Source: Closterium sp. NIES-65
Taxonomy: Eukaryota; Streptophyta; Zygnematophyceae; Desmidiales; Closteriaceae
DNA: 64,000 bases
Direction: 5' to 3'
Assembly (NCBI GenBank): GCA_948144175.1
Contig: CANXME010001453.1
Coordinates: forward strand, 434,001-498,000
Shown: positions 1 through 64,000 of the stretch, in pieces
Layout of the letters: each line of letters opens with the position of its first letter
How positions within the stretch are numbered: the first letter of the stretch is position 1
Program-made: the position numbers and the translations under genes
Notes under the pieces: model-generated
The model's input: the letters and a program-made list of their open reading frames with translations, nothing else
The model's database searches: none
What the model was told of the DNA's origin: nothing

Positions 1-544
1 GCACAGCGGCTACCGGAACAACGCTCCGGAATACTGGAGTAACTGGCCCCGCGGCTAAAGTAGCGGCAGACGAGCAACGGACCCACGAGCGGCTGGCACA
101 GCTGGCTACGACTGGGCTACCGGACGTAGTCCCCGGAATACAGGTGCTGCTGGCGACACGACGGCAACCTCCATTCAGCTTCCCCAAACTATCCCACTCC
201 CCCTGGCACATACCCGCTGCTACACCGCTAGGGTCACTCACACCCCACCCCCTAGCACGACTCCGTCAACTCCCACACACCCACCCCCCTCAGCGTCAGC
301 TGCAGCTGTGGGAGACAGAGGAGGAGGAGGAGCAGGGAAAACCACACACCCGCCACCCCCAAACCCGAACACAGGGCAGGGCGGGATGGGGGGTAGGGAG
401 GTTACGGGGGGGGGGGGGGGGGGGCGACGCGCAGCCTCCCTGGGCGCCAAAGTAGGCGGCAGAAGGGGTGACGCTCGCCCCCATCCCCACGTCGCCCCTC
501 CCGCACGCGGCCCCCTCAGGTCGCCTCGACACGCGACGGGAAAA

Positions 545-575
<31 letters not shown>

Positions 576-850
576 CTGGTGTACGTGCCCCCGGTGCGCC
601 GCGCCTGACGACGAGGCATGGCCGTGGCGGAGCCGGGGCCGCAAGTGGCGGCGACGGAGCCGCTGCGCGCAGCGACCGGGCCGCTGCAGGCGGCGACGGG
701 GTCGCTGCGGGCGGCGGCGGGGCCGTTGCGCGCGGCGACGGGCCCGCTGCGGGCGACGATGGGGCCGATGCGGGCGGCGATGGGGCCGACGCGCGGGTCC
801 CCGTCGCAGCGCCTCCCGAGGGCGACGCGCCGAGCGACGGGGCAGAAGCC

Positions 851-995
851 CGCCGCGCGCCTCGGGGCGCACAACGGGCAGAGAACCGCCGCGCGCCTCG
901 GGGCGCACGGCGGGCAGAAAACCGCCGCGCGCCTCGGGGCGCACGGCGGGAAGAAAAAAACTGCCGCACGCCACGGGGCGTGCGACACAGAGAGT
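851..995. repeat. 36-bp tandem repeat in Copia leader
   Basis: The block beginning CGCCGCGCGCCTCGG recurs at 851, 887 and 923, exactly 36 bp apart, with a weaker fourth copy near 960. It lies in the leader of the left-edge Copia. The unit is unlike the leader repeats of the other copies. Confidence 0.8.
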
Positions 996-1067
996 AGCAG
1001 TAGCAGTTACAGCGGAAGCAACGAGGTGGTGAGCCCACCCACAGGATCGATCCAAGGGGATCGACCT

Positions 1068-1079
1068 GCTCTGATAGCA
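1068..1079 (-). other. Primer-binding site of left-edge Copia
   Basis: The minus strand reads TGCTATCAGAGC directly after the LTR end. This is one base away from TGGTATCAGAGC, the usual plant site complementary to the 3' end of initiator tRNA-Met. Confidence 0.75.
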
Positions 1080-1204
1080 TGTGAAAGTTTAGAAGAAAGA
1101 AGAAGGTTTGAACTAGCAAGAATGGGGATACAAATAGCAAACCCTAGAAGGATTGTACTCGCTATGGAGCACCCCACTACAGGCTAGAGCATAATATTCT
1201 GACA
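1080..1204 (-). repeat. 5' LTR of left-edge Copia
   Basis: On the minus strand this 125-bp unit begins TGTCAGAAT and ends CTTTCACA, the TG...CA ends expected of an LTR. Its middle carries the CTGTAGTGGGGT and TAGGGTTT blocks shared with the other lineage A LTRs here. Its partner is outside the window. Confidence 0.75.
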
Positions 1205-1522
1205 TTTTTTGGTTGTTTTTTTTTTTTTTTTTTTTTTTTTTCACAATTACGATAGATAGAGGCCTCCTTTACAATACTACGACCAAAATAACAGCAAAAA
1301 ACACATTTAATGGTGGTTTGTGGTTCCAAATGCCCACCTATTTCAATACCTTTTAAGGTTGATAGCCACTAGGTCTGTGGTTAAAATCATCATTTTGATG
1401 GCTCTACCATCTCCCCTAAACCTCCTCTACTGTTTTGGAATGGAATGTTTTTTTGGGTGAAATTCACCAAAACCAACAAAGCTCCAAGCACAAACTAGGG
1501 AATTGTGTGAAGAAATAGGGCT
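1205..1522. other. Spacer, probably old host or repeat DNA
   Basis: No gene is seen. The stretch holds a run of 26 T at 1216-1241 and then AT-rich unique-looking sequence. Its last 25 or so bases resemble 24229-24258, which helps reconstruct the site where the composite Copia landed. Confidence 0.6.
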
Positions 1523-1527
1523 AAAAT

Positions 1528-1634
1528 TGTCAAACCTATATGCTGTGTAGGCTGTAGTGGGGTTGACACTATAGGGTACAACATTTCTAGGTTTCCTACT
1601 TGTACCCACCTGTTTCCTAGTGCATTCGTTCCTC
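1528..1634 (+). repeat. 5' outer LTR of composite Copia (incomplete)
   Basis: It begins TGTCAAAC and matches the LTR at 23945-24069 almost base for base up to TTCCTC. The last bases of the LTR and the primer site that should follow are absent, and gag-like leader sequence follows directly. Confidence 0.8.
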
Positions 1635-1785
1635 TCCCCCTACAGTGGTAGCGGCCTCGCCGTTGCCGCCGTCGTACGCCTGCCCTTCTCGCCACTGGTG
1701 AGCACTGCCCTACCCGTACTACTGTTACTGCTGCTATTGCTACTACTGCTCTTTCTACTGCTACTGCTGCTCCTGGCGTGGCCAG

Positions 1786-3508
1786 ATGCACCTCCAGCGT
1801 CGCCCGCGTGAGTCCCTCACCCCCCAACAGCTTCGTGAGTGGTACGCTAGTTGGGGTTGTCGGGGTGGCCGTAGTGGGAGTCGTCCTGGAATGAGTAGTC
1901 CCACAGCTGCTTGTAGTGGCAAGGTGCAGCTGCAGCGTCGCCCGCGTGAGTCCCTCACCCCCCAATAGCTTCGTGAGTGGTACGCTAGTTGGGGTTGTCG
2001 GGGTGGCCGTAGTGGGAGTCGTCCTGGAGTGAGTAGTTCCACAACTGTTTGTAGTGGCCAGGTGCAGCTGCAGCGTCGCCCGCGTGAGTCCCTCACCCCC
2101 CAACAGCTTCGTGAGTGGTACGCTAGTTGGGGTTGTCGGGGTGGCCGTAGTGGGAGTCGTCCTGGAGTAAGTAGTTCGGCAGCTGCTTGTAATGGCCAGG
2201 TGCAGCTTCAGCGTCGTCCGCACGCGGTCCTTTTGCCCCAGCAGCTTCGTGAGTGGTACGCTCAGCGTGACAGGTCACGGGGTACTGCTCGCTGTCCGTA
2301 CGTCATTTGCACTGGTGCTCGGACTGGTCAGCCTTGCGGGACGCTAGGTCACGCAGAGTCCCGCTGCTTTGCCCGTCTGAGCGACGCCTGGCGTACGGAG
2401 TTTGGCGACGCGGCTGAGCTCCCCTAGTGGGTGGAGCTGCTTTGGCTGCGGGTAGATATCTATACTCTTGACTATGATGCTATCCTCACTGCCATATATG
2501 CATTGCCTACTAGTGATGCGGGTGACTGTTACCTGTGTGTTCCGCCTGACCCGGCATTGAGGCTGCTGCTCTAGGTGCTGGTGAGGCTGCTGCTCTAGGT
2601 GCTAGTGCGTCTGCTGCCCCAGGTGCTGGTGAGTCTGCTCTCTCAGGTACCACGTCGGCTCAGGCCTTACACACCTTCACTCTTGACTCGGGTGCTTCCT
2701 GCTCCTTCTTTCGAGACCGCACCAAGCTTACGCCGCTCCGTCTGCCGGTTGCGGTCTCCCTGGCGGAACCCTCTGGGGGTCCTGTCCTTGCTCGCTTCTC
2801 CACTCTCTTACCCTGTCCGGCAGCCCCCTCTGGCACCCTGTCAGGTCTCTACCTCCCCTCGTTCTCTATGAACTTGGTGACTGGTGCTGATCTACAGGAT
2901 CGGGGGGTTGACCAGTTCACTCCTGCGAGTCAGCGAGTGACCCACTATACGGGTGCGCGGACGGGCTGACACTTGGCCACGTTTACCCGTCGGCCGGGGT
3001 CGAGCCTGTACACACTGACTACTGAGTCTCCTCCTGTTGCTGAGTCCAGTCAGGTAGCTGCGTCGAGTCAGGTGTTTGCTGCAGTGTCCAGGTCTGGTCC
3101 TGAGTCTGCTCCCTGCTCGTGTCGTCTCTTGTCCCACCAGACTCTCCTTTGGCACCACAACCTTGGTCACCCCTCCCTGCCTCGTCTCCGAGGGATGGCC
3201 TCCCGTATCCTTGTCTCTGGTCTCCCCCGGTATCTCCCTCCCCTACCTCCGGGGCCTGCCCCTACCTACGTCCCCTACGTCGAGGGGAGACAGAGCGCCG
3301 CCCCTCACTCCTCCGAGTTTCCTCCGACAGAGGCTCCGCTGCAGACTCTTCACATGGACGTATGGGGCCCCGCCCGCGTCCGTGGACAGGGTCACGAGCG
3401 TTACTTCCTGTTGGTGGTTGACGACTACACGCGTTACACCACGGTCTTCCCCTTGCGCAGCAAGGGTGACATCACTGAGGTGTTGATCGACTAGATCCGC
3501 GCAGCTCG
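1786..3508 (+). pseudogene. Copia gag to integrase remnant, first internal region
   Basis: This is the decayed coding region of a lineage A Copia. In order it shows the LREWY gag module in tandem copies (1795-2208), the unusual zinc knuckle region with CFARLSDAW (about 2300-2395), an aspartic protease core with LDSGAS (about 2680), the pre-integrase segment with LLWHHNLGHPS (about 3145) and the start of the integrase core with HMDVWGPA (about 3352). The frame is broken several times. It stops where the young element at 3509 inserted, and homologous sequence resumes at 10899. Confidence 0.85.
1795..2208 (+). repeat. Three tandem 138-bp gag modules
   Basis: The block CAGCGTCGCCCGCGTGAG starts at 1795, 1933 and 2071, and a diverged copy starts at 2209. 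The period is exactly 138 bp, or 46 codons. Each unit encodes RPRESLTPQQLREWY followed by a Gly/Ser/Cys-rich stretch. The module is also repeated in the second internal region, while other Copia copies here have a single one. Confidence 0.9.
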
Positions 3509-3636
3509 TGTGAAACAAGGAAAACAGGAATGACATGACTATGGAAGATTGGGTACAAATACAACCCTAGAAACCCTGTACCCCATAAGTGCTACCCCAC
3601 TATAGCCTACAGAAACTATGTCATATAAATCTGACA
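3509..3636 (-). repeat. 3' LTR of young nested Copia
   Basis: The 128-bp LTR begins TGTCAGAT and ends TTTCACA on the minus strand. It is preceded in element direction by a purine-rich tract containing CCTATGGGGGTGTG. Confidence 0.95.
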
Positions 3637-3849
3637 CACCCCCATAGGCAAAGTGGGGGAGAACAAGGGGTCACAAGACCAGTCAAGTAAAGCAAAGCAG
3701 AGCAAGCTCAGGGTGGATCACAACGTCACCACACAGTCCGAGCACAAGAGCAGGGCCAGAGGCCAGTTCACATGCAGGAGTACAGACATATATATATAGA
3801 ACTAGACAAGCAAGAGCAGGTATAAATATATGTAACAGTACAAGTGAAG

Positions 3850-6800
3850 TCAAGAGGAGAGCACGTGAGGCAAGACAGGCACAAGACCCAGCTGGGTGCA
3901 AAAGCGCTGATGGTCACAAGGCGCGAGTGCCTTGGTGAACACATCAGCAGTGTTGGCCTCAGAGGCCACGTACGCAAGTCGCAACTGACCACGCTGCTGC
4001 AGCTCACGAGCAAGGAAGTAGCGGAGAGCAATGTGCTTCGTTCTGTGCTCCAAGCGCTACTCTCGACACAAGGCCAGCATGGCCTTGTTGTCTACGTACA
4101 GCACTGGAGGAGAACGAGGCGGCTCTCCAAGGTCAGTCAGCAGGTAGGTGAGCCAGCGAAGCTCCTGTGCAGCCATGGCCCCGGCGTAGATCTCAGCCTC
4201 ACAACTGGAGCCGAGAACCGAAGACGAGCGAGTAGACCGCCACGAGACAGAGCCGGAACCAAGGCTTAAGGTGTAACCCTGTGACGACCGCTGCGTAGCC
4301 TGGTCGTCAGCCCAAGAAGCGTCCGCGTGGCCGGTAAGGACCACTGGACTCCGCCCTCCAAGCACTAGCCCCATGCCCGACGTGCTGCACAGGTAGCGCA
4401 ATACCCTCTTCGCTGCAGCCATGTGCTCTGGTCTGTGTCTCCCAGGAGCAACATAGCGAGCAAGAATGCTCAGAGGGTATGCAAGGTCAGGTCGTGTGCA
4501 GGTCATCAGGTACATGAGGCAGCCAACAAGCTCTGCATACGGACCACTCGACTCTACGGACTCATCCGAAGGCAGAGCTGAGAGTGAGTGGCGAGTAGGC
4601 AGAGGAGTGGCCTGAGGCGAGGAGTACGTGAAGCCGAAGCGCTGAAGGACCTGCTGCACCATGTGTGACTGAGTCAAGGTAATGGTGCGGCGTGCTCTGT
4701 CCCGAGTGATCTGCAAGCCAAGGTAGCTGCGCAGTTCACCCAGGTCTGTGCACGTGTGTCTCTTCAGCAGCTCGGACTTCACGTAGGCGAGTCCAGCAGT
4801 GTCCGCTGTGGCAAAGACCAAGTCGTCGACGTACACGAGGATGTAGAACGGCGGCAGGGAAGTGTCGGTGCGAAGAAACAGCGACGGGTCAGCAGTAGAA
4901 GGAGCAAACCCAAGAGCCGCAAGCGTAGTCCTCAGTGTGTCGTGCCACTCACGCGGTGCCTGGCGGAGACCGTAGACTGGCCGTCGGAGGCTCCACTGGG
5001 TGCCAGGAGGGAAAGTCCCAGTGAAGCCAGGTGGACGGCGAAGCCAGATCTCCTCGTGCAGGCTACCCTGCAAGAACGCAGTGCTGAAGTCGAGAGAGTG
5101 AAGCTCGTAGTCGCGCTGAGCGGCTATGTGCAGCAGCACCCGAAGAGTAGTCATCTTCGGGGTGGGAGAGAAGGTCTGAAAGTAATCAACTCCCTGCCGC
5201 TGACTGAAGCCACGAGCAACGTACCGTGCCTTGAAGACAGGTGGAGAGCCCGGCGGCCGCTTCACCCTGAAGATCCACATGCCACTGACGATGTTCGCCC
5301 CAGGAGGGGGAACCGCGTCAACGTAGGTGCCTGTGGACTTCCAGGAAGCCATCTCTGCATCCATAGCTGCCTGCCACTGAGAGGAGTAGGGACCCTCTAC
5401 GGCCTCTGCGTAAGAACGCGGAGTCGGGATGTCTAGTGCATCCGGGTCTCCCTCAGGGGCAAGCAGTACAGACGCGAGATGAGGTGAAGCAGCCGCTAGA
5501 CACTGTAACTCCTCCTGCCTGTCCTCTAGGACGTCCGTGCCAAGAGCACACTCACCCCCGACGGACGGAGGACAGACAGACGCAGACTCAGCAACAAGAC
5601 TAGCAGCGTAGTCGAGACGACAGCGAGCAGCAAAGTCGACGAGCTCAGCGACTAGAGCAGACGCAGCAGTGGACTCAAAAGAGGGGTCAGTGACGACAGT
5701 AGCAAGCAGACGCGTGACAGTAGGACTGGCAGCACAAAGAGAGTCCGACTCAGGGTCGGCAAGCGCAGGAAGAGAGGACTCAGGAGGAGAAGGCAAAGGG
5801 GCACGCAGAGGAGCAGTGGACGGACGCAAAGACATCCGGTGCGTTCCAGGGACAGGAGGAGGACGCTGACGCGAACTGCGACCACTAGCGCGAGCAGCAC
5901 GAACAGGCGACGCGGGACGAGACGCAGGCTCACGACGCTCAGCAAGACCTCCAGTAGGACCAGTGTAAGGAGAGGGAGCAGGCAATGGAGAGGAAGGCTC
6001 CAGCAGGGACTGCGACTGGACAGGCGGTGGACCCTCTACTGGAGGAGAAAGACCAAGAACCTGCTGCAGGAGCGGAACGAAGTACGGCCGAGGCCGCGCG
6101 GCAGCTCCAGACTCAGCAGGGACAGCACCACCACCCTCAGCGACAGCACCAGCGCCACCCACACCTCCAGCGGCAGGACCAACAGCAGTAGGCTCAGCAC
6201 CAACGCCCTCAGCAGCTCCAGCTCCAGGAGGACCCGCAGGTCCAGCAGCTCCGGGACCGGCAGCACCCGCACCCTCGACGGTCGAAGAAGCTCCAGCTCC
6301 AGCTCCAGCAGCACCTCCAGACTCAGCAGCACGCCTCCAGCGGCGAGCGAACCACTCGCGCAGCTCCTGTGGAGAGAGGGGCTCCCGGCGAGACGCAGCA
6401 GCAGGAGAAACCCCAGGCTCAGCAGCTCCAGACGCAGCACCCCCAGGCTCAGCAGCTCCCAGCTCAGCACCCCCAGGCTCAGCAGCTCCCGACCCAGCAC
6501 CCCCAGACCCAGCACCTCCAGGCACAGCACCCCCCGGCTCAGCACTCCCAGGCTCCGCACCCTCCGCAGGAGCACCCTCAGGCCCAGCACCCCCAGCAGT
6601 AGCACCCCCAGGCTCAGCACCCCCGCGCACAGCACCCCCAGAGTCAGCACCCCCAGGCTCAGCACCCGCAGCAGCACCAGAGTCACCAGTAACCTCGACC
6701 GGGTCAACGGCGTCTACCTGGGACACACCTGAGGGGGCAGGAACCTGAGGGGGGAGGGGGTCTACCGGGGGGGGAACCGGTACAAGGAAGTCCGGGGGAG

Positions 6801-9780
6801 GTGGGAGGGAAGGAGTGCGGTAGGGGAAGAGACGGTAGAAGGGGACTGACTCGTCGAACGTGACGTCCTGGGAGGACAGAACACGACGAGAGGAGGGGTG
6901 GTAAAACTGCCACCCTGGGGCGTCAGTGGGGAAGCCAAGGAAGACACAGGGAGCAGCACGAGGGGACAGCTTGTCCGCAGACAAGTCGCGGACAAACGCC
7001 CGAGATCCCCAGACACGGAACACAGACGCATCGCCAACCTTCCCCGTCCACAGCAAGGCTGGGGACATCGCAGGCCGAGAGACCCGGGGGTGAAGGTTGA
7101 GCTGATGCGCCGCGTACCTCACCGCAAACGGCCACAGAAAATGGGGGGCAGCCGCATGCATCATGGACGTACGAGCGACATCCATGACCATGCCAATGCG
7201 GCGCTCAGCAATCCCATTTTGCTGTGGTGAGTCCGGAAGCGTGAAGGTCTGGCGGATCCCCCGTGCGCGACAGTAGTCTCGCAGAAGGCGAGAAGAGAAC
7301 TCTCCGCCTCTGTCAGAGTGCAGACGCAGAACAGGAAAGTCCGAGCCGAAGCTCTTCCTGAGCTGGAGACGAGCCTCGCGGATCCAGTCGATCAGCACCT
7401 CAGTGACCTCACCCTTGCTGCGCAAGGGGAGGACTGTGGTGTAACGCGAGTAGTCGTCAACCACCAACAGGAAGTAGCGCTCGTAACCCTACCCACGGAC
7501 GGGGGCTGGGCCCCACACATCCATGTGAAGCGTCTGCAGGGGAGCCTCTGTCGGGGGGAAGTGGGAGGAGTGAGGAGTAGCCCGGAGGCGACCCTCGACA
7601 CAGGGGACACAGGAAGGTCCTGGCCCGGAGGGGAGAGGAGGGAGAGACTGGGGAAGACCAGAGACAAGGACACGGGAAGCCATGCTCCGAAGATGGGGCA
7701 AGGAGGGGTGGCCAAGACGGTGGTGCCACAGGAGAGTCTCGTGAGACAGGAGGCGACAAGAACAGGGGGCAGACTCAGGACCTGACCGGGACGCAGCAGC
7801 AAGTACCTGACCCGACGCAGCCACCTGACCAGACGCAGGGACAGGAGGAGACTCAACGGTCAGGGTGTAGAGACTCGACCCCGGCCGACGCGAGAACGTG
7901 GCCAGGTGTCGGCCTGTGCGTGCCTCCGTGCAGTGGGTCACCCGCTGACTCGCAGGAGTGAACTGGTGAACACCCACATCCTGCAGGTCCGCTCCACTCA
8001 CCAAGTTCGTAGAGAACGAGGGAAGGTACAGACCCGACAGGGTGCCCGAAGGGGCAGCCGGACACGGGAGGACAGTGGAGAAGTGAGACAGGACAGGACC
8101 TCCAGAGGGGTCAGCAAGGGAGACTGCAACCGGCCGGCCGAGCGGCGTAAGGGTAGTGCGGTCTCGAAAGAAGGAGCGAGAAGCTCCGGAGTCAAGTGTG
8201 AAAGTGAGGGAAGACGAGGACGACGCAGTACCTGAGAGCGCAGTCTCACCAGTACCTGAGAGCGCAGACGCACTGGCACCTAGAGTAGCAGCCTCACAAG
8301 CACCTAGCGCAGCAGTACCAATGCCCGGGTCGGGCTGGAAACAACGGTAACCCTCATTATCCTCACTATAATCCACAACATGCATAGCAGTAAGGATAGC
8401 ATCAAAATCAAGATCAAAGATTGCTACACCAGCCCTGAGAAGCTCATCCCAGCGAGGGATCTCACTAGCCCCAGGGAACTGCTGACGCCAGGCGTCCGTC
8501 AGGCGGCCAAAGCAGCGCTGGGTGGCGTGGGCACCCCCACACTGCTCACCCGCGCGGTCGCCGGAACGAAGAACGTAGGTGCAGGGACCAGTACCCCCAC
8601 CCCTCTTACGCCCAGTGTACCACTCACGAAGCTGCTGAGGCGAAGGGATGTCCCGCGAGCGCTGCTGCTGCTGCCGGTGCGAGCGCTGGCCACCACCACC
8701 GCCGCTACGCTGCTGGGTACCACCCCGACCAGCTCCACCTCCTCCACCACCACTGCCTCCTCCGCTGCCACCTCCACCGCCTCCACCTCCGCCGCCTCCA
8801 CCTCCGCCGCTGCCTCCACCACCACCGCTGGCACCACCACCACCGTCTCCGCCGCTGCTGCCACCACCACCACCACCACCCCCGCCACTAGTCCCGCCGC
8901 CACCCCCACTCCCTCCGCCGCCACCGCCGCCACCGCCACCGCCCCCTCCAGCTCCACCCGCGCCCTTGCCCCCCTTGCCCTTGCTGGAGCGACGTCTCCC
9001 ACTAGGGGCAGACGCCGCGCCGACCGACTCAAGACCAAGCAGGTCGGCAGCAGCAGCAGAGGCAACAGAGGGCAGCAAGGGGGAAGGAGAGCACCCCTCA
9101 AAGATGGGGGTGCGAGGGTCACCACGAGAAGCACCTACAGCGACTATGCTCTTCTCCGCTGCAAGGAGGGCCTTCTCGAGGAGGTCGACGGTGAGGGTGG
9201 TGGGACAGACTGCGAGAAAGTGGTCCCTGACGACGCGAAGGGAGTCAGGGAGGCGCGCGACTACGTAGTAGAGAGCGATGTACATGGGGGGGGGGTTCTT
9301 AGCGCAGAACTCAGCAGGAAGGGCGGCGCGGTAGCGAGTGTCACTAGTGCGGAGGTGCGTAATGAGGTCAGCGACAGTGGGAAAGGCAGAGAGGTCAGGA
9401 AAGAGGTAGGGAAGCATGAGACGGCTCAGTGCAGCAGTGGTAGGGGAGGAGTAGCGCGCAACTACAGCGTCGTACAAGGTCTGAGCACTCTTGTACTGAC
9501 TAAAGTGCGCACGCTCAGAGGTAGGGAGGTGGCGACGCACAGCAAGACGTGCAGCAGCATCGCGGGTGGCCCACTTAGAGCGGACAGCGGGATCAGCATC
9601 AGCAGCAGGAGCAGGAGAGGCGCCAGAGGTGAGATCAAAGAGAGAAAGGTCGTCAGCCCTGTCGCACTGTAAGAACAGCTGCAGGTCGTCTAACCAGACC
9701 TCAAAATCAATGGCGCGACCCTCAGCGTCAAAAGCTAGGACACTAGGGGTAGCCATGGCGACGACAGCGACGCAGTGCAA
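3850..9780 (-). pseudogene. Copia gag-pol coding region of the young element
   Basis: Parts from right to left: gag N-terminus starting MATPSVLAFDAEGR (about 9745-9090); a glycine-rich tract (about 8980-8690); the SPQQLREWY module and CX13CX3HX4C knuckle (about 8640-8510); protease LDSGAS (about 8190); pre-integrase LLWHHRLGHPS (about 7730); integrase core from HMDVWGPA (about 7520) through SDRGGEF and NGIAERR (about 7310-7200); a hinge rich in Gly-Ala-Glu-Pro with a second SPQELREWF (about 6850-5450); reverse transcriptase with YVDDLVF (about 4830); and RNase H with the SSCEAEIYAG block (about 4200) to the end. The frame has about two breaks. Gag packages the RNA; protease, integrase and RT/RNase H carry out the copy cycle. 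Confidence 0.9.
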
Positions 9781-9859
9781 GCAGCAGGGAAAGAGCTCGC
9801 AGTGTCAGTGGGACTGTGCTCACCAGGCAGGGCAGGTCGAGTAGGTATGCAGAAAGGCG

Positions 9860-10600
9860 GCTCAGCGACCTGGCGGCTCGGGTGCAGGGCGGCTCGGCTG
9901 CTGGGCGGCTCGGGCGCAGGGCGGCTCGGCTCCCGGGCGGCTCGGCTCCCGGGCGGCTCGGCGGCTGGGCGGCTCGGGTGCGGCGGCTCGGCTCCCGGGC
10001 GGCTCGGCGGCAGGGCGGCTCGGGTCCTGGGCGGCTCGGCGTCGGGCGGCTCGGCTCACGGGCGGTTCGGCTGCTGGGGCGGCTCGGCCAGGAGATCCAG
10101 GGGCGGGGCCGTCAGGTGCAGCGGCGGGTTGACCGGTGCAGTGGCGGGCCGGCAGGTGCAGCGGCGGGCCGGCAGGTGCAGCGGCGGGCCGGCAGGTGCA
10201 GTGGCGGGCCGGCAGGTGCAGTGGCGGGCCGGCAGGTGCAGGCGGCGGGCCGTAGGGTGCAGTGGCGGGCCGGCAGGTGCAGCGGCGAGGCCGTCAGAGG
10301 CTGCGGGCCGGCAAGTGCAGCGGCGAGGCCGTCAGAGGCGGCGGGCCGCTGGGTGCAGCGGCGGGCCGGCAGGTGCAGTGGCGGGCCGGCAGGAGCAGCG
10401 GCGGGCCGGCAGGGGAGGCGGCGGAGCCGAGTCAGGGGAGGCGGCAGGGCCGCGTCAGGGGAGGCGGCGGAGCCGCGTCAGGGGAGGCGGCGGTGCCGCG
10501 TCAGGGGAGGCGGCGGAGCCGCGTCAGGGGAGGCGGCGGGGCCGCGTCAGGGAAGGCGGCGGGGCCGCGTCAAGGGAGGCGGCGGGGCCGCGTCAAACAG
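9860..10600. repeat. Minisatellite leader of young Copia
   Basis: Three tandem families follow one another. GCGGCTCGG-type repeats fill about 9860-10090. A 20-bp unit containing GCGGGCCGGCAGGTGCA repeats about six times at 10137-10260. A 23-bp unit containing GGCGGCGGAGCCGCGTCA repeats about seven times at 10435-10597. The block lies between the primer site and gag, so it is part of the RNA leader. Confidence 0.85.
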
Positions 10601-10754
10601 GCGGCGGGGCCACGATCAGGAGAGGTGGCGGGGCCGCGTCTGAGGGACAGCGGGGCCGCGAGGGAAAAGGCGACCCGAGGGGTCGCTAAAAAAAGGGCGC
10701 GCCTCGGGGCGCGCTTCGGTGGGCCCTAAAACAAACGGTCCTAAGGTAGGACCC

Positions 10755-10765
10755 GCTCTATACCA
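10755..10765 (-). other. Primer-binding site of young Copia
   Basis: The minus strand reads TGGTATAGAGC directly after the 5' LTR. It resembles the initiator tRNA-Met site TGGTATCAGAGC. Confidence 0.85.
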
Positions 10766-10893
10766 TGTGAAACAAGGAAAACAGGAATGACATGACTATG
10801 GAAGATTGGGTACAAATACAACCCTAGAAACCCTGTACCCCATAAGTGCTACCCCACTATAGCCTACAGAAACTATGTCATATAAATCTGACA
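10766..10893 (-). repeat. 5' LTR of young nested Copia
   Basis: This 128-bp LTR matches 3509-3636 with no difference that I could find, and is followed by the target duplication GCTCG. Confidence 0.95.
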
Positions 10894-10898
10894 GCTCG

Positions 10899-13800
10899 TC
10901 TACAGCTCAGAGAGAGTTTCGGCTCGGACTTTCTTGTTCTGCGTGTGCACTCTGACAGAGGCAGGGAGTTTTCCTCTGCCCGTCAGGGAGCCTTCTGTCG
11001 TGCACAGTGCATCCGCCAGACCTTCACGCTTCTGGCCTCTCCACAGCAAAATGGGATTGCTGAGCGCCGCATTGGCATGGTCATGGACGTCGCTCGTACG
11101 TCCATGATCCATGCGGCTGCCCCCCATTTTCTGTGGCCGTTTGCGGTTCAGTACGCAGCACATCAGCTCAACCTTCAGCCCCGGGTCTCCTTGCCAGAGA
11201 CCTCCCCCACCTTGCGGTTGACGGGGAAGGTTGGCGATGCGTTTGCATTTCGGGTCTGGGGATCTCGGGCGTTTGTCCGCGACTTGTCTGCGGACAAGCT
11301 GTCCCCCCGTGCTTTTCCCTGCGTCTTCCTTCGCTTCCCGCCTGACGGGCCTGGTTGGCACTTTTACCACCCCACCTCGCGCCGTGTTCAGTCCTCCCAG
11401 GATGTCACCATTGACGAGTCGGTGCCTTACTACCGTCTCTTCCCCTAACGCATTGCGCCCCTCCCCCCGCCGCCGCTCTTCCTTGCAAGAGGTCCTCCCC
11501 CCTCCCCCTCAAGTGTGTCCCAGGTAGACGCAGTCGAGCCTGTCGAGGTAGTTGTTGACTCTTGTACTGCTAGGGGTGCTGCGCCTGCGGGTGCCGGGTC
11601 TAGGGGTGCTGAGCCTGGGGGTGCTGAGCCAGGGGGTGCTGAGCCTGGGGGTGCTGAGCCTAGGGGTGTGGAGCCTGGAGGTGCGGAGCCTCGGGGTGCT
11701 GAGTCTGCTTCGTCGAGGCGGGAGCTACTCTCTCTGCAGGAGCTGCGCGAGTGGTTTGCCCGCCGCTAGAGCCGTGCTCCTGGAGGTGGAGGTACTACTG
11801 TTGCTGCTGGTCCTGGAGGTGCTCGTACTGGCGGTACTGGAGCTGTTGGGACTGGGGGTGCTGCTGGGGCTGCTGGAGTTAGTCCTGCTGGAGGTACTGC
11901 TGGAGCTACTGGTTGTGCTGGAGCTGACGGTCCTGCTGGAGTTCGTGCCGCTGGAGCTGCTGGAGCTAGAGCTGCTGGGGGTGTTAGCACTGGTGGTTCT
12001 GCTGGCGCTGGTTCTTCTGAGGGTGCTGGAGTTGGCGCTGTTGGAGCTGGAGGTGCTTCTGGCGCTGGTACTGCCGCTGGGGGTACTGGTGCTGTCCCTT
12101 CTGGTTCTGGAGGCGCTGCGCGGGTGAGGCCGTACTTCGTTCCGCTCCTTGAGCAGGTTCTTGGTCTCCCGCCCTCTACTGGTCCTGCTCCTCCCTTAGA
12201 GTGTCCACAGCCTGTCCAGTCGCGGTCACAGTTACAGCCCGCCTCCCCCCTACCTGCTCCTTCTCCCTACACTGGTCCTACTGGAGGTCTTGCTGAGCGT
12301 CGTGAGCCTGCGTCTCGTCCTGCGTCGCTTGTTCGAGCTGCTCACACTAGTGGTCGTGCTCCACGTCCGCGTCCTCCTGCGGTCCCCGGCACACACCAGA
12401 TGGCACTGCGTCCTTCCACTGCTCCGCAGCGTGTCCCGTTGCCGTCTCCTCTAGAGTCCTCTCTTCCTACTCTTGCTGACCCGGAGTCTGACTCTCTTCG
12501 TGCTGCCAGTCCTACTGTTTCACGCGTCTCCTGGCTACTGTTGTCACTGACCCTTCTTTTGAGTCCACTGCTGCGTCTGCCTTAGTTGCTGAGCTTGTCG
12601 ACTTTGCTGCTCGCTGTCGTCTAGACTACGCTGCTAGTCTTGTTGCTAAGTCTGAGTCTGTTTGTCCTCCGTCCGTCGAGGGTGAGTGTGCTCTTAGCAC
12701 GGACGTCCTTGAGGACAGGCAGAAGGAGTTCCCGTGTTTTGCTGCTGCTTTGCCTCATCTCGTGTCCACGCTGATTGCCCCTGAGGGAGACCCGGATGCA
12801 CCAAACATCCCGACTCCTCAATCGTACGCTGAGGCGATCGAGGGTCCCTACTCCTCACAGTGGCAGTCAGCCATGGACGCAGAGATGGCTTCCTGGAAGT
12901 CCACAGGCACCTACGTTGACGAGGTTCCCCCACGTGGGGCGAACATTGTCAGTGGCATGTGGATTTTAAGGGTGAAGCGGCCGCCGGGTTCTCCGCCTGT
13001 CTTCAAGGCGCGTTACGTGGCTCGAGGCTTCAGTCAGCGGCAGGGAGTTGACTAGTTTCAGACCTTCTCTCCCACCCCGAAGATGACCACTCTTCGGGTG
13101 CTGCTGCACATAGCCGCTCAGCGCGACTACGAGCTTCACTCTCTTGACTTCAGCACAGCTTTCCTGCAGGGCTGCCTGCACGAGTAGATCTGGCTGCGCC
13201 GCCCACCTGGCTTCACTGGGTCGTTTCCTCCTGGTACCCAGTGGAGCCTCCGGCGGCCAGTCTACGGTCTCCGCTAGGCGCTCCGTGAGTGGCATGACAC
13301 ACTTGCGGCTCTTGGGTTTGCTCCGTCTACTGCCGACCCGTGGCTGTTTCTGCGCATCGACACTTCTTTGCCGCCGTTCTTCATCCTCATGTACGTCGAT
13401 GACTTGGTCTTTGCCACAGCTGACACTGCTGGACTCGCCCACGTGAAGTCCGAGCTGCAGAAGAGACACACGTGCACAGACCTGGGTGAACTGCGCAGCT
13501 ACCTTGGCTTGTAGATCACCCGGGATAGAGCACAGCACACCATTACCCTGACTCAGTCACACATGGTGCAGCAGGTCCTTCAGCGCTTCGACTTCACGTA
13601 CTCCTCGCCTCAGGCCACTCCTCTGTCTACTCGCCACTCGCTCTCAGCTCTGCCTTCGGATGAGTCCGTAGAGCCGAGTGGCCCGTACCCAGAGCTTGTT
13701 TGCTGCCTTATGTACCTGATAACCTGCACTCGACCTGACCTTGCATACCCTCTTAGCATCTTGGCACGCTATGTTGCTCCTAGGAGACAACGACCAGAGC

Positions 13801-14354
13801 ACATGGCTGCAGCGAAGAGGGTGTTGCGCTACTTTTGCAGTACGTCGGGCATGGGGCTAGTGCTTGGAGGGCGACGTCAAGTGGTCCTCACAGGTCATGC
13901 AGACGCTTCTTGGGCTAACGACCAGGCTATGCAGCGGTCGTCACAGGGTTACACCTTCAGCCTTGGTTCCGACTCTGTTTCGTGGCAGTCTACCCGCTCG
14001 TCTTCTGTTCTCGGCTCCAGCTGTGAGGCTGAGATCTACACGGGAGCCATGGCTGCACAGGAGCTACGCTGGCTCACCTACCTGCTGACTGACCTAGGAG
14101 AGCCGCCTCGTTCTCCTCCAATTCTGTACGTAGACAACAAGGCCATGCTGGCCTTGTGTTGGGAGCACAGACTGGAGCACAGAACGAAGCACATTGCTCT
14201 TCGCTACTTCCTTGCTCGTGAGCTGCAGCAGCGTGGTCAGCTGCGCCTTGCTTACGTGGCCTCTGAGGCCAACACTGCTGATATCTTTACCAAGGCACTT
14301 CCGCCTGGTGATCATCAGCGCTTCTGTACGATGCTAGGTCTTGTGCCTACTTGA
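10899..14354 (+). pseudogene. Copia integrase to RNase H remnant, first internal region
   Basis: This continues the coding region interrupted at 3508. It holds the rest of the integrase core (NGIAERRIGMV near 11050, VWGSRAFVRDLSADKLS near 11255), a hinge with GAEPGGAEPGG repeats and LREWFARR (about 11515-11769), a Leu/Val- or Gly/Ala-rich low-complexity stretch depending on frame (about 11780-12120), the GPTGGLAERREPAS and PGTHQMALRPS blocks (12270-12420), reverse transcriptase (about 12800-13600) and RNase H (to 14354). Several breaks are present. A 3' untranslated stretch and purine tract lead to the LTR at 14552. Confidence 0.85.
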
Positions 14355-14551
14355 CCTTGCTTGTACTGTGATCTTTCTATACCTGCACTTGCCTGTTTAC
14401 CTTAATATATGATCTTGCATGTGAACTGGGATTGTGGCCTTGTTCTTGTGCTCGGATTGTGTGGTGACGTTGTGATCCACCTTGAGCTTTCTTTGCTTTG
14501 CTTGACTGGTCTTCTGACCACTTGTTCTCCCCCACTTTGCCTAGGGGTGTG
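14355..14551 (+). other. 3' untranslated part and polypurine region of first Copia unit
   Basis: No gene. The segment is homologous to 23753-23944 and, on the other strand, to 3637-3840, 35765-35990 and 62614-62800. It ends with a CCTAGGGGTGTG purine tract next to the middle LTR. Confidence 0.7.
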
Positions 14552-14676
14552 TGTCAAACTCATATCATATAGCTTATATAGGCTATAGTGGGGTAGACAC
14601 TATGGGGTACAGTTTCCTAGGGTTTCCTACTTGTACCCAACCTTGTGCTAGTTCATTCATTCCTCATTTCTTAACA
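14552..14676 (+). repeat. Middle LTR of composite Copia
   Basis: The 125-bp LTR begins TGTCAAACTCATATC and ends TTCTTAACA. It is related to the outer LTRs but is a distinct subtype. It follows a polypurine tract, as a 3' LTR should, and GC-rich leader follows it, as after a 5' LTR, but no clear primer site is seen. The flanking five bases do not match, so it is not a simple solo-LTR insertion. Confidence 0.8.
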
Positions 14677-15720
14677 TGCGCTTCGCCCCTGCCCGAGTCG
14701 CGCCCCGTGTACCTGCCCTCCTGCCGCTTCCCCTACCCTTAGCGGCCCGTCGCGCCCTCTTACGGCCCCTCGCGGCCCCTTACCCGCTCCCTCGTGGCCC
14801 CTCCGCGGCCCTTCACGGCCCCTCTCACGGCACCTCGCGGCCCCTTCGCGGCTCCCTCGCGGCCCCTCGCGGCCCTTCGCGGCCCCTCGCCACCCCTCTC
14901 ACGGCCCCTCGTGGCCCCGTCGTGGCTCCCTCGCGGCCCCTCGCGGCCCCTTTCCCTTTTGTGGCCCCTCGCGGCCCCTTCTCGGCCCCGTCGCCGCGCC
15001 TTGGTGGCCCCTCGCGGCCCCTTCGTGGCCCCTCGCGGCCCCTTGCGGCCCCTCGCGGCCCCTTCGTGGCCCCTCGTGGCCCCTTCTCAGCCGCCGCCGC
15101 CCCTGCCTCGGCAGCAGCAGCCGTCGCCGCCGAGAGCAGCCGCCGTCGCTGACAACAGCAGCCGCCGCTGCCGCTGCCGTGTCAGCTGCCGCCGCTGCCG
15201 TGTTAGCCGCCGCCGCTGCCGTGTCAGCCGCCGCCGCTGCTGTGTCAGCCGCCGCCGCCGCCGACAACAGCAGCAGCCGCAGCCGCCACCGCCGACAACA
15301 GCAGCCGCCGCCGCCGCTGCCGTGTCAGCCGCGGCCGCTGCCGTGTCAGCCGCCGCCGCTGCCATGTCAGCCGCCGCCGCCCCTGCCCCGACCGCAGCAG
15401 CCGCCGCCGCCGCCGCCGCCCCTGCCCCGGCCGCAGCAGCCGCTCCCGCAGAAAGCAGCAGCCGCCGCCGCAGACAGCAGCAGCCGCCGCCGCCGACAGG
15501 ATCAGCCGCCGCCGCCGCCGCCGACAACAGCAGCAGCCGCCGCCGGTGCCGTGTCAGCTGCCGCCGCCCCTGCCCGCCGCGGCACCCTAGCCCCTGGAGC
15601 AGCCGCCGCTGCTGCAGCCGCCCCTGGCCCCTGGTGCAGCCGCCCCTGCAGCAGCCGCCCCTGGCCCCTGGAGCAGCAGCCCCTGCAGCAGCCGCGGAGC
15701 CCTCGCCCCGCGGTGGTAGC
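14677..15720 (+). repeat. GC-rich repetitive leader of second Copia unit
   Basis: Positions 14730-15090 are built of CGGCCCCTCG-type repeats, and about 15100-15700 of CCGCCGCCGCTGCC and GTGTCAGCCG repeats. The start (GAGTCGCGCCCCGTGT) is also found at 26690-26705 in the leader of another Copia, so this is leader sequence and not a gene. The long Pro/Ala/Arg open frames over it are products of the base composition. Confidence 0.8.
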
Positions 15721-15848
15721 GGCCTCACCATTGCTGCTGTCGTACTCCTGCCCTTCCTGCCACTGGTGAGCATTGTTGTTACTGCTATTACTGATGCTCT
15801 TGCTTCTACTGCTCTTTCTACTACTACTGCTGCTCATGGCGTGGCCCG

Positions 15849-18347
15849 ATGCAGCTCCAGTGCCGTCCGCGTGAGTCCGTCCCCCCCCAACAGCTTCGTG
15901 AGTGGTACGCTTGGGGTTGTAGGGGTGGCCGCGCTACTGCTGCTGCTACTGCGGCTACCACTGCTCCTGCTGCTTCTGGCGGTGGCCAAATGGAGCTCCA
16001 GCGACGTCCGCGTGAGTCCCTCACGCCTCAGCAGCTTCGTGAGTGGTACGCTACTTGGGGTTGTCGGGGTGGCCGTAGTGGGAGTTGTCCTGGAGTGAGT
16101 AGTTCGGCAGTTGCTTGTAGTGGCCAGTTACAGCTGCAGCGTCGTCCGCGCGCGGTCCTTTTGCCCCAGCAGCTTCGTAAGTGGTACGCTCAGCGTGGAG
16201 GGTCACGGAGTACTGCTCGTTGTCCGTACGTCATTCGCACTAGTGCTCGGACTGGTCAGCCTTGCAGGACGTTTGGTCACGCAGAGTCCCGCTGCTTCGC
16301 CCGTCTGAGCGACGCCTGGCGTACGGAGTTTGGCGACGCCGCTGGGATCCCCGACTGGGTGGAGCTGCTTAGGCATAGGGTAGATATCTATGCTCTTGAC
16401 TATGATGCTATCCTCACTGCCATGTATGCATTGCCTACTAGTGATGAGGGTGACTGTTACCTGTGTGTTCCGCCTGACCCGGGCATTGAGGCTGCTGCTC
16501 TAGGTGCTAGTGAGGCTGCTGCTCTAGGTGCTAGTGCGTCTGCTCCTCCAAGTGCTGGTGAGTCTGCTGCCCTAGGTGCTGGTGAGTCTGCTCTCTCAGG
16601 TACCACGTCATCTCAGGCTTTACACACCTTCACCCTTGACTCGGGTGCTTCCAGCTCCTTTCGAGACCGCACCACACTCACGCCGCTTAGCCGGCCGGTT
16701 GCAGTCTCCCTGGCAGAACCCTCTAAGGGTCCTGTCCTTGCCCACTTCTCCACTGTCTTACCGTGTCTGGCGGCCCGTTCTGGCTCCCTGTCAGGTCTTT
16801 ACCTCCCCTCGTTCTCTACGAACTTGGTGAGTGGTGCTGACCTACAGGATGGAGGGGTTGACCAGTTCACTCCTGCGTGTCAGCGAGTGACACACTGTAC
16901 GTGTGCTCGGACGGGCCGACACTTGGCCACGTTTACCCGTCAGCCGGGGTCGAGCCTGTACACAGTAACTACTGAGTCTCCTCCGGTTGCTGCGTCTGGT
17001 CAGGTAGCTGCGTCGGGTCAGGTGTTTGCTGCAGCGTCCAGGTCTGGTCCTGAGTCTGCCCCCTGCTCGTATCGTCTCCTGTCTCACCAGACTCTCCTCT
17101 GGCACCACCACCTTGGTCACCCCTCCCTGCCTCGTCTACGAGGCATGGCCTCCCGTGTCCTTGTCTCTGGTCTCCCCCGGTCCCTCCCTCCTCTTCCTCC
17201 GGGGCCTGCCCCCACCTGCGTTCCCTGCGTTGAGGGGCGGCAGCGCGCCACTCCTCACTCCTCCAAGTTTCCTCCGACAGAGGCTCCGCTGCAGACGCTT
17301 CACCTGGACGTGCCGGGCCCAGCCCGCGTCTGTGGACAGGGTCACGAGCGCTACTTCCTGCTGGTGATTGACGACTACTCGCGTTACACCACAGTCTTCC
17401 CCTTGCGCAAGAAGGGTGAAGTCACTGAGGTGTTGATCGACTGGATCCGCGCAGCTCGTCTCCAGCTCAGAGAGAGTTTCGGCTCGGACTTTCCTGTTTT
17501 GCGTTTGCACTCCGACAGAGGCGGTGAGTTTTCCTCTGACCCTCGGCGAGCCTTCTGTCGTGCACAAGGCATCTGCCAGACGTTGACGCTTCCAGCCTCT
17601 CCACAGCAAAATGGGATTGCTGAGCGCCGCATTGGCATGGTCATGGACGTAGCTCATACGTTCATGATCCATGCGGCTGCTCCCCATTTTCTGTGGCCGT
17701 TCGAGGTTCAGTACGCGGCGCATCAGATCAACCTTCAGCCCCGCGTCTCCTTGCCGGAGACCTCCCCTACTCTGCGGTGGACGGGGAAGGTTGGCGATGT
17801 GTCTGCGTTTCGTGTCTGGGGATCTCGGGCTTTTGTCCGCGACTTGTCTGCAGGCAAGCTGTCCCCCCGTGCTGTTCCCTGCGTCTTCCTTGGCTTCCCC
17901 CCTGACGTGCCTCGTTGGCAATTTTACCATCCCACCTCGCGCCGTGTTCTGTCCTCCCAGGAAGTCACGTTTGACGAGTCGGTCCCCTTCTACCGTCTCT
18001 TCCCCTACCGCACTGCCCCGCTCCCCCTTCCGCCGCTCTTCCTCACGCCAGGTGCTGTCTTGGTAGACCCCTTGCCTCCCCAGGGTCCTGCTCCCTCAGG
18101 TATTTCCCACGTAGACCCGGTCGAGCCTGTCGAGGTAGCTGTCGACTCTAGTCCTGCGCGAGGTATTGAGCGGGCTGAGCCTGGTGGTGCTGGGTCTGGA
18201 GGTACTGCGACTGGGGGTGCTGAGCCTGGGGGTGCGGAGACTAGGGATGCTGAGCCTGGGGGTGCGGAGACTGCAGGTGCTGAGCCTGGGGTTGCTGTCC
18301 GTGGGGGTGCTGGGTCTGGAGGTCCTGAGCCTGGGATGCGGAGATAA
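15849..18347 (+). pseudogene. Copia gag to integrase region, second internal region
   Basis: This is a lineage A Copia coding region with an 832-codon open stretch, but without the typical gag N-terminus. It shows the LREWY module three times (about 15890, 16032 and 16170, periods 141 and 138 bp), the CX13CX4HX4C knuckle with CFARLSDAW (about 16225-16320), the protease LDSGAS (about 16637), LLWHHHLGHPS (about 17097), the integrase core from HLDVPGPA (about 17300) with HSDRGGEF and NGIAERRIGMV (about 17500-17640), and VWGSRAFVRDLS (about 17815). It ends in the GAEPGGAE hinge, where foreign sequence begins near 18348. Confidence 0.85.
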
Positions 18348-19251
18348 CTACTACAACGGGAGCTTAGAGTACTGGCTAGGCACGTGTGCTCGTGTGATGT
18401 CTGCGTTTGTTGGTCCTTAGACGTTTTCCTAGTGCTCACACTGCTTGCTAGTTCACGGGGCAATTTGGCAAGAGTTTCACTAGAGAAAGTTGTCAATAAT
18501 GGTACAATGAAGTTGGCAATGCAAGACTACATCAGAGCTAGCATTCAGGTTGGTCGACTGCCAGCACAGCATGGTCGATCGCGTTCCAGCACGACTTGGT
18601 CGACCACGCTACAGCAGTGCAAAGTCGACAGCTTGCCAACGCTGCAGGTTGACGGCGTGCCAGCATTGCTCACGCAGGACAGCAGTGCACCCGCTTTGCA
18701 GGTGCGCGCAGATGATTGGCATGCAAAGTCTCGTCACCTGCACAGCGCACACACCACGTCAACCTCGGGCTAGCGACTGCCTCTGATCCGCCACGACGAC
18801 CTCGGGATACCACCATGGAGGTCGGCCTCGCCAACTTCGCCTGGGTGACCGTCGCACTCCTTCGCAGAACCTCGTCACCCAGGTATCCTGGACGACCGGG
18901 CAACTATGTCGACCAGCTGCTCCTGTATGTGCTCGTCGACCTCCCAAGTCGGTGACCTTGCAAGTCAGTGACCTTGCAAGTCGGTGACCTTGCAAGTCGG
19001 TGACCTTGCAAGTCGGTGCCGACTTCCAGGTCGACGTGCCACATCGCCGACCACCAGTTGAAGTCGGCCGCTGGCTTCCCAAGTCGGCGGTATTGCAGTG
19101 GCGCCGTGCAAGTCGACCAACCCCGTCGACCAGCTCGTCCAAGTCGGCGTCGCCCACTGCTGCAAGTCGGCTGTACCTTCCGTACACCCCACCACGAAGT
19201 CGGCTCCGCCCAAGCGTGGACGGGGCCAACACACAACTCCCGTTGACATGG
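18348..19251. mobile_element. Unassigned 0.9-kb insert in Copia hinge
   Basis: Copia hinge sequence stops near 18347 and resumes near 19252 (GTGCTGCGCCTGGGGGCG, then the LREWY module). The sequence between is unlike any other part of the window. Its ends carry a 9-bp inverted repeat, CAACGGGAG at 18354-18362 and CTCCCGTTG at 19237-19245. It contains many GTCGAC sites and a 16-bp tandem repeat. No transposase-like frame is visible. A small non-autonomous DNA transposon is one reading, filler or satellite DNA another. I see no clear target duplication. Confidence 0.4.
18945..19018. repeat. 16-bp tandem repeat inside the insert
   Basis: The unit CAAGTCGGTGACCTTG starts at 18945, 18961, 18977 and 18993, with a partial copy at 19009. 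One copy has a single base change. Confidence 0.9.
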
Positions 19252-19892
19252 GAGTGCTGCGCCTGGGGGCGCTCTCTCTTCCCAGCAGCTGCGTGAGTGG
19301 TACTCTCGGTACTATCGCAGCCTCCGTGGTGGTGCTGGAGCTAGAGCTGAGGGCGCTGAGCCTACTGGAGTTGGTGTTGCAGCTGACCGTGGGGTCAGCG
19401 CTGGAGGTGCTGGAGCCACTGGTCCTGGAGGTGCTCGTAATGGCGGTACTGGAGTTGCTGGGACTGGGGGTGCTGCTGGGGCTGCTGGAGCTGGTCCTGC
19501 TGGAGGTGCTGCTGGTGCTGCTGGAGGTATTGGAGCTGCTGGTGCTGCTGGGGGTACTAGAGTTCCTGGGGGTGTTGGCGCTGGAGGTGCTACTTGCGCT
19601 AGTGCTTCTGAGGGTGCTGGAGTTGGCGCTGCTGGAGCTGGAGGTGCTGCTGGCGCTGGTGCTGCCGCTGGGGGTACTGGTGCTGTCCCTGCTGTTTCTA
19701 GAGGCGCTGCGCGGCCGCGGCCGTACTTCGTTCCGCTCCTTGAGCAGGTTCTTGGTCTCCCGCCTTCTACTGGTCCTGCTCCTCCCTTAGAGTGTCCACA
19801 GCCTGTCTAGTCGCAGTCACAGTTACAGCTCGCCTCCCCACTGCCTGCTCCTTCTCCCTACACTAGTCCTACTGAAGGTCTTGCTGAGCGTC
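19252..19892 (+). pseudogene. Copia hinge between integrase and RT, second unit
   Basis: The LREWY-type block (about 19280) is followed by GGTGCTGGAG-type low-complexity repeats (19330-19700) and by the conserved RPYFVPLLEQVLGLPPS block (about 19715). The plus-strand Copia ends abruptly in GLAERR at about 19893, where minus-strand Copia sequence begins. Confidence 0.75.
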
Positions 19893-21697
19893 GCGGACAA
19901 ACGCCCGAGATCCCCAGACCCGGAACGCCGACGCATCGCCAACCTTCCCCGTCCACAGCAAGGCTGGGGAGGTCTCCGGCCTGGAGACCCTGGGGTGAAG
20001 GTTGATCTGATGCGCCTCGTACCTGACCGCAAACGGCCACAGAAAATGGGGGGCAGCTGCATGCATCATAGACGTACGAGCGACGTCCATGACCATGCCA
20101 ATGCGGCGCTCAGCAATCCCATTTTGCTGCGGAGAGTCCAGAAGCGTGAAGGTCTGACGGATGCCCTGTGCTCGACAGTAGGCTCTCAGAAGGCCAGACG
20201 AAAACTCTCCGCCTCTGTCCGAGTGCAGACGCAGAACAGGAAAGTCCGAGCCGAAGCTCTGCCTGAGCTAGAGACGAGCTGCGCGGATCCAGTCGATCAG
20301 CACCTCAGTGACATCACCCTTGCTGCGCAAGGGGAAGACTGCGGTGTAACGCGAGTAGTCGTCAACAACTAGCACGAAGTAGCGCTCGTGACCCTGTCCA
20401 CGGACGCGGGCTGGGCCCCACACGTCCATGTGAAGCGTTTGTAACGGGGCCTCTGTCGGAGGAAACTGGGAGGAGTGAGGGGCAGCACGCTGGCGCCCCT
20501 CGACACAGGGGACACAGGTAGGGCCAGGGCCCTGAGGAAGGGGAGGGAGGGACCGGGGGAGACCAGAATCAAGAAGACGAGAGGCCATGCCTCTGAGCCG
20601 AAGCAGAGAGGGGTGACCAAGGCGGAGGTGCTAGAGGAGAGTCTCGTGAGACAGGAGACGACACGAACAGGGGGCAGACTCAGGACAAGACCTGGACGCT
20701 GCAGCAAACACCTGACCCGACGCTGCTACCCTACCAGGCTCAGCAACTGGAGGAGACGCAGTGGTCAGTGTGTACAGGCTTGACCCCAGCCGACGAGTAA
20801 ACGTGGCCAGGTGTGGGCCTGTCCGAGCGTCTGTGCAGTGGGTCACCCGCTGACTCGCAGGAGTGAACTGGTGAACCCCCGCATCCTTCAGGTCAGCACC
20901 ACTCACCAAGTTCATAGAGAACGAGGGGAGGTAAAGACCAGACAGGGTGCCAGAGGGGGCCGCCGGACACGGGAGGACATTGGAGAAGTGAGCAAGGACA
21001 GGGCCCCCAGAGGGGTCTGCCAGAGAGACTGCAACTGGCCGACCAAGCGGCGTGAGTGTGGTGCTGTCTCGAAAGAAGGAGCGGGAAGCCCCCGAGTCAA
21101 GGGTGAAGGTGTGAGAGGCCGGAGCCGACGCGGTACCTGAGAGAGTAGACTCACCCGCACCTGAGGAAGCAGACTCACTAGCACCTAGAGCAGTAGCCGC
21201 ACCTGTACCTGGAGCAGGAGACACACTAGCACCCAGAGCAGCAGCCGCACCAGCAGCTAGAGCAGCAGGCTCTATACCCGGGTCAGGCGGTACGCACAGG
21301 TGACCGGCACGGTCAGCACTAGTAGGCAAGGCATACATGGCAGTGAGAATAGCATCATAGTCAAGAGCAAATATATCTACCCTCTGCCTAAGCAACTCCA
21401 CCAAGTCGGGGAGCTCAGCCTCGTCGCCAAACTCGGTACGCCAGGCGTCGCTCAGACGGGCGAAGCAGCGGGACGGTGTGTGACTAGGCGTCCCACAAGG
21501 CTGACCAGTCCGAGCACCAGTGCGAATCACGTAAGAGCAGCGAACAGAACTGAGAGACCCTCCACTCTGAGTGTACCACTCACGAAGCTGCTGGGGCGTG
21601 AGAGACGCGCGTGGGCGTCGCTGGAGCTGCATTTGGCCACCGCCAGTAGAAGCAGGAGCAGGAGTAGCAGCAGTAAGGCAGGCACCCAAGCAAGCAG
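19893..21697 (-). mobile_element. Inverted gag-integrase fragment of Copia, no LTRs
   Basis: From about 19893 to 21697 the sequence is Copia read on the minus strand: gag LREWYTQ module and knuckle (about 21600-21450), protease LDSGAS (about 21095), pre-integrase (about 20650) and integrase core to VWGSRAFVR (about 19900). It has no LTR at either end. It sits exactly in the hinge of the plus-strand copy, which resumes at about 21700 with PGTHQMALRPS. The plus-strand unit has its own gag and integrase, so this is an added inverted piece. It carries a few breaks. Confidence 0.8.
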
Positions 21698-23752
21698 TCT
21701 TGCTCGCACTAGTCGTCGTGTTACGCGTCAGCATCCTCCTACAGTCCCGGGCACGCACCAGATGGCACTGCGTCCTTCCACTGCTCCGCAGCGTGTCCCT
21801 TTGCCGTCTCCTCCAGAGTCCTCTCTTCCTGCTCTTGATGACCCAGAGTCTGACTCTCTTCGTGCTGCGAGTCCTACTGTCACGCGACTCCTGGCTACTG
21901 TTGTCACTGACCCTTCCTTTGAGTCCGCTGCTGCGTCTGCCTTAGTTGCTGAGCTTGTCGACTTTGCTGCTCACTGTGGTCTAGACTACGCCGCGAGTCT
22001 TGTTTCTGAGTCTGAGTGTGTCTGTCCTCTGTCAGTCGGGGGTGAGTGTGCTCTTAGAACGGACGTCCTTGAGGACATGCACGAGGAGTTCCAGTGTTTT
22101 ATTGCTGCTTTGCCTCATCTCGTGTCCATGCTGATTGCCCCTGAGGGATACCGAGATGCACCATACATCCCGACTCCGCTCTCTTACGCAGAGGCGATAG
22201 AGGGTCCCTACTCCTCTCAGTGGCAGTCAGCCATGGACGCAGAGATGGCTTCCTGGAAGTCCACAGGCACCTACGTTGACGAGGTTCCCCCACGTGGGGC
22301 GAACATCGTCAGTGGCATGTGGATTTTGAGGGTGAAGCAGCCGCCGGGTTCTCCGCCTGTCTTCAAGGCGAGTTACGTGGCTCGAGGCTTCAGTCAGCGG
22401 CAGGGAGTTGACTACTTTCAGACCTTCTCTCCCACCCCAAAGATGACCACTCTTCAGGTGCTGCTGCACATAGCCGCTCAACGCGACTACGAGCTTCACT
22501 CTCTTGAGTTCAGCACAGCTTTCCTACAGGGCAGCCTGCACGAGGAGATCTGGCTGCGCCCCCCACCTGGCTTCACTGGGTCGTTTCCTCTTGGTACCCA
22601 GTGGAGCCTTCGTCGGCCAGTCTACGGTCTCCGCCAGGCGCCCCGTGAGTGGCACGACACACAGAGGACTACACTTGCGGCTCTTGGCTTTGCTCCTTAT
22701 ACTGCCGACCCGTCGCTGTTTCTACGCGCGGACACCACTTTGCCGCCGTTCTATACCCTCGTGTACGTCGACGACTTGGTCTTTGCTACTGCTGACACTG
22801 CTGGACTCGCCCACGGGAAGTCCGAGCTGCAGAAGAGACACACGTGCACAGACCTGGGTGAACTACGCAGCTACCTTGGCTTGCAGATCACCCGGGACAG
22901 AGCACAGCGCACCATTACCCTGACTCAGTCACACATGGTGCAGCAGGTCCTTCAGCGCTTCGACTTCACGTACTCCTCGCCTCAGGCCACTCCTCTGTCT
23001 ACTCGCCACTCGCTCTCAACTCTGCCTTCGGATGAGTCCGTAGAGCCGAGTGGCCCGTACCCAGAGCTTGTTGGCTGCCTCATGTACCTAATGACCTGCA
23101 CTCGACCTGACCTTGCACACCCTCTTAGCATCTTGGCACGCTATGTTGCTCCTGGGAGACACCGACCAGAGCACATGGCTGCAGCGAAGAGGGTGTTGCG
23201 CTACTTGTGCAGTACGTCGGGCATGTGGCTAGTGCTTGGAGGCCGGCGTTCAGTGGTCCTCACAGGTCACGCAGACGCTTCTTGGGCTGACGACCAGGCT
23301 ACGCAGCGGTCGTCACAGGGTTACACCTTCAGCCTTGGTTCCGACTCTGTTTCGTGGCGTGCTACCCGCTCGTCTTCTGTTCTCGGCTCCAGTTGTGAGG
23401 CTGAGATCTACGCAGGGGCCATGGCTGCACAGGAGCTATGCTGGCTCACCTACCTGGTGACTGACCTAGGAGAGCCGCCTCGTTCTCCTCGAGTTCTGTA
23501 CGTAGACAACAAGGCCATGCTGGCCTTGTGTTGGGAGCACAGACTTGAGCACAGAACGAAGCACATTGCTCTTCGCTACTTCCTTGCTCGTGAGCTGCAG
23601 CAGCGTGGTTAGCTGCGCCTTGCCTACGTGGCCTCTCAGGCCAACACTGCTGATATCTTTACCAAGGCACTTCAGCCTTGTGATCATCGGCGCTTTTGTA
23701 CGATGCTAGGTCTTGTGCCTACTTGGCCTCACTTGCTCACTTCTTGACCTTG
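21698..23752 (+). pseudogene. Copia reverse transcriptase and RNase H, second internal region
   Basis: This is the 3' coding part of the second unit. The PGTHQMALRPSTAP block (about 21750) leads into RT: YAEAIEGPYSSQW (about 22185), STAFLQGSLHEEIW (about 22510), YGLRQAPREWHD (about 22625), YVDDLVFATA (about 22765), then RNase H with HADASWADDQATQRSSQGY (about 23270) and SSCEAEIYAGAMAAQEL (about 23390). It is mostly open with few breaks. The 3' stretch (23753-23944) ends in a purine tract before the LTR. Confidence 0.85.
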
Positions 23753-23944
23753 CTTGTACTGTGATCTATCTATACCTGCGCTTGCTTGTTTACCTTTATA
23801 TATAATTTTGCATGTGAACTGGCCTTGTGGCCTTGAACTTGTGCTCGGAATGTGCGGTGACGTTGTGATCCACCCTGAGCTTGCTGTGCTTTGCTTGACT
23901 GGTCTTGTGACCTCTTGTTCTCCCCCTTTTTGCCTATGTGGGTG

Positions 23945-24069
23945 TGTCAAACATATATGCTATAGTCTGTGTAGGCTGTAGTGGGGTTGACACTATAGGG
24001 TACAACATTTCTAGGTTTCCTACTTGTACCCACCTGTTTCCTAGTGCATTCGTTCCTCGTTCTTTCACA
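23945..24069 (+). repeat. 3' outer LTR of composite Copia
   Basis: The 125-bp LTR begins TGTCAAACAT and ends TTCTTTCACA. It is followed by AAAAT, matching the five bases before 1528. Confidence 0.85.
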
Positions 24070-24074
24070 AAAAT

Positions 24075-24960
24075 AAACATATAGATGATTAAAAAGTGAC
24101 ATGTTGCGTACTGGCCTATCCTTGCACAGTTTCATGCAGTCAAACGCACAAACAAGCGTCACGTAATGCGTAGTTGTGAGAATAAGCTCAAACCAGTTCC
24201 TATCTCTAGGAAATATGATCAAATAGGGAATTGTGTGAATAAATAGGTCTAACAAAAACATACAGACGTTGAAATGGTGATGTGTTGCGCACAGGCCTAT
24301 CAATGCATAGAAATCATGTCAAAAATTTAATAATATAAGAATAAATTACACAAAAAACATTGGCAAGATATTCGCAATGATTACACTAGCATTGTCAAGA
24401 TATTTGTTTTACGAATATCTCAATATCTCAAAATGTAACATTACCAATTTAAGTTAATTAGCACAATTTGTTACAACTTCATGAAACATGAAAAGCGCGA
24501 TGAAAAGTTTGCTACCACGAAACCATCTAGCTGGGCCTGCGGAGTTGACTTCAAGTGCCCAGAAACACGCGCACCACTTCAGAAAACACGCAACACCCGA
24601 ACAACACTCCCACGAATAATGGGGCTATTCGCCGGCACCAATGAAGCAAAAAATCATGGGATAACGACGAGATCAGGAAGGTGGGTCTCGCCTTCCTGAT
24701 CCCGTCAGTTAGGATTCGTTTACCTCCGTCAGCCTGGTCAGCCCGTAAAAATGTCAAATCCCAGCCACTAACCACTGGAATAAAAGGGCTTGTTTACGTA
24801 GCGGGTGAGTTCGCCCATAACCCCCCAGGCCGCCGTGCCTATAACCCTTCCCTAGGATCGATCGGGGATCACCAATGGACCTCTGACAAAAAAAGGTGCC
24901 GAGCCTCCCTAACCGTCCAAACCTACAATAAAAGTGGGTGTCTGGCGAACGCACCCATTT
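24075..24960. other. Host spacer between Copia insertions
   Basis: No gene recognised. The start (24075-24115) resembles 24260-24300, part of a diverged tandem duplication that also includes the sequence left of 1528. Positions 24296-24480 are AT-rich and hold an imperfect direct repeat (CAAGATATT at about 24364 and 24398) plus the inverted pair AGATATTCG and CGAATATCT. Short open frames (for example 24481-24699) have no recognisable domain. Confidence 0.6.
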
Positions 24961-24989
24961 TGTTGAACTATAAATGCTATAGTCTGTTT

Positions 24990-25216
24990 TATCACAAGAG
25001 TATATTAATCTTAGGTGCCATGGCCAGGTTTTCAGGAAGACGAGAGTAGCAAGGGAGAAGTGTCACCAACAAAAGAGGGTCTTCACTATAGAGCGAGCAG
25101 TACAAATAAGCAAGAATGAAGAATGGTGCACCACCAAACAGAAACTTCTATGACTACAGTATTCTACACTACAGGAAGTTACAAAACAATATATAGAGTT
25201 ATATATTATTCTGACA
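24990..25216 (-). repeat. 3' LTR of non-autonomous element
   Basis: 227 bp, about 96 percent identical by eye to 26262-26488. Confidence 0.85.
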
Positions 25217-26250
25217 CGCCCCCATAAGTGCCTGTAGGGAAGAAAGTGTAGTCAACGCCCCCATAATGGGGTACACCATACAAGTGCAGCGGAAGAAACA
25301 GTGGCAGGCAAAAGCAGTGGTAATCGGTGCAAAAGTGGCAGAAACAGCTGTAGCAAACCCTCAGCCAAGGAAGAAGCAGTAACAGAAGTGGGAGGCGGCA
25401 GGTCGCCTGAGGAGCAAGCTCTGTGGCTGCATCAGGCAGCAGGACAGCAGCGGCTCGACGGCAGCACCTGCAGGCCCTAGCAGCAGAAAACAAAAAACAG
25501 GGCAGGTGGCGACAGGGGCGATAGCTGGAGGTGCCAAAGTAGCAGCGGGCGGCAGCAGCAGATACCCGGCTGTCTTCCGCCACCCTGTCTCACCCTCCCC
25601 CCCACAGCTGCAAGCGCGGCAGTGAGAGAGAGAGGAGGGGGGACTGCTGTTGGTGCTGCAAAATCTCTCTCGCCAACCCCTCACACTCCCCCCCATCCCC
25701 CACAGCGACCGGCGCTGCAGGGAGAGAGAGGAGAGAGGAGGGCGTCGGCGGGTTCCTGCGGGCGCGCTCCCGCCACTCCCTCACCCTCCCCCCCACAGCG
25801 ATAGTCGCGTATGGGGCGATAAAGGGCGACGGGTGGTGCTGCTGGCGGCTCACAGCAGCCACCCCGTCACACCACCTCCCCCACTGCCTGCCACGCCCAC
25901 GACCTCCCCCCACAGCAGGAGCACGCACGATAGTAGCAAGTGCGACACCTGGAGCGGGACTAAGGGGAGGGTGGGCGGGGACATTTGCTCGAGCGCGACG
26001 AGCGGGACAGAGGGCTGAAACGGAGGCGAGACGAAGCGGCGACGGGGCAGCGTGGCCGCGAACGATGGGGCGACTAGGCAGCGCGACGAGCAGAGCGCGG
26101 CCTTCGCCCCGTCGATCGCGCAGACGATTATGACCGTCGCGGATTTCAACGCGACGGTCGCACTGTCGGCACGATCGCAGCAGAAAATCGTTGGGAGGGA
26201 GGGCCGCCATGACAGGGTCGAAAATCGGTGGGCCCATTGATCGAGAACTA

Positions 26251-26261
26251 GCTCAATACCA
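26251..26261 (-). other. Primer-binding site of non-autonomous element
   Basis: The minus strand reads TGGTATTGAGC directly after the LTR, one base from the Copia site TGGTATAGAGC. Confidence 0.75.
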
Positions 26262-26488
26262 TATCACAATAGTAGATTAATCTTAGGTGCCATGGCTAGG
26301 TTTTCAGGAAGACGAGAGTAGCGAGGGAGAAGTGTCACCAACAAAAGAGGGTCTTCACTATAGAGCGAGCAGTACAAATAAGCAAGAATGAAGAAAGGTG
26401 CACCACCAAACAGAAACTTCTATGACTACAGTGTTCTACACTACAGGCAGTTACAAAATAATATATAGAGTTATATATTATTCTGACA
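26262..26488 (-). repeat. 5' LTR of non-autonomous element
   Basis: 227 bp, the partner of 24990-25216. The primer-binding site lies immediately inside it. Confidence 0.85.
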
Positions 26489-26595
26489 TGTTTAGGCTGT
26501 AGTGGGGTAGTCAATATGGGGTACAACTCTTTAGGGTTTCCTACTTGTACTCCTCATGCTGCTCAATGCAATCATTCCTTCCTCAGATTCTCACA

Positions 26596-26606
26596 TGGTA
26601 TAGAGC
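26596..26606 (+). other. Primer-binding site of deleted Copia
   Basis: TGGTATAGAGC directly follows the LTR end TTCTCACA. It is identical to the site of the young Copia at 10755-10765. Confidence 0.85.
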
Positions 26607-26739
26607 AGGTTCCCTAGTGGGAACGCTTACTAAGGGCCCACCACGATTATTTTTTTTTTCCCTGCCCGGAGCGCGCTTTCCTTCTGCTCGAGTCGCGCCC
26701 CGTGTGCCCTACCTACCGACGCGTCCTAGCACTTAGCGG

Positions 26740-27385
26740 CCCGCCGCGCCCTCCTCAGGCCCCTAGCGGCCCCCTCTCACGACCCCGTCGCCGCCCTGCC
26801 GGCCCCGTAGCCGACCCTAGCGGCCCCGTCGCCGCCCTATCGGCCCCGTCGCCGACCCTTGCGGCCCCGTCGCCGCCCTGACGGCCTCCTCGCCGACCCT
26901 TGCGGCCCCGTCGCTGCCCTTAGCGGCCCTGTCGCCGCCCTAGCAGCCCCGTCGCCGCCCTATCGGCCCCGTCGCCGACCCGTGCGGCCCCGTCGCCGCC
27001 CTGTCGGCCCCGTCGCCAACCCTTGCGGCCCCGTCACGGCCCTGTCGGCCTCGTCGCCAACCTGTGTCGGCCCCGTCACTGACCCTTGCCGCCCCGTCGC
27101 CGACCCTTGCGGCCCCGTCGCCGACCCTTGCGGCCCCGTCGCCGACCCTTGCGGCCCCGTCGCCGACCCTTGCGGCCCCGTCGCCGCCCTTGCGGCCCCG
27201 TCGCCGCCCTCAGCGGCCCCGTCGCCGCCCTAGGCGGCCCCGTCGCCGACCTTCCCGGCCCCGTCTCCGACCCTAAGCGGCCCCGTCGCCGACCCTATCG
27301 GCCCCGCCGCCGACCCTCGCGGCCCTGTCGCCGCCCTCAGCGGCCTCGCCGCCACCCTTCACGGCCCCGTCGCCGTCTCTACCGG
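26740..27385 (+). repeat. 21-bp-type minisatellite leader of deleted Copia
   Basis: The unit GCGGCCCCGTCGCCGACCCTT and close variants repeat almost throughout, most regularly at about 27075-27190. It occupies the leader position after the primer site. Confidence 0.85.
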
Positions 27386-27407
27386 CCCCTCAGATTCTCA
27401 CACATTT

Positions 27408-28609
27408 GTCCACCAAAACGAACTGCTCGATGGCATATGGAAGCGGGGACGCAACTTCGTCTTCAGGCAAAGGTCTATCCCCAAGCCATGCCATCGCCAT
27501 GCCGCGTTTTTTGAAGCACAACGATGGCACAGCCGTCACATTGCCGTTCAGAGGGGAACCTCTGAACAAGCCATTTGTATGGTAAAGGGGGGTTCGAATA
27601 CCCCCATTTTTCCCCTCCCGAACACACCTCCCGACAAAGGGGTGGGTTTTATTTGCGTTTTTTACCCACATTGAGCAATTTTTGGTCAGCAGGCAGCACA
27701 AGGGTCAGTGAGGCTAAACTTTCGCGCTATTGGGGGGAAGGTGGGCATAGACCTTTCCAATGCGGTTGCGTTTTTTTCGCCTTTCGGGCGCTTGAGGTTT
27801 CTCGAGCGGCATTATGCCCAAACCTCGGAGAAAGGTTCCGCCCGTTTCCAGATGTGGTCGCGATGGCATATATATTTCATGCTGATAATAGTGTGTAAAT
27901 GATAAATTGTGATTTCGAATATGTGTGTGTCGAGTCAATAGTGATTGATACTCGCGTGTCTACGTCTTCGTTTGTGTGTCTCGCGCGCTTTCTATTTTGT
28001 TGTTTGTGTGTCCCGCACGGTTTCTATTTTGTCGTGTGTGGAAAGTTTGGCGTGTTGCAGGTGTGTGTAGTAGACCCATCAAAGAACTCAAGGATGAGTT
28101 TATAATGAAGAACCAGAGCCTTGGTTTCAAGATTCAAGTGATCGCGAAGCCCGCGAAAATGGTACACTTCAAGATATTGAGAATAGTTGCATTACAATGC
28201 GTTGTGTAAGATTTCTCTTAGTGTAGGCCCTTGTGGCCGGTAGTTTCGAGACCCTTCTTGGTTGATGAGAGTGCGGTACTGGTCCACATTAGTGCACCTC
28301 GGCTCTTGGGGTTTGTAGAGGCTGAAAGTCATTCCCAACTCGTAACTCTTCCTAATTTGTGTTCTAAGACAATAGTGACTGCCATATTGCCGTTCGTTCA
28401 AACCAACGCTGTGTCGTCAATTCTTAATACAATCGTGCAATATAATTTGCCTATTGTAGGCGACGTTAATACGCTCCAGATCCAAGTTGAATCATGCCAT
28501 TTGGAATTGTGACCAGAATGCTATGAACGTTTAAAGCCGCTACGCAGGAATCCGACTGTGCACTCAATCTTTCGTTTTAGGCACATTCAAGCCTATTGTG
28601 ACTATAACA
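27408..28609. other. Spacer, possibly ending in a decayed LTR
   Basis: No gene recognised. A perfect 9-bp hairpin with loop GGAA lies at 27546-27567 (GTTCAGAGG and CCTCTGAAC). Positions 27890-28060 are AT/GT-rich. The last few hundred bases before 28609 probably are the 5' LTR of the Copia remnant that follows, because a primer-site-like TAGTATTAGAGC begins at 28612, but no second LTR copy is available to fix its start. Confidence 0.5.
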
Positions 28610-30610
28610 AGTAGTATTAGAGCCTCTTGGAACAGTTTAGACAATGGCTCGACCTGAGGAAAGGGGTGGCAGAGGTGGTGGTGGTAGTGGAGAAGCCCAA
28701 GCTCAAGGCCGACCCCGTGACCCCGCCATGTTTCCCATACAACAAAGTCTTGGCCCACCTAGGGATGAGCCTAGGGTGTTTGGGCCTGACAAGTTCAACG
28801 GTGACAACTTCGCTGAATGGTCCTTCATGATGGAGAACATCTTTGACCACTATGACTTGCTCGAGGTGATGGAAGGAGCAGAGAAGCGCCTTGAGAACGA
28901 CCCAGAGAAGAGCCCGTGGGTGCGGAAGAGAGCACAAGGCTACCTCCTACTTGGGCAAGCCTTGGGGAGCAGCCAAATCCGTCACATCAAGCCATTCTAG
29001 CGTGAACCAAAGAAGAGACCAAAGGCATGGGCTGCTCTCAAGGGTGTACACGCTCCTGCAACATCGGCGGTAGCGATGGTGTTGGAACAGCAAATGGCGG
29101 CACTACAAATTGAAGAAGACGAAGCGGTTGAAGAAGGGGTGCAGAAAATCTTCGACTTGTTGACGCGGCTTGAAGGAGCGGATCTCAACTATAGTAAACA
29201 CCAGAAGAAAACCAAGTTGCTGGCCCTACTCCTCGAGTCATGGTCCTCGCTCATCATCAACCTGAATCGTGATATGTCCCGCCTCTCGCTCGAAGACGTG
29301 AAGCGAGCAATCCTTCAAGAGGATTTCCGCCGCCGTAAGTTGGCGAGTGTGGATGGCGCCGGGGCAGCAAGCACCGGCCGGAGGTACGGCCGTGGAAGAG
29401 GAAGAAGACGAGGGGGAGGCAGAATTGGCAGCAACAACTTCAATGGAGGCTGCGGGAGTGGCGGATACGGCAGCGACGACAAGAGCTACGGATGCGGTCG
29501 CGGTCGATTCGACGGCGAATATCATTATTGCCACGAGCGGAGACATGTGGCGCGATTGCTACAAGCTCTCTGATGGATGGACCCCTGCTCAAGGCCAAGA
29601 GGTTAGAGGAGAAGGAGGAGGGAGAGGAAGAGGCCGCGGAGGCCGCGGCGGTCGCGGAGGTGGTGCTGCAACTATGAAGAATGGCGACAACGAGAGCGGG
29701 TCGAGGGACGATCGCTTTCCGGACCAGTTCTTCTTCGTGTCAACGAAAGCACAGGCCGGACCAGAGAAGGATGAAGACTTTGACGAGCCCACAGCTGTGG
29801 GAAAGGTGACCCTACACTCCCTGGATTATTGGGTGATCGATGGCGATGCTACCTATAGCATGACACCTCGCGCGGACTTGCTCACCGAACTCGAACCGTC
29901 GCCGGTGAAGAATGTCACATCGGCTTTGGGGCAGCGACCAGAGGTGAAAGGCATGGGAAAGGCCATGTTCAAGGGTGCTGATGGGAAGACAGTGGGCCTC
30001 AAGAGTGTGTTTTGGGTGCCCAACCTTGCTGCCAACCTGATTTACGTGCAACAGTTGCAAAAGGCCGGCATGGACACGAGCTCGAAGGGAGCCAAGACCT
30101 ACACCGCAACGATTGGCGAGCGAATTATTTGGGACCTTTAGGAGGGTAGGGATGTCTAGAACGAGATGTGGCATACCCCTGTGGTCTCCATGCCTAAAGA
30201 GACGCAAGTGGCAGCAAGCGTCAGCACCAAGGGTGAAGCGGTTGGTAGCTGCGATGGCGCGAACGGTCGCACTCAGGAGAATGAGTCCAACAAGTGCAAT
30301 CTTGGAGGGACCAGCAAGCTTCGTGAACATGAGGAGAGTGGAGCGTTGGGCCAGCCGAGACCCCACCACTCCAACTGAGGGTCCCGCGCAGCCTCAGGAT
30401 TCTCGAACTCATCCCACCCGCGATGCCTCCCGTCTGGCTGCGACGACACCTGGAAGAACATCGAATCAAAGGGCGAATGACGAGAATGCAGTGACCAACT
30501 GCGGATTGGGAAGGGACACACATGAGGAGGAGTCTGCCAGGGTGGGAGAGAACACATACAGGAGAACAGAACACAAAGAAGGAAGAGAAGAAAGGGCGCC
30601 CACAATGAGG
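28610..30610 (+). mobile_element. Lineage B Copia remnant: gag and protease only
   Basis: A decayed primer site (28612-28623) is followed by a UBN2-type gag with FGPDKFNGDNFAEWSFMMENI (about 28780-28840), EDVKRAILQEDFRRRKL (about 29295-29345) and a glycine/arginine-rich nucleocapsid (29390-29690). A protease-like stretch reads YWVIDGDATYSMTPRADLL (about 29827-29885), then VLWVPNLAANLI-like sequence (about 30010) and IIWDL (30125). Integrase and RT are missing. The remnant ends at the Gypsy LTR that starts at 30616. It is old, with several breaks and no second LTR. Confidence 0.8.
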
Positions 30611-30615
30611 ACAAT

Positions 30616-30982
30616 TGTGAGGATCTAGGATCGAGCTCAGAAAAATGGGTTTGAATTGAATGATTCACCTGGGTACAACACGAGACTATATACAGTCTCG
30701 ACCCAAGGCCAGTTACCCAGGTGTTACATGAATGTTCTGAGGGTCGCGAAGCGTCCCAAACAAAACCTTCCCGAACTCGGTAGAAAGCAATCTGTTGGAG
30801 ACCGTATAGGCTTGAGTTCGGTATACGTAACCTTCGGTGCTATAACTATAATAAAATATAGGAATGCACCTAGCCTAGTAAATTAAGCATATCTATGCAT
30901 GATAAATAAAACCCAAACTAGTAATAGCATAATAAAGTCCAGGCAAGCTAGCAAAGCCAGCATAAGCCGTCGTACTCTCACA
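30616..30982 (-). repeat. 3' LTR of chromodomain Gypsy
   Basis: On the minus strand the 367-bp unit begins TGTGAGAGTACGAC and ends GATCCTCACA, so it has inverted TGTGAG/CTCACA ends. It is AT-rich in the middle. The left flanking five bases are ACAAT. No partner LTR was recognised. Confidence 0.75.
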
Positions 30983-30992
30983 CGTCCCCCCC

Positions 30993-31731
30993 TCAAAGCT
31001 GTGTGGCGTGAGATACGCCATGCTTGACAAGATAGTCCTTGAGAGCACAGCGTGCGTTGCCCATATCAGCTTCTGGTACCCAACTTTCCTCAGTGGGGTC
31101 GTATCCCTTCCAGCGTATCAGGAACTCAAGGGTCTTGCCGCCGCAGCGCCGATGAGTGAGAACACACTCGATCTCGTACCCTGGTTCATCCGGTACGAGT
31201 ACAGGTGGTGGTGGCGGTAGCTGCCATCCCTGAAACTGTTGGTTGGGGTCCTTGTAGGGCTTCAGTAGCTGAACATGGAAAGCATTGTGAAGCTTCCACA
31301 TAGTAGGTAAGCGCAAGCCGATTGTTACTGGTGTCACATGTGCCTCAACGAGAAAAGGACCATAGAAGCGAGGTCGGAGTTCGGATGGAAGGTGAGACAT
31401 GTTCAAGTTGCGCGTGCCGAGAAGCACTTGATCTCTAACAGATATGGTGTGATCACGTCGTTTGGCGATCGGCATACTTCTTCTGGGAGTTCTGCATCGT
31501 TGTGAGACGTCGCTGAGTCTTCTCCCATAGCTGGTGCATGGTGGTGACGAAGTCATGTGCGGCTTGGACATGTGCCAGTGTGGTTGGTTGCTATGGTGTG
31601 AGTGGTTCCCGTCCGTAACATAGAAAGAAAGGAGATTTCCCTGTGGCCGCATGTGACGCGTTGTTGTAAGCAAACTCAAGGGTCGGTAACTGTTGATCCC
31701 AGTGGGTGACGTCGTCTTTGCAAGCTGTGCA
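30993..31731 (-). pseudogene. Gypsy integrase C-terminus with chromodomain
   Basis: Reading leftward: the end of the integrase core ([21 protein letters not shown], about 31700-31635; [12 protein letters not shown], about 31620), the GPF-type motif (LRPRFYGPFLVEAHV, about 31380-31335), KLHNAFHVQLLKPYKD (about 31290) and a chromodomain (YEIECVLTHR, then LEFLIRWKGYDPTEESWV, about 31180-31070). Chromodomains of this kind direct integration to marked chromatin in chromoviruses; that is family knowledge. Confidence 0.9.
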
Positions 31732-34700
31732 TTTTTTTTTTTTTTTTTTAGATGTCTTAATACATTGCAGGAATGCAATAAAAACATCGTCAATTGTAAC
31801 TGCGTTGCTAGGGGAGGGCCGTGGCAAACAGTTACCATAGGTCCCCTTGCCCAACCTATGGTGGTTGATGCGTCAGCTTTGGATTGTCCCAGAGCGAGCT
31901 GAAGCATGTCCTCCACGTCAGCGCTGTAGCTTTGCTGCAGATTTTGTTCATAACCCCCGCCTTTTCTGCCTCCAAATGTGTCCACATGTCTCCATTTATC
32001 GGCACACCCCATTTTCTTGCCGCAATATCCCGCGCCAAGCAGTATACCTGTGCATGTATGACAAAATTTACCACCACTCGCCGCATCACCTGTTTTGCCT
32101 GGAACCAAATGTTGTGCAGGTTCGCATCATATCTCGCCAGCCATATCGAAAACCTTGAAAAGAACTTTCTGGAAATCCTGACTTCGTGCTCCTCTGCATG
32201 AACAACAGGTCATCCAGGCCATCCCAGCACTTCTCCGGATTCATCATCGTCAGCCCGTCCTTTAGGAAATTCACCATCTTCTGTATTGCCGGGCAGCCAA
32301 GCAGGCAGCGTTCCAACGTCTCTTCTTGTTTGCAGTGTGGGTAAACTACATTGTACCGCAGATTTTGCAGCCTCGCCCCCACTTTTAGGTTTCTGCAGTG
32401 CAATCTCAGCAGCACATCACGCGCCCGAGCAGGTGTGGCAAGGAAGTCCCTCTGCATGTTGATATCTTCCCATTCGGTTACTGCTCCTTTCCCCACCCAT
32501 CTCCTTTGCCCTTTTGCCGTGCAAACCGAGGTCAGCAGAGCCCTCCTGACTTCTTTGAGTGGCACTACTGCACCGTCCTTGCACAACTGCGTTTGTAGTA
32601 GTCTTGTTCGTGCCTCTCCCATCGGCCCGAGCACTTTTCCCACGCGTGTTGCCATCGGTTTTATCAGGCTGCTCTGGGGGTTAAAATTAATCGTCAGGTT
32701 GTCCCCATCGCACAAGGTCCCCGCGCTGTCAACTCGGCACACAGCCTCCTCGTGAACTCCAAACCTGTTGTCCCGCACACCTTTCAGTTTGAGGGTGACG
32801 CGGGCACCCCTCCTCGTGACGCCGCCACCACCCCTTCAGATGTCGGGACAGCCAACAGCAACTCTTTCCACTCCCACGGGGCCGCATCGAAGGCCTTGAG
32901 CACCCACAATTCCTCACTGCCCATCTCTTCAGTCAGCAGCTCTAGACTTTTCAGCACACGCTCGCCGCTAAGCTTCTTAAAGACCACGTCGCCCATCCTC
33001 ATATCTTTCAGGCAGGCTGACCCCTTCTGGTCCCCGAAAAGGCTTGCCCCTCGCAAAGGTATGTGTCTGCTCCTTCTCCATTTCCCACCTTGTTTTCGGT
33101 TCTGGCGGCTTGCTGAAGGGGGATTCCCAGAAAGGTTGAACCATCTCCTTCCACCTTCTGCTCCCATCTTCCCAATGTCTCAGCAGGGATATATGTGTGA
33201 ATAGCGCGTCCAAGTCCATCGGGAAGGCTGCTGCCGTCATCGCCAGCCATTCCTTTACCGATTTTGGCTGCAGCACCAGCCTCCTAACATTCTGCGCCGC
33301 GATGCTGGCGAACATCAACTTGGGGCATATCAACCCCAACCCTCCCTCTTTCCACGGCTTGCACACCAGCTCGTAGTTCCACAAGACAAAACTCTTCCCC
33401 TCTGCCATCTAGGATTGCTTTGACCTTTGTCCAGATCTCTTCTTGCAACGGGTAGATTTGTGCCTGAAATTGGAAGATCGGTGTGATATGCCCGTTGATT
33501 CTGGTAACCCTGGTTGTGGTTGTCAGATACTGCACTTCCCATCTTGCTAACTCTGCCCTTGCTCTGTCCAATGCTCTTTCCCGGGATGGCAACGGGTCTC
33601 CGTTCGGTGTGATCCACACCCCCAGCAACCGCTCCGGCCCCTCCTTGTCCGCCCACTTAAACGAAAGGCCTGGCGGCGGCCTGCCTCTGTTGCATCCCAA
33701 CGGGAGGACTACCGTTTTGCTCCGGTTGACAATCAGCCCCGATATCTCTCCGAATTTCAAGCACTTATGTCGTTGCAGCCAGCTGCTCTTCCCCTTGCAG
33801 TAAGAGGGAGGTGTCATCAGTGTACCCCAGGTACGCCAATTTTCCCAGCTCCCGCTTCCTGATCCCCAGATTTTTTTTCGCAATCTCTTAACACAGCGGC
33901 TCAACGACGCATAGAAAGAGGTATGGCTCCAGTGGACATTCTTGCTATACCCCCTTGCTCATTGTTACTGTATTCTTGTCCCCGCTTCACTGTGCAGGCC
34001 CTCCGTCCATCTCATGAAATCCTCCGGGACTCCCATATCCCGCATCGTAGGGAAGAGGAAGCGCCTCGAGATCGAGTCAAATGCTTTTTGGAAATCCACC
34101 ATGAGCAGCAGCCAATCTTCCTTGCCACTAGCTCCCGCTTCAATAGCATCTGCTACCACCGCCACCGTGTCCGCCAGCTTCCTGCCAGATATAGATCCGA
34201 CTTGATTTTCCAATATCCCTTCGTGTAGTACTTTCTTTAGCCTGCTGGCCAGCACCTTCGCGACCACCTTGTAGAGCGTGCTCAACACGGTTATGGGTCT
34301 GTAATTGCCTAAGTCTTCCTTGCTCCCCTTCTTGTGCAGGAGGATTGTGACCGCCGTGCTGATGTTCTGCAGAAGCTTCCCGGTGCGCACGAATCCCCCA
34401 ACGAAACCCAACAGCGCCGGCCCGAGCAGATCCCAATTGTGTTCAAAGAGTTTTTTTGGGAGTCCGTCATGCCCCAGCGACTTCCCCGACGATAGCTCCC
34501 TCATCGCCTTGCGCACCTCTGCCTCCGTCCATGGCGCACTGTGTGCCGTCTTGCTGCTTTCCCCCAGCTTCCTCTCTAGCGGCTTCCGGACTCTCCTGAG
34601 CAGCAGCGTCAAAAGCCTCTCTGAGGAAATCAGTTGCCACTGGAAGGATCTCTCTTGCCTCGGTGTAGCTGACTCCTTTGTGACTGACTTCTTTGATCTC

Positions 34701-35366
34701 CGTTTTCACCTTCCGTATCTTGATTTTTCCTGACAGGAAGCCAGTCGCCGACTCTCCATCCAGCTTCGCCGTCAGGCCTACCCACATCTGCAGTTTCTCC
34801 TTGTGGCTGTTGTCATAGGCCAAGAGCAATTCCTCCTTCTTCAGCAGACTGGAGGCCGTGCGCTAGCAGTTCGGGTTTGCCATCAGGCGATACCTGAAGA
34901 TCCCCACCTCTTTGGATAAAAGCGCTCTTGTTGCTTTCACCCGCTTTCTCTCCTGCCTTTCATATGCCTTTAGACATGCTGTCAGGCGCGGCAGCGCTGC
35001 AATGAGATTGCCTGCTGCATCTTCGACCACCTTTTCAATGATTTTCCTTACCCCCTTTTTCTTCGCCTGGTTCCCTCGTAATCTCTAGATTCCCGGGCCT
35101 CGTTCTACCACCATAGACGATTCCAGCCTCACCGCTACCGCATACCAGTGATCAGTCATTTTGTTGGTTATCTCCTTATGCTAGATGTCTACCAGCTTGA
35201 TCTGCAATGGCTGCGATATAAGCGCGCGGTCGATTTTCGTGCTCATCTTCTTCGCCTTAGAATAAAAGGTGTACTCGCGTCTATCCGGATACATGAAACG
35301 GAATGCGTCCCTCAACGACGTGCGCGGCCAGAAACTTAGCAGCCGCTGGTTCTCTGCTGCCGAGCC
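31732..35366 (-). mobile_element. LINE (L1-like), 5'-truncated, inserted in Gypsy integrase
   Basis: A run of 18 T at 31732-31749 is the poly-A tail of a minus-strand LINE. On the minus strand from the right end, the C-terminal part of an APE-type endonuclease is seen (LRDAFRFMYPDRREYTFYS, then KIDRALISQP, about 35330-35210), then reverse transcriptase, then a C-terminal zinc-knuckle-like region near 32330. The N-terminal two thirds of the endonuclease and any ORF1 are missing, the usual 5' truncation. The Gypsy integrase frame continues on both sides, which fixes the ends. No clear target duplication is seen, but a small local duplication lies at the 5' junction. Confidence 0.85.
32086..35330 (-). 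pseudogene. LINE ORF2 remnant: endonuclease end, RT, C-terminal domain
   Basis: The coding region is scattered over several frames with multiple frameshifts and stops, so it is dead. RT is clear at 34530-33970: MRELSSGKSLGHDGLPKKLF, then NYRPITVLSTLYKVVAKVLASRL (about 34305-34240), then LLLMVDFQKAFDSISRRF (about 34110-34055). The catalytic box reads YTDD (33824-33813) in place of the usual YADD. Downstream are ISGLIVNRSKTVVLPLG (about 33740-33690) and LGVWITPNGDPLPSR (about 33630). The C-terminus has YPHCKQEETLERCLLGCP (about 32345-32290), in which one cysteine and the histidine of the family's CCHC appear replaced. The clade (plant L1-like) is inferred from the NYRPI and LASRL blocks. Confidence 0.85.
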
Positions 35367-35440
35367 TGTCTTGTGTCCACCTTATCAACCACCTGATTGA
35401 GCCTGCCTTATGTCCACCTTGTGTCCACAGTAACTGTTCA
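35367..35440. repeat. Short duplication at LINE 5' junction
   Basis: CAACCACCTGATTGAG occurs at 35386-35401 and again at 35439-35454, and TGTCCACCTT recurs nearby. The second copy belongs to the Gypsy integrase (NQVVEQLL region). The first copy looks like filler made when the LINE 5' end was joined. Confidence 0.7.
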
Positions 35441-35640
35441 ACCACCTGATTGAGTCGCTCTGTCTGTCCGTCAGTCTGGGGGTGGTATCTTGAAGACATT
35501 GCAAGCTTTCTCCCCAACAGTCCCATGAGCTCCTTCCAGAACTTACTGGTGAATTTTGGGTCTCTGTCTGAGATGAGTGTAGCACAGATGCCGTGGATGG
35601 TGATGATGTGTTGCTTCAGCTGTAGCCGTGGCGTTGGTCG

Positions 35641-35764
35641 TGTTAGAGAATGAATGGTTGGATTGAAAGAGAAGTGAGTACAAGTCCCTAAACCTAGAAT
35701 TGTTTACCCCCTCAAGGCTAACCCACTGTAGCCTAAACAACTACAACATATATAATGTTTGACA
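35641..35764 (-). repeat. 3' LTR of interrupted Copia
   Basis: 124 bp, beginning TGTCAAACATTATAT and ending TTCTCTAACA on the minus strand. It is followed inward by the CCCCATAGGCGAAGTGGGGG purine tract region. Confidence 0.85.
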
Positions 35765-35997
35765 CAACCCCATAGGCGAAGTGGGGGAGAGCAAGGGATC
35801 ACAAGACCAGTCAAAGCAAAGTAAGGCAAAACAAGCTCAGGGTGGATCTCAAGGATACCACACAAATTCCGAGCACAAGCAAGCGGTCACAAGATCAGTT
35901 CACATGCAGTTTGATAATATAACAAGAGATACAGTGATCACAACCTAACAAGTGTAAACATGCAGGTATATATATAGAGATCACAGTACAAGAAGAG

Positions 35998-38900
35998 TCA
36001 AGAAGTGAGCAAGTGAGGGAAAGTAGGCACAAGGCCTAGAACAGTACAGAAACGCTGATGGTCACAAGGCTGAAGCGCCTCGGTGAACACATCAGCAGTG
36101 TTGGCCCGAGTGGCCACGTAACGCAGACGAAGCTGACCACGCTGCTGCACCTCTCGAGCAAGGAAGTACCGCAGAGCGATATGCTTCGTTCTATGCTCCA
36201 GTCTGTGCTCCTCACACAAGGCAATGGTAGCCTTGTTGTCGACGTACAGCACTGGAGGAGAACTAGGCCGCTCTCCCAGGTCAGTCAGCAGGTAGGTGAG
36301 CCAGCGTAACTCCTGTGCAGCCATGGCTGTGGCATAGATATCAGCCTCACAACTGGAGCTGAGAACAGAAGAAGAACGAGTAGAACGCCAAGAAACTGAA
36401 CCAGAGCCAAGCCTGAAGGTGTAACCCTGAGACGACCGCTGAGTAGCCTGGTCGTCAGCCCAAGAAGCGTCTGAGTGCCCAGTGAGTACAACTCGGTCTC
36501 GTCCTCCAAGCACTAGCCCCATGCCCAACGTACTACACAAGTAGCGCAACACCCTCTTAGCAGCATCCATGTGCTCCTTCCAGTGACGGCCAGGAGCTAC
36601 ATAGCGTGCAAGGATGCTAAGAGAGTATGCGAGGTCAGGTAGAGTGCACGTCATCAGGTACATGAGGCAGCCCACAAGCTCTGGATACGGGCCACTCGGC
36701 TCTACAGACTCATCCGAAGGCAGAGCTGAGAGCGAGTGACCTGTAGGCAGAGGAGTGGACTGAGGCGAGGAGTACGTGAAGCCGAAGCGCTGAAGGACTT
36801 GCTGCACCATGTGTAACTGAGTCAAGGTGCGCTGTGCTCTGTCCCGTGTGATCCGCAAGCCAAGATAGCTTGTCAGTTCATCCAGGTCTGTGCACGTGTG
36901 TCTCTTCTGTAGCTCCAACTTCACAAAGGCGAGTGCTGCAGTGTCAGCAGTGGCAAAGACCAAGTCGTCGACGTACACGAGGATGTAGAACGGCGGCAAA
37001 GAGGTGTTGGTGCGTAGAAACAGCGACGGGTCAGCAGTAGAGGGAGCGAACCCAAGAGCCGCAAGTGCAGTCCTTAGTGTGTCGTGCCACTCACGCGGCG
37101 CCTGTCGGAGACCATAGACTGGCCGCCGGAGGCTCCACTGCGTACCAGGAGGGAACGACCCAGTGAAGCCAGGTGGGCGGCGCAGCCAGATCTCCTCGTG
37201 CAGGCTGCGCTGTAGGAAAGCAGTGCTGAAGTCAAGAGAGTGGAGCTCGTAGTCACGCTGAGCGGCGACGTGCAGCAGAACCGGAAGAGTGGTCATCTTC
37301 GGGGTCGGGGAGAAGGTCTGGAAGAAGTCCACTCCCTCTCGCTGACTGAAGCCTCGTGCAACGTAACGCGCCTTGAAGACAGGCGGAGAACCCGGCGGCC
37401 GCTTCACCCTGAAAATCCGCATACCACTGACGATGTTCGCCCCAGGTGGGGGAACCTCTTGACGTAGGTGCCTGTGGACTTCCAGGAAGCCATCTCTGCG
37501 TCCATGGCTGACTGCCACTGAGAGGAGTAGGGACTCTAAATCGCCTCAGCATACGATCGAGGAGTCGGGATGTCTGGTGCATCCGGGTCTCCCTCAGGGG
37601 CAACAACCATGGACACGAGATGAGGTAAAGCAGCGGCGAAGCACTCAAACTTCTCTTGCTTGTCCTCAAGAATGTCCGTGCCAAGAGCACACTCACCCCC
37701 GACGGACGGAGGACAGACAGACTCAGACTCAGCAACTAGGCTAGCGGCGTAGTCTAGACGACAAGTGGCAGAAAAGTCGACAAGCTCAGCAACTAAGGCA
37801 GACGCAGCAGCGGACTCAAAGGAAGGGTCAGTGACAACAGTATCCAGGAGACGCATGACAGTAGGACTGGTAGCGCGAAGGGAGTCAGACTCCGGGTCAG
37901 CAAGAGCAGGAAGAGAGGGACACGCTGGGGAGCAGTGGAAGGACGCAGAGTCATATAGTGTGTGCCGGGGATAGCAGGAGGACGCTCACACGGAACACGG
38001 CGAGCAGTGCGAGCAGCACGAACAGGTGACGCAGGACGAGACACAGGCGACACAGGACGAGACTCTGGCTCACGACGCTCTGTAAGACCGCCTGTCGGAC
38101 CAGTGTAGGGAGAAGGACCAGGAAGGGGCGAGGCAGGCGGCAACTGTTACTGCGACTGGACAGACGGAGGACACTCTAAGGAGGGAGGAGGACGACGAGG
38201 AGGAGGCTGACCAAGAACCTGCTGAAGGATCGGAACGAAGTACGGCCGCTGCCGTGCAGTGTCTCAAGAGCCAGGAGAGACACCAGCGCCAGGGTCCACA
38301 GCACCAGCAGCAGCACCAACACCCGGGTCCGTAGCACCAGCAGCAGCTCCAACGCCCGGGTCCGCTGCACCAGCAGCAGCTCCAACACCCGGGTCCTCAG
38401 CACCAGTAGCAGCTCCAACTCCTGGGTCAGCAGGACCAGCAGCAGCTCCAACGCCCGGGTCCGCACCACCAGCAGCAGCTCCAACGCCCGGGTCCGCAGC
38501 ACCGGCTTCAGTCCCAACACCCGGGTCCTCAGCACCAGCAGCAGCTCCAACTCCAGGGTCAGCTGCACCAGCAGCAGCGCCAACGCCCGGGTCCGCAGCA
38601 CCAGCAGCAGCTCCAACGCCTGGGTCCGCAGCACCAGCAGCACCTCCAACGCCCGGGTCCGCAGCACCAGCAGCAGCTCCAACTCCAGGGACGGCAGTAC
38701 CAGCAGCAGCTCCAACGCCCGGGTCCTCAGCACCAGCAGCTCCATTAGCTAGCTCTTTGACACGAGGAGCGCCACTCCTGAGAGTGCAGCGCCGTGCGTA
38801 CCACTCGCGAAGTCGCGGGGGAGAGGGCAGCTCCTGCCTAGGTGGGGAAGCACGAGCACCAGCTCCAGCAGCACTCCGAGCTCCATAAGTACCTCTCCTA

Positions 38901-40483
38901 ATGGTGCAGTACTCTAAGTACCACTCACGCAGCTGCTGTGAGGAGAGAGCTCCTCCAGGTGTAGCACTCCTAGGCTCAGCACCTCAAGACTCAGTACCCC
39001 CAGGCTCAGCACCCGCAGGCTCCGCACCCTCAGACTCCGCAACCCCAGCCTCCGCACCCCTAGGCTCTGCACACTCAGGCTCACCACCGCAAGCAGGTCG
39101 AGAGTCGACAGCTACCTCAACACGCTCAACCGGGTCTACCTGGGACACACCTGAGGGAGCTGCACCCTGAGGGGAGGGGGTCTACTACAGCAGCACCTGG
39201 CGCGAGGAAGAGAGGCGGGGGTGGGAGCGGGGCAGAGCGGTAGGGGAAGAGGCGGTAGTAGGGCACAGACTCGTCAAAAGTGACGTCCTGAGAGGGCAGA
39301 ACACGACGTGAGGTGGGGTGGTAAAACTGCCAACCGGACGCGTCCGGGACAAAGCCAAGGAAGATGCAGGGAATAGCGCGGGAGGAGAGCTTGTTCGCGG
39401 ACGTGTCGCGAACAAAAGCTCGAGATCCCTAGACCCAAAAACGTGACGCATCACCAACCTCTCCTGTCTAACGCAGTGTCGGGGAAGTCTCCGGCAAGGA
39501 GACACGGGGCCAGAGGTTGAGCCGATGCGCAGCGTATCGGACCGCAAACGGCCATAGGAAATGGGGGGAAGCCGCATGGATCAAGGAGGTACGAGCGACC
39601 TCCATGACCAAGCCAATGCGGCGCTCAGCAACCCCATTCTGCAGTGGAGAGGCCAGAAGCGTGAACGACTGGCGGATGCCGTGCTCCGCACAGTAGGCTG
39701 CGAAGAGGTCAGAGGAGAACTCACCACCTCTGTCAGAGTGCAAGCGCAGGAATGGAAAGTCCGAGTGGAAACGCTCGCTGGGCTGGAGACGAGAAGCGCG
39801 GATCCAAGGGATCAAAACATCAGGGACCTCACCCTTGGTGCGTAAGGGGAAGACCGTGGTGTAGTGCGAGTAGTCGTCAACAACTATCAGGAAGTACCTC
39901 TCCTGACCCTGACCACGGACGCGGGCGGGTCCCCACACGTCCATGTGGAGCGTCTGCAGGGGAGCAGTCGTCGGGGGAAACGAGGAGGAGTGAGGAGCAG
40001 CGCGCTGCCGCCCCTCGACACAGGGAAGACAGGGAGAAGCAGGCGAGGGTGGTAGGGGAAGGAGAACCCTGGGAAGACCAGAGACAAGGTACCGTTTGTG
40101 CATGGTCCGAAGGCGCTGCATGGACGGGTGACCAAGTCGGTGGTACCAGAGGACTGTCTCGTGCGCCAGAGAGCGACACGAGCAGGGGGCTGACATATGG
40201 CCTGACGCAGACGCAGACGCAACTACTTGAGGGGGCTCAGTGGTCAGTGTGTACAGGTCGGACCTCGGCTGCCGTGTGAAGGTAGCCAGGTGACGGCCCG
40301 TCCGAGCACACGTGCAGTGTGTCACGCGCTCGTAGGCATGGGTGAAGTGGTGGACACCCCCGTCCTGGAGCGCACTACGCGCCACCAAGTTCGTAGAGAA
40401 CGAGGGGAGGTAGAGACCTGACAGTGTGCCCGACGGGACCGCAGGACAGGGGAGGACAGTGGAGGAGGCCGCAAGGACCGGAC
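35998..40483 (-). pseudogene. Copia integrase, hinge, RT and RNase H of interrupted copy
   Basis: Integrase shows HMDVWGPARVRGQGQERYF (about 39950-39895), DRGGEF (about 39735) and NGVAERRIGLV (about 39640). The hinge is an Ala/Gly/Val repeat with the LREWY block (about 38935 and 38805). RT carries STAFLQRSLHEEIW (about 37220), YGLRQAPREWHD (about 37110) and YVDDLVFATA (about 36970). RNase H has HSDASWADDQATQ (about 36470) and SSCEADIYATAMAAQEL (about 36345). Sequence is similar to the other lineage A copies but clearly diverged. Some breaks are present. Confidence 0.85.
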
Positions 40484-40488
40484 CCCCA

Positions 40489-41366
40489 TGTTATGTGATG
40501 CTATCATTTGCATTCACGTCTGTCTGCCTCCCATCATGTGTTCGTGCGTTGCATGTGTGAAATGAGCGTGCGCAAGAATTTGTGTTCTCCGTGATTTGGA
40601 TTTTCTGAGTGTGTGTGAATGTTATTTGGCTTGAGCAGATATCTGAAGTGACTCCACTGCTCAAGAGCTTTCCGACGAACCAAGAATCACTTCAATCGGA
40701 GCACGAACAAGAAAGTTACGAACGTTGGAGTTCGTATGCTTTTGATATTTGGTTGTGGTGACCATGGAGAGTTGTGGGGTTGACTCAATATGGGGTACAG
40801 ACTTTTGGGGGTTGGGAATTCGAACCCATCACTGTAGAATGCTGCCATGTGGTTGGGTGAAGCCAAACCAGGTTGGCAAGTGTGGCCAAGTGGGTTGAGG
40901 TGGATGGCATGAGTTGGGAAAGTGACAAATGTGAAAGTGGGGTTGCCTATGGGGAAGGGAATTGTGTGGCATGGGGTTTCCTTGGTTGGGGAATCTCTTG
41001 GGACCTTCCCTCTCGTCCTCCTCTTCCCTCCTAACTGGTTTAGTGCTACCCTAACTCTCTTGTGTGTAACTTTGTGGAACTTGTGAGAACTATATTTTGT
41101 TATTGAGTTAAGCATGTGGCAGCATACCCCCTAGTGCGCCGAAACTCATAACTCGAGATTTACTCCACCATTTGATACGATTCAAATTGGGAAAGATAGC
41201 CCTGGTTACACGCTACAACATACTCGAGTTTGAGACAATTCCAACGGTGCAAGTTTAGCCGACGACGTTTCTTGTGAACTCGACGATTCTGTCCAGAATT
41301 TCAAGCCAACGATTTTGAGAAATTTAGGCTCCTAATCTTCATTGACTCCGTCCTTAGTCTCTAACA
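40489..41366 (+). repeat. 5' LTR of young lineage B Copia
   Basis: 878 bp, begins TGTTATGTGATGC and ends AGTCTCTAACA. It is much longer than the lineage A LTRs. Confidence 0.95.
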
Positions 41367-41368
41367 AG

Positions 41369-41380
41369 TGGTATCAGAGC
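41369..41380 (+). other. Primer-binding site of young lineage B Copia
   Basis: TGGTATCAGAGC, the standard plant site complementary to initiator tRNA-Met, begins two bases after the LTR end. Confidence 0.9.
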
Positions 41381-41587
41381 TGATTAAGGACCTTGTGGGG
41401 AGTCTACTGAAGTGTGAAGACCCTCCTAGACCCACCATGGCCTGTGGGCGTGCCTAAGTGGAGTTCTGGAGGTTGGATGTGACTTCCGCTAAGGGGAAAC
41501 TCTGCCGAAATTTCGTTGGCGCCGTCACTTGTGAAAATATTGTGGATCTACATTGTGACCAGCAAAAGGGGGAGCTGAAACCTCTGA

Positions 41588-44239
41588 TTGGGAGCAGAGG
41601 AGATGAGTGGAGAAGCACCTGAGAAGAAGAGTGAACCGCCACCGTCCAAGATCGAGGCTTTGGACGGCTCCAACTACGAGGAATGGAGCGGGCGGATGCG
41701 GAGCGCTTTCAAGCGCTACAAGCTGCTGAAACTTGCGATGGGAGAAAAGAAGATGCCGGAGGAAGGTGATGCCCGCGACAAATGGATTGAGAAGAGCGCG
41801 GTGCTGTACGACCTAATTCTTCAATCGGTCAACAATGATATGTTCCAGCATATCAAGGACCTAGTGGAGCTGGACGACTCCGGGCCTAAGGCGTGGAAGC
41901 TGCTACGCGATGTGGTACAACCCAACACGCTGCCGATGGTGATCGTAATGGAGAAGGAGCTGGCTGCTCTCTCCATGAAGGCGGGAGACGATGTGAAACC
42001 GGTCCTTGACAAGATCAAGGACACCTATGCGAGGATGGCAGCGGCGGGCAGCAAGGTGTCGGAGATGCAGCAGTGCACCAAGATCATCTCGGTGCTCGAC
42101 AACTCGTGGGACAACCTCATCCCCACCCTCAACGTTCAGCAGGACAAGTGGACGCCTGAGTGGCTACGGCAGCAGATCCTGCAGGAGGACTTCCGCAGGC
42201 GCCACATGGGAGGTGGTGCTGCCAACAAAACTGCTGAGGGGTATGGAGCTGCAGGAGGCAGCAGAGGAAGAGGGGGAGGGAGAGGCCGAGGCCGTGGGAG
42301 AGGCTTTGGCAGAGGAAGAGGCCGAGGTGACTACAACGAGGGGCATGGGAGCTCTGGTGGCAAGGGGAGTACCCGAATGGAGGGTGCGTGCTGGTACTGC
42401 AAGAAGGCTGGACACCCATGGTTCAAGTGTTTCAGCCGGCCTGAAGGATGGGCGCCTCCAGGCATGAAGCCGCCAAGTGGTGAACGTGCACGAGGTGGTG
42501 CTGTGCAAGGTTCAGGTGCACAAGGTGATGGTGCACAAGGTAAAGCCGACCCTGGTATGTTCCTCATGGTTGATGACGTGCAAGGGAGTGGGGGTGATGT
42601 GGGTTCAGTTGGGAAGGTTGTCATGCACCCCCTCACTCACTGGGTGATCGATTCAGGTTGCACAAGTCACATGACTCCACGGGCAGATTTGCTTGATGAG
42701 GTGAAGCCCCCTGGGAAGATAAAGTTTGTGGCTGCCGCTTCAGGTGCCTTGCTCCCTGTGATTGGTGTTGGGAATGCCAAGGTTATGGGAGCTAATGGGG
42801 GGCTTGTGGGGCTGGGAAATGTGCTGTTGGTTGAAGGTTTATCCGCTAACCTCCTCTCTGTGCGCCGGCTGCAGAAAAGCAAGGCCAAAGTTACGTTCGG
42901 CCCAACCAGCTGCCGTGCAAAGCTTGGGAAGTTGCTGCTGTGGGATTTGGAGGAGAAGAGCAGCTGCATCAAGGACCTGTGGCAGCTGCCCATCATCCCT
43001 TGGAATGGGAAACCTCCAGCAACGGCAAAGGCAGCGGCAGCGGCTAAAGCAACTGCGGGAGGAGAGGAGACTGCACCAACTGCTGGGGCCCTGGATGCAG
43101 TCAAGAAGGTGCAGTAGCCACAGCAATCACATGGTGAGGTGCTTGCTGGTGTGGATGCAACGGCTGCATGGGCAAAGGCTTCTTCTGGGAGTGGTGAGGC
43201 CGATTGGGAGACGTGGCACGAGAGGTTGTGCCACATCAACATTCCGATGCTGCAGAAATTGGTGAAGGATGGGAACATGAAGGGATTGGAGGTGAAGGGG
43301 GCAGCAAGGGAGATTGGGAGCTGCCCTACATGCCTTGAGACCAAGTTCACGAAGTTTCCCTTCAGCAGCAGCACGGAACCAGCGAAGGCTCCACTTGCAC
43401 TTGTGCACATGGACGTGGTGGGCCCCACGAGGGCCCCTTCTCTCTCGGGCAGCCGCTATTTCCTAACCATTGTGGATGACCACACACGTGCGGTGTGGTT
43501 CTACCCTCTCAAGACTAAGGGGGAGGTGGCAGCGGCTGTTCTCAAGGAGTGGATGCCGAGAGCACAAAGGGAGAGCGGACACAAAGTGAAGGTGATCCGC
43601 ACCGACAATGGGGGAGAGTTCATTGGCGCTGTTTTTGAGGCGGTGCTGAAGAAGAAGGGGATCCAGCATCAGCTCACGGTGCCCTACAACCCTCAGCAGA
43701 ACGGCGTGGCTGAGCGGTTCAACCGGACCCTGCAGGAAGGTGCTCGCACTCTCCTTGGGCGTGCAGGGCTGCCGGATCCGTTTTGGGTGACTGCACTACG
43801 GCAGGTCGTTGTGGTGAAGAACAGGGTGCTCGCAACTGTGGGGGACAAGCAGTGGGTGCCTTACACCAAGTGGTATGGGAGTGCACCAGCAGTCAACATG
43901 CTGAGAGCCTACGGCTGCATGGTGGTGTTTCATGTGCCGAAGGAGAAGAGGGGAAAGTTGGAAGCTTCTGGAAGATGGGGTGTGCACTTGGGACTTGCGA
44001 AGGACCACAAGGGCTGGCTCATATGGGACTTGACCAGCCAGCAGCTGACAGTGTCAAGGGACGTGAAGTTCCTGGAGTCCTTGTACTACAAGGAGTGGAA
44101 GCAGCAGCAGCAGAAGCTTCCTACGACACCGCTGATCGTTGAGGCCGATGAGATGCAGCGGCCTTCGAGGCAAGTGGAGGTTGCCATCTCAGAGGAGGAG
44201 ATCTCTGGGGTGACTGAGGATGGGGGAGAACCCGAGGTG

Positions 44240-44280
<41 letters not shown>

Positions 44281-46051
44281 GCAGCAGCAGCAGCAAGATG
44301 CTCCACGAGGTGCCGCACGTACGGCTGACCGTCCTAAGAGGGATGTGCGCCCTCCTAACCGGCTGACCTATCCGAGCTTTGGGAAGCCGAAGGTGGTACG
44401 GGCTGGGAGTGTGGCTGAGCAGTGTGATGAGGAGGAGATAGCGCACTGCTACTGGGCAGCCGTCCCTTAGCCCAAGACGCTTACCGAGGCCTTGAGTGGG
44501 CCCGATGCTGAGAAGTGGAAGCAGAGTGTGAAGGAGGAGTACGACTCACTGCTGGAGAATGAGACGTGGGAGCTGTGTGAGCTGCCACCCGGGAAGAAGG
44601 CAATTTCTTCCAAGCTGATTTTCAGGCACAAGTACGGACCTGATGGGGCGCTGACCCGCTACAAGTCAAGGCTTGTGGCTAAGGGGTTTCAGCAGACAAA
44701 GGGAAAGGACTTCAACGAGCTCTATGCTCCTGTGGGGAAAGGCACAACACTTCGGGTGTCATTGGCAATGGCAGCAAACCGTGGATGGCGGGTGAAGCAG
44801 ATGGACATCACCACCGCCTTCCTCAATGGGATCATTCTGGAGGAGCTGTACATGTTACAGCCTGAGGGTTTGGATGATGGGAGCGGCAGGGTGTGCAGGC
44901 TCAAGAAGGCCATCTATGGCCTGAAGCAGGCTCCTCGTGCATGGTACCACAAGTTAGAGGAGACTCTGCTGGCTGGGGGTTTCAAGAAGAGTGAGTGTGA
45001 TCACAGCTTGTTCCTGCTGCAGGAGAAGGAGCAGTTTCTCATGCTCCTGGTGTATGTGGATGACATCCTGCTCTTCTCTGATTCGTCTGCAATGATTGAG
45101 CATGTGGAGGAGATGCTGGAGATGCAGTTCAAGTGCTCCAAGATGGGAGATGTGAAGTACTATTTAGGGATGCATGTGGAGAGGGACCTTGACAAGGGAG
45201 TGTTGAGGTTGCACCAGAGAAAGTATTGTGAGGGGCTGGCTGAGAAGTATGGGCTGCAAGATGGAGGAAAGCCAGCCACCCCACTGCCTTCGGGGTTCAC
45301 TGTGGAGCCCTGTGCTGATGAGGAGGTGGTGGGTGAGAGTGACAGGAAACTTTTTCATTCCATGGTTGGGGCACTCAACTATGCGGCTAACCACACACGG
45401 CCTGACATTGCCTTTGCAACATCCAGGCTTGCCAGTGTGGTTTCACGCCCCAGTCATGAGCAGCTGGAAGCGGCCAAGAGGTTGGTTCGCTATGTGAGTG
45501 CAACGGCATCAGTGGGTTTGGAGTACAGTGCTGTGCGACAGAGGCTACAGAGGGGTGCAGCTGATTTGAGCAAGGGGGAGATGCGCTTGACTTGCTACAC
45601 CGACGCTAGCTTCAACTCAGTGAAGACGGATGGCACCAGCATTGGAGGCTATGTGTGCCTCTTTGGAGGTGGTGCAGTGAGCTGGCGCAGCAAGAAGCAG
45701 AACGAGGTGGGGCTGTCCTCGTATGAGACAGAGTACATGGCCCTTCATCATGGGGCAAAGGAGGTGGTGTGGCTGAGGCGTTTGTTGGAGGAGATTGGAG
45801 TTGGTCAGAGGGAGCCGACTGTGATTTTCTGTGACAATGAGTCGGCGGTGAAGCTAGCAAAGAATGCTTGTCTTCATGGGCTGACCAAACACATCAGGCC
45901 TAAGTGGCACTGGGTGAGAAAGCTCTTGGACAAGGAGGTGCGGCTGGAGATCGTGAAGACCCATCAGCAGGCGGCTGACATTCTCACCAAGCGCCTGGCT
46001 GAATCTGAGCATTGGAAGGGCATGAAGCTTGCTGGGATGAGTGTGCATTGA
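41588..46051 (+). pseudogene. Copia gag-pol coding region of young lineage B element
   Basis: Parts in order: UBN2-type gag (PSKIEALDGSNYEEWSGRM, about 41640-41700; QQILQEDFRRRHM, about 42170-42210); CCHC knuckle CWYCKKAGHPWFKC (about 42390-42430); protease WVIDSGCTSHMTPRADLL (about 42640-42690); pre-integrase WHERLCHINIPML (about 43215); integrase core from HMDVVGPT (about 43405) with RTDNGGEF (about 43600) and QQNGVAERFNRTL (about 43695); a glutamine-rich hinge; RT with STAFLNG-type ITTAFLNGIILEELY (about 44810), YGLKQAPRAWYHKL (about 44920) and VYVDDILLFSD (about 45050); RNase H with YTDASFNSVKTDGTS (about 45600). There are about two breaks. It resembles the Tork/TNT1 branch, judged from the motifs. 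Confidence 0.9.
44243..44297 (+). repeat. CAG trinucleotide run in Copia hinge
   Basis: A CAG run, interrupted once by CCG, encodes a polyglutamine tract between integrase and RT. Length variation here would not disturb the frame. Confidence 0.9.
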
Positions 46052-46108
46052 GGATGCATGCTTGAGCAATGGCATGTGGGATGATGGTTGGCAGCCAGAG
46101 GGGGAGTT

Positions 46109-46986
46109 TGTTATGTGATGCTATCATTTGCATTCACGTCTGTCTGCCTCCCATCATGTGTTCGTGCGTTGCATGTGTGAAATGAGCGTGCGCAAGAATT
46201 TGTGTTCTCCGTGATTTGGATTTTCTGAGTGTGTGTGAATGTTATTTGGCTTGAGCAGATATCTGAAGTGACTCCACTGCTCAAGAGCTTTCCGACGAAC
46301 CAAGAATCACTTCAATCGGAGCACGAACAAGAAAGTTACGAACGTTGGAGTTCGTATGCTTTTGATATTTGGTTGTGGTGACCATGGAGAGTTGTGGGGT
46401 TGACTCAATATGGGGTACAGACTTTTGGGGGTTGGGAATTCGAACCCATCACTGTAGAATGCTGCCATGTGGTTGGGTGAAGCCAAACCAGGTTGGCAAG
46501 TGTGGCCAAGTGGGTTGAGGTGGATGGCATGAGTTGGGAAAGTGACAAATGTGAAAGTGGGGTTGCCTATGGGGAAGGGAATTGTGTGGCATGGGGTTTC
46601 CTTGGTTGGGGAATCTCTTGGGACCTTCCCTCTCGTCCTCCTCTTCCCTCCTAACTGGTTTAGTGCTACCCTAACTCTCTTGTGTGTAACTTTGTGGAAC
46701 TTGTGAGAACTATATTTTGTTATTGAGTTAAGCATGTGGCAGCATACCCCCTAGTGCGCCGAAACTCATAACTCGAGATTTACTCCACCATTTGATACGA
46801 TTCAAATTGGGAAAGATAGCCCTGGTTACAGGCTACAACATACTCGAGTTTGAGACAATTCCAACGGTGCAAGTTTAGCCGACGACGTTTCTTGTGAACT
46901 CGACGATTCTGTCCAGAATTTCAAGCCAACGATTTTGAGAAATTTAGGCTCCTAATCTTCATTGACTCCGTCCATAGTCTCTAACA
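46109..46986 (+). repeat. 3' LTR of young lineage B Copia
   Basis: 878 bp, two differences from 40489-41366. Confidence 0.95.
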
Positions 46987-46991
46987 CCCCA

Positions 46992-48593
46992 GAGGGGTCA
47001 GCGAGGGAGACTGCAACCGGCCGAGCAAGCTTCTCAAGGGCCGTGCGGTCACGAAAGAAACAGCGGGAAGCACCTGAGTCCAGTGTGAAGGTGTGCAGTG
47101 CCTCAGTCGGCTCAGTACCAGGGGGCGCAGACTCACTAGCAGCTAGAGCGGTAGCCTCACCAGCACCTGGGGTAGCAGACACTCTAGCACCTAGAGCGGC
47201 AGCCTCACTGTTCCGAATGCTCGGGTCGGGCGGAACACGCAGGTACTGAGCACCCTCTCCACTAATAGACATCGCATACATGGCAGTGAGAATAGCATCA
47301 AAGTCTAGTGCAAAGATATCAATGTTTCTCTTCATCAGATCAGCCCAGCGGGGCAGCTCAGTGGCCGTAGGAAACTGAGTGCGCCAAGCGTCGTCGAGGC
47401 GAGAGAAGCAGCGCTGCGTGGGGTGAGCCCTCCCACACGTCTGACCAGTGCGGTCACCAGTGCGGATAACGTACGTGCAACTAAGGCCACCCCCCCCCCC
47501 CCCCCCCCCCCGTGCTGAGAGTACCACTCACGGAGCTCCTGGGGCGATGGAGTGTGCTGCTGGCTCTGGCCACTGCCAGCGCCTCCACGACCACCACTGC
47601 CGCCGCCACCTCCTCGACCACCCCCTCCCCTGCCGCTGCCGCGTCTACCGCCGCCCCCACCACCACCCCCGCCCCTGCCACCTCCCCCGCCGCTGCCGCC
47701 ACCACCCCCACCGCTGCCACTAGCCCCTCCAGCCCCACCACCACCCCCACCGCCGCCACCACCCCCACCACCGCCTCCCCCGCCGTCACCTCCGCCTCCC
47801 TTGCCCCCTTTGCCCTTGCCGCTGCGGCGCCAGCTCGAAGTAGACGCAGTTCCGACCTTCTCAGCACCAAGGAGGTCCAAAGCAGAAGCAGAGGCTACAG
47901 AGGGAAGAAGGGGGGAAGGGGAACACCCCTCGAAGAAAGGGGTGCGGGGGTCGCCATGAGAGGCACCTACAGCGACTATGATAGCCTCAGTTGCAAGTAG
48001 TTCCTTCTCGAGGAGGGCAATGGTGAGCTCAGTGGGGCATCGAGCTAGGAAGTGGTCCCTGACTGCACGCAGAAAGTCAAGGAGGCGGGTGACTAGGTGG
48101 TAGAGAGTGAGCCAGAGCGGGGGGGGGGGGGGTTCGTGGTAAGAAACTCATCAGGCATAGCGGCACGGAAGCGGGCCTCACTAGTACGGAGGTGCGTGAT
48201 GAGGTCAGCGACTGTGTGGAAGGAGGCGAGGTCGGGGAACAGGTAGGAGAGTGAGAGACAGCCTAACGCGGTAGAGGCAGGTGAGGAGTAGCGCGCAACG
48301 ACAGCAGTGTACAGTGCCTGTGCAGTCTTGTGCTGGCCAAAGTGCTCGCGCTCATCTATCGGCAGGGAGTTGCGAATAGCAAAGCGAGCGTGGGCGTCAC
48401 GAGTCTGCCACTGTGAGCGGGCAGTGCTGTCAGCAGTAGCAGCAGGGGCAGTGGCATGGCCTAGGGCGTGATCGTACAGTGAGATGTCCTCCTTGGCAGT
48501 GAGCTGTAGGAAGGGGTGCAGGTCATCTAGCCAGGTGTCAAACTTCACTGGGCGGCCCTCAGCATCGAAAGCTAGCACAGGAGGGCTAGCCAT
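46992..48593 (-). pseudogene. Copia gag and protease of interrupted copy
   Basis: Reading leftward: gag N-terminus MASPPVLAFDAEGRPVKFD (48593-48537), the EHFGQHKTAQALYTAVVARY block (about 48345-48290), a glycine-rich tract (about 47800-47560), a SPQELREWY module (about 47550-47520), the CX13CX3HX4C knuckle followed by CFSRLDDAWRTQF (about 47490-47375), and protease LDSGASRCFFRD (about 47090-47055). A long C run (about 47491-47510) and a G run near 48119-48132 lie in it. It joins the integrase part across the insertion at 40489-46986. Confidence 0.85.
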
Positions 48594-48792
48594 AGTAGCA
48601 GTAGGAGCAGCAGTATAGTAGAAGGAGCAGCAGCAGTAGTAGCAGTAGGTGCACCCTAAAAGCAGTAGGCAGCGCGACTCAGGTAGGGCGGCTCGGTCCA
48701 GAAAGGCTGCTCAGTACGGGCGGCGCGGCTCGGTTCGGGCGGCGCGGCTTGGCTCGGGCTGGGCGGCTCGGTTTGGGTGGCTCGGTCTCATT

Positions 48793-51700
48793 CTACTGCT
48801 CATCCTCGAGCACATCATCCTCCTCAGCTGCCTTCTTCAATTTGAAGCCTGCAGGGAACGGTGTCATCACAGTGCGACCCCCAGTCACACCATACCGCTC
48901 CATGACACCAGAGATGTAGTGTGACTGATGCACCTTCAGCCACCTCCTCTCAACATCCCTCTCAATCTGCAGCCCCAAGTAGTAGTGGACATCCCCCAGC
49001 ATCTTGCACTTGAAGTTGTCCACCAACAGCTTCTGTGTCCTCTCAATCTGCTCCATGGAAGGTGAGAACAGCAGTATGTCATCGACATACACCAGCAGCA
49101 AAAGCAGCTGCTCCCCCTCTCCAAGCAGAAACAAGCTGTGATCCGCCTGGGACGTCTTGAAGCCTCCACCCAGCAGCACCTCCTCCAGCTTCTCGTACCA
49201 ACACCTGGGCGCTTGCTTAAGGCCATAGATGGCCTTCTTAAGCTTGCACACCCGGCTGGTCCCATCCTCATAGCCGTCGGGCTGCGCCATGTAGATATCC
49301 TCCAGCAGTATTCCATTGAGGAACGCAGTGGTGATATCCATCTGCTTCACGTGCCATCCCTTCACAGCTGCGCCAGCCATCAAAGTCCTCAATGTCATTG
49401 GCTTAGCAACGGGAGCGAAGATCTCCCCGAAGTCGACCTTCTCCTTCTGCTAAAACCCCTTGGCGACCAAGCGGCTCTTGAACCGCTCCAACGCACCATC
49501 AGCACCACTCTTCACTTTGAAGACCCACTTGCTGCTGATCGGCCGTCGCCCCTCGGGTAACTCAACAAGCTCCCAAGTCCCATTCTCAATGAGACTATTG
49601 AACTCCGCATCCATGGCAGCCTTCCACTCCTCCTTTTGGGGTCCACTCAGTGCCTCCTCCACTGTGGCTGGTTCTTAAGGCAAGGGTGTGAAGAAACAGA
49701 ACGCCATCTCCTCATCCTCTCCCTCATCCGCCTGAACCGCCATGGCACCTTGCTTGGGTCCTCCCAAACGGCTATACTTCAGCCTTGAGGGTGCTGCTGC
49801 CACTCTCTTCTCGCGGGTTGCAATCTGTTGCCCATGTGGTGAAGCTCCTCTCTGCACACTCCTCTTGGTGACCTTGGCGTTTGTTGCAAGCTCGGGCTGA
49901 GATGGTGAGTCCACACGTGCCGACTCATCCTCCAACCCCTCCTCCGCAGCAGGACCAGAAACTTGCTGCTCACCACCGCCACTGTGGTCACTGGTCAGCT
50001 CTGACCCAGGGAGATCCTCAAGGTGCAGCTGAACATCCTCCACTGCAGACCGCTCAATCTCCTGCAGACGCAAACCAATCTGCACCTGCTGCTGCTGCTG
50101 CCAATCCTTGTACATGACGTCCTCCAAAAACTTGACGTCACGACTGACGAGCGTCCTCTTGCTCTTGGGGTCCCACATCAGCCACCCCTTCGAGTCAGGA
50201 GCCATCCCAAGATGGACAGCCCACACAGCAGCAACTTCCAGCTTGTGCCTCTGCTCCTTAGGCACCATCAGAAGCCCCATGCAGCCCCATACCCGCAACA
50301 TGTCAATGGATGGCTTCTTTCCAAGCCAACGCTCGTACGGCACCCAATGCTTGTCGCCAACATGAGTCAAGACCCTGTTCTTGACCGTGATGACATGGCG
50401 AACGGCATCAGGCCAGAACTTGTAGGGCATCCCAGCAGCCCCCAACAAGGTCTTAGCCGCCTCGCCAATGGTCCGGTTGGCACGCTCAGCAATGCCGTTC
50501 TGCTGCGGTGTTCCAGGGCAGGTCAGCTGATGTCGGATGCCATTTCTCTTGAGGAACTTGGTGAATTCCGCTCCAAGGAACTCTCCACCTCGGTCGCTCC
50601 TCAGCACCTTCACCAGCCGCATCGCTTGCCGCTCCACCATCGGCAACCAATCCTCCTTGATCGCCGCTGCAGCATCGCTCTTCTTGGACAAGGGATGCGC
50701 CCACGTGAAACGGCTCCATTCGTCCACCATGGTAAGGAAGTACAGCACTCCCCCAGTCCCCTCAGTCCTCATAGGACCCACCAGGTCCATGTGTATCACC
50801 TCCAGCGGCGCCTTCGCTGATCCCACCGCACGTGGAAACGGGAACCGCGCAAACTTGTTTTGCATGCACGCCTCGCAGCTGCCATAGTGAGCGCCATCTC
50901 CTTGCAGTTGCAGCCCATGCACGCACTTCTCCTTATGCATCACCTCCAGTGTTGAAACAGCCACGTGTGCAAGCCGCCGATGCCAAGTCTCCCGATCCGC
51001 TTGGCCCGAGGTAGCCGACGCCTTCACCGCCGCGCTTCCTCCAATCAGCTCCTCTCCTTGCACACCTTGCTGCTCCTCCTCGGTGACACTCTCCTCCATA
51101 GATGCCGCCGCTGCCGCCTTGCCCGATTTCCGCCAAGGGAGGACCGGGATCTGCCACATCCGCTTGTGGACATCTCCCTTCCACTGCAGGTCCCAAATGA
51201 GGCGCTCATCGTTGTAAGCACGATAGCGCTCCGAGCCAATCGTCTCGGTGTTCACACCTGCATCTCCCAACCGGCCGGTAGAAATCAGGTTTGCGCACAA
51301 GTCCGGCACCCACAGCACATTCTTCAGCCCCACGAGCTCTCCATCCGCTCCCATGAACTTGGCGCATCCCATGCCCATGACCTTGGCCTTGGCGCCCGTC
51401 GCGGATGGGACCGTAGAGATAGGTGCGGGCTGAATCTCATCGAGTAGGTCCGCACGAGGAGTCATGTGCCAGGAGCTTCCCGAGTCAATCACCCAATGGG
51501 TGAGGGGGTGTAGGAGAACCTTGGCAGCCATAGCGAGGTCGGTTGCGCCTTCGTTCACGAAAAAGAAGAACCCGGCCTTCCGCTCCTCAGATTTGCCGCC
51601 TTTCTCCTCCTCCTTCTCCTCTCCACTAGCTCCCATGACTCCCCCACTCCTCTTGCCACCATGCAGGTTGCTCAATGATGTCCGCGCTTCTTGCAGTAGA

Positions 51701-52150
51701 AGCACACCTCCCCTTGACCCCCGCCGCCATCCTCCTTAGGGTTGTCCTTGTTTTTGCCCTTCCACTTCTTCTTGAAGCCACTCTTTCCACCTCGAACTCC
51801 ATAGCCAGCCCCCTCCTCCGAGCGCTCCACACTCCGCCGCCGCAAGTCCTCCTCTAGGATGCACGCGCGAATGTAATCCACGCTCCATTGGGGTTGTTGG
51901 GAGTTGAGGTTGATCGCTAGGGCAGACCACGACTCCGGCAGCCGTATCACAATCTCCACGCATTGCACGAGCTCCGGGTACACCACACCTCCTCCTTGGA
52001 GCTTCGTGAAGATGTCCCGCATCTCATCCAACACCGGTTGCATCGGCTCTCCATCAACGAACTTGATGTCGCGCAGCCGCCGCGCGAGTAGCACGATGCC
52101 GGTAGCATGTGTCGGTGAGTGCACATCCAGAAGCTTCCTCCAAGCCTGGA
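48793..52150 (-). mobile_element. Lineage B Copia truncated at both ends
   Basis: No LTR is present. Reading leftward: gag C-terminal half (from about 52150; [19 protein letters not shown] near 51850), CCHC knuckle [10 protein letters not shown] (about 51700), protease WVIDSGSSWHMTPRADLLDE (about 51500-51440), pre-integrase TWHRRLAHVAV (about 50990), integrase HMDLVGPMRTEG (about 50795) with RSDRGGEF (about 50600) and QQNGIAERANRTI (about 50505), then RT with ITTAFLNGILLEDIY (about 49340) and VYVDDILLFSP (about 49100). It ends inside RT, before RNase H, where the leader of the Copia at 35641-48790 begins. At least one break lies in the coding region. It is moderately old, though one long stretch is still open. 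Confidence 0.85.
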
Positions 52151-53205
52151 TCGTTGCTGGTGCGTTGCAGAGTCCAAACAGCATCACTAAGTATTCGTAG
52201 GAGCTGTATCTGGTACAGAACGCCGTCTTGTGGATCGAGTTGTCCGCCATCTTGATCTGCCAGTAACCAGACCATAGGTCCAGCTTCGAAAAGACTGTTG
52301 CACCACGGAGTTGGTCAAGTACGTCGTCTATGCGCGATATGGGATATTTGTTTTTGAGCATCTGTTTGTTCAGTGCGTGGTAGTCTATGCACATCTGCAA
52401 ACTACTGTATGGTTTCGGGGTGAAGAGAACTGGTGCACCGTAAGGAGAGATGGTTGGGCGGATCAGTTGTCTGTCTAGTAGATACTCGATCTGCTTCTTC
52501 ATGTCTGTCAGTTCGGTCGGACTCAGTCGGTATGGTGCACGTGAGACAGGTTTTGCACCTGGTTCCTGCACAATCTTGTGCTTGTGGGTGTGTGCTAGAG
52601 GTACGCATGCGAGTAGGTCGTCGGGCATTCTATCCTTGTACTGCTCCAAGACCTCCTTCACGGCTGCAAGTAGTTCGGTACTAGGCTTCTCCTCCTCTTC
52701 TGCTGCCATAATCAGTGCTAAGTAACATGTGTTACTATCGTTCACCGTCCGTTCAAACCGTGCTAGCATCATGTCAGGAACATCCCCTGTGTCCGTCCAG
52801 CTCAGCAGCTCCACTCGTTTCCAGTTGCTGTAGATGCGAGCCTTCCGATTGACCCAATCGAACTCGGGGTTGAACCGCTTCAGGAAATCTCGCCACAAGA
52901 TGAAATCTAACCCTTCGATGTTGGTGACTGGTAACATCGTCTTCTACCTCAACGCATCTATGTGCAGCTGTAGTGATGTTTCGCCGTGGATGGGAAGCTT
53001 CGTACCGTCCACCATCGTTGCTGAGATTGGGTCTCCTCCGCCTTCTCTCCAATTTTCTCCATCGTTTCGCGGTTGCACACCGAGTGAGATGCACCGCTGT
53101 CCACCAATGCCTGGAGGTGTTGTCCTTTGCATAGCACCTTGAGGAGTAGTGGTTTGCGCTGAGGTGAGTAGCCGAAGGTGTTGTTCAGGATCCGTCACTT
53201 TGAGA
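52150..53205 (-). mobile_element. Gypsy protease and reverse transcriptase fragment
   Basis: Reading leftward: a retropepsin core with ALVDSGASHSV (about 53110-53080), a [20 protein letters not shown] block (about 52900-52840), then RT with [20 protein letters not shown] (about 52590-52530), [19 protein letters not shown] (about 52465-52410), [20 protein letters not shown] (about 52395-52335), [14 protein letters not shown] (about 52295-52255) and [12 protein letters not shown] (about 52185-52150). It stops before the catalytic YxDD box. The direction and type fit the 5' part of the chromodomain Gypsy at 30616-35640, but that link is inferred. Confidence 0.8.
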
Positions 53206-53965
53206 GCTTACGACGAACTCATTACTCAACTAAACGCAAATCCGCTCGGTAGAAAGTTGCGCCTTAGGCTTAGCTACCATCTCCAAGTTGAATCAGTCGT
53301 TAAGATGGTCTATAGAGTGAGAACCAAGTAAAAACGTCCAGTAGCCGCATGACTAGAATGGTAGAGGAAGTACAAGCATGTAGGCATAGAAAGTTGGAGT
53401 TGGGAACCTCCAAGAGAACCATGAGAGGGAAGGGGTTCTCCAAGAGCTAGGGAAGGATGGTAGGAACCTTCCTAGCAGCAAGGATGCAACCCTCATCATG
53501 AGGTCCTTGAGGTGTCACATGCAAAATCCAATCTAGTTGGATTTTGCCTAGGTGTTGCAATATTTGCAACCCATGCTAGAAACTTCTAGCCACCCCAATC
53601 CAAAAGTCAAAGTTGCCTTCCCTAACCACCCAACCAAAGATCCCTTTATAGTCATGTCCCAAGTAATCACCCAAATTAGATATAACCCCAAAAGGTAATT
53701 AGAAATCCAAGTCTTGGAAATCTTGTAACTTGGGCGATCTTGGTCGGAATAAGGCGATCTTGGTATGTCGGAAACCTCCTTGCTCTCTCCCAGCTAGCTC
53801 ACTGCCCACCCTGCTACCCTTGCTCCTGCCCACACATCCCTCCTCTCCTCTTTGTTCCACCCGCCCCATCTCTACTCATATTGCCCCTTGACGCTCTCCC
53901 TTCACCCTTGCCTTGCCTTCAATGACTCCCCCCCCCCTTTGTTCTCCTTTCTCTGTATTGCTCTG
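53206..53965. other. Spacer between two Gypsy elements; possible 3' LTR region
   Basis: No gene recognised. 53394-53590 holds a series of short perfect hairpins. 53780-53965 is C/T-rich on the plus strand, that is purine-rich in the direction of the Gypsy to the right, with a run of ten C at 53930-53939 that could be its polypurine tract. An LTR should lie just left of that tract, but I could not match it to a copy on the other side of the element. Confidence 0.5.
53394..53590. repeat. Cluster of short perfect inverted repeats
   Basis: Consecutive hairpins: TTGGAG/CTCCAA (53394-53413), GAGAACC/GGTTCTC (53414-53440), GCTAGGGAAGG/CCTTCCTAGC with one bulge (53446-53476), GCAAAATCCAA/TTGGATTTTGC with a 5-base loop (53521-53547), GTTGCAA/TTGCAAC (53554-53570), GCTAGAA/TTCTAGC (53575-53590). 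They are not copies of one another. Confidence 0.75.
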
Positions 53966-56900
53966 CTACCCCACTTTCTGCTTACCCTTATCCTTGTTCA
54001 TTTCCTTCTCAGCCCCTTCCTGCCCCCTCCCGTGACGCATCGCCGCCGCCCTCGCACGCGTCACGGGACCAGAGGGGTTTCCCTTGCCTATCTCCGAGCG
54101 AATCCTCGCCACATTGGTCACGTGATCGGACACCTGCTTGCCCTTACCATCCTCTAGTATGATCACCCCCGACGGCTTGACTTCCTTGACTGCCCACCGT
54201 TGCTGTGATAGCCCCACATCCAGGGCGTGCTGCCGCTGCCGCCTCAGGTACACCTCCTCCCCTTCCTGCACCCCTGCATTCTTTTTCCTGCCCTTTACTT
54301 CTTGCCGCTGCTTGTACCTCTCAATGTCCCGCAGCTGAGCAACGTGCAGATTCTCCATGGCTGCGGGCAGCAGCCGCCGTAGGTAGGCTGCTCGCGCATC
54401 GGCTACTACAACCCATTTCTCTGCCGATCCTGTGGTCACCACGTCCAGGAGGAGCTTAGGTGCCCCCACTGGCATCACTGGCTCCTTACCAAACAGCAGG
54501 TAATACGGCGACACATCCTTGAGTGCTGCCTGCTTGCTAAACCGGTACCCAGCCATAACCCAGCAGAGCCTTTTGTCCCAATCCCGCTTATGCTCCTCAC
54601 CGTAAGCCCTTAACCCTCTCTTCACCGTCTGCACCAGCCGCTCGGTCAACCCATCACTCTGCGGATGATAACGTGACGTGCAGCGGTGCCTGATCCCTGT
54701 TGCCCTGAGCAGCTCATCGAACGCTCCTTTAAATTCTGTGCCTTGGTCCGTCAGCACCTCCCCGCATGCCCCCAGACGTGTGATCACCATTTCCTCAAAC
54801 GCTTCTGCCACCGCCTCTGCCGTTTTGTGCACTAAGGGTTTGGCTTCTGCCCATTTACTCACGTGTTCCACCATCAGCAGTATGTAACGCCTTCCCTTCG
54901 TGCTGAGTGGCAGCTCCCCCGCAATGTCAAGCGACCACCTATAGCCCAAGCTCACCACCGGCAACGGTTGTAGCTCTGCCTTTTCCCGTTCCAGCACCGC
55001 CCTGTTCCGGCCGCATGCCTCGCATTTCCATACCCAGTCCTTAACCTGCTTGCGCAGGCCTGCCCACCACCATCCGGTTTGCACCAGCTGCTGCGTTCTT
55101 AGTGGCCCGTAATGGCCCAGCTTCTCGTGTACCTCCTTGATAATGCCTTCCCTCTCCTCTGGTGCGGGCACGTGCTTCCAGCCTTCTCCTGTCCTTAGCT
55201 GCACTTGCCCCTTGAACCAGCGGTAAAACTCCCCTCGTGCTCTTACTCTGGCTGTCTCCGCTCCTGCCTCTGTTGTTGCCCCCTGAATCCAAGCTAGCGC
55301 TGCCTTGTCTTCCCATATGTCTGCAGGTCCGCCTCGCCCTTCTCCCCACTGTCCCCCTTGGTCTGCTTCCTTGGCCAGCGCCATTAGGCACGCTGAGGGC
55401 TGCATCACCGGCGGGTTCCTCGAGAGCCCGTCAACGTGCTGCATGGTTTTCCCCGGCCTATGCCTAATCTCGAAGTCGTACTCTTGGAGTTTCATTGCCC
55501 ACCGCGCGTTTCTGCCCGTCAAATCCGACGTCTGCATGAGCCACAGCAGGGGTTGGTGATCCGTCACCAGGGTAAACTTCCTCCCGTGTAGGTACACCCG
55601 GAAGTGCTTAACTGCCCACACTACTGCTAACCCCTCTCCCTCGTACGATGAGTAGTTGCTCTCCGCTGCATTGCAGCTGCGGCTTGCGAAGGCCACTACC
55701 TTCTCCACCTCCCCCTTCATCTGCGCCAGGACTGCACCCATGCCCACGCTGCTCCAGTCGGTGTAGAGCACGTAAGGCAGATCAGCTCTGGGTAGCTCCA
55801 GCACTGCTCCATTCTTTACGGCGCCCATGAGGTCCTGCACGGCCATCTCCTGGTCTGGTCCCCACTCCCACTTGCAATCCTCCCTCAATAGCTGATTCAG
55901 CGCTTGTGCTCGGCTGCTGAAGTTTGGCACAAACTTCCTGTAATAGTTGAGGAAGCCCAGCAGTGCGCGCAGGGTACTCCTGTCCTTCGGTGTTGACACG
56001 CGATCCAGCACCTCCACCTTCGCCTTCTGTATGCCGATCCTCCCCCCTGCCACTTCGAATCCTAGGTACGCCACCGTGCTCTGGCCAAATTTACACTTCC
56101 CTGGGTGACAGGTCATCCCGGCGTTCTGTATCGCACTCAGGACCGCCTCAACATCCCTCGTATGCGCGCTGCTGTCCCTGCTGAACACGATCACGTCGTC
56201 GATATAGCAGGCGGCATTCGGCACGTCGCGCAGAATCTGATCCATAATGCGCTGGAATTCCGGCGAGGCCGATTTCAACCCAAATGGCATCGTGTTCCAT
56301 TCATATTGCCCATCCGGCCCGTGGAAGGCGGTCTTCTTCCGGTCAGCTTCTATGATGGGTATCTGGTTGAACCCCTGCCGCAGATCCAAGGTGGAGAAGA
56401 CTGCCGCTGCCGCCAACCTGTCGAATAGCTCATCTGGCGTGGGCGTTTGATACCGTTTCATCACCGTCACCTTGTTGAGCCCGCGGTAATCCCCGCACAT
56501 TCGCTTCGACAGCACTTGCCCTGTGAGGTCTGTCCTAGCAGCTACTACCGTGGCTGCTGCGTATTCCGAGTTGGACTTCCGTATGAACCCAGCTTCCATC
56601 AGCTCCTGGCATTTCTCTGTGCAGATCTGTAACTCTTCTGCTGTCATCCTCCGCCGCCGCTGGTATACTGGAATCTCCGTGGTTAACTCGATGCTGACCT
56701 CCGCCATGTTGCACCTGCCCACTTCCTTCAGCGTGTATGCGAACGCCTGCCGATACTTTGCAAGCACCTTCCTTAGTTCTGCCGCGTCCACTTCGGTGAC
56801 GCCATCTCCGATCTCCCACTGGTGCTCTGCAGCCGCTGATGCCGCTGGCTCCTTCTCCCTCGTCCCCCGCGCTAACCCTTCCGCCTCAGCTGGCTCCGTC

Positions 56901-59900
56901 GGCTGGCCCTGTGCCTTCTCCCGCGACCGTTCTCCCTCTGTCTTCGCCTCCGCTCCTACCTCCTTCGTTGCCGCCATCAAGGCGAACTCCCGCTCATAGC
57001 TCTCCCTACTCCGCTGCCTCTCGATGGCCTCCTCCACCCAGTCCAAGTCCTCTCGCTTCTTGTCCACGGCTGCCTCTTCCCGAGCGGCTGGCAGCTCGAT
57101 CTGGGTCTGTTCTGCATATACCGCTGGTACTTCGTCCTCCTCTTCCCACGGATATACCCACCTCTTCTCCAGTGGATGCCCCAACTGGTGCTGGACCCTA
57201 TCATTCGCGTACATCTCTCCCAGCATGGCCCTGGCGAGGGCTTCTTTAGCAACCGAGCGCTCCGTGGGTGGCTGCACTGCTGCCGCCTTGTCTCGTTTGC
57301 GCTCCCACCGAAGCTGTGAGTGATACATCCGTATCGTCGCCACCAGCCAGTGCATGACGTTCAAATCCATGGCTCTCCCCAGAGCCCGCCTCCTCGCCGT
57401 TTCTGTGACCTCTGGATGCGCGGTTGCATCTTCCATGAAGCCCATGGCCAATTCTCGCTCTAGCGCTGTCGGTTCCTGCCATTCTCCCGCTGTACAGTCA
57501 TACACCATTCCTGGCCCCGGGTCTTCCCCGTGCATCTTAAAGGCCGCTGCACCCTCGTATGACACGAACGTGGGCCAAGCCCGCCGCGGCTTTCCTATCT
57601 CATTGCACGCAAACTGCGTCGGATGATCCGGCCGTGTCACTGGTGCGGGCATCCTCCCGACTTCAAGGACGTCTTCCACCAACAATGGCACGGGGCGTTC
57701 CATCAGCGACAAGCGATACTGCAGGGCTGCACTCGTTACTCCATTCGTCCAGTAGCGGCGCACCCTATGCGCTCGGCTGCCCGTCTGCGCCCCATCCACT
57801 ACAATCCCCGGGCCGAGTACCCCCGTCACTTCCTCATGTGCCACTTGGATCTGCTCCCGCACATCCCCCTCCATGTCCACGTTCTCCACGATGTAGAGCA
57901 CTTCCCCCTGCACCCGCTTGAGAATTCGCAGCACTCGCACTAACTCCCTGAAAAGGCTGCTCCTTTCGTCCCTCATGCCTCTGCCTGCCCCTGCCCGTGA
58001 ATATCCTTGACACTCCCATCCCGCAATGACCACATCAATCTTCCCCCATCCCCTTATGGTCTGCTCCGTCACCATCCGTATGTCGCAGGCCTGAGTGTGC
58101 GTGCTTTGCTCCAACGCCAAAGCCGTCAGCTGGTGCGGGTATCTCTTTTGCAGCTGCTCCGCGTGATTCCATGCCATCTTCACCGACTCTGTGTCTGACT
58201 CCACCAGTATCCACTTCTCCACGTAGGCCCCGGCCTTTAGGACTGCTGCTAAGCCCGTGCCGATGCCGCCAAAGAGCTCCAATACCACTGTGGGACCCAG
58301 TAGCTTCTTAGTGTCCGTGCATAACTGCCTCAGGTTTCCTTCGTCCTCGTCAGTCCCCTCCGCTGGTGTACGCATCCCCGCGGCTTGCTGCCAGGAAGGT
58401 ACTCCTAGCTCTTCGCGCAATTCTGCTTCGGTGCACTGGTAAGCTTCCCTCGGCTCTCTCCTCACGAAGCGCACTGGCAACGTGCCAATGGGGCCATCAT
58501 CCTTCCAGTAGTGTACGCGATACTGCATCTTCTCCTCCCACATGCAGATTGTCGAGCCGATGCCAAAGAGATACTCCACTCCTATGAGCAGATCAAAGTC
58601 CAATGAGTCCGACACTCCGCAGTGCACCCTCAGCGTGCACTCCTCTGGTGTGCCCGGATTCAGCACCAAGGCCATGGACTGCCGCGTTTTAGGCATCCAC
58701 TTCGCCTCTCCTCCCTCCGCCGTCATAAGCAGGTAGCCCTCCGGTATCAGTCGCTCAGCCTTGTCCAGTTGCAGCTTCTCCGCCAATTGCTTGCCGATTA
58801 GTACATGTGCAGCTCCCGTATCCACTATGGCTCTCTGGGCTCGTAGCCCCCCAACCGTGATTGCCCCCGGTTCGATCGTCAGCACCGTGGCCTGACAGAT
58901 CATGCGATTGCGCGGATGCCGAAACGCCGCTCCTTCTCTGTCCTCGGTTGCGCTTGCCCTCCTCCTCGGGCCATCTTCCCGCCTTTCGTCCTCCCTGAAG
59001 AGCTGTCTGCGCGCGCCGCTCCTTAGGCCTAGCTCCTCTCGCTCCCGTGCGGGTTGCGCCATTAGCATGAACTCTGGCTCTTCCGAGTCTTCCTCTTCCT
59101 GCGCCACCATCGCCGGCTGCTTCTCCTCCACTGCTTCTAGCTCTGCTAATTGCGCCCGCAGCCGTGCCATGACGGCTTGCCGATCTTCACCTCCCTCCAC
59201 TCCTCGCCTGTCCCTGCGGTTTGCGTAGCAATCTGCCTCCCGATGCCCCTTCCTTCCACAGCGTGCGCACACTGGGGCCCCCGGACAGTCCCGTCGCAAA
59301 TGCTCGCGACTCCCGCAGAGCGAACAGGCTGCTGGGTTCCGGCAGTCCCGGCGCAGATGTCCCGGCTGCCCACAGTTGTGGCAACGTCGGGTCTCTTCCC
59401 TTCCCCTTTCCTCCACCTCCTGATGCGCGGACGTGGCTGCCCACGCCGGCCGTCTCCTCTCGGATCCCCGATCCACCGTTCTCTCGACCTCGTAGAGCCT
59501 GCGTCCCGTCTCCACTCGTTTGACGATTTCGTACGCCTCCTTCAGCGTCGCTTCCGCGCCCAACTCGAACACCCTCACTTCCACGTCCTGCCGCAGTGGT
59601 TGACTGAGGCCATGGACAAACTTGCCGATCAGCCGGCCCTGGTCTCCACAGTTCATGTCCTCCCCCAATTCCACCAGCCTCCCGTAGTAGGCCAGCAGCG
59701 ATTCTCCCTCTCGCCTTCTGAACGACCGGAACTCGACCACTCGCTCTGCCGTCTGCGCCGGAAATTGCTCTCGCAACATTGCTAGGAACCTTGCCGTAGG
59801 ATCCCTTTCGCCCGGGGCCCGTCCTGCCGCCCACTCCAGCAGCTCCTTGCGAGATATGCGGTAATAGGTCTCTGCCTCCCCGGTCAACGTATTTGCTAGC

Positions 59901-60385
59901 CCTCGGAAGAACTCCTCCGGGTCCAGCTGATCCTTCGCCCATCGCGCTTGCAGATTCTCCAACTGCATGATGTAGTTCTTCAGGCTTGGACCTCTTTGAG
60001 CATCGCCGGAGAATCTCTCCGGCACTTCGATCTTTGGCAGCTGAGTGTACTTCCAGCGCTGCATCATCATCTCGTCTTCCGTGCCTTGCCACGAGGCGCT
60101 GCGCTGATATCCCACCGGTCCGCCCATTTGCGACTGCGGTCGCGCCGGCGGCCCTTGCGCTCCCTCCGACCCAGTTGGCGCGTTGCCCCCGCCTCCTGCG
60201 CTTCCGATCTGAGCACCTCCCCTGGGGCCGGTTGCTCCTTCACTAGGCCCAGTCTGGCCTTCCGCATCTCCGCCTCCCGGCGGCAGATCATTCTCCCGCT
60301 GATTCCCGTCTCCTCCCCTCATCCTCTCGTCCTGTCCTTTCGTTGCTCTGACTACTTCTATCCACCTTCCTGACCGCAATCGCAT
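53966..60385 (-). mobile_element. Gypsy retrotransposon carrying a DNA cytosine methyltransferase
   Basis: One uninterrupted frame fills the region and encodes gag, protease, a C5-cytosine methyltransferase, RT, RNase H and integrase in that order. RT before integrase defines Gypsy. The coding region looks whole. No chromodomain is seen after the integrase. I could not recognise the LTRs: neither 53206-53965 nor 60386-62488 shows an obvious long match with the other side, so either the LTRs are diverged or rearranged or the copy is flanked unusually. An open frame of this length argues for recent activity or selection. Confidence 0.9.
53966..60385 (-). CDS. Gag-protease-methyltransferase-RT-RNase H-integrase polyprotein, 2139 aa
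   Basis: The start is the first ATG of the frame (60385); a short in-frame stretch upstream is open without recognisable domains. Gag spans about residues 100-310. Three CCHC knuckles follow: CHNCGQPGHLRRDC (335-348), CSLCGSREHLRRDC (354-367) and CARCGRKGHREADC (373-386). The protease active site DTGA is at 522-525. The methyltransferase occupies about 690-1025. A charged linker (1026-1195) leads to RT with MCGDYRGLNK (about 1296-1305) and YIDD (1394-1397). RNase H starts near YTDWSS (about 1541). The integrase has an HHCC-type finger (about 1753-1793, ending CEAC) and acidic residues D1820, D1880 and E1915. Gypsy polyproteins usually run 1,300-1,600 residues, and the extra length here is the methyltransferase plus linker. 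Confidence 0.92.
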   Translation of the reverse strand: MRLRSGRWIEVVRATKGQDERMRGGDGNQRENDLPPGGGDAEGQTGPSEGATGPRGGAQIGSAGGGGNAPTGSEGAQGPPARPQSQMGGPVGYQRSASWQGTEDEMMMQRWKYTQLPKIEVPERFSGDAQRGPSLKNYIMQLENLQARWAKDQLDPEEFFRGLANTLTGEAETYYRISRKELLEWAAGRAPGERDPTARFLAMLREQFPAQTAERVVEFRSFRRREGESLLAYYGRLVELGEDMNCGDQGRLIGKFVHGLSQPLRQDVEVRVFELGAEATLKEAYEIVKRVETGRRLYEVERTVDRGSERRRPAWAATSAHQEVEERGREETRRCHNCGQPGHLRRDCRNPAACSLCGSREHLRRDCPGAPVCARCGRKGHREADCYANRRDRRGVEGGEDRQAVMARLRAQLAELEAVEEKQPAMVAQEEEDSEEPEFMLMAQPAREREELGLRSGARRQLFREDERREDGPRRRASATEDREGAAFRHPRNRMICQATVLTIEPGAITVGGLRAQRAIVDTGAAHVLIGKQLAEKLQLDKAERLIPEGYLLMTAEGGEAKWMPKTRQSMALVLNPGTPEECTLRVHCGVSDSLDFDLLIGVEYLFGIGSTICMWEEKMQYRVHYWKDDGPIGTLPVRFVRREPREAYQCTEAELREELGVPSWQQAAGMRTPAEGTDEDEGNLRQLCTDTKKLLGPTVVLELFGGIGTGLAAVLKAGAYVEKWILVESDTESVKMAWNHAEQLQKRYPHQLTALALEQSTHTQACDIRMVTEQTIRGWGKIDVVIAGWECQGYSRAGAGRGMRDERSSLFRELVRVLRILKRVQGEVLYIVENVDMEGDVREQIQVAHEEVTGVLGPGIVVDGAQTGSRAHRVRRYWTNGVTSAALQYRLSLMERPVPLLVEDVLEVGRMPAPVTRPDHPTQFACNEIGKPRRAWPTFVSYEGAAAFKMHGEDPGPGMVYDCTAGEWQEPTALERELAMGFMEDATAHPEVTETARRRALGRAMDLNVMHWLVATIRMYHSQLRWERKRDKAAAVQPPTERSVAKEALARAMLGEMYANDRVQHQLGHPLEKRWVYPWEEEDEVPAVYAEQTQIELPAAREEAAVDKKREDLDWVEEAIERQRSRESYEREFALMAATKEVGAEAKTEGERSREKAQGQPTEPAEAEGLARGTREKEPAASAAAEHQWEIGDGVTEVDAAELRKVLAKYRQAFAYTLKEVGRCNMAEVSIELTTEIPVYQRRRRMTAEELQICTEKCQELMEAGFIRKSNSEYAAATVVAARTDLTGQVLSKRMCGDYRGLNKVTVMKRYQTPTPDELFDRLAAAAVFSTLDLRQGFNQIPIIEADRKKTAFHGPDGQYEWNTMPFGLKSASPEFQRIMDQILRDVPNAACYIDDVIVFSRDSSAHTRDVEAVLSAIQNAGMTCHPGKCKFGQSTVAYLGFEVAGGRIGIQKAKVEVLDRVSTPKDRSTLRALLGFLNYYRKFVPNFSSRAQALNQLLREDCKWEWGPDQEMAVQDLMGAVKNGAVLELPRADLPYVLYTDWSSVGMGAVLAQMKGEVEKVVAFASRSCNAAESNYSSYEGEGLAVVWAVKHFRVYLHGRKFTLVTDHQPLLWLMQTSDLTGRNARWAMKLQEYDFEIRHRPGKTMQHVDGLSRNPPVMQPSACLMALAKEADQGGQWGEGRGGPADIWEDKAALAWIQGATTEAGAETARVRARGEFYRWFKGQVQLRTGEGWKHVPAPEEREGIIKEVHEKLGHYGPLRTQQLVQTGWWWAGLRKQVKDWVWKCEACGRNRAVLEREKAELQPLPVVSLGYRWSLDIAGELPLSTKGRRYILLMVEHVSKWAEAKPLVHKTAEAVAEAFEEMVITRLGACGEVLTDQGTEFKGAFDELLRATGIRHRCTSRYHPQSDGLTERLVQTVKRGLRAYGEEHKRDWDKRLCWVMAGYRFSKQAALKDVSPYYLLFGKEPVMPVGAPKLLLDVVTTGSAEKWVVVADARAAYLRRLLPAAMENLHVAQLRDIERYKQRQEVKGRKKNAGVQEGEEVYLRRQRQHALDVGLSQQRWAVKEVKPSGVIILEDGKGKQVSDHVTNVARIRSEIGKGNPSGPVTRARAAAMRHGRGQEGAEKEMNKDKGKQKVG
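57310..58320 (-). other. C5-cytosine DNA methyltransferase domain inside Gypsy polyprotein (DNMT3-like)
   Basis: Residues about 690-1025 show the ordered motifs of the family. Motif I, for S-adenosylmethionine binding, is LELFGGIGTGLAAVLKAG (F705-G711 core). An acidic residue follows in ILVESDT (about 726-732). Motif IV is AGWECQGYSRAG with the presumed catalytic C792. Motif VI is VENV (834-836 ENV). Motif VIII is SRAHRVRRYW (R871, R874, R876). Motif IX-like sequence is ERELAMGF (about 975-982), and motif X-like sequence is GRAMDLNVMHWL (about 1003-1014). The GIGTGLAAVLKAG and RVRRYW segments resemble DNMT3 more than DNMT1. The expected reaction is transfer of a methyl group from S-adenosylmethionine to carbon 5 of cytosine. 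Activity is unproven, because motif IV has Glu-Cys where nearly all members have Pro-Cys. Confidence 0.88.
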
Positions 60386-61896
60386 TCGGACTGCGTGATT
60401 GTAAAAAAAGCCCTTCCTCTAATCCATCGGACTGCAGATATGGCTTCGCTAAGAAACTGCTTATCTCGAGAAGAATTCACAGTAAAATGCGAAAACAATC
60501 ACGCAGTGGCAGTCCCATGGCCCAGGCACCTCTAATATTGCACCCTCCCCCTTAGCCTAGCTAAGCATAGCTACCAACAGATGAGTGCTAGCAGCTCAGC
60601 TTCGCCACCCTTGCAGCTACCCTGCCTTCTTCCAGCTGGCGGGTGTGACTTCCAGCTTCCCCTGGACTCGGTGTCTGCACACAAGCAAGAAAACAAACAC
60701 ATGCATCCCATCAAACCCCACCCCCCCTTTCCGCCACGTAAGCTTGCCAACCCTTCTCCCAGCCAGCCACAGGTTCGTCCCAACCTTCTCCCCCTGCCTG
60801 CAACTGCCGAGTTGCCCTCCACCTCCTGCGATCGCTTCTACACCCCGTTATCCACTTCCTCGACTATATACAAATGTACACATTATTCCTCCTTGCCTCC
60901 ATTACAGCCCCTCCTTTACTTGTCAGCGTTCTTTAGGATTTTCCCTCAAGAACTCTGACAGGTATCGTTGGAAAGCTCTGGATTTCTCCTGCATGATCAA
61001 GCATTTAGACTTGGAGAAAAAACACAGAGATGACAATATCCAACAGCCATGCATAATGACATATGCTCATGCAAATCATGCAAGCACAAATAGCACGAGC
61101 ACTCGGCAGGACGTTAGGATGACATGCACTCAGAATGACGTGCATCCAACAGAAGGTAGTCTCATAATAGGATCATAAGGTACATCAAGGAAATCACCTT
61201 CCCTATTTCCTTTACATGACTTGGCACTCTCCAACTTCACTTGGGAGGATTTTTCCAAGGCTTGTAAAATTTCTCCTGAACCTGGAATTGTCCTCTAAGC
61301 CTTTGCAGCTATGTAGGCTTCACCTGTGGGTCATGGGGAGCCTTAACACGGTGCTATGGGGAGAGGATATTAACTCCACGGAACGTACTGTTGACTGCTA
61401 ATTGGGACCTAGAAGCTCTAAGCACACCTTTAATCAACGCTGGATAGTCCTCACGGGGTCACCTCCAAGGGTCCTTGGGTGCCTGGTAGAACCGGTCCCT
61501 ATCCAAGGGTCCGTGTTTGTCAAAGGACTTTTCAAGCATGAAAACAATCGTGTGCACTGGAGCACTCTCAAGCAAAATTGCGGAAGCAATAACGACAGAT
61601 TGGCGGGTATGCAGAAAATTCTCCTCGCGTCAATACGTCGATAGAGAAAATGTTCACTCCAAAAAGGTGATTACAATGAAACACAAGCACACATTTATAG
61701 AACTACTAATGCACGAGTAAAGCAAACACAAGGCAATCATTTAATAGTTACAAAACTGTAATATAAGACTTCGCCATGTTGTCTTGGTAAAACGGTTGTC
61801 AAACTTCAGCTGCATTTGGCTTGATCCGCTTTATTAGAATAACTATTTCAGATGGCACTTCATCCAAACGCCCCTGCTGACTCCCCTCGCGAGCAC
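60386..61896. other. Spacer upstream of methyltransferase Gypsy
   Basis: No gene recognised. A perfect 13-bp inverted repeat (ACTGCGTGATTGT at 60390-60402, ACAATCACGCAGT at 60495-60507) lies just upstream of the Gypsy start codon. The minus strand has a TATA-like TGTATATAG at 60864-60872, about 480 bp upstream of the start codon, which could serve the Gypsy. 61440-61520 contains CCAAGGGTCC twice. Small open frames show no domain. Confidence 0.55.
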
Positions 61897-62325
61897 TCAT
61901 GAATTCCCGTTAACATTCATGAAGCCTCGTGTGAGAAAACCGTTTTTCCATTACAAAACGGATTTTACCGTTTTGTACCTGAAACATATTTGTCACGCTA
62001 GGCGCGCGACTTTCCAACGAAGTATCTTGTTCGCCACGTCACAAAAGTCAAAGCTCAAGATCTAGTTATTCAACTGAAATCTCGAGTCAATCCCGAGCAC
62101 CCTTCGGGATTCCTCGGCACCCCCCGAAACCCACGCGCGCACCCCTCCACGCGCGTAATCATGCACGACCGAATTTTCGGTCGTGCTGTACAGCGCACGA
62201 ACGTGCGCTGTCCTGCTCGAGGGCAGGGCAATCATTTGCCCTGTCCTTTTGCGGATGTGCGCACTATGCACGCTCGCCACAGTGCGAGGCACACGCATGA
62301 GGCCTTAGGGGCCACACGCGCGTGT
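61897..62325. repeat. Run of consecutive short perfect hairpins
   Basis: Stem halves in order: TCATGAAT/ATTCATGA (61897-61922), TACAAAACGG/CCGTTTTGTA (61952-61977), AATCCCGA/TCGGGATT (62089-62111), ACGCGCG/CGCGCGT (62133-62156), GCACGACCGAA/TTCGGTCGTGC with a 2-base loop (62163-62186), ACAGCGCACG/CGTGCGCTGT with a 2-base loop (62190-62211), AGGGCAGGGCAA pairing with TTGCCCTGTCCT through one G-T (62220-62247), CGCACT/AGTGCG (62260-62286), and the palindrome ACACGCGCGTGT (62314-62325). Confidence 0.85.
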
Positions 62326-62488
62326 CAGAACCCCACGCGCGGGCCCTGACCTTCGCACTAGGTTGACCTTGACCAGCACGAAAAGGTCAAACTTGCAAAA
62401 CACTTGCCTCACTCGAAAAACTCACGAAAATATGAACTCTCGTGAACGTTAATGAAAACTCACAAAAACGCATGAGAAATCATGCTCG
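62326..62488. other. Spacer left of right-edge Copia
   Basis: No gene. AT-richer sequence with repeated CTCACGAAAA and CTCGTGAACGTTAATG-type words. It ends in GCTCG, the five bases flanking the Copia LTR. Confidence 0.5.
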
Positions 62489-62613
62489 TGTGAAAGAACG
62501 AGGAATGATTGACTAAGGAATGAGTGTGATACAAATATGAAACCCTAGAATTGTGTACCCCTTAGTATCTAGCCCGCGACAGCCTACACAGGCTAGATCA
62601 TATAAGTCTGACA
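62489..62613 (-). repeat. 3' LTR of right-edge Copia
   Basis: 125 bp, beginning TGTCAGACTTATATG and ending TTCTTTCACA on the minus strand. Confidence 0.85.
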
Positions 62614-62805
62614 CACCCCCATAGGCAAAGTGGGGGAGAACAAGGGGTCACAAGACCAGTCAAGCAAAGCAAGCTCAGGGTGGATCACAACATCATCACA
62701 CATTCCGAGCACAAGTTCAAGGCCACAAGGCCAGTTCACATGCAAGATTATATATAAAGGTAAACAAGCAAGCGCAGATATAGATAGATCACAGTAGAAG
62801 CAAGG

Positions 62806-64000
62806 TCAAGAAGTGAGCAAGTGAGGCCAAGTAGGCACAAGACCTAGCATCGTACAAAAGCGCTGATGATCACAAGGCGGAAGTGCCTTGGTAAAGATAT
62901 CAGCAGTGTTGGCCTGAGAGGCCACGTAAGCAAGGCGCAGCTGGCCATGCTGCTGCAGCTCACGAGCAAGGAAGTAGCGAAGAGCAATGTGCTTCGTTCT
63001 GTGCTCCAGTCTGTGCTCCCGACACAAGGCTAGCATGGCCTTGTTGTCTACGTACAGAACCGGAGGAGAACGAGGCGACTCTCCTAGTTCAGTCAACAGG
63101 TAGGTGAGCCAGCGTAGCTCCTGTGCAGCCATGGCCCCTGCGTAGATCTCAGCCTCACAGCTAGAGCCGAGAACAGAAGACGAGCGGGTAGACCGCCACG
63201 AAACAGAGCCGGAGCCAAGGCTGAAGGTGTAACCCTGTGACGACCGCTGTAGAGCCAAGTCGTCAGCCCAAGAAGCGTCTGCGTGACCTCTGAGGACCAC
63301 TGAACGCCGCCCTCCAAGCACTAGCCACATGCCCGACGTACTGCACAAGTAGCGCAACACCCTCTTCGCTGCAGCCATGTGCTCTGGTCGGTGTCTCCCA
63401 GGAGCAACATAGCGTGCCAAGATGCTAAGAGGGTATGCAAGGTCAGGTCGAGTGCAGGTCATCAGGTACATGAAGCAGCCAACAAGCTCTTGGTACGGGC
63501 CACTCGGCTCTACGGACTCATCCGAAGGCAGAGCTGAGAGCGAGTGGCGAGTAGACAGAGGAGTGGCCTGAGGCGAGGTGTACGTGAAGTCGAAGCGCTG
63601 AAGGACCTGCTGCACCATGTGTGACTGAGTCAGGGTAATGGTGCGCTGTGCTCTGTCCCGGGTGATCTGCAATCCAAGGTAGCTGCGCAGTTCACCCAGG
63701 TCTGTGCACGTGTGTCTCTTCTGCAGCTCGGACTTCACGTGGGCGAGTCCAGCAGTGTCAGCTGTGGCAAAGACCAAGTCGTCGACGTACACGAGGATGT
63801 AGAACGGCGGCAAAGAGGTGTCGGTCCGTAGAAACAGCGACGGGTCGGCAATAGAAGGAGCAAACCCAAGAGCCGCAAGTGTAGTCCTCACTGTGTCGTG
63901 CCACTCACGGGGCGCCTGGCGGAGACCGTAGAGTGGCCCCCGGAGGCTCCACTGGGTACAAGGAGGAAACGACCCAGTGAAGCCAGGTGGGCGGCGCAGC
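62806..64000 (-). CDS. Copia reverse transcriptase (C-terminal) and RNase H, partial
   Basis: From the right edge leftward: the RT finger and palm with FILVYVDDLVFATADTAGL-type YVDDLVF (about 63775), ELRSYLGLQITRDRAQR (about 63695-63650), the connection with HMVQQVLQRFDFTY (about 63620), GCFMYLMTCTRPDLAYPLSI (about 63480-63420), and RNase H with HADASWADD (about 63285), SSCEAEIYAGAMAAQELRW (about 63165-63110) and the terminal EHRTKHIALRYFLA block (about 63010). It ends just before the 3' untranslated segment. The first part lies outside the window. Confidence 0.9.
   Translation of the reverse strand, partial: LRRPPGFTGSFPPCTQWSLRGPLYGLRQAPREWHDTVRTTLAALGFAPSIADPSLFLRTDTSLPPFYILVYVDDLVFATADTAGLAHVKSELQKRHTCTDLGELRSYLGLQITRDRAQRTITLTQSHMVQQVLQRFDFTYTSPQATPLSTRHSLSALPSDESVEPSGPYQELVGCFMYLMTCTRPDLAYPLSILARYVAPGRHRPEHMAAAKRVLRYLCSTSGMWLVLGGRRSVVLRGHADASWADDLALQRSSQGYTFSLGSGSVSWRSTRSSSVLGSSCEAEIYAGAMAAQELRWLTYLLTELGESPRSPPVLYVDNKAMLALCREHRLEHRTKHIALRYFLARELQQHGQLRLAYVASQANTADIFTKALPPCDHQRFCTMLGLVPTWPHLLTS

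Follow-up and report, generated by a model that had tools for sequence, protein, structure and literature searches.

Dnmt3-type DNA methyltransferase (MTase) domains have been described in Gypsy retrotransposons of the alga Klebsormidium nitens (KnitGypsy-Dnmt3), whose copies show Ka/Ks below 0.2 (de Mendoza et al. 2018, PMC5890265). The K. nitens domain was inactive in yeast, in a test that the authors call inconclusive, and the Dnmt3 domains of DIRS elements from Symbiodinium (SymbioDIRS-Dnmt3), reported as an independent acquisition, carried out de novo CG methylation in yeast. The same paper raises RNA as a possible substrate of LINE-borne enzymes. A preliminary description of the present locus had named this 2018 report on Klebsormidium and Symbiodinium as a precedent, accurately as it turns out.

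The window analyzed here is a 64,000-nucleotide stretch of DNA from Closterium sp. NIES-65. As far as the published description goes, its element resembles KnitGypsy-Dnmt3 in carrying a Dnmt3-type domain within the Pol frame, in both cases in a Gypsy from a streptophyte alga, and the K. nitens domain is similarly reported to have motifs that are not rearranged and conserved key residues. It differs in its host. The repeats of KnitGypsy-Dnmt3 are reported as DIRS-like; no DIRS-like split repeats were found around the window element. With SymbioDIRS-Dnmt3 it shares a Dnmt3 domain in one frame with reverse transcriptase (RT), but the Symbiodinium element encodes a DIRS tyrosine recombinase and the window Gypsy an rve integrase. 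DNMT-bearing Gypsy elements are already known from another alga; the new point is a motif IV that reads ECQ in most of the related enzymes. Among the paper titles found, none concerns a DNMT-bearing element of Closterium, Marchantia or zygnematophytes, although the tables of PMC5890265 may include Closterium or Marchantia, and the main text of PMC10407611, on Closterium genomes, contains neither "retrotransposon" nor "methyltransferase".

Results

A DNMT3-type methyltransferase within a Gypsy polyprotein

A DNMT3-type C5 MTase sits between the protease and the RT of an open Gypsy polyprotein. The frame runs for 2,139 residues from its ATG (2,150 from stop to stop) with zero internal stops, so that the preliminary description of a frame open from gag to integrase holds, as does the placement of the MTase, given the Pfam order of zinc knuckles, aspartyl protease, DNA_methylase, RVT_1, RT_RNaseH, Integrase_H2C2 and rve. 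The integrase comes after protease, RT and RNase H, and its position behind RT and RNase H is that of Ty3/Gypsy elements. The features are as follows, with the basis of each in brackets.

53966..60385, minus strand: polyprotein open reading frame, gag-protease-MTase-RT-RNase H-integrase (single open frame, Pfam)
59228..59383, minus strand: three CCHC zinc knuckles, at 59342-59383, 59285-59326 and 59228-59269 (Pfam, pattern positions)
58811..58831, minus strand: protease active-site motif AIVDTGA (Pfam, motif)
57311..58318, minus strand: C5-cytosine MTase domain, DNMT3-like, residues 690-1025 (profiles, structure model, structural alignment)
58259..58276, minus strand: MTase motif I, LFGGIG, SAM binding (alignment, motif)
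58004..58021, minus strand: MTase motif IV, GWECQG, catalytic Cys kept, Pro before it changed to Glu (alignment, motif)
57875..57889, minus strand: MTase motif VI, VENVD (alignment, motif)
57749..57769, minus strand: MTase motif VIII, HRVRRYW (alignment, motif)
57362..57391, minus strand: MTase motif X, RRALGRAMDL (alignment, motif)
56051..56506, minus strand: reverse transcriptase, RVT_1, with YIDD at 56195-56206 (Pfam)
55478..55783, minus strand: RNase H domain (Pfam)
55001..55162, minus strand: integrase H2C2 zinc-binding domain (Pfam)
54662..54943, minus strand: integrase core, rve (Pfam, catalytic motifs)
62806..63999: end of a Copia element upstream (frame scan)

The aspartyl protease scores 23.9 bits in Pfam, slightly below the cut-off of 24.3, with the DTGA motif present. 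A Pfam scan of the 2,139-residue frame gave no gag family, and "gag" is a putative label for the N-terminal part, based on the zinc knuckles and their position.

Within the full polyprotein, DNA_methylase is matched at E 2.5e-8. The isolated domain (residues 690-1025) matches PF00145 at 2e-9 (37.8 bits, cut-off 22), with no unrelated Rossmann-fold enzyme emerging from the profile check; the match to TIGR00675 (dcm) reaches E 1.3e-10 yet, at 41.5 bits, lies below that model's cut-off of 100.65. Human DNMT3A chains are matched at 7.4e-11 by the domain alone and at 1.7e-25 by a ten-sequence MTase profile, which ranks 4onj (2.5e-17), DRM2 (3.2e-14), HhaI (5.4e-12) and a tRNA C38 methyltransferase of the DNMT2 type (8e-10) behind them. 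The database title of 4onj is "DNA methyltransferase"; we take it to be a DRM. By this profile comparison the domain is nearer DNMT3 than bacterial, DNMT2 or DRM enzymes, as first suggested. The structure model, superposed by VIA-align structural alignment, likewise predicts a DNMT3-like fold. The catalytic domains of human DNMT3A and DNMT3B are the best sequence, profile and structural match, with 24-27% identity over the structural alignment; unlike the window element, they have PCN in motif IV and belong to host genes with PWWP/ADD domains.

Motifs I, IV, VI, VIII and X occur in order, and the catalytic Cys and the motif VI Glu are present. The profile match and ordered motifs together place the domain, as a predicted member, in the C5-cytosine DNA methyltransferases (PF00145). 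The preliminary description had the motif order right and overlooked the replacement of Pro by Glu in motif IV.

Relatives in Closterium, Marchantia and environmental contigs

Protein searches, each scoring about 8,000 candidates, found at least 109 distinct related proteins. Named hosts are Closterium NIES-53, NIES-54, NIES-65, NIES-68 and Naga37s-1, the last assigned by taxonomy to the Closterium peracerosum-strigosum-littorale complex, and Marchantia polymorpha; one Ectocarpus protein is of bacterial type, and no protein named K. nitens was among the matches of these searches. The closest proteins are P0053 (Naga37s-1; 86% identical to the window over 281 residues, and 92% as listed by one search), P0030 (Naga37s-1; 75%, 411 residues) and P0027 (NIES-53; 68%, 345 residues). 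Judged by these protein matches, the host would most likely belong to the C. peracerosum-strigosum-littorale complex. Many Closterium protein models of related elements are partial.

The MTase also lies between protease and RT in P0004, whose protease is slightly below cut-off, in P0007 and in the contig locus L010. In the Marchantia proteins P0011, P0015, P0016 and P0019 it follows a protease-like stretch, and in P0015, where the protease is recognized by alignment only, RT and RNase H follow. The MTases of these four and of P0095 are about 34-42% identical to that of the window. Unlike the window, P0011, P0015 and P0095 read PCQ in motif IV; P0016 and P0019, whose protein models are incomplete, have this motif disrupted or lack it. 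We found no description of these Marchantia proteins as DNMT-bearing elements in the portion of the literature available to us.

Domain order varies among the elements: in P0022 the MTase comes after RNase H and ahead of the integrase, not before RT. A protein of 1,417 residues from ENA, P0023, combines a C5 methyltransferase (633-769) with a Dam-type adenine methyltransferase (1221-1292); it is RT-like by eye, with no Pfam RT match at 0.001.

Glutamate beside the catalytic cysteine

While PCQ is the conserved motif IV triad (PMC6709928), and PCQ or PCN would be expected, the window reads GW-E-C-Q-G. We aligned 97 retroelement rows after removing 14 bacterial-type rows from 111. These rows are copies and kin rather than independent events, drawn by a sequence search that favors conserved copies, and among the 67 readable at the residue before the catalytic Cys, 48 have Glu, 18 Pro and one Ser; a 49th row flagged as ECQ, P0052, was discounted as misaligned (GAECTE). 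Readable rows from named Closterium comprise 33 with Glu, one with Ser (P0032) and none with Pro; the window and environmental proteins account for the remaining 15 Glu rows.

The surrounding catalytic residues are retained. None of the 68 filled retroelement rows lacks the catalytic Cys, and 70 of 71 keep the Glu of motif VI; of the two Arg in motif VIII, one stands in 62 of 66 rows and the other in 62 of 65. This applies to the 48 ECQ rows (Cys 48/48, motif VI Glu 44/45, motif VIII Arg 35/36 and 34/36) as to the 18 PCQ rows (18/18, 18/18, 16/17 and 17/17). The motif VI Asn is altered in 12 of 71 rows, to His in 11 of them, and the Glu of that motif is gone from P0030, a near copy.

Outside retroelements, Pro precedes the Cys in all 14 C5-MTase loci from the viral and genome contig scans, a limited control given that the genome-contig pattern allowed Glu or Pro only and that six of 50 matching stretches were confirmed, and likewise in all six bacterial-type sequences included in the MTase tree. 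Our literature search on motif IV returned no report of an ECQ form in the sources as available. In our view, Pro before the catalytic Cys is a hallmark of C5 MTases and not a defining feature, since it is no catalytic residue.

On an MTase tree built without the column in question, at least three changes of the residue are required (Ser counted with Glu), although the AU test does not reject a single clade of ECQ enzymes (p-AU 0.102). In the RT tree, the ECQ-bearing P0013 groups with the PCQ-bearing contig locus L010 and Marchantia P0015 (98/98). From these placements, the Pro-to-Glu change is old; one origin, two, or a reversal are all compatible with the trees.

Age of the union

The MTase tree comprised 41 of the 61 retroelement rows passing a coverage test (mostly fuller ones), DNMT3A and six bacterial-type rows; a reduced tree omitted nine of the 48 rows, namely the six bacterial-type ones including M.HhaI and the long or damaged P0094, P0016 and P0045. 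Fifteen Closterium-type rows including the window form a single group in the reduced MTase tree (91/100), as do 14 in the RT tree (100/99), the proteins partly differing between the two. Both trees also cluster P0004, P0005 and P0007-P0010. The deep branching of the MTase tree lacks resolution, and in the larger version DNMT3A joins the retroelement rows against the bacterial-type rows (SH-aLRT 99) on a long, flagged branch and as the sole host DNMT3 included. Because MTase and RT groups broadly match across Closterium, environmental contigs and Marchantia, the union of MTase and Gypsy element is old, the two domains having long shared their descent. The preliminary description had spoken of a captured domain; as a recent event, capture is ruled out by the RT and MTase trees.

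Bacterial or phage origin of the MTase was also considered and rejected, on contig scans of limited reach. Viral contigs yielded nine loci and genome contigs six, all partial except L010; the partial loci are 26-53% identical and invariably have Pro before the Cys. L010, a full-length match with its MTase and RT frames split by a stop, lies on a 9.3 kb contig labeled as a Synechococcales MAG (CADCWO010000201.1). This contig carries RT, integrase and a PHD finger, so we regard L010 as eukaryotic contamination in a cyanobacterial MAG.

How well is the MTase kept relative to its neighbors? Between the window and P0001, P0004, P0005, P0006 and P0007, identity is 44-58% for the MTase, 25-48% for the protease (12 residues only in P0006), 52-69% for RT-RNase H, 53-76% for the integrase and, in the four with gag (P0006 lacks it), 24-68% for gag. 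In five of five comparisons the protease ranks below the MTase, and the MTase below RT and integrase. Better conservation than that of the protease, if less than that of RT and integrase, speaks for a function.

Element ends and neighborhood

The element was initially called intact, which is true of its frame and does not extend to long terminal repeats (LTRs), which were not found: there are no repeats of at least 40 nt at 50000-64000 and only short matches at 49000-64000, and local alignment of one flank with the other scores 26, below the top five of 30 shuffles (27-34). An LTR may lie beyond the window edge or behind a Copia element, or the copy may have lost its ends; with LTRs not found, it may be incapable of mobilizing itself.

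Copia-type frames crowd the window (4057-9780, 15849-18347, 21300-23612, 35998-37518, 41588-46051, 49675-51705 and 62806-63999), several of them fragmented among the ten frames scanned. Just downstream of the element, a frame on the minus strand (51672-52937) runs from part of an RVT_1 reverse transcriptase into a Copia gag, as would result from insertion of a Copia into another element.

Discussion

We somewhat favor the view that the window element belongs to an old streptophyte Ty3/Gypsy lineage whose DNMT3-type MTase methylates the element's own cDNA or insertions de novo. This proposal builds on the open frame, domain order, predicted DNMT3-like fold, retained catalytic residues and joint MTase-RT descent. 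The MTase would be translated within the polyprotein and packaged alongside RT and integrase, and it would methylate the double-stranded cDNA or fresh insertions; packaging and self-methylation are steps that we infer. New copies might then be methylated from the start, and so silenced or disguised, with host maintenance enzymes propagating the mark, such that damage to the host is limited while copies persist. On this view, the Glu ahead of the catalytic Cys would represent a variant that is tolerated or tuned. That change is the strongest ground for doubting methylation activity; the negative yeast test of KnitGypsy-Dnmt3, the motif VI changes, the loss of its Glu in P0030, the lower conservation of the MTase relative to RT and integrase across all five relatives compared, and the LTRs not found also count against this reading.

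It is conceivable, with a probability clearly below that of the favored reading, that the ECQ enzymes have lost methyl transfer or had it strongly altered, and are kept for binding DNA, RNA or SAM, for instance in guiding cDNA or integrase, or that they act on a different substrate, perhaps RNA or RNA-DNA hybrids. In 48 of 67 rows, Glu takes the place of a strongly conserved Pro adjoining the nucleophile, with the other catalytic residues kept; the Klebsormidium relative was inactive in yeast, and the authors of PMC5890265 raised RNA as a possible substrate for LINE-borne enzymes. However, the substitution adjoins the catalytic residues and does not fall on them; if no chemistry took place, it would be difficult to see why ECQ rows retain the nucleophile together with the Glu of motif VI and the Arg of motif VIII, and the K. 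nitens result may not bear on ECQ. We would give only a modest chance to a bolder form, in which a retrotransposon C5-MTase lineage rebuilt its catalytic loop, with Glu for Pro, and was long kept for a different job; this could be acting on reverse-transcription intermediates (RNA-DNA hybrid, single-stranded cDNA), or a context preference or rate unlike that of host DNMT3.

That the MTase is a passenger in a decaying element, inherited, now useless and open merely because the window copy is young, seems improbable. Points in its favor are the LTRs not found around the copy, the partial state of many Closterium protein models and the loss of the motif VI Glu from one close copy, but a useless insert of 336 residues would not be expected to stay open in a frame of 2,139 codons, nor its motifs to be conserved across relatives of just 30-58% identity. 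We consider it more improbable still that a retrotransposon-derived gene has been domesticated as a cellular de novo methyltransferase: an intact frame without detectable LTRs would fit, yet the motifs of protease, RT, RNase H and integrase, needless for such an enzyme, are all present, the relatives are numerous and divergent, and the surroundings are rich in Copia.

What was a published oddity of one alga thus widens to an apparently old retrotransposon lineage in Closterium, with kin in environmental contigs and a liverwort. Why an element should carry the type of enzyme that hosts use to silence elements becomes testable, and the motif IV Glu poses a clean single-residue question open to in vitro assay. 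Because Closterium is cultured, bisulfite or nanopore methylation data on old and new copies seem feasible. A paper on CRISPR knockout in the C. peracerosum-strigosum-littorale complex (PMC5736609) adds to this feasibility.

Pfam detected no PHD finger in the window element. Some related DNMT-bearing elements, namely L010 (3492-6635), P0020, where the match is below the curated cut-off, and P0022, end in a PHD finger (PF00628), which couples the DNA methyltransferase to a likely histone reader.
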